A program made the translations under genes and the position numbers. A stretch of 51,454 nucleotides of DNA. Source: Faecalibacterium hattorii. GTDB lineage: Bacteria > Bacillota > Clostridia > Oscillospirales > Ruminococcaceae. How positions within the stretch are numbered: position 1 is the stretch's first letter; each line of letters begins with the position of its first letter. The notes under the pieces are model-generated. The model ran no database searches and had not been told where the DNA came from. It saw only the letters and a program-made list of their open reading frames with translations. The stretch covers positions 1 to 51,454 of the forward strand of contig NZ_PRLC01000019.1 in NCBI RefSeq assembly GCF_003287455.1, in the 5' to 3' direction. Below are positions 1 to 51,454 of this stretch, piece by piece.

Positions 1-76
1 GTGCGGTGAAAGCTGCACGCACGGTGTGGAGCCGGGGAAAAGTTGGAGATCATATCAAAGACTTACCTATGGCTAT
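1..76 (+). mobile_element. 3' end of a group II intron (domains V and VI)
   Basis: The first ~30 bases read as the 3' two thirds of a bacterial group II intron domain V: a G-rich stem, a GAAA-type turn near 7-11 and the returning strand ending near 29. A domain VI-like segment follows and ends at CTTACCTATGGCTAT, typical of the 3' end of such introns. The downstream frame resumes the coding sequence of a Maff2-family protein, as expected for a 3' exon. The intron body and its reverse transcriptase must lie upstream of the window. The exact 3' splice site (about 76) is inferred from where the protein frame resumes. Confidence 0.72.
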
Positions 77-177
77 CCGGCTCCAAGTCTCAGGGCATGA
101 AGCAGCTCATGGCTGGCGGCGGTGTCGCTCTGGTGGGCATCACCCTCATTCCTCTGCTGTCTGGTCTGTTCGGCTAA
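77..177 (+). CDS. Maff2-family small membrane protein, 3' exon (interrupted gene)
   Basis: From the inferred splice point the frame reads (P)GSKSQGMKQLMAGGGVA and so on, and ends in a hydrophobic segment and TAA at 175-177. This matches the C-terminal half of the Maff2 family, short membrane proteins found just upstream of the TrbL-like gene in Tn1549-type elements. The N-terminal half is absent from the sequence directly upstream, which is intron-like and carries an in-frame stop at 7-9. The protein therefore depends on intron splicing or is inactive. Confidence 0.65.
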
Positions 178-184
178 GAGCCGC

Positions 185-209
185 AGGCGGGTTTTCCCGC
201 CTGTACATA
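185..209 (+). repeat. Hairpin followed by GTACATA, copy 1
   Basis: AGGCGGG (185-191) pairs with CCCGCCT (196-202) around a TTTT loop, followed directly by GTACATA at 203-209. There is no T-run, so it is not a classical terminator. It sits just after the Maff2 stop. Three other copies of the hairpin plus GTACATA arrangement occur in the transfer region (6709, 10455, 19645), with different stem sequences. Confidence 0.55.
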
Positions 210-305
210 CGCAATCGCTCTATCTTTGCTGTGGATAACAGCCCTTTATCATAAGGAGCGCATTGCGGTACGAATCTCCACCCATCAACGAAAGGCGGTG
301 CTATT

Positions 306-374
306 ATGCAGTTTTTGACCCACATTATTTTTCTCTTGAATCTGCTCAAGACCCTTATCAACCATTTCAGCTAA
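306..374 (+). CDS. Possible 22-residue hydrophobic peptide
   Basis: ATG at 306 follows GAAAGGCGG at a plausible ribosome-binding distance. It opens a frame for MQFLTHIIFLLNLLKTLINH plus two residues, ending 13 bases before the TrbL-like start. The peptide is almost wholly hydrophobic and could be one membrane helix, or a leader coupled to translation of the next gene. I recognise no family. The case rests only on the start context and position. Confidence 0.25.
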   Translation: MQFLTHIIFLLNLLKTLINHFS

Positions 375-387
375 GGACGGTGACTGA

Positions 388-1254
388 ATGGAAACCGTTC
401 TCAAAGCCATTGCCGACTGGATCAAAGGAATCCTGACGGCAGGCATTATGTCCAATCTTTCCGGCCTGTTCGATGATGTGAACACGCAGGTCGGCAATAT
501 CGCCCAGCAGGTGGGCACCAAGCCTTCCAGCTTTGAGCCGAGAGTGTTCGCTATGATCGAAGCCCTCTCCCGGAACGTGGTGTTGCCCATTGCGGGCATC
601 ATCCTGACCTTCATCGCCTGTTATGAGCTGATCGAGATGATTACCCAGCACAACAACATGGCGCAGTTTGAGCCTGCTCTCATCATGCGCTGGATCTTTA
701 AGACCGCCATTTCGGTCTGGCTCATCAGCAATACTTTTGACATCGTGATGGCGGTGTTCGACGTCACCCAGAAGGTGGTGTCCGATTCCAGCGGCATCAT
801 CGCCGGAAATACCCGTGTCAACGACATTGGCTTGTCGATGCTGGAAGCCAGCCTGATGCAGATGGACGTAGGACCCCTGTTCGGGCTGTTCCTGCAAAGT
901 TTCTTCATCGGCATCACCATGCGGATCTTGAGCATCATTATTTTTGTCATCGTGTACGGAAGAATGATTGAGATATATTGCATGGTGAGCCTTGCACCCA
1001 TTCCCATGGCAACATGGGGCAACCACGAGCAGTCGCACATGGGGCAGAACTACCTGAAATGCCTGTTTGCGCTGGGCTTTCAAGGCTTTCTCATCCTCAT
1101 CTGCGTGGCGATTTACGCCGTACTGATCCAGAGCGTGGCGATTTCCGGGGATGCCATCAACTCCATTTGGAGCATTGTGGGCTACACCGTTTTGCTCTGT
1201 TTCAGCCTGTTTAAGACCAGCTCCGTGACAAAATCCGTCCTCGGAACGCATTAA
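388..1254 (+). CDS. TrbL/VirB6-like conjugal transfer membrane protein
   Basis: A 288-residue polytopic membrane protein with about five or six hydrophobic segments (for example around residues 65-85, 110-130, 170-200 and 225-275). It resembles the TrbL/VirB6-type inner-membrane channel subunit of Gram-positive type IV secretion systems. It sits between the Maff2 gene and PrgI, its usual place in Tn1549-type elements. The start is supported by AAGGACGG upstream of ATG 388. It should form part of the DNA translocation channel. The family call rests on topology and synteny more than on a single motif. Confidence 0.8.
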   Translation: METVLKAIADWIKGILTAGIMSNLSGLFDDVNTQVGNIAQQVGTKPSSFEPRVFAMIEALSRNVVLPIAGIILTFIACYELIEMITQHNNMAQFEPALIMRWIFKTAISVWLISNTFDIVMAVFDVTQKVVSDSSGIIAGNTRVNDIGLSMLEASLMQMDVGPLFGLFLQSFFIGITMRILSIIIFVIVYGRMIEIYCMVSLAPIPMATWGNHEQSHMGQNYLKCLFALGFQGFLILICVAIYAVLIQSVAISGDAINSIWSIVGYTVLLCFSLFKTSSVTKSVLGTH

Positions 1255-1267
1255 AGGAGGTGCTTTA

Positions 1268-1630
1268 TTGGCTGCGTATATTTCCGTTCCCCGTGACCTG
1301 ACGAAAGTAAAATCGAAGGTCGCGTTCAACCTGACGAAACGGCAACTGCTTTGTTTCGGCACGGCGGCACTGATTGGAGTGCCGCTGTTTTTCGTTCTCC
1401 GGGATTCCGGCGGCAACACAGCCGCCACCCTTGGCATGATGGCCGTTATGCTGCCTGCATTTTTTCTGGGTATGTACGAGAAAAATGGTCAGCCGCTGGA
1501 AAAACTGCTGTCGCACTATGTTCAGGCGCGATTCTTGCGCCCGAAGATTCGACCTTATAAGACCAACAACTACTATGCGATTTTGATGAGAGGAGGGTCA
1601 GCCAATGCCGTTTTGGAAAAAGACCGATAA
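1268..1630 (+). CDS. PrgI-family conjugation protein
   Basis: A 120-residue protein starting at TTG (1268) behind a strong AAAGGAGG. The N-terminus reads AAYISVPRDLTKVKSKVAFN, typical of PrgI-family proteins. Two closely spaced hydrophobic segments follow (about residues 28-60), then a basic C-terminus. PrgI proteins are VirB3-like partners of the VirB4 ATPase. The 3' end overlaps the VirB4 start by 26 bases, which suggests translational coupling. Confidence 0.82.
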   Translation: MAAYISVPRDLTKVKSKVAFNLTKRQLLCFGTAALIGVPLFFVLRDSGGNTAATLGMMAVMLPAFFLGMYEKNGQPLEKLLSHYVQARFLRPKIRPYKTNNYYAILMRGGSANAVLEKDR

Positions 1631-3974
1631 GGGCGGCAAGAAAAAGCCGCCGAAGTCTGCTGTTCCCCGGACAGCACAGCAGTCCATCCCCATGCAGCGG
1701 ATGTTCGAGGATGGCACTTGCCGGGTGAAGCCGAACTATTATACTCGGACGATTGCCTATCAGGATATCAATTATCAGTTGGCGCAGCAGGAGGATAAGA
1801 CTGCGATTTTTGAGGAATGGTGTTCATTCCTCAATTTTTTCGACAGTTCCATCAAGTTTGAACTGTCCTTTGTGAACATGGCAACCGACAGCACCGAGTT
1901 TGAAAAGAGCATCCGTATCCCGTACCAGCGGGATGGTTTTGACGATGTGCGCGCCGAGTATTCCCAGATGCTGCGCCAGCAGCTTGCCAAGGGCAATAAT
2001 GGTCTGACCAAGACCAAATTCATCACCTTTGGCGTGGAGGGCGAGAGCATGGCGCAGGTCAAGCCGCGGCTTGACCACATCCAGAACGATCTGCTGAACA
2101 ACTTCCATCGGCTGGGGGTGCGGGCAAAGCCCCTGAACGGTGCCCAGCGGCTGAAACTCATGCACGATATGTTCAACATGGACGGTGCCAGCAAGTTTCA
2201 CTTTGACTGGAAAGACCTTGTGAAAAGCGGCCTTTCGGTGAAGGATGCCATTGCGCCCACCGCCTTTGCCTTCAAGAACTCCCGGGCGTTCCAGATGGGC
2301 GGCATCTTCGGGGCGGTCAGCTTCCTGAATATTACGGCTTCTGACCTGAGCGACCAGCTGCTGAAGGATTTTCTGGACATGGATTCCAGCCAGATCGTCA
2401 CCATGCACATCCAGTCTGTTGACCAGAACCGTGCTATTAAGACCGTGAAGCGCACCATCACGGAACTGGATCGCAGCAAGATCGAGGAGCAGAAAAAGGC
2501 AATCCGCGCCGGGTATGATATCGACATCATTCCGTCGGATTTGGCAACCTACGGCAGAGATGCAAAAGCTCTGCTGAAAGAATTGCAGAGCCAGAACGAG
2601 CGAATGTTCCTCGTCACTTTTCTGGTGCTGAACACTGGACGCACAGAGCAGGAACTGGAAAACAACGTTTTTCAGGCATCCAGCATTGCACAGAAGCACA
2701 ACTGCAACCTGTGCCGCCTTGACTTTCAGCAGGAGCAGGGGCTGATGAGCAGCCTGCCGCTGGCAGACTGTCAGATCGAGATCCAGCGCGGTCTGACCAC
2801 CAGCAGCACGGCAATCTTTGTGCCGTTTACCACACAGGAGTTGTTCGACAATGGCAAGGAAAGCCTGTATTATGGCCTGAATGCCCTGTCCAACAACCTG
2901 ATCATGGTGGACCGGAAGAAGCTGAAGAACCCCAATGGCCTGATTTTGGGTACTCCCGGCTCCGGCAAAAGTTTCTCAGCAAAGCGTGAAATTGCCAATG
3001 CGTTTCTGGTGACGGACGATGATATTATCATCAACGACCCCGAAGGCGAATACTCGCCGCTGGTGAATCGTTTGAAGGGTCAGGTCATCAAAATTTCGCC
3101 CAACAGTACCCAGTTCATCAATCCCATGGACATTAACGCTAACTATTCGGAGGAAGATAATCCGCTTTCCCTGAAAGCTGACTTTATTCTTTCTTTGTGT
3201 GAACTGGTGGTGGGCGGCAAAGAAGGGCTGCTGCCGGTGGAGAAAACAGTCATCGACCGCTGTGTGCATCTGATCTACCGCAAATATTTTGCGGACCCCT
3301 GCCCGGAGAATATGCCCATCATTGAGGATTTGTACAACGCCCTGCTCCAACAGGACGAGAAAGAAGCCCACCATGTTGCCACCGCACTGGAAATCTACGT
3401 CAAGGGTAGTCTGAACCTGTTCAACCACCGCACGAATGTGAACGTCAATAACCGCATCGTCTGCTATGACATCAAGGAGCTGGGCAAGCAGATGAAGAAA
3501 CTCGGTATGCTCATTGTGCAGGATCAGGTCTGGGGGCGTGTCACGGCAAACCGCAGCAGCGGAAAGTCCACACGGTATTATATGGACGAGATGCACCTGC
3601 TTCTGAAAGAGGAGCAGACTGCGGCGTATTCCGTGGAGATCTGGAAGCGTTTCCGCAAGTGGGGCGGTATTCCCACAGGGCTGACCCAGAACGTGAAAGA
3701 CCTGCTTTCTTCCCGTGAGGTCGAGAATATTTTTGAAAATTCGGACATGATCATCATGCTGAATCAGGCGGCGGGAGACCGGCAAATTCTCGCAAAGCAG
3801 CTCAATATTTCGCCCCATCAGCTTTCCTATGTGACCCACTCCGGCGAGGGCGAAGGGCTGCTGTTTTTCGGAAATGTCATTCTGCCGTTTGTGGACCGTT
3901 TCCCCACCGATCTGGAACTCTACCGCATTATGACCACCAAGTTGGGTGAAGTCTCGGAGGGCGCACAGAAATGA
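1605..3974 (+). CDS. VirB4/TraE-like conjugation ATPase
   Basis: A 789-residue cytoplasmic ATPase that energises the type IV secretion channel. Walker A GTPGSGKS lies near residue 449 and a Walker B-like acidic segment (YYMDEMHLLL) near residue 660. A QNVKDLL segment with the expected arginine-rich surroundings follows. Length and order match the VirB4 family. The frame overlaps PrgI upstream and the NlpC/P60 gene downstream (ATGA at 3971), so the three are co-translated. No frameshift or missing motif was seen. Confidence 0.93.
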   Translation: MPFWKKTDKGGKKKPPKSAVPRTAQQSIPMQRMFEDGTCRVKPNYYTRTIAYQDINYQLAQQEDKTAIFEEWCSFLNFFDSSIKFELSFVNMATDSTEFEKSIRIPYQRDGFDDVRAEYSQMLRQQLAKGNNGLTKTKFITFGVEGESMAQVKPRLDHIQNDLLNNFHRLGVRAKPLNGAQRLKLMHDMFNMDGASKFHFDWKDLVKSGLSVKDAIAPTAFAFKNSRAFQMGGIFGAVSFLNITASDLSDQLLKDFLDMDSSQIVTMHIQSVDQNRAIKTVKRTITELDRSKIEEQKKAIRAGYDIDIIPSDLATYGRDAKALLKELQSQNERMFLVTFLVLNTGRTEQELENNVFQASSIAQKHNCNLCRLDFQQEQGLMSSLPLADCQIEIQRGLTTSSTAIFVPFTTQELFDNGKESLYYGLNALSNNLIMVDRKKLKNPNGLILGTPGSGKSFSAKREIANAFLVTDDDIIINDPEGEYSPLVNRLKGQVIKISPNSTQFINPMDINANYSEEDNPLSLKADFILSLCELVVGGKEGLLPVEKTVIDRCVHLIYRKYFADPCPENMPIIEDLYNALLQQDEKEAHHVATALEIYVKGSLNLFNHRTNVNVNNRIVCYDIKELGKQMKKLGMLIVQDQVWGRVTANRSSGKSTRYYMDEMHLLLKEEQTAAYSVEIWKRFRKWGGIPTGLTQNVKDLLSSREVENIFENSDMIIMLNQAAGDRQILAKQLNISPHQLSYVTHSGEGEGLLFFGNVILPFVDRFPTDLELYRIMTTKLGEVSEGAQK

Positions 3975-5704
3975 GCGAACCGAAGCTGAACATCAAAGAA
4001 GAGTCGTCCGCAAAAAAGACCCGTTCTCCCCCGAAGAAAACCAAGGTGGAGCAGTCGGTGCCCAGAAAGAAGAAACTGAAAACCGATGCAGAAAAGACCG
4101 CCGAAAGAAACCAGCACCTGCGGTTCGGCAAGGCGGAACTGACCCCGGACGAACTGAGCCGGTTGAGTAAGGCGCAGAAGCGGGAGATGTACGCCGCCCA
4201 TGCCGCTCGCTCTGCGGTGCACCGGGAGGTTGACCAATACGAGGATGACAATGTGGGCACACAGGCTCTGAGCGAGGGCGAAAAAGCGGCAGGAAATGTC
4301 CGTGATACTTCCAAAAGCCGCTATGCCCGGAAGCTCAAGAAGAAAGCCAAGATGCAGGGCAAAAAAGGCTCCAAAACCGCTAAATCTTCCGCATCGGAGC
4401 CGACTGCGGCACAAGATGCAGGCGCATCCGGCACCGGCGAGGGAGGCTCCAACTGGCTTTCACGCTGGAAACAGCGGCAAGAAATCCGGCAGAGCTATTA
4501 TGCCGCCGCCCGGTCGGGCACGGCAGCGCAGACCGCAGGCGGCAAGGCGGCATCCAATGGCGCATCTGCTGCCCGGTCCGGCGTAGAACAGGCAGTGGAG
4601 AAAGGCAAAACTGCCGTCAGCACCGCCGTAAAAGGGCTGATGAATGCCGCCAAGGGCAACGCACACGTTCTGGTGATCGTGGGCGTTTTTCTTTTGCTCA
4701 TCCTCATGGTGATGTCCGGCTTCTCGTCTTGCGGCATCCTCTTTTCCGGCGGCACACAGGTGTCCGGGCAGACCATGTACTCTGCCGAGGACAGGGACAT
4801 CCGGGGCGCAGAGCAGGACTACAAAAAGTTGGAAAAAGAGCTGGACAAAAAGATCAAGCGCACTCCCGCCGACCACCCCGGCTACAACGAGTATCAGTAC
4901 CACCTTGATCCCATCGAGCATGACCCATGGCAGCTGACTTCGTTCCTGACCACTTTGTATAACGATTACACCCGGTCGGAGGTGCAGGGCAAGTTGAAGG
5001 AGACTTTCAAAAAGCAGTACAAGCTGACCACATGGGTGGACGTGCAGATACGGTATAAGACCGTGTGGGTCATCAGCCCGGCAGGAATCCCGGTTCCCAC
5101 GCAGGTGCCCTATGAGTACCGCATCTTCCACACCAAGCTGGTCAATCGTGGCTTGGAGGTGGTCATCCGGGAAGAATTGGATGCTGACCAATGGAAACGG
5201 TACGAGATCTTTCAGGATACGTTGGGTGGCAGACCCTACCTGTTCAACGGCGGTCTGCCGCCCGGTGGCTCCGATGGCTCCGGCACACCGGGCATCGACT
5301 ATCAGGTTCCGGCAGAAGCCCTGACCGACAGCGAATTTGCCGCCATCTACAAGGAAGCCCAAAAGTATGTGGGCACATCCTACGTTTGGGGCGGCTCTAC
5401 CCCGGAAACCGGCTTTGATTGCAGCGGCTACGTCTGCTGGGTGTACAACCAGAACGGCTACGATGTGGGCAGAACGACCGCCAACGGCTTGTGGAATAAG
5501 AGCCAGCACATCAGCGAGGCCGAAGCAAAGCCCGGCGACCTTGTTTTCTTCGAGGGAACGTATGATACCCCCGGAAAAAGTCATGTGGGCATCTACCTCG
5601 GCAACGGCATGATGGTGTCCGCTGGCGATCCTATCAAGTACGCAAACATTCACTCGTCCTACTGGGAGAAGCATCTCGCAGGATTCGGACGGCTTTCAAA
5701 ATGA
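3971..5704 (+). CDS. Membrane-anchored NlpC/P60 cell-wall hydrolase (CD1108-type)
   Basis: A 577-residue protein. Residues 1-230 are lysine- and alanine-rich and probably cytoplasmic; one transmembrane helix lies at about 234-256. An extracellular region ends in an NlpC/P60 domain from about 450, with catalytic Cys in GFDCSGYVCW (about 482) and His in SHVGIYLG (about 536). It should open peptidoglycan locally during assembly of the mating channel, like VirB1/TcpG-type transfer hydrolases. The ATGA overlap with VirB4 fixes the start. Confidence 0.9.
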   Translation: MSEPKLNIKEESSAKKTRSPPKKTKVEQSVPRKKKLKTDAEKTAERNQHLRFGKAELTPDELSRLSKAQKREMYAAHAARSAVHREVDQYEDDNVGTQALSEGEKAAGNVRDTSKSRYARKLKKKAKMQGKKGSKTAKSSASEPTAAQDAGASGTGEGGSNWLSRWKQRQEIRQSYYAAARSGTAAQTAGGKAASNGASAARSGVEQAVEKGKTAVSTAVKGLMNAAKGNAHVLVIVGVFLLLILMVMSGFSSCGILFSGGTQVSGQTMYSAEDRDIRGAEQDYKKLEKELDKKIKRTPADHPGYNEYQYHLDPIEHDPWQLTSFLTTLYNDYTRSEVQGKLKETFKKQYKLTTWVDVQIRYKTVWVISPAGIPVPTQVPYEYRIFHTKLVNRGLEVVIREELDADQWKRYEIFQDTLGGRPYLFNGGLPPGGSDGSGTPGIDYQVPAEALTDSEFAAIYKEAQKYVGTSYVWGGSTPETGFDCSGYVCWVYNQNGYDVGRTTANGLWNKSQHISEAEAKPGDLVFFEGTYDTPGKSHVGIYLGNGMMVSAGDPIKYANIHSSYWEKHLAGFGRLSK

Positions 5705-5720
5705 AATGGAGGGTTCAACT

Positions 5721-5987
5721 ATGAGCGAAAAACTGGATAAGCTGCGGGCAACGCTCAAGAAAGAGCAGGAACGCCGCATCAAACTGAATAATCGTATCGA
5801 GATTCTGGAGCGGCGCATTCAGGAGGAGGATTCCGCCGAGGTCAACGAGATGGTGCGAACTGCAAAGGTTACGCCGGAACAGCTCGCCGCCCTGCTACGG
5901 CAGTCGGCTACCGCCACCCCGAACCCGGCTACGCTGTCTGCTGTGGGTGCAACTTTTGAGAAGGAGGTCGGTGCAGATGAAGATTAA
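5721..5987 (+). CDS. DUF4315-family protein
   Basis: An 88-residue, highly charged, probably coiled-coil protein (MSEKLDKLRATLKKEQERR at the start). It matches the small DUF4315 proteins encoded between the NlpC/P60 hydrolase and DUF4366 in these elements. ATG 5721 is preferred over an in-frame ATG at 5706 because GGAGGG at about 5707-5712 lies at the right distance. Its function is unknown. It overlaps the next gene by 11 bases. Confidence 0.8.
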   Translation: MSEKLDKLRATLKKEQERRIKLNNRIEILERRIQEEDSAEVNEMVRTAKVTPEQLAALLRQSATATPNPATLSAVGATFEKEVGADED

Positions 5988-6702
5988 GAAACTTGGGGCG
6001 ATGTTGGTATCGGCGGCACTGTGCGCTGGTATGGCGGCTCCTGCCTTTGCCTTTGAGGGCAAAGCCGCCCCCGTGGAGCAGCCGATTCTGCCGGAAGTGG
6101 TGGAGGAGGATGTTGTCACCATCACGGACGAAACCGCTGGTGCCCTGACCCCGGAGGGCAATCTGACGCTGGTGGACGACTACCACACCAACTATTCCGA
6201 TGGCAGCGGACAGCAGTTCATTACACTGGTGTCGAAGTCGGGTGCGACTTTCTATCTGGTGATTGACCGCAACGCCAAGGGGCAGCAGACCGTCCACTTT
6301 ATGAATCTTGTGGATGAAGCCGACCTGTTGGCTCTTATGGAGGAAGAAGATGCGGACGCTTATACCGCCGAAAAGGAAGCGGCGGCGCAGGCGGAACGGG
6401 ACAGGCTGAAATCCGAGGAAGAAGCCAAGAAAGCCGCCGAAGAAGCGGCAGCATCCGGCACGGAACAGCCCGAGGAAAATAAGGTCACAAAGATCGCATC
6501 GGGCTTTCTGGGTGTGGTCGTGCTGATTGCGCTGGCAGCAGGCGGCGGCTTCTATGCTTTCACAAAGCAGAAGCAGAAAAAGCAGGCCGAAAAAGAAGCC
6601 CTTGACCCCGATGCAAACTACACCGAGGACAAGGGCGATTTTGAGATTCCTGTGGAGGATGAGCCGGAAGAAGCCGGCGAGGAGGATACCGAACCCATCT
6701 GA
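5977..6702 (+). CDS. DUF4366-family secreted, membrane-anchored protein
   Basis: A 241-residue protein with a signal peptide (MKIKKLGAMLVSAALCAG, cleavage near AFA-FEG) and an extracellular domain of about 120 residues. A charged coiled-coil (YTAEKEAAAQAERDRLKSEE) and one membrane helix near residues 175-197 (GFLGVVVLIALAAGGGFYAF) follow, then an acidic tail. This is the DUF4366 architecture, usually encoded just before topoisomerase III in Tn1549-like ICEs. GAAGGAGG before ATG 5977 sets the start. It probably belongs to the surface side of the mating apparatus; its exact role is unknown. Confidence 0.82.
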   Translation: MKIKKLGAMLVSAALCAGMAAPAFAFEGKAAPVEQPILPEVVEEDVVTITDETAGALTPEGNLTLVDDYHTNYSDGSGQQFITLVSKSGATFYLVIDRNAKGQQTVHFMNLVDEADLLALMEEEDADAYTAEKEAAAQAERDRLKSEEEAKKAAEEAAASGTEQPEENKVTKIASGFLGVVVLIALAAGGGFYAFTKQKQKKQAEKEALDPDANYTEDKGDFEIPVEDEPEEAGEEDTEPI

Positions 6703-6708
6703 TTTTAA

Positions 6709-6732
6709 GGCGGCGTTTTGCCGCCGTACATA
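6709..6732 (+). repeat. Hairpin followed by GTACATA, copy 2
   Basis: GGCGGC (6709-6714) and GCCGCC (6720-6725) pair around GTTTT, then GTACATA occupies 6726-6732. It lies between the DUF4366 stop and the topoisomerase III ribosome-binding site. The layout matches copies 1, 3 and 4, with a different stem. Confidence 0.55.
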
Positions 6733-6763
6733 TCCAAATGAAAACAGATTGGAGGGAACGCTT

Positions 6764-8845
6764 ATTTCAATTCTAGTTGTAGCAGAAAAGCCATCTGTCG
6801 CTATGTCCTATGCAAAAGTCCTTGGCGCTACCAGCCGCAAAGACGGCTACTTTGAAGGCAATGGCTATCTGGTGAGCTGGTGTATTGGTCATTTAGTGGA
6901 GCTGGCTCCGCCCAATGTCTACGATGCCAAGTACGTTAAGTGGAGCATTGCAGATTTGCCCATCCTGCCGCAAAAGTGGCAGTATCTGGTGTCTGCCTCC
7001 ACCAAAAAGCAGTTTGGCAGTTTGCAAAAGCTGATGCACCGCCCGGATGTGGATAGCATCGTGAACAGCTGCGACGCAGGGCGCGAGGGAGAACTGATCT
7101 TCCGCTTGGTGTACCAGCAGACTGGCTGCAAAAAGCCCTTTTCACGCCTGTGGCTGTCCAGCATGGAGGAAAACGCTATCCGAGAGGGCTTTGTCCACCT
7201 CAAACCGTCAACTGAATACGATGCGCTGTACAATGCGGCACTCTGCCGGGAACGCGCCGACTGGATGGTCGGCATCAATGCGTCCCGGCTTTTTTCGTGC
7301 CTGTACAACCAGTCCTTGGCGGTGGGGCGTGTTATGACCCCGGTGCTTGCTATGACCGTAGTGCGGGAAGCAGCCATTGCCGCATTTGTGCCGGAGAAGT
7401 TCTACACGGTGGATCTGGAACTGACCAGTGGCTGCACGGCATCCAGCCGCCGCATTCCCGAAAAAACCGTTGCAGAAAACCTGCTGGAAGCCTGCCGAAA
7501 GGAGATGGTAGCAACGATCCAGCGCATCACCTGCAAGGAAAAGTCCGAGAATCCACCACCGCTGTACGATCTGACCACCCTTCAGCGGGATGCTAACCGC
7601 TTGCTGGGGTACAGCGCACAGCAGACGCTGGACTATGTGCAGAGCCTGTATGAGAAGAAACTTACCACTTATCCCCGAACTGATAGCTGCTATATCACCG
7701 ACGATGACGAGGAAATGCTGGAGGAACTGACCGAGGAGTTGGAAGGTTTTCTCGACATTGCCCCGGAAGATGTGGACGAGGCTGTGCCCCGGACACGGCG
7801 CACCGTCAACAGGGAAAAAGTCACCGACCACCACGCCATTCTGCCCACTCGCAGTATGCTGCAAGCCGATCTGGACGCATTGCCCAAGGGGGAGCAGAAT
7901 GTCCTGAAGCTCATCATCGCCCGGACGCTGATGGCGGTGAGCAAGCCCTTCCGGTATCTGGAAACCCTGCTGACCACCGAATGTGCCGGGGAGGAATTTA
8001 CCGCCAAGGGAAAGGATATTTTGGAAGAAGGCTGGAAAGCGGTGGAGCGCAAGGTGCTGGCAGACATCCTGAACCGGAAGCAAGAACTCACCGCCCTGCC
8101 CAATGCAGCGGAAAACGAGTGCGGCATCCTCAACGCCGAACTGAAGGAGGGGCAGACGTCCCCGCCGAAGCATTTTACCGAGGACACCCTGCTGCACGCT
8201 ATGGAAACCGCCAGTGCGGATAGTATGCCGGAGGGCGTAGAACGTCAGGGTATCGGTACTCCGGCAACCAGAGCCGCCACCATTGAAAAACTGGTGCAGA
8301 AGGGTTTTCTGGAGCGCAAGGGCAACAAGAAAACCAAGGTGCTGCTGCCCACGGATAAGGGAAAAGCCCTCATCACTGTGATGCCCGAAGAAATCCAATC
8401 CCCGGAAATGACCGCCGATTGGGAAACAAAGCTGCTGCAAATCGAACGTGGCGAAATGGAGCCGAGCGAATTTATGACCGAGATCAATACGATGATTACC
8501 GAACTGGTAAAGAACACGGAAATGAAAAAAGGAGCGAATGCACTTATGAAAAGCAAGATTATTGGTGTCTGCCCGAACTGTGGTAAGCCTGTCGTGGAGC
8601 GTGAAAAAGGCTGGTTCTGCGAGAACCGGGAGTGCCGTTTTGTCCTGTGGAAGGACAATGCGTTCTTTAAGCGTCTGGGCAAGCGGCTGGACGCTCATGT
8701 GGCGGACAAGCTGCTGCGGGATGGTCGTGTCCGCTTGAAGGACTGCAAGAGTGCCAAGGGCAAGACCTACAATGCCACCGTGCTGCTGTCCTGTGAAGCC
8801 GATGGCCGCAGCAAGTTTTCCCTGGAATTTGAAGGTGGGTGCTGA
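6764..8845 (+). CDS. topB: DNA topoisomerase III (type IA), conjugation-associated
   Basis: About 693 residues. The N-terminal Toprim domain begins ISILVVAEKPSVAMSYAKVL, with DAGREGE at about residue 108. The type IA active-site region has TTYPRTDS with the catalytic tyrosine at about residue 304. The C-terminus carries a four-cysteine zinc-ribbon (CPNCGKP through CENRECRF). Such enzymes resolve DNA during ICE transfer. The start is unusual: GGAGGG at 6751-6756 is best spaced for an ATT codon at 6764. An in-frame TTG at 6749 has no evident ribosome-binding site, and no ATG lies near. The stop overlaps the next start (TGATG). Confidence 0.9.
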   Translation: MSILVVAEKPSVAMSYAKVLGATSRKDGYFEGNGYLVSWCIGHLVELAPPNVYDAKYVKWSIADLPILPQKWQYLVSASTKKQFGSLQKLMHRPDVDSIVNSCDAGREGELIFRLVYQQTGCKKPFSRLWLSSMEENAIREGFVHLKPSTEYDALYNAALCRERADWMVGINASRLFSCLYNQSLAVGRVMTPVLAMTVVREAAIAAFVPEKFYTVDLELTSGCTASSRRIPEKTVAENLLEACRKEMVATIQRITCKEKSENPPPLYDLTTLQRDANRLLGYSAQQTLDYVQSLYEKKLTTYPRTDSCYITDDDEEMLEELTEELEGFLDIAPEDVDEAVPRTRRTVNREKVTDHHAILPTRSMLQADLDALPKGEQNVLKLIIARTLMAVSKPFRYLETLLTTECAGEEFTAKGKDILEEGWKAVERKVLADILNRKQELTALPNAAENECGILNAELKEGQTSPPKHFTEDTLLHAMETASADSMPEGVERQGIGTPATRAATIEKLVQKGFLERKGNKKTKVLLPTDKGKALITVMPEEIQSPEMTADWETKLLQIERGEMEPSEFMTEINTMITELVKNTEMKKGANALMKSKIIGVCPNCGKPVVEREKGWFCENRECRFVLWKDNAFFKRLGKRLDAHVADKLLRDGRVRLKDCKSAKGKTYNATVLLSCEADGRSKFSLEFEGGC

Positions 8846-9732
8846 TGGAGCAGAAAAAAGAATCGGTCTACCTTATCAACGATGAACGCTATCTGCATCT
8901 CCGGGAAAACGGTGCAGGGGTCGGCTTTGCCACTTATAACAAGGTGACTGGCGAGCCGCTGGAAAGTGGGCAGATCTCGGAAAAGAATCTGCCGCCCGAT
9001 GGCAGGAACGCCATTTCTGCCGCCCGGAACTGGTATCTGTTTGAACTTTCGGACGATGACCGCAAGGTCATCCAACAGGAAAGCGTAAAGATTCTCGAAA
9101 ACATCCCGCAGGCGGGCATCGGCAGACGGCGCATCTGGGAGCCGGAAACGCTGCCGAAGGATATTCGTCTCATCAACAGCCACTATGATGACCTCTATCG
9201 CATTCCAGATGGCGGCGTGATTCAGGTGGATTACCCGGATGGGCACAGTTTTACGGCACGGGTGGAACATCTGGATGATTATCACTTTGACATGGGCGGT
9301 CTGGGCAATGTGTTCCACATCTGCCAGTTTGCCGAAGTCATGGAACGAAACCATGCCGACTTCTACCCGGAGATTCAGACACAGGACGAGCAGGCGGCGT
9401 GGGAACTGGGCGGCAAAGGCTACCTTGCCATCCAGTCTTGTGAGGATGGATGGGACTACACCCTCTACCACAGCGATTATTCCGTGATGGACGGCGGGCA
9501 GTTGGATGCCCCGGAACTGACCATTCAGGAAGCCCGTGAGCAGATTCTGGAAGCGCACCACATGGAAAAGGGGCGGCGGCTGTTGCAGGACTACGATGCC
9601 GTCATGGACAAAGTTGCGGAAGCCGAGGAACTGAGTGCAGACCATCGCCCTTCCACACTGGAAAAGCTGGCAGAACTGGCAAGTGATACGTCTGCGCCAA
9701 AATCGTCTGCACGTTCTGCGCCAGAACTGTGA
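8845..9732 (+). CDS. Uncharacterised ICE protein downstream of topB
   Basis: A 295-residue soluble protein without signal peptide or membrane helix. It is acidic and rich in aromatic residues (GGVIQVDYPDGHSFTARVEH; GWDYTLYHSDYSVMDGGQLD). It looks like the large polyvalent-protein-associated/DUF4316-type proteins of these elements, but I cannot assign a family firmly. ATG 8845 overlaps the topoisomerase stop. The position between topB and YodL is typical, and a role in transfer or in countering recipient defences is possible but unproven. Confidence 0.7.
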   Translation: MEQKKESVYLINDERYLHLRENGAGVGFATYNKVTGEPLESGQISEKNLPPDGRNAISAARNWYLFELSDDDRKVIQQESVKILENIPQAGIGRRRIWEPETLPKDIRLINSHYDDLYRIPDGGVIQVDYPDGHSFTARVEHLDDYHFDMGGLGNVFHICQFAEVMERNHADFYPEIQTQDEQAAWELGGKGYLAIQSCEDGWDYTLYHSDYSVMDGGQLDAPELTIQEAREQILEAHHMEKGRRLLQDYDAVMDKVAEAEELSADHRPSTLEKLAELASDTSAPKSSARSAPEL

Positions 9733-9740
9733 GGTGGACG

Positions 9741-10256
9741 ATGCAGCAAAAATGGAACCAGAATTTTGACGGTGAACCCATGACGGACATCCCGCAGAAG
9801 TTTCTGAACGCAGGGTGCGATGTTTATATGGTGATGCAGCTGCGGCATGACGAAAAAATCTTCGATGAAAGATTTGCTTCCATGCGGGAACTGCATCGTC
9901 GGGGCAAAACGCCAGACCCGGAGCATTATGAGGTCACCTACTATGCTGATTTGCCCGCCATGTGGCAGGATGTGCCGAACAACGAGATTTTGGAAGAACT
10001 ATTTCAGATGTTCAACCTCTCCCGTCCGCAGGATTTTGAGGGGCACAGCCTGTCCGTCAGCGATGTGATTGCACTCAAACGCAATGGCGAGGTGTCTGTG
10101 CATTATGTGGACAGCATCGGCTTCAAAGATTTACAGGGGTTTCTGGACAGGCAGCCGGAACGCCCTTCGGTGCTGATGAATCTCAAGGAAAAGTGCGATG
10201 CCCCGGAGTGCAATCCCACGGTATGCCGGAAAGTGAGGGCTGAACATGAACTTTAA
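9741..10256 (+). CDS. YodL-domain protein
   Basis: A 171-residue protein. Residues 90-130 (RPQDFEGHSLSVSDVIALKR, then VHYVDSIGFKDL) match the YodL domain, widespread in Tn1549-type elements. GAGGTGG upstream supports ATG 9741 rather than the in-frame upstream codon. The function of YodL is not established. The gene overlaps the next by 11 bases. Confidence 0.75.
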   Translation: MQQKWNQNFDGEPMTDIPQKFLNAGCDVYMVMQLRHDEKIFDERFASMRELHRRGKTPDPEHYEVTYYADLPAMWQDVPNNEILEELFQMFNLSRPQDFEGHSLSVSDVIALKRNGEVSVHYVDSIGFKDLQGFLDRQPERPSVLMNLKEKCDAPECNPTVCRKVRAEHEL

Positions 10257-10449
10257 CCATGAAGAACTCATGCTGATGATGCTTTACAACACCGGCACCC
10301 GGATGGGGCTTATCCACGAACTGCGGCTCATGCAGTGCTACCTGATGCCTGACGAAACTGCCCTGCGGGAGTTGTCGGAGAGTGTTATCGAAAAGCTGAA
10401 ACTACTGACCGATGCCGAGTTTGCCGAACTGGAATTTCCGCTCGACTGA
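10246..10449 (+). CDS. Transposon-transfer assisting (TTRAP-type) small protein
   Basis: A 67-residue helical protein (MNFNHEELMLMMLYNTGTRM; ending KLLTDAEFAELEFPLD). It matches the transposon-transfer assisting family normally found after YodL. Its start lies inside the YodL gene, so the two are probably co-translated. The mechanism is unknown. Confidence 0.65.
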   Translation: MNFNHEELMLMMLYNTGTRMGLIHELRLMQCYLMPDETALRELSESVIEKLKLLTDAEFAELEFPLD

Positions 10450-10454
10450 ATTTT

Positions 10455-10477
10455 GCCGCCTGCGGGCGGCGTACATA
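10455..10477 (+). repeat. Hairpin followed by GTACATA, copy 3
   Basis: GCCGCC (10455-10460) and GGCGGC (10465-10470) pair around TGCG, then GTACATA occupies 10471-10477. It lies 5 bases after the TTRAP stop and marks the end of this transfer transcript segment. Confidence 0.55.
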
Positions 10478-10483
10478 GGCTCT

Positions 10484-10511
10484 TTTACAATGGGATTCGG
10501 TGTGGTATACT
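10484..10511 (+). promoter_or_regulatory. Sigma-A-type promoter for the PepSY lipoprotein
   Basis: TTTACA (10484-10489) and TATACT (10506-10511) are separated by 16 bases. A leader of about 100 bases follows to the lipoprotein start. The passenger unit can thus be expressed independently of the transfer genes. Confidence 0.5.
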
Positions 10512-10620
10512 GAACTCGACAAATCGTATATACCCTGTACACAAAAATTTCACTTGTGATCTGGCAGGATATCGGCTACACTTTACACATTCCAATCTGA
10601 TAGGAAGGATAAGAAAGAAT

Positions 10621-11460
10621 ATGAGAAAGAAATGGATTTTTATCGGAGCGGCATTTGCACTTGCAATGACCCTGACCGGATGCAGAGATAATGCGGCAGC
10701 CAGTATTCCGCAGCAAAGCAGCCAGGAGCAGACACAGATGATCCCTATGGAGGAGGCACAGGAAGCGGCGTTAAAAGCAGCGGATATTGTAGCGGCAGAT
10801 GCAGACATTTCAGCCACGACCTTAAGTGAGGTGGCGGGAGTGGCCTGCTATAAGGTGGAATTTACTTCCGGAGAGTATGCCTACGCCTACACGATCAATG
10901 CAGAGACAGGAGCTGTCATGGAAATGAGCAGCCAAGAACAGAATGCGCAGGCTTCCGGGACACAGACGGAGACGGCAGACCCCGCTGCCCCTGCTCCGGC
11001 ACAGAATGCAACAGGTACCGGAACCGTGGATGAAGCAGCAGCACAGAAGATCGCACTGGAGCATGCCGGAGTGAAGGCAGCGGATGCAACGATCACCAAG
11101 TCAAAGCTTGACTATGAAGACGGACGTCAGGTATATGACATTGAATGGTATGCAGGCGGTGCAAAGTATGACTATGAGATTGCGACAGACACCGGAGAGA
11201 TCATCAGCTCCGCATATGAAGAAAAAACGATGGGAGCAGACAGCAAGAACGTTACGGTCAGTGAGGCAGATGCAAAGAAAACAGCCCTTGACCGTGTAAG
11301 CGGAGCAACGGACAAGGATCTCTACGAATGGAAGCTTGATTATGATGACGGACGTCCGGAATACGAAGGAAAGATCATCTACGGTGGAACGGAATACGAA
11401 TTCACGATTGATGCAGCGACCGGATCCGTAATGGAGTGGGATGCTGAGAAGGTCCGTTAA
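10621..11460 (+). CDS. Lipoprotein with three PepSY domains
   Basis: A 279-residue lipoprotein. The signal peptide ends in a lipobox (LTGC, Cys near residue 21). Three PepSY-type repeats follow, at about residues 40-100, 135-200 and 215-277; each starts with an alanine-rich helix (EAAQKIALEHAG-like) and ends in strands with a TGxVxE-type turn. PepSY domains are thought to modulate extracytoplasmic proteins, classically peptidases. AGGAAGG precedes ATG 10621. The gene interrupts the usual order between TTRAP and the methylase/helicase gene, so it is probably an inserted passenger. Confidence 0.82.
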   Translation: MRKKWIFIGAAFALAMTLTGCRDNAAASIPQQSSQEQTQMIPMEEAQEAALKAADIVAADADISATTLSEVAGVACYKVEFTSGEYAYAYTINAETGAVMEMSSQEQNAQASGTQTETADPAAPAPAQNATGTGTVDEAAAQKIALEHAGVKAADATITKSKLDYEDGRQVYDIEWYAGGAKYDYEIATDTGEIISSAYEEKTMGADSKNVTVSEADAKKTALDRVSGATDKDLYEWKLDYDDGRPEYEGKIIYGGTEYEFTIDAATGSVMEWDAEKVR

Positions 11461-11478
11461 GACAGACAGGAGAAGTAG

Positions 11479-11844
11479 TTGTGTACAAAGATTATCAATG
11501 ACCAGTTAACAGATTTATTTTATAACTTTATCGAGATGGAAGACCGTATTGCGGCCAATGACCGGTATGCAGACTTAAACAGCTCGGATATGCGGTTTTT
11601 GTCCGCCGTAGGAAAAGGTGTTTTAGGGGATGATTGCCTTATTGATTGTTCCCAAATTCCTATGATTTATTGTAATTATGATACACAAGATGTTGTAGAT
11701 ATAACACATGATGATTTACAGGTGGGGGACGAAATCATTTTGGCTATTCGGGGTTCGGAAATAGAAAATCTTCAAAAGGAAGATGACAATAAAGCAAAAA
11801 TAACAGTTGAACAATTACAATTAGGTACACAGAGAATTAAATAA
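11479..11844 (+). pseudogene. Truncated MarR-like regulator with an unrelated C-terminus
   Basis: The frame begins at TTG 11479 behind AGGAGAAG. Its first ~40 residues (INDQLTDLFYNFIEMEDRIA) resemble the first helix of MarR-family regulators, but the winged-helix DNA-binding part is missing. From about residue 45 it continues into unrelated sequence (DDLQVGDEIILAIRGSE) that looks like a small beta-barrel fragment of another protein. This is best read as a gene chimera from a deletion or recombination after import with the PepSY gene. DNA-binding function is unlikely. Confidence 0.45.
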
Positions 11845-11974
11845 TTCCCAGTTTGTCGATGATTGTCAACTGAGATAATGTCATAGGGCATTGTTCCGAA
11901 ATTTTTTCATAACCCGCAAAAAGTGGGCTTGATAGAATACTTCCATTCATGCTATAAACTACCATAGATTCCAT

Positions 11975-12007
11975 AAGCGAGTGACCTGAAAAGGCCGCTC
12001 GCTTTTT
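11975..12007 (+). terminator. Rho-independent terminator
   Basis: AAGCGAG (11975-11981) pairs with CTCGCTT (11998-12004), followed by a T-run. It ends the passenger unit just upstream of the ribosome-binding site of the methylase/helicase gene. Confidence 0.6.
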
Positions 12008-12038
12008 TGTTTACAACGAGATTGAAGGGAGGAACGCT

Positions 12039-15000
12039 ATGCCAAGCAAAACCGAAGAATATCTCGCCCTTGCCCAGCGCACAGCCAACGGCTTGACCCG
12101 GTACTGGGAAAGCTGGACGGACTACCTGACCACCGCATCCCGGCTGTACAAGTACCCCTTTGCCGACCAGCTCATGATCTACGCCCAGCGCCCGGATGCC
12201 ACCGCCTGTGCCGACTTTGACATCTGGAACAACCGGATGAACCGCTATGTGCGCCGGGGTTCCAAGGGCATCGCTCTGCTGGACGAATCCAGCGGATTTC
12301 CCCGGCTGCACTACGTCTTTGACGTAAGCGACACCGGGGTTCGGCGCAATTCCCGTGACCCGGAGGTGTGGCAGCTCAACGATGACCTGTTCCAGCCGGT
12401 ATCGGAAATGTTGGCGCAGGAATACGGCATTCACCATGAACGGCTCAGCCAGCAGATTGCGGACATTGCCGGAAAGCTGGCAGAATCCTACTGGGACAAC
12501 AACAGCACAGACATCCTCGCCATCGTTGACGGTTCGTTCCTGATGGATTATGATGATGCCGGACAGGAACTCCAGTTCAAGAGTGCCGCCGCAATCAGCA
12601 TCATGTACACCATTTTGGAACGGTGCGGTTTTGAACCAGAGGGTTATTTTGACCGGGACGATTTTCAGGCAATTTACGATTTTTCGACCCCGGATGCTGT
12701 CTATGCACTGGGTACGGCGGTCAGCGATTGCAGCCGTGATGTGCTACGGAATATCGAGCGTACCGTCAAAACCACCATCCGTCGCCGCAATGTAGAAAGG
12801 AGCCAGCATGAATATGAAGAACAGGAACGTGACCTACTCGACCATCGGGGATTACCAGCTCCCGAACCTGACCCTCAGCCAGCCGAAGATCCCGTTGGGC
12901 AAGTACGGCAGGATGCGCCGGAACTATCTGAAGCAGCATCACCCGGTGCTGTACAACTCGATGCTCCTGAACGGAACGCTGTACCCGCATCTGATGGAGC
13001 TGGAGCAGACGGCAGAGAGCCGGATGCAGCAGATGATGACCGAACTGCTGAAGCAGAACCCAGCCCCGGACAAGGAGAAGAACCAGATGAGCTGGGTGAG
13101 GCACATGAACAGCCTGCGGGCGCAAACCGAGGAAATCATTCTGACGGAGCTGATTTACAGCTAAGTTTTCTGGATGCCGCCATCCCTACCGAAGCAGAAC
13201 AGATTAAGAACATCGACCGAGCGGAGAGCGAGAAATCGTCCTCCGCTTTTGTTTTGTCGCAGGCTGAAATCGAGAACGAACTGCGTAAGCATGGTTCTGG
13301 GTTTACAGGTGGCAAGCAGCGCATTATGGCGCTGTACCAGACCCAGCCTGACCGCAAACTCCGTGCCAAAGCACTGGCAAAGGAGTACGGCATTGGTGGG
13401 CACTCCTACGATTTTCTGGACGGAAGCTGGGGTTTTGTGAATCACGACTGGAAGGGTCTGGAATTTGACCATTACCCCGACCACCAGAAAATCACCCTGA
13501 AATGGGCGCAGGTGGAAAAGTATATCGACCTAATGATCCAGTCCGACCGCTACCTGACGGATGAAGAAAAGGAGCAGTGTACCACTGTACAGGAAGAAAA
13601 CGGCTACAAAGTCGGTGACGATGTAATGGTTGATTTGCCCACTGGAACCATCGAGGGCACCATTGGCTATATCGGCGAAACGGATGTTCGCATCGACACC
13701 AGCGCACACGGACAGTCGTGGGATAACGAAGTTATCAACAAACGACAATTCGAGGACGGTCTGCGGCAGAATGAACCTAGCCAGCGTGTGGATGAAATGC
13801 TGGAGCAGGCAGAAACCATCTACAAGGAATCCGAGGTGCCGGAATATGCGCGTTTTTCTGTCCGCGAAGTGGTCGGAGGTACGTCCCAGCTTTTTGCTAT
13901 CTGGGATGATCTCAATGAGGGCTACTATGCAAATGATAACGGAATGGCGCAATTTACAGACAAGGAGCAGGCCGAATCCTATTGCACCGCTTTGAAAAAA
14001 GAGACGGATGAACGAACCGCCGCCGATTGGCTTGCAGTGGAAAAGGCAAAGTTTTTGGCAGAAAATGAACCTGTTCCCGCTCTCCCAAAAGAGCGTGATT
14101 ACCGTGTGGGCGATACAATCCGTCTGGACGGTAAGGATTTTACGGTCGAAACTGTCGGAACTCTGAACATCCAGCTTCGTGACCCGGATGAGGTCTATCC
14201 GGTTGCCCGCTCGGAAAGCAAGGAAAATCTGGAACGGCTGCTGCGCCAGCCGGGCAACATCCATCTGCACAACCTGACGGTCAATCTCACTCCTGCGCAT
14301 GAGCCGGACGAGGACAAACCGCCGCTTACGGACGAAGAACTGGACGAACTCCCCATCTCTACTGTGATGGACGGAAAAGTGCAGACCTTCCCGGATGCCG
14401 CTGCCTTGGATGAAGCTCTGAATGCTGAACCTGCGCCGGAGCCTGCTGGGAACTTCCGCATCACGGACGACCATCTGGGCGAGGGCGGCGCAAAGCAGAA
14501 ATATGCCCGGAATTTCGAAGCCATCCGCACCCTGTTCAAGCTGGAAGAGGAGCATCGGGGTGCCACCGCCGAGGAACAGCAGGTGCTTTCCCAGTATGTG
14601 GGCTGGGGCGGTCTGGCAGATGCCTTTGACTCCGGCAAAGACAGTTGGGCAAAAGAGTACGTCGAACTGAAAGGACTGCTCTCCGAGGACGAATACGCCG
14701 CCGCTCGTTCCAGTACCCTGAACGCCCACTACACCAGCCCCACCGTTATCCGTGGTATCTACGATGCGGTGGAACGCATGGGTTTCCGCAGCGGTAACAT
14801 TCTGGAGCCTAGTCTTGGTGTGGGCAACTTCTTTGGAATGCTGCCGGACAGCATGGCAGACAGCCGGCTGTACGGCGTGGAACTGGACAGCATCACCGGG
14901 CGCATTGCCAAGATGCTGTATCCGCAGGCTGACATTACTGTTGCCGGTTTTGAGACCACAGACCGGCGTGACTTCTACGATCTGGCGGTGGGCAACGTAC

Positions 15001-18000
15001 CCTTCGGCAACTACAAGATCAACGACAAGGCGTACAACAAGTTGGGATTCTCCATCCACAACTACTTTTTCGCCAAGGCTATCGACCAAGTGCGTCCGGG
15101 CGGCGTGGTGGCGTTCGTCACCAGCCGCTACACCATGGACAGCAAGGACAGCACCGCCCGCAAGCACATGGCAGAGCGTGCCGATTTGCTGGGTGCCATC
15201 CGTTTGCCGAATAATGCGTTCCGTGCTAACGCAGGCACAGATGTTGTCAGCGACATTATCTTTTTGCAGAAGCGTGACCGCCCTGCGGACATTGAGCCGG
15301 ACTGGGTGCAGCTTGGCAAGACCGAGGACGGCTTTGCCATCAACCAGTATTTCGTAGACCATCCGGAGATGGTGCTGGGCGAGCTGACCACCGAAAGCAC
15401 CCAGTACGGACGGGAGGAACTGACCGTTGCACCCCTTGAGGGCGCAAACCTTGGCGACCAGCTTGCCGAAGCGGTGCAGCACATCGAAGGGCAGTACACC
15501 GAAGTCGAGGTGGAAACACCAGATATTACGGATGCCGAGGCAGAGCGCAAGACGCTCCCTGCTGACCCGGATGTGAAGAATTTCTCCTACACCGTGGTGG
15601 ACGGCGAGGTGTTCTACCGGGAAAATTCCGTGATGACGCAGGTGGAGCTGTCCGACACCGCCAAGGGGCGTGTCACCGGCATGGTGGAGCTGCGGCAGAT
15701 CGTCAACGAGCTGATTCAACAGCAGTTGGAGGATTACCCCGATGCCGACATTAAGGCAACGCAGGAGCGTTTGAACGCCGCCTACGATGCCTTTACCGCC
15801 AAATACGGTCTGCTGAACGACCGCAAAAACGGGCGGCTGTTTGAGCAGGATTCCTCCTATTATCTGCTGTGTTCGCTGGAAAATCTGGACGAGCAGGGGC
15901 AGCTCAAGAGCAAGGCGGCAATGTTTACGAAACGCACCATTCGCCCGGAGCGCACCGTCGCCAGTGTGGACACCCCCAGCGAAGCATTGGCGGTGTCCAT
16001 CGGAGAGCATGGCAAGGTGGACTTGCCCTATATGGCGGAGCTGCTGGGCACATCCGGCGAGTACGGGCGCATTACCACCGAACTTTCCGGCGTGATCTTC
16101 AAGGACCCCGCCGCCGACCCCACTGACCCGGAAGTCGGCTGGCAGATGGCAGACGAGTACCTTTCCGGCGATGTCCGGGCGAAGCTGCGGATGGCACAGT
16201 TCGCCGCTGAGACAAACCCGGAATTTGTGGTCAACGTGGATGCACTGACCAAAGCACAGCCCAGAGAACTGGAAGCATCTGAAATTGATGTACGGCTGGG
16301 TGCTACTTGGCTGGACCCGGACATTATCCAGAAGTTTATGACCGAGACGTTCCAGATTCCCTACTATCTGCGCCATGCAGTCAAGGTGAGATATTCTCCC
16401 TATACCGCAGAATGGCGTGTGGAGGGCAAAACTGCCACCGGGCGGGGCGATATTATCTCCTCCGAGACCTACGGCACCAGCCGTGCCAATGCCTACAAGA
16501 TTCTGGAGGAGACCCTGAACCTGAAAGATGTCCGCATCTATGACACCATTGAGGATGCCGAAGGCAAGCCCAAGCGGGTGTTGAACAAGCGGGAGACTAT
16601 GCTGGCACAGCAGAAACAGCAGGTCATCAAGGACGCTTTTGCGAACTGGGTCTGGCAGGACCCCCAGCGGCGCATTGTGCTGGTGAAGCAGTACAACGAG
16701 CTGTTCAACTCCACTCGCCCCCGTGAGTATGACGGAAGTCACATCAAATTCGTGGGTATGAACCCTGAAATCACCCTCCGGGAACACCAGCGCAACGCCA
16801 TCGCCCATGTGCTTTATGGCGGTAATACGTTGCTTGCACACGAAGTGGGGGCTGGGAAGACCTACGAAATGGCGGCATCCGCCATGGAAGCAAAACGCCT
16901 TGGTTTGTGCCAGAAAAGCCTTTTCGTAGTGCCCAATCATTTGACAGAGCAGTGGGCATCGGAGTTTCTGAACCTCTACCCTAACGCAAAACTTTTGGTG
17001 GCACGGCGCAAGGACTTTGAGACCGCCAACCGCAAAAAATTCTGTGCCCGCATCGCCACCGGCGATTACGATGCCGTTATCATCGGCCATTCGCAATTTG
17101 AGCGCATTCCGCTGTCCTTTGAGCGGCAGGAGCGTATCATTCAGGAGCAAATTTATGAAACGCTTGCCGCCATCAACGAGCTGAAAGTCCACGCAGGCGA
17201 GAATTTCTCCATCAAGCAGATGGAAAAGACCCGGAAAACGCTGGAAACCAAGCTGGAAAAACTGCGCTCCGATGAGCGCAAGGACGATGTGATCACCTTT
17301 GAGCAACTGGGCGTTGACAGGCTCTTTGTGGACGAAAGTCATTTTTACAAGAACCTCTTTTTGACCACAAAAATGCGAAATGTCGCAGGATTATCCACCA
17401 GCGAAGCCCAGAAGTCCAGCGATATGTTCGGCAAGTGCCGCTATCTGGATGAGATCACCGGCGGGCGGGGCGTGGTGTTCGCCACGGGTACGCCCGTGAG
17501 CAATTCCATGACCGAGCTGTACACGGTCATGCGGTATTTGCAGTACAGCACCTTGCAGCAGAAAAAGCTGACCCACTTCGACTGTTGGGCATCCACCTTT
17601 GGTGAGACCACCACCGCCATTGAGCTTGCCCCGGAAGGTACAGGGTACCGTGCCCGCACCCGGTTCGCCAAGTTTTTCAATCTGCCGGAGCTGATGTCCA
17701 TGTTCAAGGAGGTTGCGGACATTAAAACCAGTGACCAGCTTCACCTGCCTGTGCCGGAGGCAAAGTTTGAGACCGTGGTGGCAAAGCCGTCCGACCTCCA
17801 AAAGGAAATGGTGCAGGAGTTGAGCAAACGTGCTGCGGAAATTCACTCCGGCAATGTGGATGCGTCTGTGGACAATATGCTCTGCGTCACCAACGATGGG
17901 CGCAAGATTGGTCTGGACGTTCGCCTGATGAATCCCATGCTCCCGGACGACCCCAACAGCAAACTCAACGTCTGTGTGCAGAACGTGCTGAAGATCTGGG

Positions 18001-19310
18001 AGGAGGGCAAAGACCAGAAGCTGACCCAACTTTTGTTCTGCGACCTCTCCACCCCGAAAAACGATGGCAATTTCAATGTCTACGATGATATTCGCAAAAA
18101 GTTAGTCGCCGCCGGTGTGCCGGAAAATGAGATCGAGTTTATCCACAACGCCGACACCGAAGCAAAAAAGGCGGCACTGTTCTCGAAAGTGCGCTCCGGC
18201 GATGTGCGGGTTTTGCTCGGAAGTACGGCAAAAATGGGAGCAGGAACCAACGTCCAATCGCGGCTTGTGGCGGTGCATCACTTGGACGTTGGCTGGAAGC
18301 CCAGCGACATGACCCAGCGCAATGGTCGCATCATCCGGCAGGGCAATATGAATAAGGAAGTCAAGGTGTTCAATTACGTCACGGAAGGGACATTTGATGC
18401 CTATTTGTGGCAGACCCTTGAGAATAAACAGCGATTTATCAGTCAAATCATGACTTCCAAATCCCCGGTGCGCTCCTGCGAGGATGTGGACGAGCAGGCA
18501 CTTTCTTATGCAGAGATCAAGGCACTGTGTGCCGGAAATCCGCTCATCAAGGAGAAGATGGACTTGGATGTGCAGGTGGCAAAGCTGAAGGTGCTGAAAG
18601 CCGACCACCAGAGCCAGAAATTCCGCTTGCAGGACAAATTGCTGACCAAGTTCCCGGCTGACATTCAGGAAACGAACGCCCACATTGCCGGGTTGAAAGC
18701 CGATGCACAGCTTGCCGCCGCCCATCCGCAGGGCAAGGAGGAGTTTTGCGGCATGGTCATCAAGGGCGTTGCCTACGACGAGAAAAAGACCGCCGGTGAA
18801 CGTTTGGTGCTTGCCTGTTCCGAACTGCCCAACGCCGAGGAAAAAGTCATCGGCAGCTACCGGGGCTTTGAGCTTTCTCTGCGGTTCGATGCTTTCCGCA
18901 CGGAGTATCAGGCACTTTTGAAGGGGCAGCGAAAGTACACTGTGCCTTTGGGCACCGACCCACTGGGCAACATTATCCGGCTGGATAATTCGTTGAACAG
19001 CTTCCCGGAGCGCATCACCGCCGCCGAGAACGAGCTGACCACCCTGCATCAGCAGCAGGCGGCAGCGCAGATCGAGGTGGAAAAGCCCTTCCCTCAAGAG
19101 GAAGAGCTGGCAGAAAAGTCCGCACGGCTTGCAGAACTGAACGCCCAGTTGGATGTGGACGAAAAGAGCCACGAGCCGGAACAGGAGGAAGAACAGGAAG
19201 ATACTCCTCGCCGCCCCTCGGTGCTGGCGGCGTTGGAGGAAAAATCCGATAAGCCGGAGCCTGTGAAGCCCTTCCGCAGTTACTACGACAAGGATGGTGA
19301 TGCACGATGA
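12039..19310 (+). CDS. Giant N6-adenine methylase / SNF2-type helicase protein
   Basis: A 2423-residue multidomain protein typical of Tn1549-type ICEs. An N-terminal ICE-specific region comes first. Residues ~235-375 are a low-complexity linker (overprinted by the TnpV gene). A methyltransferase domain has an SAM-binding motif, ILEPSLGVGNFFG (about 920), and NVPFG as an NPPY-like catalytic motif (about 985). The SNF2/DEAD-like helicase has HEVGAGKT (about 1600), DESH (about 1764), FATGTPVSNS and the arginine-finger motif QRNGRIIRQG (about 2092). A coiled-coil C-terminus ends it. GGGAGG precedes ATG 12039, and the end overlaps MobC (ATGA). It may protect or remodel transferred DNA; this is not established. 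Confidence 0.9.
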   Translation: MPSKTEEYLALAQRTANGLTRYWESWTDYLTTASRLYKYPFADQLMIYAQRPDATACADFDIWNNRMNRYVRRGSKGIALLDESSGFPRLHYVFDVSDTGVRRNSRDPEVWQLNDDLFQPVSEMLAQEYGIHHERLSQQIADIAGKLAESYWDNNSTDILAIVDGSFLMDYDDAGQELQFKSAAAISIMYTILERCGFEPEGYFDRDDFQAIYDFSTPDAVYALGTAVSDCSRDVLRNIERTVKTTIRRRNVERSQHEYEEQERDLLDHRGLPAPEPDPQPAEDPVGQVRQDAPELSEAASPGAVQLDAPERNAVPASDGAGADGREPDAADDDRTAEAEPSPGQGEEPDELGEAHEQPAGANRGNHSDGADLQLSFLDAAIPTEAEQIKNIDRAESEKSSSAFVLSQAEIENELRKHGSGFTGGKQRIMALYQTQPDRKLRAKALAKEYGIGGHSYDFLDGSWGFVNHDWKGLEFDHYPDHQKITLKWAQVEKYIDLMIQSDRYLTDEEKEQCTTVQEENGYKVGDDVMVDLPTGTIEGTIGYIGETDVRIDTSAHGQSWDNEVINKRQFEDGLRQNEPSQRVDEMLEQAETIYKESEVPEYARFSVREVVGGTSQLFAIWDDLNEGYYANDNGMAQFTDKEQAESYCTALKKETDERTAADWLAVEKAKFLAENEPVPALPKERDYRVGDTIRLDGKDFTVETVGTLNIQLRDPDEVYPVARSESKENLERLLRQPGNIHLHNLTVNLTPAHEPDEDKPPLTDEELDELPISTVMDGKVQTFPDAAALDEALNAEPAPEPAGNFRITDDHLGEGGAKQKYARNFEAIRTLFKLEEEHRGATAEEQQVLSQYVGWGGLADAFDSGKDSWAKEYVELKGLLSEDEYAAARSSTLNAHYTSPTVIRGIYDAVERMGFRSGNILEPSLGVGNFFGMLPDSMADSRLYGVELDSITGRIAKMLYPQADITVAGFETTDRRDFYDLAVGNVPFGNYKINDKAYNKLGFSIHNYFFAKAIDQVRPGGVVAFVTSRYTMDSKDSTARKHMAERADLLGAIRLPNNAFRANAGTDVVSDIIFLQKRDRPADIEPDWVQLGKTEDGFAINQYFVDHPEMVLGELTTESTQYGREELTVAPLEGANLGDQLAEAVQHIEGQYTEVEVETPDITDAEAERKTLPADPDVKNFSYTVVDGEVFYRENSVMTQVELSDTAKGRVTGMVELRQIVNELIQQQLEDYPDADIKATQERLNAAYDAFTAKYGLLNDRKNGRLFEQDSSYYLLCSLENLDEQGQLKSKAAMFTKRTIRPERTVASVDTPSEALAVSIGEHGKVDLPYMAELLGTSGEYGRITTELSGVIFKDPAADPTDPEVGWQMADEYLSGDVRAKLRMAQFAAETNPEFVVNVDALTKAQPRELEASEIDVRLGATWLDPDIIQKFMTETFQIPYYLRHAVKVRYSPYTAEWRVEGKTATGRGDIISSETYGTSRANAYKILEETLNLKDVRIYDTIEDAEGKPKRVLNKRETMLAQQKQQVIKDAFANWVWQDPQRRIVLVKQYNELFNSTRPREYDGSHIKFVGMNPEITLREHQRNAIAHVLYGGNTLLAHEVGAGKTYEMAASAMEAKRLGLCQKSLFVVPNHLTEQWASEFLNLYPNAKLLVARRKDFETANRKKFCARIATGDYDAVIIGHSQFERIPLSFERQERIIQEQIYETLAAINELKVHAGENFSIKQMEKTRKTLETKLEKLRSDERKDDVITFEQLGVDRLFVDESHFYKNLFLTTKMRNVAGLSTSEAQKSSDMFGKCRYLDEITGGRGVVFATGTPVSNSMTELYTVMRYLQYSTLQQKKLTHFDCWASTFGETTTAIELAPEGTGYRARTRFAKFFNLPELMSMFKEVADIKTSDQLHLPVPEAKFETVVAKPSDLQKEMVQELSKRAAEIHSGNVDASVDNMLCVTNDGRKIGLDVRLMNPMLPDDPNSKLNVCVQNVLKIWEEGKDQKLTQLLFCDLSTPKNDGNFNVYDDIRKKLVAAGVPENEIEFIHNADTEAKKAALFSKVRSGDVRVLLGSTAKMGAGTNVQSRLVAVHHLDVGWKPSDMTQRNGRIIRQGNMNKEVKVFNYVTEGTFDAYLWQTLENKQRFISQIMTSKSPVRSCEDVDEQALSYAEIKALCAGNPLIKEKMDLDVQVAKLKVLKADHQSQKFRLQDKLLTKFPADIQETNAHIAGLKADAQLAAAHPQGKEEFCGMVIKGVAYDEKKTAGERLVLACSELPNAEEKVIGSYRGFELSLRFDAFRTEYQALLKGQRKYTVPLGTDPLGNIIRLDNSLNSFPERITAAENELTTLHQQQAAAQIEVEKPFPQEEELAEKSARLAELNAQLDVDEKSHEPEQEEEQEDTPRRPSVLAALEEKSDKPEPVKPFRSYYDKDGDAR
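12808..13164 (+). CDS. tnpV: TnpV, overprinted inside the methylase/helicase gene
   Basis: A 118-residue frame lies wholly inside the giant gene in another reading frame. It begins at ATG 12808 behind AAAGGAG. The product (IGDYQLPNLTLSQPKIPLGK near the N-terminus; MSWVRHMNSLRAQTEEIILT near the C-terminus) matches the transposon-encoded TnpV family over its full length. In the overlapping frame the giant protein is only a Glu/Pro/Ala/Asp-rich linker. This suggests TnpV is the constrained frame and the linker tolerates it. The function of TnpV is unknown. Confidence 0.8.
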   Translation: MNMKNRNVTYSTIGDYQLPNLTLSQPKIPLGKYGRMRRNYLKQHHPVLYNSMLLNGTLYPHLMELEQTAESRMQQMMTELLKQNPAPDKEKNQMSWVRHMNSLRAQTEEIILTELIYS

Positions 19311-19639
19311 AAGAAAAGCGGGATGAAACCATCATCCTGCGCTTGAGCAAAACAGAAAAGAACCGTATCTATGAAAAGATGCTCAGTATGGGCATCCGAA
19401 GCCTGAGTGCCTATATCCGCAAGATGGCACTGGACGGCTATTGCCTGCACCTCGACTTGAAAGAACTGCGGCGCATGGCATATCTTTTGCAGATGTGCAG
19501 CAACAACCTGAACCAATATGCCAAAACCGCTAACGAAAATGGTCGGGTCTACGCTGCCGACATGGAGGACCTGCGGCAGCGTCTGGATGAACTGATTGAC
19601 ATTGGCAAGCAAATTCTTTCCAAGCTGGCAGAGCTATAA
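19307..19639 (+). CDS. mobC: MobC-type relaxosome accessory protein
   Basis: A 110-residue protein. The N-terminal ribbon-helix-helix-like segment (KRDETIILRLSKTEKNRIYE) and the later LQMCSNNLNQYAKTANENG stretch are characteristic of MobC proteins, which help the relaxase open the origin of transfer. It starts within the stop of the methylase/helicase gene (ATGA). The relaxase lies about 0.7 kb downstream, separated by two small genes. Confidence 0.85.
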   Translation: MKEKRDETIILRLSKTEKNRIYEKMLSMGIRSLSAYIRKMALDGYCLHLDLKELRRMAYLLQMCSNNLNQYAKTANENGRVYAADMEDLRQRLDELIDIGKQILSKLAEL

Positions 19640-19644
19640 AAATT

Positions 19645-19674
19645 CCCGCAGTTGGAGGACTGCGGGTGTACATA
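19645..19674 (+). repeat. Hairpin followed by GTACATA, copy 4
   Basis: CCCGCAGT (19645-19652) and ACTGCGGG (19659-19666) pair around TGGAGG. One base later GTACATA occupies 19668-19674. It lies directly after mobC. As in the other copies there is no T-run. Confidence 0.55.
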
Positions 19675-19689
19675 TAACGCTTGACATCC

Positions 19690-19719
19690 TTGCAACGTAG
19701 TAGTCGATACCTTTATAAT
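19690..19719 (+). promoter_or_regulatory. Promoter upstream of the CD1845-type gene
   Basis: TTGCAA (19690-19695) and TATAAT (19714-19719) are separated by 18 bases. A TTGACA at 19681-19686 lies too far from this -10 but could pair with a weaker one. GGAAG follows before the next start. A promoter here would drive the two small genes and perhaps the relaxase. Confidence 0.45.
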
Positions 19720-19747
19720 AAGGGCGAACAGAAAGGAAGTGCTTGAT

Positions 19748-20026
19748 ATGATGTCTATGCTGAAGAAAATTGTTCTTTTCCCGATTTCTCTCTTTGTGGC
19801 GTTTCTAGCTCTGATGGCAAGGTGGCTGCTAACCCTATCCAGCTATGTAGTTGCTCCGCTGATGCTCTACATCTTCGGCTGCGGCATCTACACGGCTTAC
19901 CGTCAGACTTGGAATCAGTTCTTTATCCTGCTGGTAGCCGAGTTCATCTGCTTCATCCTCTTTTTCGGTGCAACTGCCATCACCGAGGGCATCGGGCGTT
20001 TCAGTGAGTGGCTTGCAGAACTGTGA
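19748..20026 (+). CDS. CD1845-type small membrane protein
   Basis: A 92-residue protein of mostly hydrophobic segments (about residues 8-35, 36-55 and 58-80) with a short amphipathic tail (GRFSEWLAEL). Its size, topology and position between MobC and the relaxase match the CD1845 family of conjugative elements. ATG 19748 is chosen for its distance from GGAAG; an in-frame GTG at 19739 and an ATG at 19751 are alternatives. Its function is unknown. Confidence 0.6.
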   Translation: MMSMLKKIVLFPISLFVAFLALMARWLLTLSSYVVAPLMLYIFGCGIYTAYRQTWNQFFILLVAEFICFILFFGATAITEGIGRFSEWLAEL

Positions 20027-20034
20027 GGGATGCT

Positions 20035-20292
20035 ATGAGCAAACAGAAGATAGAAGATTGTTATTTTGAACACAACAGCACGATTTTTTCTGAGATGCTG
20101 GGTGAGGATGAAGAGTATCTGCGACTGAAAAAAGCCAAACGAGCAGCTGAGGAAGCCTTGCAGAGCGTTATCAGCAAAGAAGCATGGAATCAATATCTCG
20201 CCTTAGATGAAATCTGCAATGAGTTGGAATGCGCCAGATACAAGGCAATGTATCTGGCGGGTGCTGCCGATTACGAAAAAATATCCAAATGA
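20035..20292 (+). CDS. Hypothetical 85-residue ICE protein
   Basis: A small, charged, mostly helical protein (MSKQKIEDCYFEHNSTIFSE; a middle KRAAEEALQSVISKEAWNQY). It has no signal peptide or membrane helix and I recognise no family. ATG 20035 lies 9 bases after the previous stop, with GAGGGATG as a possible ribosome-binding site. A terminator follows directly, so it closes this small unit. Confidence 0.55.
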   Translation: MSKQKIEDCYFEHNSTIFSEMLGEDEEYLRLKKAKRAAEEALQSVISKEAWNQYLALDEICNELECARYKAMYLAGAADYEKISK

Positions 20293-20297
20293 TCTCA

Positions 20298-20325
20298 ATG
20301 CCGCCTCCGGGCGGCATTTTTTTTT
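20298..20325 (+). terminator. Rho-independent terminator
   Basis: ATGCCGCC (20298-20305) pairs with GGCGGCAT (20310-20317) around TCCG, followed by nine T. The relaxase ribosome-binding site begins six bases later. Relaxase expression may therefore be limited by read-through. Confidence 0.75.
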
Positions 20326-20341
20326 GCAATAGGGGGTGATG

Positions 20342-21727
20342 ATGCTGGCAGCAACACGGCTGATTGCGCTGCACAAAAACAAGGGCATGACCGTTGCGGC
20401 CTGCCTGAAAAATCGCACGGACTATATTGAAAACCCGGACAAGACCGAGCAGGGGCAGTATGTCAGCAGCTATGCTTGCAGCACCCTGACAGCAGATGAA
20501 GAATTTATGCTCACCAAACGGCAGTACGACCTTGTGAACGGACGAAGGCAGAAAAGCGATGTAATCGCTTATCAGATACGGCAGTCCTTCCGTCCGGGGG
20601 AAATCACCGCAGAGGAGGCTAACAAAGTAGGCTACGAACTGGCCATGCGTTTTACCAAGGGCAAGCACGCCTTTGTGGTGGCAACGCACACGGACCGGCA
20701 GCACATCCACAACCATGTGATCTTCAACTCTACGGCACTGGATGGCACCAAAAAGTTCCGGGATTTTTTCTTTTCAGCGTTGGCAGTGCAGCGGTTGAGT
20801 GACCTGATTTGCTTAGAGCACCAGTTGTCCGTCATTGAAAAGAAGCCCTACCGGGAGCGGCAGAAGCGTGTTCTCTATCCTCCAAAGGAGAGCAACCGTG
20901 ACCGCCTGTGCGGAATCATCGACACCATCCTTGCGGAAAAGCCGAAGGACTTTGAAGTTTTTCTGCAAAAGCTGGAACAGCAGGGATATAGGGCGAAGCG
21001 TGGCAAGCACACGGCGGTAAAGGGCAAGGGGCAGAAACGCTTTATTCGATTCCAAACTCTGGGCACCGGGTACAGTGAGGATGAAATCAAGGCAGTGCTG
21101 GAGGGAAAGGCGAAGCACCAACCGTACCAGAAAAAGCCACCCAAAGAACAGCCCTTCCAGTTGCTGGTGGACATTCAGGGAAAAATGGCTGAGGGCAAAA
21201 GTGTCGGCTACAAAAAGTGGGCAACCAAGTTCAACCTGAAGGAGATGTCCAAGACGCTGCTGTTTTTACAGGAGCAGAAAATCGGCAGTGCCGAGGAACT
21301 GCGGGAACGTGCAGCGGCGGCAACCGAGCGCTATCATGCTATGGGGGATTCCATCAAGGCGGCAGAAGCGAGGTTGACACAAATTGCCGTTCTGAAAACC
21401 CACATCATCAACTATGCCAAGACCCGCCCAGCCTATGATGCCTACCGCAAGTCAGGGTACAGTAAAAAGTTTTTGGAAGCCCACCGGGAGGAAATCACCC
21501 TGCACAAGGCAGCGAAAGCTGCCTTTGACGAAGCCGGGATGAAAAAGCTGCCAAAGGTCAAGGAGTTGGATGCAGAATACGCCGAACTGCTGATCAAGAA
21601 GAAAGCAGCCTATCCAGACTATCGCAAAGCACGGGACGAGATGCAACAATTGATGAAAGCACAGAAAAATGTGGAGTTGTTCTTTGCGGAGGACAAGAGC
21701 AATCTCCGACCACAGCATACCCGATAA
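20342..21727 (+). CDS. MOB relaxase (MobA/VirD2-like)
   Basis: A 461-residue relaxase that should nick the origin of transfer and pilot the strand to the recipient. The N-terminus (LAATRLIALHKNKGMTVAAC) and the metal-binding triad HTDRQHIHNHVIFN (about residues 116-129) are typical of MOBP-like relaxases of these elements; the histidines are HxHxH. The C-terminal half is a charged helical region. AGGGGG precedes ATG 20342 (ATG 20339 and GTG 20336 are alternatives). Its last residues, LRPQHTR, recur as LRPQHIR in a second copy at 24632. Confidence 0.9.
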   Translation: MLAATRLIALHKNKGMTVAACLKNRTDYIENPDKTEQGQYVSSYACSTLTADEEFMLTKRQYDLVNGRRQKSDVIAYQIRQSFRPGEITAEEANKVGYELAMRFTKGKHAFVVATHTDRQHIHNHVIFNSTALDGTKKFRDFFFSALAVQRLSDLICLEHQLSVIEKKPYRERQKRVLYPPKESNRDRLCGIIDTILAEKPKDFEVFLQKLEQQGYRAKRGKHTAVKGKGQKRFIRFQTLGTGYSEDEIKAVLEGKAKHQPYQKKPPKEQPFQLLVDIQGKMAEGKSVGYKKWATKFNLKEMSKTLLFLQEQKIGSAEELRERAAAATERYHAMGDSIKAAEARLTQIAVLKTHIINYAKTRPAYDAYRKSGYSKKFLEAHREEITLHKAAKAAFDEAGMKKLPKVKELDAEYAELLIKKKAAYPDYRKARDEMQQLMKAQKNVELFFAEDKSNLRPQHTR

Positions 21728-21790
21728 GCGAATACCGTCGAGGACTCTTCCCATTGTGGAGGTGTCCTCAGCGGATTTTTTGTATATGTA
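21704..21790 (+). repeat. Relaxase 3' end plus terminator, repeat copy A
   Basis: This segment encodes the last residues of the relaxase, then an imperfect terminator-like hairpin (CCGTCGAGGAC pairing with GTCCTCAGCGG) followed by TTTTTT. A related sequence of the same layout lies at 24632-24719, about three quarters identical by eye. The two copies bracket the surface-protein insert. Confidence 0.7.
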
Positions 21791-22090
21791 CTCTTTTTTT
21801 GACAGGTAATTTCCTGTCAAATTATGTCGATGGCGTTCTCGTACCACAGCGACTCCCTCCTAAAGCCGCCGTGATCTGCCAGCGTCAGCGCGTCATTACT
21901 TTTGAGGGCAAAAGAAACGGCGGCCTTGATTTTCTCAAAGCCGCTGTATAGGAATAGGCGCACGAAATTGCCTCTGCTCCACGACGGCTTTTTTCTTTTG
22001 CCGTTGTTCGGCAGATTACAAACAGATTGAATTAAGTAATAGATAACCCTGTTTTCCCCTTCAATCCTCCCCCCTTTCACGCAGTTTTGC
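21791..22090. other. Gene-poor stretch with an inverted repeat and a gene remnant
   Basis: TTGACAGG (21799-21806) and CCTGTCAA (21813-21820) form a perfect 8-base inverted repeat. The flanking T-run precedes it, so it is not a + strand terminator. On the minus strand, 21817-22080 can be read as a frame ending in FALKSNDALTLADHGGFRRE and so on. It looks like the C-terminal part of a protein, but I do not recognise it. It may be a relic brought in with the insert. Confidence 0.3.
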
Positions 22091-22119
22091 TTGCACCCCC
22101 CCCCGGAGAGTGGTATAAT
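22091..22119 (+). promoter_or_regulatory. Promoter with a nine-C tract at the -35/spacer
   Basis: TTGCAC (22091-22096) and TATAAT (22114-22119) are exactly 17 bases apart. A run of nine C (22096-22104) covers the last -35 base and eight spacer bases. Gain or loss of a C would change the spacer length and so promoter strength, a known phase-variation design. A leader of about 60 bases follows, with AAGGAGG before the start. Confidence 0.5.
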
Positions 22120-22180
22120 TTTCTTACAAGCACAAGCCCATGTTTTACCGGATTTGAAACTTTGTAAGGAGGTACCACTT

Positions 22181-24370
22181 ATGATCTCTTATCGCAAACT
22201 CGCCATGCGTGTTCTGGGGCACAGCCCGGTTTCTGCGGTCAAAACAGCCCGCCGCTCCACCGCAAAGCGCGCCGCCGCCCTCGCCCTCACCGCCGCCCTT
22301 GTGGTCGGGATGACGCTCCCCGCCTTTGCGGATACATGGTACATTGAAGATGGTGACATCTCGATTTCGGCTGGTACAAGCGGCAACCATGTCGAACAGG
22401 GAGAGAAGAAACAAGATGAGACCACGGAGACTATTATTACAAACCGCGAAAGTACCGCGTCTTCGAATACGGTAACGATCGAAGCAGGTGAAGGCAAGAC
22501 GGTGGATGTCACGCTGAAAAATGTCAATATCGACGCATCAAGCGGTGCCGCTGTAAGCGTTACCGGCAAAGGCGACACGAACATTGAGCTGAACGGTAAT
22601 AATACTCTAACGAGCGGCTCTGGTCATGCCGGTCTGGAGCATAATAAAGAAACAAATTCCGAGGGAAAGGAAACCAGCGGTACTTTGACCATTATGGACA
22701 ATAATAACGACGGTAAACTTACCGCCAACGGTGGTATCGACGGTGCCGGTATCGGCGGCAGTGACGAACACGACGGCCAAGTGACCATTACGGGTGGTGA
22801 GATCACTGCCACGGGTGGTAATGGGGCTGCCGGTATTGGCGGCGGTGCCGGTGACACGGACGCCGTCGGCGGTGACGGCGATGTGACAATTTCCGGTGGT
22901 ACGATCACCGCTACGGGCGGCCGTCTGGGTGCCGGTATTGGCGGCGGTGCCTACGGCAATGGTACTGTCACAGTTACCGACGGCGATATCACCGCAAAGG
23001 CTACGGGCCGCTATGGTGCCGGTATTGGTGGCGGTTATGGCGCGAAACCATCTGGCACCCTCATTGGAGGAAATGGCACTGTCACCATCAGCGGCGGCAC
23101 CATCACCGAAGCCTCTGGTGGCTATATGGCTGCTGGCATCGGCAGCGGCTTTCAGGGTCTGGGCACAGTGACCATTGAAGGTGATGCCGTCATCAAAAAC
23201 GCACAGGGCGGTAAAGCTGGAGCCGGCATCGGCAGTGGCACCCGTGGTGACAGCAATATCCTCATCAGAGGTGATGCAGTCATTGAAAATGCGGAAAGTA
23301 GCGGAACCGGCGCTGGCATCGGCAGCGGCCAAGGCACAACTAGTTATGGTGCCCCCGTTCCCTCTGTCGGCAATGTGACCATCGAAGGAAACGCTAGAAT
23401 CGAAAATGCAAAAAGTGGCTCTGGTGGTTCCGGCATTGGTGGCGGTTTCATTGGCATCGGCAATGTAATCATTAGAGGCAACGCTCAAATCGGAAACGCC
23501 ACCGGCGGTGAAGAAGGTGCCGGTATCGGCGGCGGTGCTCTTGGCACTGGTGACGTGACCATCGAGGGCAATGTCACCATCGAAAATGCACAGGGCGGCG
23601 CTGGTGCTGCCGGTATCGGTGGCGGCGCAGAAACAAAACCAGACACCAAGGATACCAGAAACAAAGTTTCCATCAAGAGCACCGAAGCTGGTTCTCCTAA
23701 CATTACTGCTACAGGCGGCGGCGTTCTGAATGACGAGCTCGCCGGTGCTGCGGCCATCGGCAGCGGCAGCGTTGCTGACGGTGCTACTGAGGTAAAGTCT
23801 GATATTACCATTGAAGGCAAGGTAACAATCAACGCCACTGGCGGCGGCGATGTGGCCATTGGCGATTCGATCAACGGCGAAACGCAGTTCTCCGGTTTGC
23901 AGGTGGGCACGACCATCACCCGCCGCAATGCGAAGGGCGACGACGTTTCCCAGCCCGGTGATGTTGTACGCGAGCAAGCGCCCACCGAAACGGAAGCGGC
24001 AGAAGCACCTTCCACCGGCTCGGTGGAAGTGGAGCGCCCGGTCACGGTGGAGGGGCTGTATGTCACCAACGTTCTGGGCAAGCAGATCACCCACACCTGC
24101 ACCCAGAACGGCACGACCCTGACCATCCGCGCCAACGGCATCGTGACCTCGGCCCACCTGACGCTGGGCATGGTCCGCACCCTGAAGGCGCAGGGCGTGA
24201 AGACCCTTGTGTTCACCACCCTGCTCTCCCGCTCCACCACGGTCTCGGTGGACGCCCTGCTGGCGGCTGAACCCAACGCCCCCGATGAAACGGCCGTCGT
24301 CTGGACCCACACCGGCCTCCGCGCGGCATTGACCATTGACGGCACAGACCACAGCGCCCTGCTCAAGTAA
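22181..24370 (+). CDS. Large secreted protein with GAGIGGG-type beta-helix repeats
   Basis: A 729-residue protein behind AAGGAGG. A long basic signal peptide ends near residue 50 (VVGMTLPAFA). Residues ~65-560 are repeats that alternate a turn AGIGGG/AGIGSG with GTVTISGGTITA- or GNVTIEGNA-like strands, about a dozen units, the pattern of a right-handed beta-helix. The C-terminal ~120 residues (from VTVEGLYVTN) form a separate domain. There is no LPXTG motif. It is probably a surface or matrix protein acting in adhesion or glycan binding; no ligand can be named. It lies between two relaxase-end repeats with a MATE remnant downstream, so it looks like an imported chromosomal segment. Confidence 0.75.
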   Translation: MISYRKLAMRVLGHSPVSAVKTARRSTAKRAAALALTAALVVGMTLPAFADTWYIEDGDISISAGTSGNHVEQGEKKQDETTETIITNRESTASSNTVTIEAGEGKTVDVTLKNVNIDASSGAAVSVTGKGDTNIELNGNNTLTSGSGHAGLEHNKETNSEGKETSGTLTIMDNNNDGKLTANGGIDGAGIGGSDEHDGQVTITGGEITATGGNGAAGIGGGAGDTDAVGGDGDVTISGGTITATGGRLGAGIGGGAYGNGTVTVTDGDITAKATGRYGAGIGGGYGAKPSGTLIGGNGTVTISGGTITEASGGYMAAGIGSGFQGLGTVTIEGDAVIKNAQGGKAGAGIGSGTRGDSNILIRGDAVIENAESSGTGAGIGSGQGTTSYGAPVPSVGNVTIEGNARIENAKSGSGGSGIGGGFIGIGNVIIRGNAQIGNATGGEEGAGIGGGALGTGDVTIEGNVTIENAQGGAGAAGIGGGAETKPDTKDTRNKVSIKSTEAGSPNITATGGGVLNDELAGAAAIGSGSVADGATEVKSDITIEGKVTINATGGGDVAIGDSINGETQFSGLQVGTTITRRNAKGDDVSQPGDVVREQAPTETEAAEAPSTGSVEVERPVTVEGLYVTNVLGKQITHTCTQNGTTLTIRANGIVTSAHLTLGMVRTLKAQGVKTLVFTTLLSRSTTVSVDALLAAEPNAPDETAVVWTHTGLRAALTIDGTDHSALLK

Positions 24371-24402
24371 CCGGACAGAGCACACAACTTACAAAAAACA
24401 CA

Positions 24403-24439
24403 GCCGGGAGGCTTCCGCTTTTGGAACGCCTCCCGGCTA
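24403..24439. terminator. Strong hairpin terminator, possibly bidirectional
   Basis: AGCCGGGAGGC (24403-24413) pairs with GCCTCCCGGCT (24429-24439). It lies between the surface-protein gene and the convergent MATE remnant and could end transcripts from both sides. Confidence 0.6.
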
Positions 24440-24444
24440 TTTCG

Positions 24445-24617
24445 TTATGCCGTTTTGGTTTTGAGGTAATACCAGATGCCGATGGCGTCCGCCAGCGCCC
24501 AGCCGATCGGGACGCTGAGCCAGATGCCCGTGCCCCCCAGCGGCGTAGCCGAGAGCAGATGTGCTGGATGAAAAGGCCGATGGAAAGGGTGATGAAGAAT
24601 GAGGCTCCCGGTACAAC
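24445..24617 (-). pseudogene. 3' remnant of a MATE-family efflux pump gene, frameshifted
   Basis: Read on the minus strand, one frame gives ASFFITLSIGLFIQH. After a one-base shift near 24557 the next gives LLSATPLGGTGIWLSVPIGW and ends YYLKTKTA-stop. Together these match the last two helices of a MATE transporter. The rest of the gene is missing, and the sequence changes near 24617 into the relaxase-end repeat. It is a truncated relic showing that the segment came from a chromosome or another element. Confidence 0.6.
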
Positions 24618-24631
24618 TGAATAAGGCCGTT

Positions 24632-24719
24632 CTCAGGCCGCAGCACATCCGATAAACGAATACCGCCGAGGAGCTTTCCTACTTGGGAAGCGTCCTCGGC
24701 GGCTTTTTTAGTTTATGTA
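24632..24719 (+). repeat. Relaxase 3' end plus terminator, repeat copy B
   Basis: The segment encodes LRPQHIR-stop, then a hairpin (CCGCCGAGGA pairing with TCCTCGGCGG) and CTTTTTT. The layout and much of the sequence match copy A at 21704. It reads as the original 3' end of a relaxase gene, displaced by the 2.9 kb insert or acquired by recombination with a related element. Confidence 0.7.
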
Positions 24720-24902
24720 GCAGCGGTCCTGTTTTATAAGCCAATCTTCACACAGCCGCTGGGCTTCGTCCTTTGTGCAGCAGGTGCAGTTGAAAAGTTT
24801 GCCACGGATGGAACAGTAAGTGTAGTGTACCTTCGGGACTCCATTGGCATCTCGAAAATCAACGCAGCGTTCCTCACCGGGCAGCAGATAGATCGTATCC
24901 AC
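24708..24902 (-). CDS. Hypothetical 64-residue cysteine-rich protein
   Basis: A small frame starting at GTG 24902 behind AGGAG (minus strand). It has seven cysteines, including CTCC near residue 40, and a sequence like MDTIYLLPGEERCVDFRDAN at the start. No family is recognised. The cysteines could bind zinc. It ends at the tail of repeat copy B and diverges from the XRE regulator gene. Confidence 0.5.
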   Translation of the reverse strand: MDTIYLLPGEERCVDFRDANGVPKVHYTYCSIRGKLFNCTCCTKDEAQRLCEDWLIKQDRCYIN

Positions 24903-25103
24903 GTTCAGCAGCTCCTATCTTTTATCTTCGGTCATGTGCAAACGACACAACGCTTGTTATTGTACCATGTGCTGTCTCAAAAGACCATTGCCTTTTTGAC
25001 CAAAGATACGCACAAAAATTTTCCGTCTTAAAAGCACCCGATTGGCGTTGAATAAATGCTGATTGATTGTGTATAACAAAAAATGCGACAGGTATGCTAT
25101 TGG

Positions 25104-25118
25104 TGTGTAATAAACACA
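25104..25118. promoter_or_regulatory. Inverted repeat upstream of the XRE gene
   Basis: TGTGT (25104-25108) and ACACA (25114-25118) flank AATAA, 20 bases before the XRE start. Its position suits an autoregulatory operator. Support is only the short palindrome. Confidence 0.3.
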
Positions 25119-25137
25119 AACAGAATGTGAGGTCGCT

Positions 25138-25470
25138 ATGAATACGCTTTTGGGTCAACGAATACGAGAACAGCGCAGGGAAAAAGGCTGGACGATTGAA
25201 CAGTTTGCAGAACGGGTCGATTTATCGGCAAATTATGTTGGAGATTTAGAGCGCGGAGTAAAAATCCCCAAACTGGAAACCTTTATCCGAATCGTAGAGG
25301 TGTTGGACGTATCTGCTGATGTGCTTATTCGGGATTCCGTTCCATCCGCATCCCATGTGGCAGATGACGAACTGAGCAGAAAGCTGAGCCAGCTCACACC
25401 GGGGCAGAAGAAAGCTGCCATTGACATTCTGAATGCATACACCGACAACATTCCCTATATTACAAAATAA
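25138..25470 (+). CDS. XRE-family transcriptional regulator
   Basis: A 110-residue protein with an N-terminal Cro/CI helix-turn-helix (LGQRIREQRREKGWTIEQFA, then LSANYVGDLERGVKIPKLET, residues 4-60) and a short helical C-terminus. Such genes often control ICE excision or cargo. ATG 25138 follows GTGAGGTCGCT, a weak ribosome-binding site. A short palindrome lies in its promoter region. Confidence 0.85.
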   Translation: MNTLLGQRIREQRREKGWTIEQFAERVDLSANYVGDLERGVKIPKLETFIRIVEVLDVSADVLIRDSVPSASHVADDELSRKLSQLTPGQKKAAIDILNAYTDNIPYITK

Positions 25471-25591
25471 CACCTATGTCAAAGAACGCCAGCAAACGTG
25501 CTGACGCTCTTTCTTTTTGCCCACAAATAGTCTATAATCAACACTATAAGCGTGCATATAACGCTAACAGTGAGTGTTTGAGGTGAACGAC

Positions 25592-26095
25592 ATGACAATC
25601 CTACCCAATATCGAAGAAGCAATGGAAGATGCCCGGAATGGAAAGCTGAGTCCGTATTGGCAGAACGACCTATACCGTGAATGTCACCGTCAGAAGTTAT
25701 CGGACGAAGAACAGCAGGCTCTTTCGGAACTGGAGCGCATTTTGTCCGAAACTCCACAATGGAGCAGCGAAGAAGAATTGCATCATGACATGGCGAACAT
25801 CGGCGGCAGAGTCTGGTACTGCCACTACTGGGAGGAACACTACTCCATGGTGCAGTTGACGGAAGATCGCAACGGCAGATTTAATACTGCCTACGTTCTG
25901 GACAGAAACACTTCCCCGGAAATGCGCCGGGAGGCTGCACTGCTGGCGCAGAAGGAGCTTGCGGAATGTATGCAGAAATGGGGCATTACGCTTCTGGATG
26001 CGCCTGTTCCTGAACAGATGAAGTACGATTCTCTTGCAGAAGCCGCTTCTCACCTCATGCAAGTTTTGAACGACCCAGAGCACATCACCGGGTAA
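25592..26095 (+). CDS. Hypothetical 167-residue ICE protein
   Basis: A soluble acidic protein (starts MTILPNIEEAMEDARNGKLS; middle GGRVWYCHYWEEHYSMVQLT). It has no signal peptide or membrane segment and I recognise no family. GAGGTG lies 10 bases before ATG 25592. A short hairpin (GCGTCCC/GGGATGC, 26099-26115) follows the stop and may be a weak terminator. Confidence 0.55.
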   Translation: MTILPNIEEAMEDARNGKLSPYWQNDLYRECHRQKLSDEEQQALSELERILSETPQWSSEEELHHDMANIGGRVWYCHYWEEHYSMVQLTEDRNGRFNTAYVLDRNTSPEMRREAALLAQKELAECMQKWGITLLDAPVPEQMKYDSLAEAASHLMQVLNDPEHITG

Positions 26096-26456
26096 AAAGC
26101 GTCCCGAAGGGATGCGCAGCCTGCATTGGAAAATGCAGATTAAAGGGGCTTGGGGCATTCCCCAACAAGCGTTTTGCAACGCAAAATAAGCAGATGTATA
26201 TACGTCTGCACTGCTTGCTGGTACAATGTCACCGATGAAACAAAAATAGTTTCATCAAAGACGGTTATATGGTTGTGCCGATTTCCAAAACATAGTAATA
26301 TTGAAGTACTAACTGGGGCTGAAAGTGGCAAAACTGCTTACTTGGTTTCCATTCAGGAATTACTAACAGCGTAGACCGTTCGTTCGCTTCGTATACCGTC
26401 AGCGTCACAAATTGACACCAATTTATCATTCTTCACGAAGTATGTGCTAAAATCTC
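26096..26456. other. Intergenic stretch with short hairpins, no convincing gene
   Basis: After the weak hairpin at 26099-26115 and a second (CTGCATT/AATGCAG, about 26122-26139), the region is mixed sequence. A 74-residue frame at 26150-26374 ends in SGKTAYLVSIQELLTA. I cannot tie it to a family and it lacks a good ribosome-binding site. It may contain decayed ICE sequence. Confidence 0.3.
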
Positions 26457-26485
26457 TTGACAGCACCTCACAAAATATGTTATCT
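26457..26485 (+). promoter_or_regulatory. Promoter of the FMN-binding lipoprotein gene
   Basis: TTGACA (26457-26462) and TTATCT (26480-26485) are separated by 17 bases. The -35 is consensus and the -10 moderate. The leader to the start at 26563 is about 70 bases. Confidence 0.5.
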
Positions 26486-26562
26486 TTTGTAAACATCCCT
26501 GAAAAGATATGACCTTTTCTGGGGACCGAACACAAACCGATTTTTCTCTGGAGGAAAGACCC

Positions 26563-27900
26563 ATGAAACAGGAGATCATCCGCAAACTGAGCGCTGCCGT
26601 GGCCATGAGCCTCGTTGTTGGCGTTTCTCTGGCCGCGTGCGGCGGCGGCAGCAGCTCCACCGCCGCTGGTGTGACTAAGACCGGCTCTGCCGAAGGCTTT
26701 GGCGGTGCTGTCACCGCCACCCTGACCGTGGATGCCAACGGCACCGTTACCGACTGCAAGCTGGAAGGCGCACAGGAGACCGAGAGCATCGGCGGCGCTG
26801 CACTGGAAGAGCTGTCCAAGCAGGTCGTGGCCGCCAACGGCCCCGCCATCGACGGCGTTGCCGGTGCCACGGTGACCACCAAGGCCGTCCGGAAGGCCGT
26901 TGCCGCCGCACTGGGTGTGGAGCTGGCCGAAGAAGCCCCCGCCGACTCTGCTGCCGCAGCCCCCGCTGAGCCCGCCGCCATCGTCCCGGTGGAAGGCGGC
27001 ATCCAGATCGGTCAGGCCTATGCTGCCGCCCACGGCACCAAGTGCTTCACCGAAGCGGTGGCTGTGGTGAAGAATGACGTCATCCTCGCCGCCTACCTCG
27101 ACGATTTCCAGTTCACCAGCGCCGATGCAGGCGTGACCGCTGTGCCCAACTCCGACTCCGACTTTGCCGCAGGCTACGCCGAGGGCAAGGTGCTGATGTC
27201 CAAGCGGGCCAACGCCGATTATTACAGCAAGATGATGGCTGAAAAGGGCGGCTCCACGGTCGCTCTGGATGCAAACTTCGACGCCATCCAGAACTTTGCC
27301 GTCGGCAAGACCATCTCCGAGCTGGAGGATGTAGCCGCCAAGGGTGCCGAGGCTGTGGACGCCGTCTCCGGCGCAACGCTGGTGGATACCGCCGGTTATC
27401 TCTCTGCCATCGTGGATGCAGCCAAAAACGCCCAGACCACGCAGGCCGTGGAGTTCAACGGCAGCTCCGAGGACCTGAAGCTGAATGTGGTCTATGGGGC
27501 CGCACACGGCACCAAGTGCTTCACCTCCGGCGCTGTCGCCACCGCCGGGGACACCATCGTGCTGAGCTACATTGACGAGTTCCAGTTTGCCGGTTCGGAC
27601 GCCGGGGTCGTCGGTGTGCCCAACTCCGATTCTGACTTCGGCGCAGGCTACGCCGAGGGCAAGGTGCTGATGTCCAAGCGGGTCAACGCCGATTACTACA
27701 GCAAGATGATGGCCGAAAAGGCTGGTTCCACCGTTTCGCTGGATGCCAACTACGACGCCATCCAGAACCACGTGAACGGCATGAGCATTGCCGACGCCGA
27801 GGCTCTGAGCAAAGATGAAAAGGCTGTGGACGCCGTTTCCGGTGCCACGCTGGTGGATACTGCCGGCTACGTTGGTGTGCTGGTGGATGCCGCAAAGTAA
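26563..27900 (+). CDS. Extracellular FMN-binding lipoprotein with three domains
   Basis: A 445-residue lipoprotein with lipobox LAAC near residue 26, then an FMN-binding domain (about 40-115) and two tandem, nearly identical domains (about 145-285 and 305-445). Each domain ends in a motif fitting the ApbE flavinylation signal D-x-x-(S/A)-G-A-T: DGVAGAT (about 96), DAVSGAT (about 266) and DAVSGAT (about 424). Covalent flavin on the threonines is therefore likely. This resembles PplA of Gram-positive extracellular electron transfer in arrangement only. It could pass electrons to extracellular acceptors, including O2. GGAGG precedes ATG 26563. Confidence 0.82.
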   Translation: MKQEIIRKLSAAVAMSLVVGVSLAACGGGSSSTAAGVTKTGSAEGFGGAVTATLTVDANGTVTDCKLEGAQETESIGGAALEELSKQVVAANGPAIDGVAGATVTTKAVRKAVAAALGVELAEEAPADSAAAAPAEPAAIVPVEGGIQIGQAYAAAHGTKCFTEAVAVVKNDVILAAYLDDFQFTSADAGVTAVPNSDSDFAAGYAEGKVLMSKRANADYYSKMMAEKGGSTVALDANFDAIQNFAVGKTISELEDVAAKGAEAVDAVSGATLVDTAGYLSAIVDAAKNAQTTQAVEFNGSSEDLKLNVVYGAAHGTKCFTSGAVATAGDTIVLSYIDEFQFAGSDAGVVGVPNSDSDFGAGYAEGKVLMSKRVNADYYSKMMAEKAGSTVSLDANYDAIQNHVNGMSIADAEALSKDEKAVDAVSGATLVDTAGYVGVLVDAAK

Positions 27901-27929
27901 GGCAAGAAAAATAACGTTCCTCTGAACAC

Positions 27930-27967
27930 AGCAGCGCCCGCCGGGAGATCTCCCGGCGGGCGCTGCT
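27930..27967. terminator. 38-base perfect palindrome, terminator
   Basis: AGCAGCGCCCGCCGGGAGA (27930-27948) is followed by its exact reverse complement (27949-27967), then TATTTATT. It ends the lipoprotein transcript. The perfect, loopless palindrome is unusually strong and could also block transcripts from the minus-strand island. Confidence 0.75.
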
Positions 27968-28001
27968 TATTTATTATACTCTGCATGAGCCGCCTCCTTC
28001 C

Positions 28002-28100
28002 TTACGCAAACACGCCGAACAGCTTCGCCATCCGGGACAGAAGCATAAACAGCTGTGAGAAAAGAGACAGTGCCGATGCAGTTGTAGTAAGAAACGCCAT
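28002..28100 (-). CDS. Possible 32-residue hydrophobic small protein
   Basis: On the minus strand, GAGAGG precedes ATG (28100) of MAFLTTTASALSLFSQLFML and 12 more residues. The peptide is amphipathic to hydrophobic with a single likely membrane helix. It follows the truncated YgbA-like gene. It is not a family I know and it may be a relic. Confidence 0.25.
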   Translation of the reverse strand: MAFLTTTASALSLFSQLFMLLSRMAKLFGVFA

Positions 28101-28130
28101 TGTGCCTCTCGGAAAGGATTCAAAGTGCCA

Positions 28131-28289
28131 CTAAATTTTCCCGTGCAGGCATCTGTCCCGCCGCTCTCTGGCGTATTCCAGCAGTGCATTGCACGCCGGA
28201 CAAAGCGCCTCGCCCCTTGTCCCATGCACGCCACAACAATACCGGCGCACCATGAGGGTAACGGTTTCGATCTCCTTTTCCTTGTTCAA
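28131..28289 (-). pseudogene. Truncated YgbA-like (nitrous-oxide-stimulated promoter family) protein
   Basis: A 52-residue frame from TTG 28289 (AAAGGA upstream). It contains ETVTLMVRRYCCGVHG, then LCPACNALLEYARERRDRC, matching the N-terminal half of the YgbA/NO-stimulated family (PF11756-type). It stops at HGKI; the usual second half with further cysteines and the RYSGPRM-like end is missing. YgbA-type genes respond to nitrosative stress in enterobacteria. This copy is probably non-functional but fits the theme of the island beside it. Confidence 0.55.
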
Positions 28290-28347
28290 GTTCTGAAGTC
28301 CTTTCTGTTTTATACATAGTTAGTCAACTCTAATCATCTGGTAGAAG

Positions 28348-28381
28348 AAAAGGCAGGCCACCTGTATGTAGTCTGCCTTTT
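28348..28381. terminator. Terminator downstream of ferritin, possibly bidirectional
   Basis: AAAAGGCAG (28348-28356) pairs with CTGCCTTTT (28373-28381). On the minus strand the arm ends in a T-run, which suits termination of the ferritin transcript. Confidence 0.55.
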
Positions 28382-28413
28382 GCCTGATGCGAAAGCCCGC
28401 AGACACGCGGGGC

Positions 28414-28923
28414 TTACAGCACCAGCGAGGGCGCGGTGTAGACCCGTGCCTTCAGCTCGCTGTTTAGCATATACAGCCCCTTGCTGTCACCGCCGAACAG
28501 ATCCATCTTGGTAATGAGGTCAGCGGCGTTCTTCTCCTCCTCACCCTGTTCCTTGATGAACCAGTCCAGCATCTGCATGGTGCGGAAGTCCCTGACCTCG
28601 TATGCGGCGGCGTAGATGGCATTGATGCTGGCGGTGACCAGCATCTCGTGTTCCAGTGCTCTTTTCAGCGGGGCCGTGTGGTCGCCTCGTTCCCACTCCG
28701 GCTTTGCGATAGCCTCAAAGGTGACGCCCTCGCCGTTATTCTGCAAATACTGACAAAACAGCATGGCGTGATCCCGTTCCTCCTGCGCCTGTACCCGGTA
28801 CCAGTTCTCAAAGCCGTCCAGTCCGACGGCGGCGTAGTAGTTGGCAAAGTCCAGATACAGATAGGCGGAGTAGAACTCCTTATTGATCTGCTCGTTGAGC
28901 AGAAGAGATACGTTAGCGTTCAT
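28414..28923 (-). CDS. ftnA: Ferritin
   Basis: A 169-residue bacterial ferritin that oxidises and stores iron, using H2O2 or O2 at a diiron centre. Ligand motifs are visible: EFYSAYLY near residue 17, EERDHAMLF near 50 and EQGEEEKNAADL near 127. GGAGGAG before ATG 28923 fixes the start; a longer upstream frame belongs to a broken Fur-type gene. It limits Fenton chemistry beside the oxygen-handling genes. Confidence 0.93.
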   Translation of the reverse strand: MNANVSLLLNEQINKEFYSAYLYLDFANYYAAVGLDGFENWYRVQAQEERDHAMLFCQYLQNNGEGVTFEAIAKPEWERGDHTAPLKRALEHEMLVTASINAIYAAAYEVRDFRTMQMLDWFIKEQGEEEKNAADLITKMDLFGGDSKGLYMLNSELKARVYTAPSLVL

Positions 28924-29099
28924 GATACTTCTCCTCCATAAGATTGTCTTTTCCTGCTCCCGGCATGGGGGCAGATATACCGTACCCAGAGCGATGCTGG
29001 GATGCTCCCTTTTTTCATCTCCAGGAACACCTGCTCCGCCTTGGGATGCTGCTGCAGCTCCGTTACGGCGGCCAATATCTCCTCTGCGTATTTTGGCAT
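28924..29099 (-). pseudogene. Broken Fur/PerR-family regulator gene
   Basis: On the minus strand ATG 29099 opens MPKYAEEILAAVTELQQHPK and AEQVFLEMKK, the Fur/PerR N-terminal domain. The frame is then lost in a run of A and G. In the shifted frame HPSIALGTVY appears, the Fur helix-turn-helix signature, before the sequence breaks off at the ferritin ribosome-binding site. The dimerisation and metal-binding half is absent. Ferritin is thus transcribed through the relic of what was probably its own peroxide or iron regulator. Confidence 0.65.
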
Positions 29100-29146
29100 A
29101 CCGCCAATTCTCCAAATGCAAGAATGAACCTTATTATTTTGCTTTT

Positions 29147-29174
29147 ATTATACCTATATTTTTTTCTCTGTCAA
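29147..29174 (-). promoter_or_regulatory. Consensus promoter of the fur-remnant/ferritin unit
   Basis: On the minus strand TTGACA (29174-29169) and TATAAT (29152-29147) are both perfect, with a 16-base spacer. The surrounding A/T-rich sequence could carry a PerR-like box, but I see no clear palindrome. Without the regulator the promoter may be constitutive. Confidence 0.7.
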
Positions 29175-29280
29175 CAACCACAAAGGGCTTGTGCTCCAAA
29201 AGCTGCCTCGAAGCCGATTTTTTCAAATTATGTGCCGCCGTCACAGTAAAACCGCTTGTCACGCGGTAATACTACGCATA

Positions 29281-29317
29281 AAAGCACAGCCGCAGAGTAC
29301 ATCTGTGGCTGTGCTTT
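29281..29317. terminator. Terminator downstream of trxB, possibly bidirectional
   Basis: AAAGCACAGCC (29281-29291) pairs with GGCTGTGCTTT (29307-29317), extended by CAGA/TCTG in the arms. The 29318-29493 stretch between it and trxB holds no recognisable gene. Confidence 0.65.
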
Positions 29318-29493
29318 GTGTTCAGTTGCTCACTGTTGTGTGGACTGGATATGGAGAGACAACATATCTCCCGATCTTACATGGGTTATCTTATCTGCCA
29401 TCATTCTGGCAGTTTGCCTTGCAGATATGTCGGCATCCCCACTGCGGTCGTATCCGGCCTGACCTTAAACATGGCTTTTTCAATCTACCTCCC

Positions 29494-30423
29494 TTATCGG
29501 TTTTCCGCGATATATTTCTCCGCCATGTGGACTGCCACCGCGCCGTCCGCCACGGCGGTGACCACCTGACGGAGGGGCTTCGTCCTCACGTCGCCCACGG
29601 CGTATACGCCGGGAATACTGGTTTCCGTGGTCTCTCCGGCCACGATATAGCCGCCGCCGTCCAGCGCCAGTTGACCCACCGCCAGCGCCGTGGCGGGCTG
29701 TCGGCCCACGCTGACAAATACGCCGTCGCAGTCCACCACGCTTTCCTCACCGGTGACGGTGTCCCGCAGGCGGACGCCGGTCAGCCTGTCCCCGGAAAGC
29801 AACGCGGAAACGACGCTGTTCCAACGGAATTCCACGTTTTCGGCCTGTGCCAGCGGCTCGTGATAGATCTTGGTGGCCCGCAGGGTGTCTCTGCGGTGGA
29901 CGAGGATCACTTTTTTCGCCACGCGGCTGAGAAGGAGGGCATCTGCCGCGGCGGAATTGCCGCCGCCCACCACGACCACCGTTTTGCCCTTGTAAAACAT
30001 CCCGTCGCAGGCGGCGCAGTAGGCCACGCCCCGGCCCAACAGCTCCGTCTCTCCGGCAACGCCCAGCGTTCTGGGGTCTGCGCCGGTGGCCAGCACCACG
30101 GTTTTCCCCCGGAAGATCCCCTCGCTGGTCTCCACGAGCTTGGGAACCGCCGTCAGATCCATGCGGAGAACTTCCGCGTATTCGCTGCGTGCCCCAAAAC
30201 GCTCCGCCTGCTTTTGCATATTCTCCGCCAGAGAGAAGCCGTCGATCCCGTTCTCAAAGCCGGGGTAGTTGTCGATCTGCTCGGTCAGGGCCATCTGCCC
30301 ACCGGCGGACAGTTTTTCCAGCACGATGGTGTCCAGCCCCGCCCGTGCCGCGTACAGGGCAGCGGTGTAGCCGCCCGGTCCGCCGCCCACCACGAGCATA
30401 TCATAAACATGATTGTTGTTCAT
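29494..30423 (-). CDS. trxB: Thioredoxin-disulfide reductase
   Basis: A 309-residue FAD enzyme that passes electrons to thioredoxin. It has an N-terminal FAD motif GGGPGGYTAALYAARAG, the redox-active CAACDG near residue 135, an NAD(P)H-binding GGGNSAAADALLL near 155 and the C-terminal FAD motif GVYAVGDVR near 278. It lies 14 bases after trxA, so the pair is co-transcribed. It is the last gene of the island's main minus-strand block. Confidence 0.94.
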   Translation of the reverse strand: MNNNHVYDMLVVGGGPGGYTAALYAARAGLDTIVLEKLSAGGQMALTEQIDNYPGFENGIDGFSLAENMQKQAERFGARSEYAEVLRMDLTAVPKLVETSEGIFRGKTVVLATGADPRTLGVAGETELLGRGVAYCAACDGMFYKGKTVVVVGGGNSAAADALLLSRVAKKVILVHRRDTLRATKIYHEPLAQAENVEFRWNSVVSALLSGDRLTGVRLRDTVTGEESVVDCDGVFVSVGRQPATALAVGQLALDGGGYIVAGETTETSIPGVYAVGDVRTKPLRQVVTAVADGAVAVHMAEKYIAENR

Positions 30424-30437
30424 ATCTGAACCCTCCG

Positions 30438-30761
30438 TTATTTCGCCAAGGCTTCCTGAATGAAACGGTCGATTTCTGCCTTTGAGCCGGGCGCGATGAT
30501 GGAATCCACGGCCTTTCCGTTCCGGTACAGCACCAGAGTTGGGATGTCCTCGATCCCCTCGGCCCCCGCCAGCTGCGGCTCCTCGTCAATATTGATCTTG
30601 CCGACAGCAAGGCTGTCCGCGTATTCCTCTCCAATCTTCTCATACGCAGGGCCGATCCTCCGGCAATAGCTGCACCAGGGCGCCCAGAAATCTACCAAAA
30701 CAGGCTTTTCCTCCCGGATCAACTGCTTAAACTGCTCCTGATTCATATTCATAGCTGCCAT
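30438..30761 (-). CDS. trxA: Thioredoxin with WCSYC active site
   Basis: A 107-residue thioredoxin fold. The active site is WCSYC (Cys30, Cys33) instead of the common WCGPC, and the cis-proline segment is DIPTLVLYRNG. The altered dipeptide should change the redox potential. GGAG upstream supports the first ATG. The gene is paired with trxB and follows a flavodiiron protein at a gap of about 160 bases. Confidence 0.92.
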   Translation of the reverse strand: MAAMNMNQEQFKQLIREEKPVLVDFWAPWCSYCRRIGPAYEKIGEEYADSLAVGKINIDEEPQLAGAEGIEDIPTLVLYRNGKAVDSIIAPGSKAEIDRFIQEALAK

Positions 30762-30922
30762 ATCTGTCAGCTCCTTTCCTTTGTTTGGGTATTCTCAAGA
30801 CTCCAGTCTCGCCCCACACCACATTGTGACCTCATCCTGAGATGACGGTACTCTGCCCTTGGGACATAAAGCAGATGAGTAAGACCATCATCTGTACGAA
30901 AATAGCTGCGGTTTGTTGCAGC

Positions 30923-32104
30923 TTATTCTGCGCAGAGCTCAGCCACCAGAGCGTCCATCTGCGCTTCGCTGGTTTGGTTCAATGCACCACGCAGAGACAC
31001 TACCGTTTCGTAAAGGTGGATATCCTTCATCTCCTCCAATTTGGTGCGCATCAGCCGCGCGGCATCAGGTGCCCAAGAGCCGTCTTCAATAAGGCCAACC
31101 CGGCGGTTTCGGAATCCCTTTGTCCGTAAATGTTCCAAAAACTCCCTCATGGGCGGAAACAGTCCTCCGTCATAGGTGGCGCTGGCTAAAACCAACTTCC
31201 CGCAGTAGAACGCACTGGCAACAGCGTAGGAAAGATCTGTCACAGTGAGATCACATATGTTGACCTGTACGCCTTTTTTCTCTAATTTACCCTTGAGGGT
31301 CTTCGCCGCATGGGCAGTATTTCCATGGATGGATGCGTGGGCAATCAGTATGCTCTCCGATTCTTCTGGTTCCCATTGTGACCAGAGATCATAGAACCGC
31401 AGACACTCCTCCAGCCCTTCTGTAAGCACGGGACCGTGGAGCGGGCAGATTGTTTTGATCTCCAGTGCGGAGATTTTTTTCAGCAGCGCCTGCACCTGTG
31501 CGCCATATTTCCCGATAATATTGTAATAATACCGTCGGGCCTGCGGCACCCAGGGGGCACGGGCAGTCCGTTCCAGTGAGCCAAAGCGTCCGAAGGCATC
31601 CGCCGAGAACAGGATTTTTTCCGTTTCCTCATACGCCGTCATCACCTCCGGCCAGTGTACCATCGGCGCCAGCAGAAAGCGCAGCCGGTGCAAACCCAAG
31701 GAAAGCGTATCTCTTTCGCCAACCTCCAGCATACGGTCTTCCGACAATGCACCTGTGCCGAAGAACTGCTTGATCAGGGTAAATGTTTTCGCGTTTCCCA
31801 CGATCTTCATCTCCGGGTACTTTTGTGCCAGCCGCATGAGACTGCCGGAATGATCCGGCTCCATGTGTGTGACCACAAGATAGTCGGGCCTGCGCCCCTC
31901 CAACACCCGTGCCACATTGGAAAGCCATTCTTCCGTTGCCCGTGCGTCCACGCTGTCTATCACGGCAATCTTCTCATCCAGAATGACATAGGAGTTGTAG
32001 CTCACTCCCATAGGCTGGACGGGGTACTGGTTTTCAAAGAGTGCCAATGTGTTATCATCCACCCCTACATAGCGGATGGCATCTGTTACCGTTTGGATAG
32101 CCAT
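30923..32104 (-). CDS. fprA: Flavodiiron protein (O2/NO reductase), copy 1
   Basis: A 393-residue class A flavodiiron protein. The beta-lactamase-like domain keeps all diiron ligands: His80, Glu82, Asp84, His85 (HMEPDH), His150, Asp169 and His223. A flavodoxin-like domain starts near residue 252 (LIAHASIHGNTA) and should bind FMN. There is no C-terminal rubredoxin, so it needs a separate electron donor. It reduces O2 to water or NO to N2O. It lies 129 bases downstream of the nitroreductase. Confidence 0.94.
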   Translation of the reverse strand: MAIQTVTDAIRYVGVDDNTLALFENQYPVQPMGVSYNSYVILDEKIAVIDSVDARATEEWLSNVARVLEGRRPDYLVVTHMEPDHSGSLMRLAQKYPEMKIVGNAKTFTLIKQFFGTGALSEDRMLEVGERDTLSLGLHRLRFLLAPMVHWPEVMTAYEETEKILFSADAFGRFGSLERTARAPWVPQARRYYYNIIGKYGAQVQALLKKISALEIKTICPLHGPVLTEGLEECLRFYDLWSQWEPEESESILIAHASIHGNTAHAAKTLKGKLEKKGVQVNICDLTVTDLSYAVASAFYCGKLVLASATYDGGLFPPMREFLEHLRTKGFRNRRVGLIEDGSWAPDAARLMRTKLEEMKDIHLYETVVSLRGALNQTSEAQMDALVAELCAE

Positions 32105-32233
32105 ATAAAATATACCTCCTATTTTCCTTACTCAGACTCTGACTGATAGGTTCTTCTTTTCTAACGAAACATACGCTCAACCGCGGATCGACGGTCGCGC
32201 ATTTCACCGTTGCCTTGCTTCCCCCCAGAGTCG

Positions 32234-33097
32234 TTACATGTGGTACACCGCAGCGGGGCGAAGTCCTTCCGGCAGGCCGTCGGGCGCAGCAGGTGAAAGT
32301 TCCCAGCGTACCTGCCCCGCCCACTGGGAGGCGACAGCGGAGAAGTGGAGCATGACAATACCGAGATCCAATGCGGCATCCAAATTATCGGTGTAGGCAT
32401 CCTCCTGCTGCACCAAATAGATGCTGTGGTCCTGCACAAGGAAGCCATAGGGCTGACGGTTGAGATAGCTGGGGGAGAGCGAAGCGGCGTAGACGGACTG
32501 CCAGAGCATATCGTCGTAGAAGTCCATCATCTCGTCAAGCCCAGACTTGTTGCTCCAGCTCCCCATGTGAACCAAATCGTGCACGCCCTTTTTGGGCGCG
32601 TAGTACTGCTGCTCGGCCCGCACATCGATCTGAGACATACTTAGGATATTCAGCCGCAGCTTTTTTGCGGTCTTTTCCCCGTAGCCAAAGGCAACGATTG
32701 CCGCCACCTCTAACGGGGTGGCGAGAGACAGTGCCTTTTTGATTTTGTCGCTGTCGGTGAAGGTCATCCAGCAGGTGTCAATGTCCAACTCAGTCAGCTT
32801 GAGGACGAGATCTTCCATCATGTAGCCGGCGTTAATGGCCGCATAGGAATGCGGGGCAGACATAAGGAGCAGGTAGTGCGGTGCTCCGATGAGAAATTGA
32901 TTATAGCCCGCTGAGCTCTCCAGCGCCGGCTGTGCATCCTTGTCCAAGACGATCAACTCCGTTGCAATCTCCGGGACAAGACGGGGGCAGGTCTTTTCAT
33001 AGTAGGATCTGAGCTGGCCGATAGCCTCGCTCGGAACTTCCTTTTCGCGGAATGCGTGAACGGATCTGCGATTTTGAATCATAGCGCTGTAATTCAT
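32234..33097 (-). CDS. Nitroreductase-family FMN oxidoreductase
   Basis: A 287-residue protein. The N-terminal RRSVHAFREK is the FMN-phosphate-binding arginine motif of nitroreductases. The body fits the two-lobed family (GYMMEDLVLKLTELDIDTCW near 100; NRQPYGFLVQDHSIY near 225). The substrate is unknown; it might reduce quinones, nitro compounds or flavins. It is 34 bases after nrdB, probably in the same transcript. Confidence 0.8.
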   Translation of the reverse strand: MNYSAMIQNRRSVHAFREKEVPSEAIGQLRSYYEKTCPRLVPEIATELIVLDKDAQPALESSAGYNQFLIGAPHYLLLMSAPHSYAAINAGYMMEDLVLKLTELDIDTCWMTFTDSDKIKKALSLATPLEVAAIVAFGYGEKTAKKLRLNILSMSQIDVRAEQQYYAPKKGVHDLVHMGSWSNKSGLDEMMDFYDDMLWQSVYAASLSPSYLNRQPYGFLVQDHSIYLVQQEDAYTDNLDAALDLGIVMLHFSAVASQWAGQVRWELSPAAPDGLPEGLRPAAVYHM

Positions 33098-33131
33098 AGT
33101 AATATCTCCTATTCTGATGTCTTTGGTTTTC

Positions 33132-34175
33132 TTATAAATCGTCTATCAGTGCGGTGCTCTTGGCGTAGGCGGTACTGCGTGCCTCAAAGAAATCGGTCTT
33201 GACCATGTTGGCGTCGGCGTACTGGCTGACCCATTCCATGCTCTCCGGTTCGCTCTCAAAGCCTGGATACAATGCGGGATAGCCAAGGCTCGTCCAGCGG
33301 AGGTTGCCGAGATAGCGGATGTAATCGCTGATCATCTGCCGGTTCAGCCCCGGGATGTCGTCGCCGATTACATAATGCCCCCATGCGATCTCCTGCTCCA
33401 CGCCCTCACGCATCATCTCGCGCAGCGCTTGTACGCTCTCGGCGGTGAACAACTCCGGCTGCTCCTTTTGCAGCTCCGTGATGATATTGCGGAACAGCCA
33501 CAAGTGCGTGTTCTCATCGCGGTTTATGTAGCGAATCTCCTGCGCCGAGCCGGGCATCTTCCCGTTTCGGGAGAGATTGTAGAAGAACATAAAGCCGCTG
33601 TAAAAATAGATGCCCTCCAAAATATAGTTTGCCATCATCACGCGCAGCAGCGTGGGAGCGTCCTTCCGCTCCTGAAACGCGTTGTAGCAGTCCCCAATGA
33701 AGGTGTTGCGGCGCAGCAGATGCTCGTCCGTTTTCCATTGGTAGAGGATGTCATTGCGCTCCACGGGGGAACAGATGGTATCGAGCATATAGCTGTAGCT
33801 CTGTGAGTGGACACACTCCTGAAACGCCTGAATGGACAGGCAGAGATTGACCTCGTTGGCGGTAATGTAGGCGCCGATATTAGGCAGGTTCGCTGTCTGA
33901 ATGGAATCCAAAAAGACGAGAAAACTCAGAATTTTATCGTAGGCGCTGCGCTCGGTTGACAGCAGGCGGGGATAGTCCTTCACATCCTGCGAGAGATTGA
34001 TCTCCTCAGGGATCCAGAAGTTGTTCATGGCCTGCCGGTACCAGTCGCTGACCCAAGCGTACTTCATATTGTTGAAGTCGTTGAGGTTTGTGGTATTGCC
34101 GCCGATCATGCGCCGCAGGCGCACATCAGGGTCGCCCTCCGGGTTAAAGAGGGGCTTTTTCTTCAGTTCCGTCAT
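33132..34175 (-). CDS. nrdB: Class I ribonucleotide reductase, beta subunit
   Basis: A 347-residue radical-generating subunit. Metal ligands are visible as Asp90, Glu120, His123, Glu187, Glu221 and His224, with the radical tyrosine as Tyr127 (HSQSY). The tyrosine makes it an Fe- or Mn-tyrosyl enzyme that needs oxygen (or superoxide) for activation. The start at ATG 34175 has AAGGAGG upstream. It sits 10 bases after nrdA. Confidence 0.94.
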   Translation of the reverse strand: MTELKKKPLFNPEGDPDVRLRRMIGGNTTNLNDFNNMKYAWVSDWYRQAMNNFWIPEEINLSQDVKDYPRLLSTERSAYDKILSFLVFLDSIQTANLPNIGAYITANEVNLCLSIQAFQECVHSQSYSYMLDTICSPVERNDILYQWKTDEHLLRRNTFIGDCYNAFQERKDAPTLLRVMMANYILEGIYFYSGFMFFYNLSRNGKMPGSAQEIRYINRDENTHLWLFRNIITELQKEQPELFTAESVQALREMMREGVEQEIAWGHYVIGDDIPGLNRQMISDYIRYLGNLRWTSLGYPALYPGFESEPESMEWVSQYADANMVKTDFFEARSTAYAKSTALIDDL

Positions 34176-34185
34176 GCTATCCTCC

Positions 34186-36702
34186 TTATGACGAGCAGCT
34201 TTCGCAGGTCTCGACCTCAAGGGCCTTGCTGCGGACATAGTAAATGGTCTTGACGCCGGCCCTCCACGCCTCCAAATACAGTCTGAGCACCTGACGCATG
34301 GAATAGTCGTTGGTGATATAGAGATTCATGCTCTGCGCCTGGTCAATATGTCTCTGGCGAAGGCCCGCGGCGCGTACCGACCAGCTTTGGTCGATCAGAT
34401 GCGCTGCCTTATAGTACCACCATGTGTCCATAGAAAGCTCCGGAGCAACGCGGGGCAGCATGCTGCCCTTTTTTTCCTCTAAAAAGAATTTCTTCATAAT
34501 TGGATCTATGCCCGCCGACGTGCCGGAGAGGATAGATGTGCTGGAGGTCGGTGCGACCGCCAGCAGATAGGCGTTGCGCATTCCCTGCACCGCCACCGTT
34601 TTCGCAAGCGCCCGCCACTTTTCGGAGGTATAACCCCGCTTTTCAAAATACGCGCCCGTCTGCCAGTCGCTGCCCTCAAAGAGCGCGTAACGACCCTTTT
34701 CCCGTGCCAGTGCTGTGTCCGCCTTGACGGCGGCGTAGTTGATGAGCTCGAACACTGCGTCGGTGAAGGCAAGGTGCTCATCGCTCTCCCAGTGGATGCC
34801 GCGCTTTGCCAGCATGTGGTGGTAGCCGCTGACGCCCAGGCCGATGCTGCGGTACTTCTGATTGGTAAGCCGCGCGTATTCCAACGGGTAGAAGTTGAGG
34901 TCGATCACATTATCCAGTGCGCGGATGGCCGTTTCCACCGTGCGTTCCATATAGGCCTCGTCCTCCACCGGCAGATTACCGAGAGACAGACTCGCCAGAT
35001 TGCAGACCACAAACTCACCTGGGCGTGTGGCCGTCACCACTATTGTGTCGCCGTTCTCAGTGTGCACCTCAGTGCTGATGTGCTCGATGGGCGCCATGTT
35101 CTGCGCGATCTCCGTACAGAGATTGGAGCAATAGATCATTCCCGTGTGGCCGTTTGGATTCATATGATTTACACTGTCGCGATTGAAAGCGAAGGGCGTG
35201 CCGGTCTCCACTGCCGAGCGAAGCACCAGCCGCACGATGTCCTTGACGGTGACGCTGCGCTTTTCGATGCGCGGGTCATTGACGCAGTCCAGATACCGCT
35301 TCTCCCATTCTGTACCCCAGTAATCCTCCAGTGCGTAGCCCTTGACCGTGAGGATCTCATGCGGACACATGAGATGCCACGGCGCGTCTATGTTCTCCTC
35401 CGCCAGTCGCCAGAAGAGATCCGGATAGCACACGGCGGGAAATACATCATGTGCCTTCATGCGGTCGTCGCCGTTGTTGGTGCGCAGTTGAAGGAATTCC
35501 GGCAGGTCCCGGTGCCATGCGTCTAAGTAAACCGCCACAGCGCCCTGCCGCATCCCCAACTGATCCACCGCCACGGCGGTGTCGTTGACCAGCCGGATCC
35601 AGCGGATAACACCGCCCGCCGCCCCTTGAAAGCCGCGGATGGTGCTGCCTGCAGCGCGCACCTTACCGAAGTACATCCCCATTCCACCGCCGAATTTAGA
35701 GACCTTTGCGAAGTTGTCCAGCGAGCGGTAGATGCCGTCCAGACTGTCCGGCACAGTGTCCACAAAGCAGCTTGAAAGCTGATGGTAGGGCTTTCGTGCG
35801 TTGGACATGGTAGGTGTCGCCATTGTGACCTCCATACGGCTGAGCATATCGTAAAAGCGTTTTACCCACCCCATGCGATCAGAGCCTTCGTTCATAGCAA
35901 GATGCAGCGCGATACCCAAAAACATCTCCTGCGGTGTTTCCAGCGGCACGCGGCTGCGTGACTGGATCACATAGCGTTTGAGCAGCAGGTCAAGGCCGGA
36001 ATAGGTGAACAGCTCGTCCCGTTCCGGGCAGAGAAAGTCCTCCGCCATGGCAATCTCCTCGTGGGTATAGTGGGCAAGGATATAGTCACCGTAGAGTCCC
36101 TTATCCGTCAGATAGCGAAGCTTGCCATAGAGGTCGCCGACGCCACGCCCCTCCCATTCCTGTGCGTTGCGACAGCGAAAGGAGTGGTTCAGAAGCCGCG
36201 CCGCGATGAACTCCCACTTGGGTGCCTCTGCCGTAGTCAGCTCTACCGCCGCCTTGGTCAGTGCCTCAGCCCGCTCATCCTCCGTCATGCCCAGGCGACA
36301 GAAACTCTCAAACTTCATTTGAAGCGCCGCGAGGGAGTAGACTTCCTCGGTAAAATCCATCTGGATGCGGCGCAGCACCTCGTCAAGCGAGTCATCCCCC
36401 ACCGTCCGCGCGATGGTATGCCGGACACGGCGCAGCGCAGACCGCTTTTCGCGGTAGAGGATGTACGCCTTGGCCACCTCATAGTGTCCGCGCTCCATGA
36501 GCGTTCGCTCCACCTCGTCCTGCACACGTTCTACGGTGAGCGGCACTGTGACGGAGAGATTGTTGAGAACGGTGGCGAGGATCTCATCCATCTCTCTGCT
36601 CCCGATCTCCTTGCCCTGTCCGTCAAACGCCTTTTTCATGGCGTTGAAAATTTTCTCCTGTTGAAAGGGAACAGACTCCCCGTTTCGTTTTCTGATCTCC
36701 AT
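34186..36702 (-). CDS. nrdA: Class I ribonucleotide reductase, alpha subunit
   Basis: An 838-residue catalytic subunit with an N-terminal ATP-cone (about residues 1-90). Catalytic cysteines are visible in SSCFVDT, in SNLCTEI with the radical Cys and catalytic Glu, and in VVCNLASLSLGN. The C-terminal CESCSS is the thioredoxin-reducible pair. ATG 36702 is chosen because GAGAGG lies 6 bases upstream; another ATG 27 bases upstream is in frame. A class I enzyme is unexpected in a strict anaerobe, whose usual enzyme is the oxygen-sensitive NrdD. Confidence 0.94.
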   Translation of the reverse strand: MEIRKRNGESVPFQQEKIFNAMKKAFDGQGKEIGSREMDEILATVLNNLSVTVPLTVERVQDEVERTLMERGHYEVAKAYILYREKRSALRRVRHTIARTVGDDSLDEVLRRIQMDFTEEVYSLAALQMKFESFCRLGMTEDERAEALTKAAVELTTAEAPKWEFIAARLLNHSFRCRNAQEWEGRGVGDLYGKLRYLTDKGLYGDYILAHYTHEEIAMAEDFLCPERDELFTYSGLDLLLKRYVIQSRSRVPLETPQEMFLGIALHLAMNEGSDRMGWVKRFYDMLSRMEVTMATPTMSNARKPYHQLSSCFVDTVPDSLDGIYRSLDNFAKVSKFGGGMGMYFGKVRAAGSTIRGFQGAAGGVIRWIRLVNDTAVAVDQLGMRQGAVAVYLDAWHRDLPEFLQLRTNNGDDRMKAHDVFPAVCYPDLFWRLAEENIDAPWHLMCPHEILTVKGYALEDYWGTEWEKRYLDCVNDPRIEKRSVTVKDIVRLVLRSAVETGTPFAFNRDSVNHMNPNGHTGMIYCSNLCTEIAQNMAPIEHISTEVHTENGDTIVVTATRPGEFVVCNLASLSLGNLPVEDEAYMERTVETAIRALDNVIDLNFYPLEYARLTNQKYRSIGLGVSGYHHMLAKRGIHWESDEHLAFTDAVFELINYAAVKADTALAREKGRYALFEGSDWQTGAYFEKRGYTSEKWRALAKTVAVQGMRNAYLLAVAPTSSTSILSGTSAGIDPIMKKFFLEEKKGSMLPRVAPELSMDTWWYYKAAHLIDQSWSVRAAGLRQRHIDQAQSMNLYITNDYSMRQVLRLYLEAWRAGVKTIYYVRSKALEVETCESCSS

Positions 36703-36750
36703 TTCGATCCTCTCATCTTCTCCGGTCACTTCTCATGTCCTTTTGGGCAA

Positions 36751-36786
36751 AGAGCGGGCAAGCGCAGTATCACGCTTGCCCGCTCT
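36751..36786. terminator. Perfect 14-bp hairpin between fprA2 and nrdA
   Basis: AGAGCGGGCAAGCG (36751-36764) is the exact reverse complement of 36773-36786 with an 8-base loop. The + strand side has GTTTTT; the minus side has only a short CTCTTTG. It may end or attenuate transcription from fprA2 into nrdAB, so nrdAB expression may be partly separate. No distinct nrdA promoter was seen. Confidence 0.6.
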
Positions 36787-36867
36787 GTTTTTGAAAGCCG
36801 GTTTTTCTGCAGCCGACGCGGCAGGGCTGTTTGTTGTCTGTTGTCTTGGTTTTGGCTTTCCTGCCAG

Positions 36868-38079
36868 TTACTTCATAGATTCCAGAATGGCGTCCGCCAG
36901 TGCTTCCAGCTCAGTGCGCTTGTCCGTGCCCATGGACGAGGCGAGGCTGAGCCGCTCGTTGAGCACCGTCATGTTCTTAAGCTCATTGTTGACGAATTTC
37001 TGCATGAGGTCACCGGACTTCACCGCCCATGAGCCGTTTTCAATGATGGCAAAGGTGCGGTTTTGCAGATTCAGTGCCTTCATATCCATGAGGAAGTCAT
37101 GCATGGCAGGGTAGATGCCGAGGTTGTAGGTCACAGAGGCCAGGACAATGTGACTGTACTTAAACGCCTCGGAGATCAGCTGGGAGACATGAGTGGAGGA
37201 CACATCGTACATCGCCACCTTGCTCATGCCCTTATCGCAGAGCGACGTCGCCAGCGCCTGCGCCGCGTTCTCCGTGTTGCCGTACATAGAGGCGTAGACG
37301 ATGAGCACGCCCTGGGTCTCAGGGGCATAGCGGCTCCATGTGTCGTACTTTTCAATGAACCAGCCCAGATCCTTGCGCCACACGGGGCCGTGGAGCGGGC
37401 AGATGTACTTGATCTGATCCAAAACGCCGCCGGCCTTTTTCAGCAGGAGCTGGATGTGGGGGCCGTACTTGCCCACGATGTTGGTAAGGTAGCGACGGGC
37501 GTCGTCCAGCCAGTCCCGCTCGAAGTCCACCTCGTCGGCGAACAGCTTGCCGTCCAGCGCGCCGAAGGTGCCGAAGGCGTCGGCGGAAAAGAGGACGCCG
37601 TCGGTGACGTCGAGGGTCACCATGGCCTCCGGCCAGTGAACCATAGGCGCGCCCACAAAGGTGACGGTGTGCTTGCCGAAGGAGAAGGTGTCGCCCTCCT
37701 TCACCTCGATGCACTCATGTCCGTCCACATGGAAGCCGAACTGCCGCATGAGCATGAATGCCTTCTCGTTGGAGATCAATTTCACCTTGGGATGGCGCAG
37801 CAGGATCTCCTCGATGCAGGCGGCGTGATCCGGCTCCAGATGGTTGACCAGCAGGTAGTCCAGCTCGCGGCCATCCAGCACATACGCCAGATTTTCCAAA
37901 AGCTGGCGGCAGGCAGACCAGTCCACCGTGTCAAAGAGCACCGTCTTTTCATCCAGCAGGCAGTAGGCGTTGTAGCTTACGCCCCGGGGAATGGGAAAGC
38001 AGTTTTCAAACAGGGCCAGGCGATGGTCGTTGGCGCCCACCCAGTAGAGGTCGTTCGTTACTTTACGCACACAATACAT
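36868..38079 (-). CDS. fprA: Flavodiiron protein (O2/NO reductase), copy 2
   Basis: A 403-residue flavodiiron protein distinct from copy 1. Ligands are His80, Glu82, Asp84, His85 (HLEPDH), His148, Asp167 and His230. The FMN-binding flavodoxin domain begins near residue 258 (LIVYASMYGNTE). It too lacks a rubredoxin domain. It lies 23 bases after the acyl-CoA dehydrogenase/rubredoxin fusion, the likely electron donor. It is a cytoplasmic O2 and possibly NO scavenger. Confidence 0.94.
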   Translation of the reverse strand: MYCVRKVTNDLYWVGANDHRLALFENCFPIPRGVSYNAYCLLDEKTVLFDTVDWSACRQLLENLAYVLDGRELDYLLVNHLEPDHAACIEEILLRHPKVKLISNEKAFMLMRQFGFHVDGHECIEVKEGDTFSFGKHTVTFVGAPMVHWPEAMVTLDVTDGVLFSADAFGTFGALDGKLFADEVDFERDWLDDARRYLTNIVGKYGPHIQLLLKKAGGVLDQIKYICPLHGPVWRKDLGWFIEKYDTWSRYAPETQGVLIVYASMYGNTENAAQALATSLCDKGMSKVAMYDVSSTHVSQLISEAFKYSHIVLASVTYNLGIYPAMHDFLMDMKALNLQNRTFAIIENGSWAVKSGDLMQKFVNNELKNMTVLNERLSLASSMGTDKRTELEALADAILESMK

Positions 38080-38102
38080 CTTATCTTGCCTCCTTCACGG
38101 CC

Positions 38103-40016
38103 TCAAGCCTTTACAAATTGATCCTTCGTCTCCGCGCACTCGGGACACACCCACTCGGCGGGAAGCTGCTCAAAGAGCGTACCGGGCGCGATCTCGCCGT
38201 CCTCGTCGCCCAACTCCGGCACATACTCGTAGCCGCAGCCGCTGCAGACGTAGCGGTCGCCGATGGGGGCGGGCTTCGGCGGCGTGGGCCGCTTCATCTT
38301 TACCATGGGCGGCGCGGGCAGCTTTTCGCCGCTATCCAGCGCGGCAGTGAGCAGGGGCAGGATCTCCTCCACATCGCCCACGATGCCGTAGTCGCAGTTC
38401 TTGAAGATAGGCGCGTTACCGTTCTTATTGATGGCCACGATGGTGGAGGCGTCCTTGATGCCCTTAAGGTGCTGGGATGCGCCGGAGATGCCGCAGGCGA
38501 TGTACAGATTGCCGGTGAACTTCTGACCGGACATACCCACATAGCGGTTCAGCGGCAGATATTTGAGAGTCTCCGCCACAGGGCGGGAAGAACCGATGGC
38601 CGCGCCGGCGGCCTTGGCCAGCGACTCTACCAGTTTCATGTTCTTTTTCTCCCCGATGCCCTTGCCCGCGGAGACCACCCGCTCCGCCTGCGGGATGGGC
38701 GTATCCATAGGGATGCCCACGGAGAAGTCGTGACCATCCTTCTTCAGCGCCGCCACAAGGTCGGCCACCTGCTGGGCAGCATCCCCCTCCCGGAAGATAG
38801 TCTTTTTGCGAATGCCGGTGATGGGCGCGGGTTTCTTGGCCGCCGAACGGCTCTCGCCGCCGGAGCTCTTGCCCAGTCTGCCCAACAGATGAGAGGCGAT
38901 GACCACCCGCTGGATCTCGTTAGTGCCCTCGTAGAGGGTGGTGATCTTGGCGTCGCGGTAGGCCCGTTCCACCTCCATGCCCTTGAGGTAGCCGCTGCCG
39001 CCGTGGATCTGCAAGGCATCGTTGGTGACCTCCAGCGCGATGTCCGAGGCGTACATCTTCGCCATGGCGGACTCCATACCGTAAGGCGCGTGCTGCTCCT
39101 TCAGCTCCGCCGCGGAGTAGATGAGGAACCGGGCGCAGCGCAGCTTGGTTGCCATATCCGCCAGCTTGAAGGCGATGCTCTGCTGGGCCGCGATGGGCTT
39201 GCCAAACTGGACACGCTCCTTGGAATAGCTCAACGCGTGCTCAAACGCGCCCTGGGCGATGCCCAGCGCCTGCGCGGCGATGCCGATGCGTCCGCCGTCC
39301 AGCGTGGACATGGCAATCTTGAAGCCCTCGCCCTCCTTGCCCAATAGGTTTTCCTTGGGAACCTTCACGTCGTTGAAGATCAGCTCCGCCGTGGAGGAGG
39401 AGCGAATACCCATCTTGTCATAGTGGTCGCCGAACTCAAAGCCCTTCCAGCCCTTCTCCACGATGAAAGCGGAGATGCCCCGGGTGCCGATGTCCGGCGT
39501 GGTGACGGCGAAAACCACATAGGTGTCCGCCTTAGGGGCGTTGGTAATGAAGATCTTGCCGCCGTTGAGGAGGTAGTAGTCCCCCTTATCCAGCGCTGTG
39601 GTCTCCGTGCCGCCGGCGTCGGATCCGGCGTTGGTCTCCGTAAGGCCGAAGGCGCCGATCTTCTCGCCCTTGGCCAGCGGAACCAGATATTTCTTCTTCT
39701 GCTCCTCGGTGCCATAGGCGAAAATGGGCCATGAGCCGAGGGAGACGTGGGCGGAGAGGATTACGCCCGTGCCGCCGTCCACACGGGCCAGCTCCTCCAC
39801 CGCGATGGCGTAGCTCAGAGCATCAAGACCGGCACCGCCGTACTCCTTGGGGTAGGGAATGCCCATCCAGCCCAGCTTACCCAGCTTCTTGACAGCCTCC
39901 TCGGGAAACTCATTGTTCTGATCCATTAAAAATGCGAGGGGCTTGATCTCCTCCTCCGCAAAACTCCGGATCTTCGCGCGCAGCTCTTCGTGCGCCGACG
40001 TGGTTTGAAACAGCAT
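38103..40016 (-). CDS. Acyl-CoA dehydrogenase / ETF-alpha / rubredoxin fusion
   Basis: A 637-residue three-part fusion. Residues 1-380 form an acyl-CoA dehydrogenase with FAD-binding [11 protein letters not shown]-type and RVQFGKPI segments, and the catalytic Glu363 in YEGTNEIQR, as in short-chain (butyryl-CoA) enzymes. Residues ~445-560 resemble the FAD-binding C-terminal domain of ETF-alpha ([12 protein letters not shown], then [20 protein letters not shown]); the usual N-terminal ETF domain is reduced or absent. Residues 587-637 form a rubredoxin with Cys591, Cys594, Cys624 and Cys627. The chain suggests electrons move from acyl-CoA through two FADs to the iron site, then to the flavodiiron protein encoded next. 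The physiological acyl-CoA is unknown. Confidence 0.9.
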
Positions 40017-40038
40017 ACGGGTACCTCCTTTTAAAATT

Positions 40039-40470
40039 TTACAGCTTGCTTGTATCTTGGGGATCGGATCCGCCGGTCAGCAGCCTGCGCAGGCTCACGG
40101 CGCGGAACGCCTCGTCCTGCTTTTGCTGCAAAGCCGCCAGCTGACAGTGGATGGCGCACCGCCCATGCTTGTCATGCCAGCGGCATTCATATCCCGGCTC
40201 CATGCAGGCGCACAGGATGCCCCGCTCCCCCACGACCCCCATGAGATCGTAGAGGGAGGTCGCGTCCAGATCGCAGGACAGCTCGCAGCCGCCGAGAGCG
40301 CCGCGGCTCACCCGCACCAAATTGCCGGCGGAGAGCTTGCGCAGAATCTGGTAGGCAAACTGATTGGGGATCAATTCCGTTTCCGACATCTCGGCCACCG
40401 AATGCTTCTCCCCGTCCATCAGCACCCGCAAAATGCGCAGCGCGTAGTCCGTCTCTTTGGTGATGATCAT
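40039..40470 (-). CDS. Rrf2-family cysteine-rich regulator
   Basis: A 143-residue Rrf2 protein with an N-terminal winged helix (ITKETDYALRILRVLMDGEK at the start) and a cysteine cluster (Cys87, 89, 96, 105 and 109), which suggests an Fe-S or redox sensor like NsrR or IscR. ATG 40470 has AGAGGA at good distance; the ATG 9 bases upstream does not. It leads the operon of the dehydrogenase fusion, and an inverted repeat covers its promoter, so self-repression relieved by O2 or NO is likely. Confidence 0.85.
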   Translation of the reverse strand: MIITKETDYALRILRVLMDGEKHSVAEMSETELIPNQFAYQILRKLSAGNLVRVSRGALGGCELSCDLDATSLYDLMGVVGERGILCACMEPGYECRWHDKHGRCAIHCQLAALQQKQDEAFRAVSLRRLLTGGSDPQDTSKL

Positions 40471-40505
40471 GCTCCACATCCTCTTTTCGCTTGCTTGTTA
40501 ATACT

Positions 40506-40537
40506 ATCATATCAATCTTGATAAAATTTGTCAAGAT
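40506..40537 (-). promoter_or_regulatory. Rrf2-operon promoter with overlapping operator
   Basis: On the minus strand TTGACA (40534-40529) and TATGAT (40511-40506) are 17 bases apart. The inverted repeat ATCTTGA-N9-TCAAGAT (40515-40537) covers the -35 and most of the spacer. Repressor binding there would exclude polymerase. Confidence 0.75.
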
Positions 40538-40812
40538 TATTTCAAAAAAAATATTGCTTTCATACAGACCGCCCCAGCCCGGGTCAGCTTCGCTTTCCAT
40601 TCAGCGAAAAGCCATGTTCCTTACAATTATAGAAGCCGAAAAAGCTGTGCCGTGGCAGTCCGCCGAAAGCAGAAAAGACTATGCCTGAAAACCAGAAAGC
40701 GGAGGAATTGGTTGGGGCTCGCAGGGGTCGCCCATCCAAGGCGGATGAGGCGATCCCTGACAAGTCCAAGGCAAGCACCAAAGTGCGTGCTTTTCATTTT
40801 ATATCCGACGCA
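40538..40812 (+). other. Intergenic stretch with a small GRP-containing frame
   Basis: Between the Rrf2 promoter and the alarmone synthetase end. A + strand frame at 40681-40821 encodes 46 residues (MPENQKAEELVGARRGRPSK at the start), with an AT-hook-like RGRP. It lacks a convincing ribosome-binding site and its end overlaps the convergent alarmone synthetase gene. It could be a relic of a DNA-binding protein. Confidence 0.25.
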
Positions 40813-41484
40813 CTATGTTAAGATGTGCAGTAGATGTTCCATTTTTCTGTCCCATTCTCTGCTGGAATCGGCGCACTCTTTCAGTTCAGTTTCGATTTCA
40901 GCATTTATCGGCAGATTTTTCTTATAGCGGATGGTATGCTCAAGGCTTGCCCAGAAGTCCATGGCGATTGTACGGAGTTGTATCTCCACTGGCACATGGA
41001 TCTCTTTTTCCGCAAAGAATACCGGCAGCCGGATCGTCAGGTGCAGACTGCGATAGCCATTTGGCTTAGGGTGTGAAATATAATCTTTCTCCGTGATGAT
41101 TTCAATGTCAGACTGATCTTTTAAGCACTTTGCCAAAAAGAACACATCCTCCTCGAAAGAGCAGATCACCCGCACACCGGCAATATCCATGATATTTGCC
41201 TGCATGGTCGGAAAATCCAGAGAAAGTCCGCGCTTCTGCATCTTATTCATAATGCTGGACGGCGACTTCAAGCGACTTTTCATACTTTCTATCGGATTGC
41301 GATCATGCTGCAATGAAAACTCTTCGTTTAGAATTTCCAACCTGCTTTCCAGTGCTTTCAGCGCACATCGGTATTGCAGCATGACTTCCTGATACCTGCG
41401 ATTTTCGCTTAAAAGGCGCTGGCACTGCAGATCATCTAAGCCTTTATCTGCCGCAACCGTCAAGCCAAATAAATTTTCACTCAT
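40813..41484 (-). CDS. Small alarmone synthetase (RelA/SpoT-type)
   Basis: A 223-residue stand-alone (p)ppGpp synthetase domain with HPKPNGYRSLHL (the GTP-binding YRSLH motif) and VEIQLRTIAMDFWASLEH. It has no hydrolase, TGS or ACT domain. Size and helix layout match SAS proteins such as YjbM/YwaC. Its ATG overlaps the stop of the CoA-disulfide reductase gene (ATGA), so it is co-translated with a redox operon. That links thiol or oxygen stress to growth arrest (inference). Confidence 0.85.
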   Translation of the reverse strand: MSENLFGLTVAADKGLDDLQCQRLLSENRRYQEVMLQYRCALKALESRLEILNEEFSLQHDRNPIESMKSRLKSPSSIMNKMQKRGLSLDFPTMQANIMDIAGVRVICSFEEDVFFLAKCLKDQSDIEIITEKDYISHPKPNGYRSLHLTIRLPVFFAEKEIHVPVEIQLRTIAMDFWASLEHTIRYKKNLPINAEIETELKECADSSREWDRKMEHLLHILT

Positions 41485-43175
41485 AGTTTCTCCATTCCGC
41501 AGGGATAGGCGCTCCGCGCTGTCTGCTGCTCTTGTGTTACGACCTGATAAAAACTGTATCCGCCGGAGAGATGGGAACAGCTGAAACCATACTGCGTCAA
41601 AAGCCGACAGGCCAGATAACTGCGAAGCCCAGTCTGGCAATTCACATAGATAGGCTTGTCCCGCTCTAACTCGTCCAAGTGCTTCCGCAGATCGTCCAGT
41701 GGAATATTGCGGAATCCATTCAAGTGCCCACGCCGATATTCGCCTTCCGTACGGACGTCCAGCAGCGTCGCACTGCCATCGCAGGGCAAGTCCTCAACAT
41801 CATTCCAATGGAACTGCTGCACTTTCCCGCTCTCCAAATCCTCGATCATAAAACCGGCCATATTGACCGGATCTTTGGCAGAGGAATAGGGCGGCGCATA
41901 GGAAAGGTCAAGTTCCGTCAGTTCCAAAGCTTTCATTTTTGCGCGAATGGCCGTTGCCAGTACATCAATACGCTTGTCCACACCGTCGCCGCCAACGATC
42001 TGCGCACCGAGCAACCGCAGGCTTTCTTTTTCATACAGTACCTTCATTGCCATAGACTGTGCGCCGGGATAATAGGCAGCGTGGGATGCTGGGAAAAGTA
42101 CGACTTTGTCGTAAGCGATTCCTGCTGCCTGCGCTGCCTTTTCATTGATACCCGTGGAGGCCGCTGTCAAGCCAAACAGTTTCAGAACAGACGAACCCTG
42201 AGAGCCGGTAAAGTGGCTGTTGCCGCCGCAGATATTGTCAGCGGCAATGCGTCCCTGCTTGTTGGCGGGTCCCGCCAGCGAAATCAACGCTTTCTGCCCG
42301 GTTACAAAATGGGTGACCTCTACGGCATCGCCCACAGCATAGATGTCCGGCACGGAGGTTTCCATCCGTTCGGTGACAGCGATGCTTCCACGAATACCAA
42401 GCTCAAGACCGACATCTTTTGCTAAATGCGTGTCCGGGGTAACACCGATGGCCAGCAACACCATATCCGAATGCAGCGGCTCACTACTCTCCAACAGAGT
42501 CAGCACGGAATCTCCGTCCTGTCGGAATCCGGTAACGGTTTCCCCCAACCGCAGAGTCACGCCGTGTCTGCGCATTTCCGCATGGACAAAGCTCGCCATG
42601 TCCGCATCCAGTGGTGCTAATAGCTGATTGGGTCGCTGAACGATGGTGACAGAAACGCCCATTTCTGTAAGGTTTTCCGCCATTTCCAGACCGATAAAGC
42701 CGCCGCCAGCCAAAACAGCGTTTTTCGGCTTCTGATCCTCTACAAAGTGCCTAATGCGGAGGGTATCCTCCACGGTGCGCAGCGTGAAAACACGCTCACT
42801 GCTGACGCCGGAAAGCGCAGGAACCGTCGGCTTTGCGCCGGGGGCAAGAAGCAGTTTGTCATAGGTTTCCGTATAGATCTTCCCGCTGTCCAGTGTGCGG
42901 ACCGTGACGGTTTTCTCTGCGGGATTGATCGCAGTTACTTCCTGCCGTACCCGCACATCAATGCGAAAGCGGTCCCAGAAGCTCTCCGGAGTTTGCAGTG
43001 TCAGTTCTTCTTGCTCCTTGATCACACCGCCCACATAATACGGCAGACCGCAGTTGGCATAGGACACATAGCCGCTACGCTCGATCATGATAATCTGCGC
43101 GTGTTCATCCAAACGGCGGATGCGGGCAGCAGCAGAAGCACCGCCCGCCACGCCGCCTACGATCACAACTTTCAT
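41481..43175 (-). CDS. CoA-disulfide reductase with C-terminal rhodanese
   Basis: A 564-residue FAD enzyme with N-terminal VIVGGVAGGASAAARIRRL, redox Cys42 in SYANCGLPYY, an NAD(P)H-binding GGGFIGLEMAENL near 158 and IYAVGDAVEV near 275. A rhodanese domain follows from about 470 with VNCQTGLRSY as the active-site loop. The architecture is that of CoADR-RHD/Npsr enzymes, which reduce CoA persulfide, polysulfide or O2. It overlaps thioredoxin upstream and the alarmone synthetase downstream. Confidence 0.88.
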   Translation of the reverse strand: MKVVIVGGVAGGASAAARIRRLDEHAQIIMIERSGYVSYANCGLPYYVGGVIKEQEELTLQTPESFWDRFRIDVRVRQEVTAINPAEKTVTVRTLDSGKIYTETYDKLLLAPGAKPTVPALSGVSSERVFTLRTVEDTLRIRHFVEDQKPKNAVLAGGGFIGLEMAENLTEMGVSVTIVQRPNQLLAPLDADMASFVHAEMRRHGVTLRLGETVTGFRQDGDSVLTLLESSEPLHSDMVLLAIGVTPDTHLAKDVGLELGIRGSIAVTERMETSVPDIYAVGDAVEVTHFVTGQKALISLAGPANKQGRIAADNICGGNSHFTGSQGSSVLKLFGLTAASTGINEKAAQAAGIAYDKVVLFPASHAAYYPGAQSMAMKVLYEKESLRLLGAQIVGGDGVDKRIDVLATAIRAKMKALELTELDLSYAPPYSSAKDPVNMAGFMIEDLESGKVQQFHWNDVEDLPCDGSATLLDVRTEGEYRRGHLNGFRNIPLDDLRKHLDELERDKPIYVNCQTGLRSYLACRLLTQYGFSCSHLSGGYSFYQVVTQEQQTARSAYPCGMEKL

Positions 43176-43492
43176 CTTGCGCCCTCCACCATTGCGGCAA
43201 TCTCCGACTTAGGCCGATAGCCGACCAATTTGGTAATGGCCTTTCCATCCTTGAATACGGCCAGCATCGGGATGCTGGATACCTGAAAACGCATCGCCAG
43301 CTCCATCTGCTCGTCCACATTGACCTTGCCCACCTTGAGCGTACCGCTTTTTTCTTCGGCAAGCTCATGCAGTACGGGAGAGAGCATTTTGCACGGTCCG
43401 CACCAGTCCGCATAGAAATCCAGCAGGACGGGCTTGTCGGAATGCAGTACCTCATTTTCAAAATTCGCAGCAGTAATTTTCAGTTCAGCCAT
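43172..43492 (-). CDS. trxA: Thioredoxin with classical WCGPC site
   Basis: A 106-residue thioredoxin with active site WCGPC (Cys31, Cys34) and cis-Pro SSIPMLAVFKDG. It lies in the operon with ferredoxin-thioredoxin reductase, its probable reductant, and overlaps the CoA-disulfide reductase gene. It is distinct from the WCSYC thioredoxin at 30438. Confidence 0.92.
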   Translation of the reverse strand: MAELKITAANFENEVLHSDKPVLLDFYADWCGPCKMLSPVLHELAEEKSGTLKVGKVNVDEQMELAMRFQVSSIPMLAVFKDGKAITKLVGYRPKSEIAAMVEGAR

Positions 43493-43520
43493 GAGAAAGG
43501 CTCCGTTCTGTTATCTTTGT

Positions 43521-44096
43521 TTATTCTTTGTTTTTCAGCTTGCAAATACCCTGCGTCATGGTTCCCATCGGACAAAACGCACACCATGTGCGGGGCTTGT
43601 AGAGCACCATAACGATCAGACCCAGCAGCAGAGAGGTCAGCATGAGGCTATAAAAGCCAAAGCTGAACTGCGCCATCCAATCAGCGACTGTACCGGCTGT
43701 ATAAGTCCAGTCCCATGGCACACGGAATGTCCAGAACAGCTTAATGGCCTCCCGCAGGGACGTAGCACCAGCAGCGACCAGATAGGTCTGGAACACCATG
43801 TTGCCGAACATCGTCAGGAAAAAGAGCAAAAAGGCATAACGGAACCACTTGGAGGACATCCAGCGGGGCGTGGGCTTGCAGCGGGAGCATTTAAGGTCTG
43901 TCCCCAGCTTGCTGAACAGTTGACCCCGTCCGCAGAGGTGGTTGCAAAAGAATTTGTTCCCGCCAAAGATGGCTAAAAGCAGCGGCAGAAGAAAATCGAT
44001 CATACCCAGCCATGCGAACAGGATATTGAAAAAGCCCAGTGCAAAATAGATGATGGCATATACCCACAGGTAATCGTACCAATGCTTTGCTTTCAT
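43521..44096 (-). CDS. Membrane 4Fe-4S protein (NapH/NosR-like)
   Basis: A 191-residue protein with four or five membrane helices. Cysteines lie in CNHLCGRGQ (51, 55), CSRC (70, 73) and WCAFCPMG (172, 175), like NapH, NosR or CcoG-type electron-transfer proteins. It probably passes electrons between a membrane quinol or ferredoxin pool and the soluble thiol system. Its ATG overlaps the ferredoxin stop (ATGA). Exact partners are unknown. Confidence 0.75.
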   Translation of the reverse strand: MKAKHWYDYLWVYAIIYFALGFFNILFAWLGMIDFLLPLLLAIFGGNKFFCNHLCGRGQLFSKLGTDLKCSRCKPTPRWMSSKWFRYAFLLFFLTMFGNMVFQTYLVAAGATSLREAIKLFWTFRVPWDWTYTAGTVADWMAQFSFGFYSLMLTSLLLGLIVMVLYKPRTWCAFCPMGTMTQGICKLKNKE

Positions 44097-44296
44097 GCGT
44101 CAGCCCTCACTTTCACCTCAATGCAGCCGACGGGACAGAGCTTTGCGCACTTGCCGCAGCCTACGCAGCGTTCCGCCTCCACGGCGGCGTAGCAGCCACG
44201 GCGCACCTTGACGGCCCCCAGTGGACAGGTATTTTCACACACACCACAGGCGACACACCGCGTCTTATCTATGGCAGCCAGTTTCTTTGACAGCAT
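44093..44296 (-). CDS. 2[4Fe-4S] ferredoxin
   Basis: A 67-residue ferredoxin with two CxxCxxCxxxC sites (Cys14, 17, 20, 24 and Cys44, 47, 50, 54). AAGGGAGG lies upstream of ATG 44296. It is placed between FTR-beta and the membrane Fe-S protein and is the likely donor to the thioredoxin reductase system. Confidence 0.92.
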   Translation of the reverse strand: MLSKKLAAIDKTRCVACGVCENTCPLGAVKVRRGCYAAVEAERCVGCGKCAKLCPVGCIEVKVRADA

Positions 44297-44314
44297 AGCT
44301 TTCCTCCCTTAATC

Positions 44315-44512
44315 CTACAAGGATTTGTAATAGAGCATACAGTGGCAGACCCCCTCGAAGCGCGGATCTGCAATTGGATTCTTGAACTCCTGGCACATAC
44401 ATTTGGTTGCCTCTATGCGCTCCCTGCGGCAGGGGCAGTACCCGCCGGTGCGCTTGAGTCCTTTTCTGATGGTGCTGACAATCTCCTGATCGGGATTGAG
44501 CTTGATTTTCAT
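44315..44512 (-). CDS. Ferredoxin-thioredoxin reductase, catalytic beta subunit
   Basis: A 65-residue protein with the three CxC motifs of FTR-beta: CPC (26, 28), CMC (38, 40) and CHC (56, 58). These bind the 4Fe-4S cluster and redox disulfide that pass ferredoxin electrons to thioredoxin. ATG 44512 is chosen because the promoter at 44543 places transcription start near 44536. A longer frame would run through the upstream terminator. It is shorter than plant FTR-beta (about 110) but holds all cluster motifs. Confidence 0.88.
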   Translation of the reverse strand: MKIKLNPDQEIVSTIRKGLKRTGGYCPCRRERIEATKCMCQEFKNPIADPRFEGVCHCMLYYKSL

Positions 44513-44542
44513 GTTCGCCAGCTCTTTCTTGATTGTGGCTTT

Positions 44543-44583
44543 ATCATACCGCAGGACAAAGTCTTTTTCTGTGACGAGGTTAC
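44543..44583 (-). promoter_or_regulatory. Crp/Fnr-type promoter of the FTR operon
   Basis: On the minus strand the -10 TATGAT is at 44548-44543. The dyad GTAACCTCGTCAC occupies 44583-44571, centred about 41 bases before the inferred start. That is the position of class II Crp/Fnr activation. A matching box and spacing occurs upstream of rubrerythrin. Confidence 0.6.
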
Positions 44584-44590
44584 ATTGATA

Positions 44591-44623
44591 AAAAAATCCG
44601 GTGCTTTTTGAGCACCGGATTTT
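44591..44623 (-). terminator. Terminator of the rbr-sor unit
   Basis: AAATCCGGTGCT (44594-44605) pairs with AGCACCGGATTT (44611-44622). On the minus strand it is followed by TTTTTT. It separates superoxide reductase from the FTR promoter just downstream. Confidence 0.85.
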
Positions 44624-44634
44624 AAGAAGGTGAA

Positions 44635-45009
44635 TTACGCTTTCCACAGACTGTGGAGGTTGCAGTAGGCGTAGACCGCCTCGACCTCATCGCCCTCGCA
44701 GAGAGCGAAGCAGACCTCCGGCTTTTCGCCGGGATGCAGTTCCTTACGCTGATTGCCCTGCTTGGTCTGGAGAGATACCCATTCGATGTAGTGCTCCGGC
44801 AGCATGGGGTGCTCCACAGAGCCGACCTTGACATGGACGATGCCGTTTTCCACCGTCCAGACAGGGACGTGCTTCTCCACGGCAGCGTCGGTGGTGCCGG
44901 GAACGATCTCGCTCATCGGCTCGCCGCAGCAGACGACAGGGACGCCTGCGTCCTTAACTTTGGCAATGATGTTGCCACAATGCTTGCAAATGTAAAACTT
45001 CTGATCCAT
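44635..45009 (-). CDS. dfx: Desulfoferrodoxin (superoxide reductase)
   Basis: A 124-residue protein. The N-terminal desulforedoxin iron site has Cys8, Cys11, Cys27 and Cys28. The SOR catalytic site has His47, His67, His73, Cys116 and His119. It reduces superoxide to peroxide without releasing O2. It lies 21 bases after rubrerythrin, the peroxidase that would take the product. Confidence 0.95.
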   Translation of the reverse strand: MDQKFYICKHCGNIIAKVKDAGVPVVCCGEPMSEIVPGTTDAAVEKHVPVWTVENGIVHVKVGSVEHPMLPEHYIEWVSLQTKQGNQRKELHPGEKPEVCFALCEGDEVEAVYAYCNLHSLWKA

Positions 45010-45030
45010 GATAATTCTCCTTTTCTTTCT

Positions 45031-45573
45031 TTAATAGTTTTCTGCGTGAATTTCAAAATAGCTCTGGGGATGATTGCAAGCAGGGCAAACCTCCGGAGCT
45101 TTCTCACCGATCACAATGTGACCGCAGTTGCGGCACTCCCATACCTTGACCTCACTCTTGGCAAAGACCTCTGCCATCTCCACATTGTGCAACAGGGCAC
45201 GGTAGCGCTCCTCATGGTGCTTTTCAATGGCGGCTACCAGGCGGAAACGCTGGGCCAGCTCATGAAAGCCTTCCTCATCGGCAGTTTTGGCAAAGCCATC
45301 GTACATATCCGTCCACTCGTAGTTCTCACCCTCAGCGGCGGAGAGAAGGTTTTCTGCGGTGTCGCCAATACCGTTCAGTTCTTTGAACCACAGCTTGGCG
45401 TGTTCCTTCTCATTATCAGCGGTTTTGAGGAACAGTGCCGCGATCTGCTCAAAACCTTCCTTCTTGGCCTTGGATGCAAAATAGGTGTACTTGTTGCGTG
45501 CCTCGGACTCGCCGGCAAAGGCAGCCATCAGGTTTTTTTCGGTTTGAGTTCCTGCGTATTTCGTTTCTCTCAT
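45031..45573 (-). CDS. rbr: Rubrerythrin
   Basis: A 180-residue peroxidase with a ferritin-like diiron domain ([28 protein letters not shown] and [11 protein letters not shown] ligand helices). A C-terminal rubredoxin site (WECRNCG and VCPACNHP) follows. It reduces H2O2, taking electrons from rubredoxin or NADH partners. It is under the Crp/Fnr-type box at 45640. Confidence 0.95.
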
Positions 45574-45612
45574 GGTGGATACTCCTTCCTGCTTTTCTGC
45601 TTTTCTGTTTTT

Positions 45613-45652
45613 ATTGTAGCAAATCTATGATTTTATTCCGTGACGAAGTCAC
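45613..45652 (-). promoter_or_regulatory. Crp/Fnr-type promoter of the rbr-sor unit
   Basis: On the minus strand the -10 TACAAT is at 45618-45613. The perfect dyad GTGAC-N3-GTCAC is at 45640-45652, centred about 40 bases upstream of the inferred start. Box and distance match the FTR promoter. Confidence 0.65.
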
Positions 45653-45660
45653 ATTCCTTT

Positions 45661-46317
45661 TTATTTTAGACGATTTAATCTGTTCTTATCCCGCAGCGTG
45701 ATTGCACCACGCTTCAGCTCCACCAGTCCGTCCTCCGAGAAGCTTTTGAGCATCCGTGCCACTGCCTCCCGTGCCGAGCTGATGTGCTGGGCGATCTGCT
45801 CATGGGTCATACGTATCGTGTCGGAGCCGGTACGTTCCGCTTCGGCAAAGAGAAATTCTGCCAGCCGCTGATCCAGCCCCTTGAACATGATCTGCTGCAT
45901 CGCCCACATCACATCAGAAAACCGTTTCGTTGCCAGTTCATAGAGAAAACAGCGGACATGGAGATTTTTCTCCTTGAGTGCAGCAATGACATTTGCAGGG
46001 ATAACCAGAACGTCCGTATCCATTCCGGCAGTCATTTGCGTATCAAAGGTGATCTGACTGATCACGCAGGAGGCGGAAAGCACACATAGTTCGCCCGGAT
46101 ACAGGCGGAACAGCGTTACCTCCCGCCCCTCATCAGAGAGAAGATAGGTGCGAATCTCGCCGGAAAGAATAAACAGCATTCCGAGACATTCATTGTCGCT
46201 GCTGTGAACGAACGCACCCTTTTTATAATGACGGACAAAGGCACTTCGGCGTAGTGTGTCCATTTCGCGTTCGGTCAAGGATGACCAGAACGGAAGTTGT
46301 GTCAGTGTGCGTTCCAT
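45661..46317 (-). CDS. Crp/Fnr-family regulator
   Basis: A 218-residue protein with an N-terminal cyclic-nucleotide-binding-like domain (FILSGEIRTYLLSDEGREVT; GELCVLSASCVI with Cys78 and Cys84) and a C-terminal winged helix. The recognition helix SAREAVARML has Arg183, Glu184 and Arg188, the RE-x3-R pattern that lets CRP read GTGA. This fits the GTGAC boxes at 44571 and 45640. ATG 46317 begins one base after the preceding gene's stop. The signal is unknown; the cysteines suggest redox. Confidence 0.88.
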   Translation of the reverse strand: MERTLTQLPFWSSLTEREMDTLRRSAFVRHYKKGAFVHSSDNECLGMLFILSGEIRTYLLSDEGREVTLFRLYPGELCVLSASCVISQITFDTQMTAGMDTDVLVIPANVIAALKEKNLHVRCFLYELATKRFSDVMWAMQQIMFKGLDQRLAEFLFAEAERTGSDTIRMTHEQIAQHISSAREAVARMLKSFSEDGLVELKRGAITLRDKNRLNRLK

Positions 46318-46318
46318 A

Positions 46319-47098
46319 TCAATGGCAGCTATGCTTGCCGCAGCCGTGGTCACCGCAGGAGTGACCAGCCTCGCCGTGCTCATGATCATGGTGGTCACAG
46401 TGAACATTGGGATCGTAGCCCAGATTTCCGTTGAGCAATGCGCTCACCGCAGCATCAGCGTCCCCGCTGACACCGCCGTAGAGCTTGATGCCCGCTTCGG
46501 CCAGAGCTGCCTGCGCACCGCCGCCGATGCCTCCGCAAATCAAAGTGTCCACGCCGTTCTGCATCAGGAAGCCTGCCAGTGCGCCGTGACCGCTGCCGTT
46601 GGTGTCAACGACTTTCGCATGAGTGATTTTGCCGTCCACAGCTTCATAAAGCTTGAACTGCTCGGTGTGACCGAAATGCTGAAAGATTTGACCGTTTTCA
46701 TAGGTAACTGCAATTTTCATAATGGAATCTCCTTTGCAAGTTTTGCCTAATTTTTCCATGTTGGTTCTCTGCATCCGGGAGCAACGGCCGCAGTGAGCTG
46801 CCTCCTGTCCTCCGCAAATGCGGTAGTTTCCCCCGGTGATGTGCAGCGGTTTCCCGTGGACAAGACACGCTGCAATCTTGCGCCGTGCGCCTTCGTAAAT
46901 CTCCTGCACGGTAGAGCGTGAAATGTCCATCTGCGCGGCACACTGCTCGTGGGTTTGCTGCTCCAAGTCAACCAGCCGAATGACCTCGTATTCGTCCAGC
47001 GTCAGCAGGATCGGCTCGGTATTCTCGCACCCGTTGGGACAGAATGTATCGACCTGTGGTACGCCACAAATTTGACGGCACCGTGGCGGTCTTGGCAT
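46319..47098 (-). CDS. DUF134 / NifX-type fusion with His/Cys-rich tail
   Basis: A 259-residue protein. Residues 1-105 match DUF134, with a helix-turn-helix near 45-70 and cysteines (CRQICG, CPNGC). Residues 127-228 match the NifX/dinitrogenase cofactor-binding fold (MKIAVTYENGQIFQHFGHTE). The tail (232-259) is rich in His and Cys and likely binds metal. An internal ATG at 46720 (residue 127) has AAAGGAG ahead of it, so the NifX part (133 residues) may also be made alone. It may carry Fe or Fe-S precursors. It is co-transcribed with the Crp/Fnr gene. Confidence 0.8.
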   Translation of the reverse strand: MPRPPRCRQICGVPQVDTFCPNGCENTEPILLTLDEYEVIRLVDLEQQTHEQCAAQMDISRSTVQEIYEGARRKIAACLVHGKPLHITGGNYRICGGQEAAHCGRCSRMQRTNMEKLGKTCKGDSIMKIAVTYENGQIFQHFGHTEQFKLYEAVDGKITHAKVVDTNGSGHGALAGFLMQNGVDTLICGGIGGGAQAALAEAGIKLYGGVSGDADAAVSALLNGNLGYDPNVHCDHHDHEHGEAGHSCGDHGCGKHSCH

Positions 47099-47133
47099 GG
47101 GAGCTTTCTTCCCTTTGTATTCGGTATATTCCG

Positions 47134-47162
47134 ATTGTAGCACTTTGAGCAGAAAAAAGCAA
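47134..47162 (-). promoter_or_regulatory. Promoter of the DUF134-crp unit
   Basis: On the minus strand TTGCTT (47162-47157) and TACAAT (47139-47134) are 17 bases apart, about 35 bases before the DUF134 start. No GTGAC box is evident here. Confidence 0.55.
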
Positions 47163-47314
47163 TTTTTTTCAAAAGCTGCTACATTTTCCGTCCTCATATG
47201 TGTGCCGGCTGATATTCGGAGTCGAATGCTACATGTGAGCCTTGTTCGTAATGCCCACCGATCATGACCGTAGCGGCAGTCACAGCATCCACATGAAAGC
47301 GTTCCCGGTAATGC

Positions 47315-47342
47315 TTGCATTTTCGTAAAAAAACGTTATAAT
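47315..47342 (+). promoter_or_regulatory. Promoter of the DUF6219-type gene
   Basis: TTGCAT (47315-47320) and TATAAT (47337-47342) are 16 bases apart. It diverges from the DUF134 promoter. Confidence 0.6.
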
Positions 47343-47374
47343 TGAATCAGTTAAATCAAAGGAGGCATCAAATC

Positions 47375-47581
47375 ATGAAATCACATAAATACTGGGCCTT
47401 AGGCGCACTTTTCTGTATGTTGGGATGCATTTATTCTGGAATCAAAAAATCTATGACTGCGCATAAATACTTTGCCTATTCTTCATTGATTTGTATGGGA
47501 ATGTCCATTTATTCCGGTCACAAACTGGCTTCTCCAAAGAAGAAAAAAATCACTAAATCAAATAATAGTGAGAATAGTTAA
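47375..47581 (+). CDS. DUF6219-type small membrane protein
   Basis: A 68-residue protein with two hydrophobic repeats (KYWALGALFCMLGCIYSGIK, then KYFAYSSLICMGMSIYSGHK) and a basic tail, matching the DUF6219 family. AAAGGAGG precedes ATG 47375. The function is unknown. It has its own promoter and marks the end of the island. Confidence 0.7.
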   Translation: MKSHKYWALGALFCMLGCIYSGIKKSMTAHKYFAYSSLICMGMSIYSGHKLASPKKKKITKSNNSENS

Positions 47582-47675
47582 ACAAAAAAATTCCTTTCTT
47601 TATCTTTATTCTCCTTGCCCTGCGGGACCAGTATGATTTTGAATACGGAACCGATAAAGAGGTTGACGGTGTGCT

Positions 47676-47894
47676 GTCATCAACGACAAGTGCAAGGCTC
47701 TGGCGCAAAAGGTCAAAGAGATTATCGACACCAAATCTTCGTTTGCTGACTGGCTGAACAATCAGAACGTCCGCAATCAGTTGAAGCTGGAGATCAAGAT
47801 CTGCCTTGTAAAAAACGGCTATCCTCCACAGTACAGCCCCGAAGTTTTCAAAAAGGTCATGGAGCAGGTCGAGAACTTTGAGGAGAACAATTAA
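47676..47894 (+). pseudogene. 3' remnant of a type I restriction hsdR-like gene
   Basis: The frame INDKCKALAQKVKEIIDTKS continues to NGYPPQYSPEVFKKVMEQVE and stops, matching the C-terminal end of HsdR (type I restriction R subunit). There is no start. The ~60 bases before it read in another frame (LRDQYDFEYGTDKEVDGVL), showing a frameshift or junction near 47675. It is a relic of a defence locus at the island edge. Confidence 0.6.
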
Positions 47895-47910
47895 ATCATC
47901 CATAAAGAAA

Positions 47911-47960
47911 AAAATACAGCTATATTCAGGCTTCACACTGAAATATAGCTGTATTTTTTT
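47911..47960. terminator. Long hairpin terminator
   Basis: AAAATACAGCTATATT pairs with AATATAGCTGTATTTT around a short loop, ending in TTTTTTT. It separates the hsdR remnant from the polymerase unit and may act both ways. Confidence 0.75.
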
Positions 47961-48057
47961 GCATCGCTAACAATTGTTGTGCTTTCTCTTGAAAACAGCG
48001 TAAAGATTTATTATAATAAGATAAATAGTTGTGGACTTTGCAAAGGAGCTGTGAAGA

Positions 48058-48345
48058 ATGAATCGAAACTGCCGTCGCAAAACGGAAAAGGTCTATGTGA
48101 AAGTGACTTCTGATTTTGACGCAACCGGCTATATGCAGCCCCGGCAGATCACATGGGGCGATGGCCGGACGTATCCCATCGAGCAGGTGCGGGACTTTCG
48201 CCCCGCAAATACCATTGCCGATATGCCCGGCGACTGTTATACTATAATGGTAAAGGGGCAGGAACGGTGTCTGTTTTTCGAGCGTTCCGACCCACGATTT
48301 CCATCCCGGTTCGGCAGATGGTTCGTGGAGGTGGAAATCAAATAA
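48058..48345 (+). CDS. Hypothetical 95-residue protein preceding the polymerase
   Basis: A basic protein (VKVTSDFDATGYMQPRQITW; DCYTIMVKGQERCLFFERSD) with a small beta-rich fold by composition. AAAGGAG precedes ATG 48058. It lies 19 bases before the Y-family polymerase gene, so the two are probably co-transcribed. I recognise no function. Confidence 0.65.
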   Translation: MNRNCRRKTEKVYVKVTSDFDATGYMQPRQITWGDGRTYPIEQVRDFRPANTIADMPGDCYTIMVKGQERCLFFERSDPRFPSRFGRWFVEVEIK

Positions 48346-48364
48346 CACAGAGGAGGGCTGAAGT

Positions 48365-49870
48365 ATGGCAGCACAGCGCACCTATCTGGCAATCGACCTG
48401 AAAAGTTTCTATGCCTCGGTGGAGTGCGTAGACCGTCATCTGGACCCCCTGACCACCAATCTGGTGGTGGCGGACGCCTCCCGCACCGAAAAGACCATCT
48501 GCCTTGCGGTATCGCCCTCCCTGAAAGCCTACAAGATACCCGGCAGAGCACGGCTGTTTGAAGCCGTTCAGCGGGTGAAAGAGGTCAACGCCCAGCGGCT
48601 GCAAACTGCCATCCGGCAGAAAAAGGCGGTCCGGGGAGAGGATGGCAGGTACCACTTTGCCAGCACCTCTTTCGATGCCAATGCCCTGAACGCAGACCCG
48701 GCGCTGGGGCTGAGCTACATCGTTGCGCCACCCCGGATGCAGCGGTATCTGGATGTTTCCACCCAAATCTACAAGACCTACCTCAGATATGTGTCCCCGG
48801 CAGACATTTACCCCTACTCCATCGACGAGGTTTTCATTGATGTGACGGGCTATCTGCCTTATTATCACATGAGCGCCCATGAACTTGCCATGACCATGGT
48901 GCGGGAGGTGCTGTACAACACCGGCATCACCGCAACGGCAGGCATCGGCACCAACCTCTACCTTGCAAAGCTGGCCATGGACATTGTGGCAAAGCACATC
49001 CCGGCAGACAAAGATGGTGTCCGCATTGCGGAACTGGATGAGCAGTCCTATCGGTATCTGCTGTGGAACCACAGACCCCTGACAGATTTCTGGATGACCG
49101 GTCCCGGAACCGTCAAGCGGCTGGAAGCTCATGGCATCTACACCATGGGGGACTTGGCACGGTTCTCCATCCATGGAGAAGATCGTCTGTATGAGATTTT
49201 CGGCGTGGATGCAGAAATTCTCATCGACCACGCATGGGGCTGCGAACCCTGCGGCATGGAGCAGATCAAAAGCTACAAGCCCAGCACCAACAGCATCAGC
49301 GAGGGGCAGGTGCTATCCACTCCTTACCCGTATGATAAAGCAAAACTCATTGTCCGGGAGATGGCGGAGATTCTGATGTTCCGGCTCACGGAAAAGAAGC
49401 TGGTGACGGAATCCATCACCTTGGAGGTGGGCTACGACCGGGAGAACGTGGACAAGGGCGGCTACCGTGGTCTGACCCAGACCGACCGCTACGGCAGAAC
49501 CATCCCCAAAGCAGCTCACGGCACTATCCGGTTTGATGCGCCCACCAATCTGGGCAGCACCATCATCAACGAAAGCGCAAAGCTGTTTGAGCGCATCACC
49601 GACCCGGCGCTGACGGTGCGGCGCATTACCATCAACGCCAACAAGGTCACGCCAGACGAGGGCATCTATCAGGTGGACTTTTTTACCGACACCAAGAAGC
49701 TGGAAAAGGAGAAAAAACTCCAGCAAGCCATGCTGGGCATCAAGAACAAGTACGGCAAAAATGCCGTACTGAAAGCCAGCAGCTACGAGGAAGGTGCCAC
49801 CATGCGCCAGCGCAATGCGCAGATTGGTGGTCACAGCGCAGGAGGTTCGGATGGAAAACTACAAAAATAG
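48365..49870 (+). CDS. Y-family (UmuC/DinB-like) DNA polymerase
   Basis: A 501-residue translesion polymerase. N-terminal IDLKSFYASVEC holds the first catalytic acidic residue, and YSIDEVFIDVTG near 155 the Asp-Glu pair. The fingers, HhH and little-finger regions follow (TAGIGTNLYLAKLAMDI; GPGTVKRLEAHGIYTMGDLA). Mobile-element-borne copies often accompany YolD-like genes. It could help repair or bypass oxidative DNA damage. It overlaps the YolD-like gene. Confidence 0.9.
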   Translation: MAAQRTYLAIDLKSFYASVECVDRHLDPLTTNLVVADASRTEKTICLAVSPSLKAYKIPGRARLFEAVQRVKEVNAQRLQTAIRQKKAVRGEDGRYHFASTSFDANALNADPALGLSYIVAPPRMQRYLDVSTQIYKTYLRYVSPADIYPYSIDEVFIDVTGYLPYYHMSAHELAMTMVREVLYNTGITATAGIGTNLYLAKLAMDIVAKHIPADKDGVRIAELDEQSYRYLLWNHRPLTDFWMTGPGTVKRLEAHGIYTMGDLARFSIHGEDRLYEIFGVDAEILIDHAWGCEPCGMEQIKSYKPSTNSISEGQVLSTPYPYDKAKLIVREMAEILMFRLTEKKLVTESITLEVGYDRENVDKGGYRGLTQTDRYGRTIPKAAHGTIRFDAPTNLGSTIINESAKLFERITDPALTVRRITINANKVTPDEGIYQVDFFTDTKKLEKEKKLQQAMLGIKNKYGKNAVLKASSYEEGATMRQRNAQIGGHSAGGSDGKLQK

Positions 49871-50348
49871 CAAGATCGGACAAGAGACCGCCCAAAAGTA
49901 CGGAGACATCATAGAGATGGAACGCCCCCAGACCGAAGAATCCCTTCGCAAGCACCCCCGCATGACTTTACAGAACCGGGCAAAGATTTTCTCTCCCTTT
50001 GCAGCCTTGCGTGGTTATGATGAGCAGCTTGCCGCAGAAAAACAGCGCACCGAGCGGGTGACCAAGCGCATTTTGACCGAGGAAGAAATGTCGGCTCTGT
50101 CCGATCGGCTGATGCAGGTCACCAAGGGCATGACCATCACAGTGCGGTATTTCAAAGAGGATACCGCCCACCCGGAGATTCCCGCAGTGGGCAACTACAT
50201 CACGCTGACCGGAAAAGCGGACCGCATCGACCCAGTGTTCCGCACCTTGCAGGTGGGCGAAACCGTAGTGCCCTTTGAAGATCTGGTCGAGATCAGTGGG
50301 GAAAGCATCATGGAGATTGACCAATATCTCGGCATTACAGAGGATTAA
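49851..50348 (+). CDS. YolD-like protein
   Basis: A 165-residue protein with the YolD-type sequence AKIFSPFAALRGYDEQLAAE and a C-terminal beta-rich part (VRYFKEDTAHPEIPAVGNYI). YolD-family proteins are encoded with Y-family polymerases, probably as their modulators. AGGAGG precedes ATG 49851, inside the end of the polymerase gene. Confidence 0.82.
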   Translation: MENYKNSKIGQETAQKYGDIIEMERPQTEESLRKHPRMTLQNRAKIFSPFAALRGYDEQLAAEKQRTERVTKRILTEEEMSALSDRLMQVTKGMTITVRYFKEDTAHPEIPAVGNYITLTGKADRIDPVFRTLQVGETVVPFEDLVEISGESIMEIDQYLGITED

Positions 50349-50358
50349 GCACAAAAAA

Positions 50359-50388
50359 GGCCACCAGTCGAAAAAACGGCTGGTGGTC
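50359..50388. terminator. Terminator of the polymerase-YolD unit
   Basis: GGCCACCAGTCG and CGGCTGGTGGTC pair (one G-U, one mismatch) around AAAAAA, followed by TTGTTT. A convergent minus-strand gene ends at 50393. Confidence 0.7.
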
Positions 50389-50392
50389 TTGT

Positions 50393-50593
50393 TTACTTAT
50401 GACGTATCGTCGGCAGCTGCTTGACTTTGTTTCCGACTTTTTTGCGTTCCAGCGAGAACACCATGTCTGGAGTGCGCTCAAAAAATCCTATGTCACGCCG
50501 CCAGCTCGTGCCACATTTGCAGTGGAACAGGCCAATGAACTGCTGCTTCATTTTACGTCCGCAGTTCGGACAGATTCGCTTGCTGGCTTCCAT
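50393..50593 (-). CDS. Small zinc-ribbon protein
   Basis: A 66-residue protein with CPNC (8-11) and CKC (25-27) forming a likely zinc site and a basic C-terminus. No family is assigned. Its start lies just after the upstream coiled-coil gene's stop (50600), so they form a unit. Confidence 0.5.
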   Translation of the reverse strand: MEASKRICPNCGRKMKQQFIGLFHCKCGTSWRRDIGFFERTPDMVFSLERKKVGNKVKQLPTIRHK

Positions 50594-50599
50594 AAAAAT

Positions 50600-50935
50600 T
50601 TACTGGAGTTTGGCAACAATTTCATCAGCGGACATACCGCTGGCAAGCAGCTTCTTCAGCACATCTTCTGCTTCGCTTTTCTTTGCTTCTTCCATTGCCT
50701 TTGCTTCGGCGGCAGCTTTTTTGTTTTCGGCTTTGGTAAGTTCCTTGGTGACGGCTTTCAATTCTGCTTTCTTGGCTTTCATCTGCGTTTTCAGATCATC
50801 GAGATTTGCAGTCAGCGCAGCAACCTCAGATTCGATTTTTTCCTTTTCAGCGGTCTTTTCTGCAACGACGGCTGCATAATCAACGCTGGCCTTTACAGTA
50901 CGAGCCTTATTCTTGCTTCCCTTGGGTCTTGCCAT
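50600..50935 (-). CDS. Basic coiled-coil protein with AT-hook-like start
   Basis: A 111-residue Lys/Ala/Glu-rich protein. It starts MARPKGSKNKARTVKASV, an AT-hook-like basic patch, and continues as a long coiled coil. GGGAGG lies upstream. It may bind DNA as a histone-H1-like ICE protein. No family is certain. Confidence 0.6.
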   Translation of the reverse strand: MARPKGSKNKARTVKASVDYAAVVAEKTAEKEKIESEVAALTANLDDLKTQMKAKKAELKAVTKELTKAENKKAAAEAKAMEEAKKSEAEDVLKKLLASGMSADEIVAKLQ

Positions 50936-51210
50936 AATAATTTCCTCCCATAAAGTGAAATAATTTGATACTTACAAGTATATTTCCAAATAGTCAGAAT
51001 TGCAATAGGTAACATGAGTCGTTTTCAACTGCCAATGCAAATCTTATTCGGTATGCCCGAAGATCGTCGCAAATGTATTCCTTCAATGGTAACAATCATG
51101 GAGATTAGTGTTTATCTGGAGATTACCAAAGGATAAATAGAAGCAGTATTAAAGCTGTTCACCATGCAGATTTTCCAGCGTGGCAAACGGCTTTTTTGCT
51201 GCCCCTATAT
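50936..51210. other. Intergenic stretch, no convincing gene
   Basis: A/T-rich. A 40-residue + strand frame begins at ATG 51013 (MSRFQLPMQILFGMPEDRRK) but has no ribosome-binding site or recognised family. It probably holds the promoter of the coiled-coil gene. Confidence 0.3.
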
Positions 51211-51414
51211 TTACAGGTAGGAGGAATCGAAGAAGTCTTTTAATGTAATTCCTAAACCCTGACAAATTCTTTCAATCGTCTCTACGCTTAACTGCCCTCC
51301 CCGACGGGCGGTGGTTTGAATCGTGGAGTACGATATTCCGCATTTCTTTGCCAATACACATAGATTCATATCACGCACTTGCATCAAATCCTGAACACGC
51401 TTGATCGTATCCAC
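51211..51414 (-). CDS. XRE/Cro-type small regulator
   Basis: A 67-residue helix-turn-helix protein (LAKKCGISYSTIQTTARRGG; LSVETIERICQGLGITLKDF). GTG 51414 is chosen because GGAGGGG precedes it at the right distance; an in-frame ATG at 51429 would bury that site. It is likely a regulator of the element's end region. Confidence 0.75.
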   Translation of the reverse strand: MDTIKRVQDLMQVRDMNLCVLAKKCGISYSTIQTTARRGGQLSVETIERICQGLGITLKDFFDSSYL

Positions 51415-51454
51415 GAAAACCCCTCCCATCTTTTTAGTTCAAAACTTTTCCAAC

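Follow-up and report, generated by a model that had tools for sequence, protein, structure and literature searches.

A butyryl-CoA oxygen oxidoreductase operon in an oxygen-defence island, probable cargo of a conjugative element in Faecalibacterium

The window analysed here, a stretch of 51,454 bases that makes up an entire contig of Faecalibacterium hattorii, very probably carries a butyryl-CoA oxygen oxidoreductase (BOOR), encoded by an Rrf2-BCR-FDP operon within an oxygen-defence island of ~19 kb (28.4-47.3 kb), as the cargo of an integrative and conjugative element (ICE) that moves between gut Clostridia. BCR-FDP pairs were published in 2024 as BOOR, a system treated in PMC12288474 and PMC12630350, and a 2026 preprint describes Rrf2 (UniRef50_C0FN14)-BOOR-RNR-Trx-Rbr neighbourhoods in F. 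prausnitzii and Lachnospiraceae (PMC13404960) that share with the window the operon, several neighbours and one genus. The idea that the fusion is new was thus rejected, and the fused donor, whose place inside an ICE cargo the first-pass annotation singled out as unusual, is a known one. The part for which we did not find a report in print, unlike the fusion or the Rrf2-BOOR-RNR neighbourhood, is mobility. A search of the open-access literature returned no report of BOOR mobility, and the main text of the preprint contains none of the terms mobile, conjugat-, transposon and integrative, with a single occurrence of 'horizontal', about Bacteroidia. ICEs in F. prausnitzii have already been suspected from conjugation genes, with oxygen-defence cargo not mentioned in the consulted sections of that paper (PMC9674144).

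Table. Features of the window, with coordinates in bases.
Feature	Coordinates	Strand	Remarks
VirB4/TraG-like conjugation ATPase	1605..3974	+	
DNA topoisomerase of element	6527..8845	+	
Large SNF2/helicase protein of element	12039..19310	+	
NikA/MobC-like mobilization protein	19307..19639	+	
MobA/VirD2-type relaxase of conjugative element	20336..21727	+	
FMN_bind-domain protein at island edge	26509..27900	+	kept in G318, G292, G298 (DNA, ORF matches)
Ferritin	28414..29121	-	true start probably downstream of the listed TTG
Thioredoxin-reductase-like flavoprotein (TrxB)	29494..30423	-	Pyr_redox domains; a homologue annotated trxB
Thioredoxin	30438..30761	-	
fprA2, second flavodiiron protein	30923..32104	-	393 aa; about 41% identical to fprA1-type proteins
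Nitroreductase-family protein	32234..33097	-	
NrdB, class I ribonucleotide reductase beta subunit	33132..34238	-	ECVHSQSY at residue 141 fits ExxHxxxY
NrdA, class I ribonucleotide reductase alpha subunit	34186..36729	-	
FDP (fprA1), class A flavodiiron protein, BCR partner	36868..38079	-	403 aa; 23 bases downstream of BCR
BCR, acyl(butyryl)-CoA dehydrogenase/ETF-alpha FAD domain/rubredoxin fusion	38103..40016	-	637 aa; Pfam domains, Fusobacterium orthology
Rrf2-family regulator	40039..40479	-	22-base gap to BCR downstream; contains seven Cys
Sigma-70-like promoter match, 11/12	40506..40534	-	upstream of rrf2-BCR-FDP; consensus match only
RelA/SpoT-domain (p)ppGpp synthetase-like protein	40813..41640	-	160-base overlap with CoADR from the listed start
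CoA-disulfide-reductase-like flavoprotein with rhodanese domain (CoADR)	41481..43175	-	below NCBIfam cut-off
Thioredoxin	43172..43492	-	
Fer4_5 membrane-type 4Fe-4S protein	43521..44096	-	
Small 2[4Fe-4S] ferredoxin-like protein	44093..44296	-	67 aa
Ferredoxin-thioredoxin reductase catalytic-chain-like protein	44315..44647	-	
Desulfoferrodoxin (superoxide reductase family)	44635..45009	-	below NCBIfam cut-off, above Pfam's
Rubrerythrin	45031..45573	-	above NCBIfam cut-off
Crp/Fnr-family regulator	45661..46407	-	
DUF134/dinitrogenase FeMo-Co domain protein	46319..47320	-	

The N, middle and C domains of an acyl-CoA dehydrogenase occupy residues 6-377 of BCR, and are followed by an ETF_alpha FAD-binding domain (residues 441-521, E 3.5e-26) and a rubredoxin domain (residues 588-634, E 1.5e-18; all Pfam), so that the Bcd domain, C-terminal EtfA domain and rubredoxin by which BOOR is recognized are present in a single chain. 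The catalytic Glu363 and the rubredoxin residues Cys591, Cys594, Cys624 and Cys627 are in place, and are the same in Fusobacterium vincentii; the ORF, the Pfam domains and the residue check bear out the fusion as first annotated. The whole architecture was not represented by a solved structure among the 60 matches listed, where the alignments end at about residue 398, and a Foldseek search with the BCR model gave only acyl-CoA-dehydrogenase-type chains among the 50 matches listed. Because the AlphaFold model has a pTM of 0.64 and a low-confidence linker (residues 382-397), the placement of the domains was not taken from it.

Both flavodiiron proteins consist of an ODP domain and a flavodoxin domain with no rubredoxin (Pfam), the flavodoxin match of fprA2 being below the Pfam cut-off, and both retain the HxExDH, HWPE, SADAFG and CPLHGP motifs, which we take to be the diiron ligands. 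An ODP beta-lactamase domain and a flavodoxin domain, no extra domain, and the ligand motifs place FDP in class A. The ORFs and Pfam domains agree with the initial description of an FDP without its own rubredoxin 23 bases after the fusion, and of a second FDP farther on. The best solved relative is an entry deposited as nitric oxide reductase, presumably Moorella FprA, followed by rubredoxin:oxygen oxidoreductase and then by flavorubredoxin entries, presumably of the E. coli type.

The BOOR of Fusobacterium nucleatum (FN1423-FN1424) shares both the three-domain fusion and its class A FDP neighbour, and the gene order is unchanged. In comparison with F. vincentii, BCR is 75.7% identical over 637 of 637 amino acids, fprA1 is 66% identical to the BCR-adjacent FDP over 403 amino acids, and 26 of 26 hand-picked conserved positions are identical. 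With orthologous proteins in the same gene order, the chain matches the biochemistry reported for F. nucleatum, where BCR and FDP form an alpha4beta4 complex that performs butyryl-CoA-dependent O2 reduction (PMC12288474). By analogy, the Faecalibacterium pair would perform the same reaction. In this scheme, butyryl-CoA would reduce the dehydrogenase FAD of BCR, and the FAD bound by the tethered ETF-alpha domain would take up the electrons (there is no ETF-beta in the chain) and hand them on to the rubredoxin iron of BCR. From there they would reach the neighbouring FDP with its FMN and diiron site, where O2 would be reduced to water. Crotonyl-CoA would go back to the host's own Bcd-Etf system, such that O2 may be removed at little energetic cost. 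The host does possess its own Bcd and EtfA genes, on another contig, with 54% and 40% identity to the matching parts of BCR. The host genome also encodes an RnfC_N-domain protein, although RnfC_N matches 9 of 14 control genomes as well, so that it argues only weakly for a complete Rnf complex.

The route first proposed, from an acyl-CoA through the fused flavin and rubredoxin to the adjoining FDP and O2, therefore fits what is described for F. nucleatum (PMC12288474), but the suggestion of NO as an alternative substrate does not, as the same source reports the F. nucleatum complex to be without NO reductase activity. For this reason NO reductase was rejected as the leading function. That removal of nitric oxide is the main role of the chain is highly improbable, even though the FDP class includes NO reductases, one of which is by deposition the best solved relative, and the Rrf2 factor is likened to NsrR in the preprint (PMC13404960); besides the lack of NO reductase activity in F. 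nucleatum, it speaks against this role that the rest of the island carries genes for dealing with O2, superoxide and peroxide.

The linkage of BCR to FDP extends well beyond the window. A search of genomes for the fusion and its neighbours, run along the lines of the first-pass annotation, found an FDP gene in every testable relative. Among 291 sampled genomes of the class, a full-length fusion is present in 20, the window's own included, and in the other 19 (63-85% identical) an FDP gene adjoins it in all 19, more than chance would give; at most four candidates were scored per genome with a cut at E 1e-100, so that fusions in genomes rich in acyl-CoA dehydrogenases could be missed. For the best 80 of at least 574 confirmed relatives, FDP lies beside the fusion at all 66 testable loci, seven of the 80 being set aside for having less than 1.3 kb downstream and seven for having no full-length fusion ORF. 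The distance is at most 150 bases at 64 of the 66, the other two being L095 (~570 bases) and L108 (~475 bases).

These loci also bear on the question of whether BCR is instead a general rubredoxin-type donor that feeds fprA2, rubrerythrin and desulfoferrodoxin too, with O2 reduction by its neighbour being one of several outputs. All three candidate acceptors are encoded in the island, and BCR holds the sole rubredoxin-type CxxC..CPxC pattern found, as a single-pattern scan in six frames of 28.0-47.6 kb gave none outside it. Yet in all 64 cases with an FDP within 150 bases of the fusion, that FDP is of the fprA1 type, the F. nucleatum pair is described as a dedicated alpha4beta4 complex (PMC12288474), and window-like rubrerythrin and fprA2 genes occur at only 4 and 5, respectively, of the loci of the best 80 of at least 574 relatives (many on short contigs), which indicates that BCR-FDP usually occurs without them. 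A general donor is thus unlikely, and BCR with FDP as its dedicated partner is preferred. By the same 64 of 64 count, both flavodiiron proteins as BCR partners was rejected; of the two FDPs originally placed beside the fusion, fprA2 does lie within the island but falls outside the BOOR pair.

The order of the operon genes is as in the homologues of C0FN14 in the preprint (PMC13404960), and Rrf2 probably controls rrf2-BCR-FDP. A start at the second Met (MIITKETD) would give the regulator an Asp at position 8. The promoter match upstream is one of 9 such matches in the region, against 4.6 expected. In the case of F. vincentii, BCR and FDP are the only ORFs in a stretch with 6 kb on each side that match the compared window proteins, whereas in the window the pair lies beside conjugation genes and is accompanied by Rrf2, a ribonucleotide reductase (RNR), fprA2 and further genes of defence.

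A relaxase and a type IV secretion ATPase on one DNA make the window contig a probable part of an ICE, and the VirB4/TraG-like, MobC/NikA-like and relaxase genes support the conjugative context, and carriage on an element, that had been claimed for the fusion. In its gene row the element resembles Tn916/Tn1549-like ICEs: the window has VirB4, NlpC/P60, topoisomerase, YodL, SNF2, MobC and relaxase genes in succession, with cargo beside the relaxase. It differs in that the cargo is for oxygen defence. No integrase was found in the scanned ORFs of the window, or on its contig in a genome-wide integrase search, and no attachment site was found in the 51-kb contig; phage records gave no match.

In complete genomes the island and nearby integrases are found at tRNA or tRNA-like sites. 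In G317, for instance, the 34.9 kb that contain the island are bounded by an intact tRNA-Arg on one side and, next to an integrase, by a 3' fragment of tRNA-Arg(CCT) on the other. G318 shares the left site and there has an integrase, the island and a relaxase. An interval of 42 kb in G292 is bounded by two repeats resembling tRNA 3' ends and has an integrase, and G298 repeats the order from relaxase to island, with a relaxase 92% identical. The unoccupied tRNA site of G320 is not clean: its near flanks abut, but the left flank farther out is found 11 kb away. The elements of G292 and G304 look partly degenerate and no relaxase lies inside that of G317, suggesting that not all copies are self-transmissible. 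Likewise, the island of Clostridium fessum adjoins a VirB4 broken into pieces, with alignments of 71 and 293 amino acids, and there may no longer move. Degenerate or tandem elements are seen in several related genomes.

Identity of the island, taken as the mean over matched pieces of at least 400 bases, was compared with that of the chromosomal bcd-etf region in 13 genome entries, among which two genomes are entered twice. The island is 97.7-98.7% identical in G304, G317, G318, G292, F. longum L083 and F. prausnitzii L085 and L134, against 90-93% for the control across Faecalibacterium. In C. fessum the values are 95.6% over 17.0 kb (pieces 93.3-97.2%) and 66-74% for the two longest control pieces, and in Oscillibacter MSJ-31 94.5% over 17.6 kb (pieces 90.5-96.2%) and 74%. 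The C. fessum island has a GC content of 55.8%, and its flanks 43-52%. In a tree built by a quick method from the window and 73 full-length fusions from the best 80 of at least 574 relatives, the window, C. fessum and Oscillibacter sequences fall within a set of nine (SH-aLRT 99). Identity above the chromosomal control is suggestive of recent transfer of the island across species. An ordinary chromosomal butyrate gene was rejected on this excess and on the separate location and divergence of the host's Bcd and EtfA.

Least probable of the alternatives weighed is that the island is vertically inherited, ordinary chromosome that merely adjoins a conjugative element in this assembly. Many Clostridia do have BCR-FDP with no other island genes nearby, two other Faecalibacterium copies of the fusion are diverged (86% and 69%), as expected of vertical or older copies, and G317 and G318 have the left flank and tRNA site in common. 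Vertical descent is at odds with the excess of island over chromosomal identity, with neighbours that mostly differ across the four complete genomes examined, with the integrases and tRNA-bounded intervals, and with the patchy occurrence of the fusion in Faecalibacterium, found in 10 of 31 genomes with no match at E <= 1e-200 in the other 21 (some incomplete).

If transfer of the island is the correct reading, conjugative elements would provide butyrate-producing Clostridia with a kit of BOOR, an O2-dependent RNR, superoxide and peroxide removal, and regulators, and aerotolerance may be gained with it. Nearly the same block is present in other Faecalibacterium species and also, much farther off, in a gut Clostridium, which suggests that oxygen tolerance may pass between gut anaerobes. 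More tentatively, and less likely than not in our view, oxygen tolerance may be a transferable cargo of the gut whose recent moves across species and families explain much of the difference in aerotolerance among Faecalibacterium strains. BOOR is a recent discovery, and its gain and loss among gut butyrate producers is the question raised; the near-alike copies that several Faecalibacterium species, C. fessum and Oscillibacter have within mobile DNA or next to it allow a direct test of horizontally acquired aerotolerance. The outcome bears on which Faecalibacterium strains to choose for survival during handling or in a gut that is inflamed and richer in oxygen.

The copies are not uniform along their length. 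The fprA2 gene of G317 is only 90.6% identical, less than the island core, and the pieces at 44.5-47.6 kb, at 94-97% in several genomes, are also below it, suggesting that the island has been patched by recombination in addition to being transferred whole. The nitroreductase gene is missing from the C. fessum island, and trx/trxB is inverted in that of Oscillibacter.

The window is one complete contig, and the first-pass description of its gene pair, a fusion (BCR) followed 23 bases downstream by a flavodiiron protein (FDP), with a second FDP (fprA2) elsewhere in the block, is borne out by open reading frames and domain matches. The acyl-CoA dehydrogenase part of the fusion finds its closest solved structure among the matches listed in the Clostridioides difficile butyryl-CoA dehydrogenase 5ol2 (61%). 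It is accompanied by a rubredoxin and by an ETF-alpha FAD domain (residues about 441-561) whose nearest solved structures, again among the matches listed, are 1efp and 5ol2_A; the domain search matched neither N-terminal ETF-alpha nor ETF-beta in the chain. Glu363 and the four cysteines are among 26 hand-picked conserved positions, all of which are identical in Fusobacterium vincentii.

Judged by sequence, the pair is a butyryl-CoA oxygen oxidoreductase (BOOR), a newly found copy of a known enzyme. The Fusobacterium vincentii ortholog of BCR is 75.7% identical to the window fusion over 637 residues, and its FDP, 24 bases after BCR, is 66% identical to that of the window. The primary BOOR paper is that of Bystrom and Wolthers from 2024 (10.1021/acs.biochem.4c00279). 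According to a review, FN1423 of Fusobacterium nucleatum shares a bicistronic unit with a fusion of Bcd, the EtfA C-terminus and rubredoxin (PMC12288474). A 2026 preprint reports that BOOR in gut Clostridia has an Rrf2 factor as its neighbour, and that ribonucleotide reductase (RNR), thioredoxin and rubrerythrin are enriched near Rrf2-BOOR, above all in F. prausnitzii (PMC13404960). Thus, the enzyme and part of its neighbourhood are already known. Integrative or conjugative carriage of BOOR and its recent spread to other families were not found in a limited search of accessible open-access literature, which falls short of making this mobility new for certain.

Linkage of the fusion to an FDP elsewhere, on which the first-pass proposal had been made to depend, was found throughout. 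The full-length fusion is present in 20 of 291 sampled genomes of the class (the window's own counted), and an FDP of the first type adjoins it in all 19 others. Among named loci, taken as the best 80 of 574 confirmed relatives, 66 hold a full fusion with at least 1.3 kb downstream; all 66 have an FDP, within 150 bases in 64 cases and at about 475 and 570 bases in the remaining two. An Rrf2 homologue is present in 44 of the 80. The 2.1-Mb Fusobacterium vincentii record NZ_CP084075.1, which carries BCR-FDP and is as large as a chromosome, is labelled plasmid pSB055A, a label that is probably wrong.

Features of the window and of related islands
Feature	Position	Observation
Beta-helix-repeat protein, large	22091-24370	between relaxase and island
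FMN_bind-domain protein	26509-27900	at the edge of the island; retained in three related genomes; possible link to flavin-mediated electron transfer, outside the cell or in the membrane
Oxygen-defence island	28.4-47.3 kb	about 19 kb
fprA2	30923-32104 (-)	second FDP
Class I RNR (NrdA/NrdB)	33132-36729	in an anaerobe host; between BOOR pair and nitroreductase
BCR fusion	38103-40016 (-)	637 aa
RelA/SpoT-domain synthetase-like gene	40813-41640	overlaps CoA-disulfide-reductase-like gene; also in G317, G292, F. longum, C. fessum and Oscillibacter island copies
UmuC/DinB-type polymerase, YolD match	48365-50348	adjoins island; YolD match below Pfam's cut-off
G318 tRNA-Arg(CCT) site	C1:804591-941538	136.8 kb between flanks of one site; several integrase and relaxase matches; apparent integration hot spot
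G317 riboflavin-synthesis-like operon (L069)	about 2,300,650-2,305,000	read by eye

Within the genus, which by the tool's grouping takes in F. longum CLA-AA-H243 and F. prausnitzii ATCC 27768, 10 of 31 genomes carry the full-length fusion; eight of these fusions (window included) are 100% identical after rounding, one is 86% and one 69% identical. In the Faecalibacterium carriers the lowest single island piece, fprA2 of the related genome G317, reaches 90.6%, and the chromosomal bcd-etf region of the same carriers is 90-93% identical. For the latter region, identity is 74% in Oscillibacter, and 66% and 74% over the two longest pieces in C. fessum. A fusion tree built by a quick method places the C. 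fessum and Oscillibacter rows inside a nine-row set (SH-aLRT 99). The C. fessum island has 55.8% GC, as against 43-52% in its flanks, and lies on an 885-kb contig beside VirB4 pieces, about 3 kb from genes read by eye as those of ribosomal proteins S9 and L13.

Island DNA identity to the window (mean over matched pieces of at least 400 bases)
Carrier	Mean identity	Matched length	Pieces
G304	98.3%	15.4 kb	
G317	97.7%	18.3 kb	
G318	98.6%	12.5 kb	
G292	98.5%	18.7 kb	
F. longum	98.1%	20.8 kb	one extends to window position 48.9 kb
F. prausnitzii ATCC 27768	98.5%	14.0 kb	
L134	98.7%	10.1 kb	
C. fessum	95.6%	17.0 kb	93.3-97.2%
Oscillibacter MSJ-31	94.5%	17.6 kb	90.5-96.2%
Vescimonas	86.5%	5.7 kb	

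The window's conjugation genes (VirB4, topoisomerase, YodL, SNF2, MobC, relaxase) form a row ahead of the island, and the relaxase-to-island part of this order is repeated in G298, with a relaxase 92% identical. In G317 a 34.9-kb interval, free of relaxase matches, holds the island; it is bounded by a tRNA-Arg(CCT) 3' fragment next to an integrase and by an intact tRNA-Arg(CCT). In G318 the same left tRNA site is followed by integrase, island and relaxase, and several elements probably share the site, since 136.8 kb separate it from the intact tRNA-Arg. In G320, which had no fusion match in the survey of 31 genomes, about 220 bases of G317's near left flank meet its right flank at an intact tRNA-Arg, and the farther left flank is found 11 kb away; this fits an unoccupied site plus another change beside it. 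The G292 island occupies 42 kb, with neither a relaxase nor a VirB4 match, between two repeats with an integrase at one end; the repeats resemble a tRNA 3' end by eye, ARAGORN having called no tRNA there, and what follows looks like a second element. A copy of this repeat and an integrase remnant below the family cut-off also stand beside the island of G304.

On a 142-kb Vescimonas fastidiosa record called a plasmid and typed non-mobilizable (NZ_AP023417.1), the BCR-FDP, fprA2 and ferritin genes are 86-88% identical to the window's at the DNA level and trx/trxB are more diverged; the stretch that holds them has integrase and excisionase genes. Taken together, these contexts indicate that elements of different kinds carry the oxygen-defence block, which has been reshuffled too. 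The Vescimonas record also holds a nitroreductase, an AcrIIA9-family gene and a PcfJ-domain gene.

By orthology, the Fusobacterium nucleatum BOOR reaction would, with high confidence, carry over to the Faecalibacterium pair. A sigma-70-like promoter match (11/12) precedes rrf2-BCR-FDP. NrdB retains the ExxHxxxY motif, which we take to be expected of a tyrosyl-radical, O2-dependent RNR. The defence kit as a whole may enable the cell to clear trace O2 and also to put it to use. The host genome also encodes a Bcd and an EtfA of its own, and an RnfC_N domain is found in all seven genomes examined, the host's protein included, as well as in 9 of 14 controls. The cell could thus make butyryl-CoA anew, and disposing of O2 with a weak reductant would spare NADH, as the review argues (PMC12288474).

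The islands of G317 and G298 (L172) also contain a low-molecular-weight-phosphatase-like gene and, by eye, a riboflavin-synthesis-like operon (ribH, ribBA, ribD, and a ribE-like gene listed in G317 only), which would fit a flavin supply for a flavin-rich kit.
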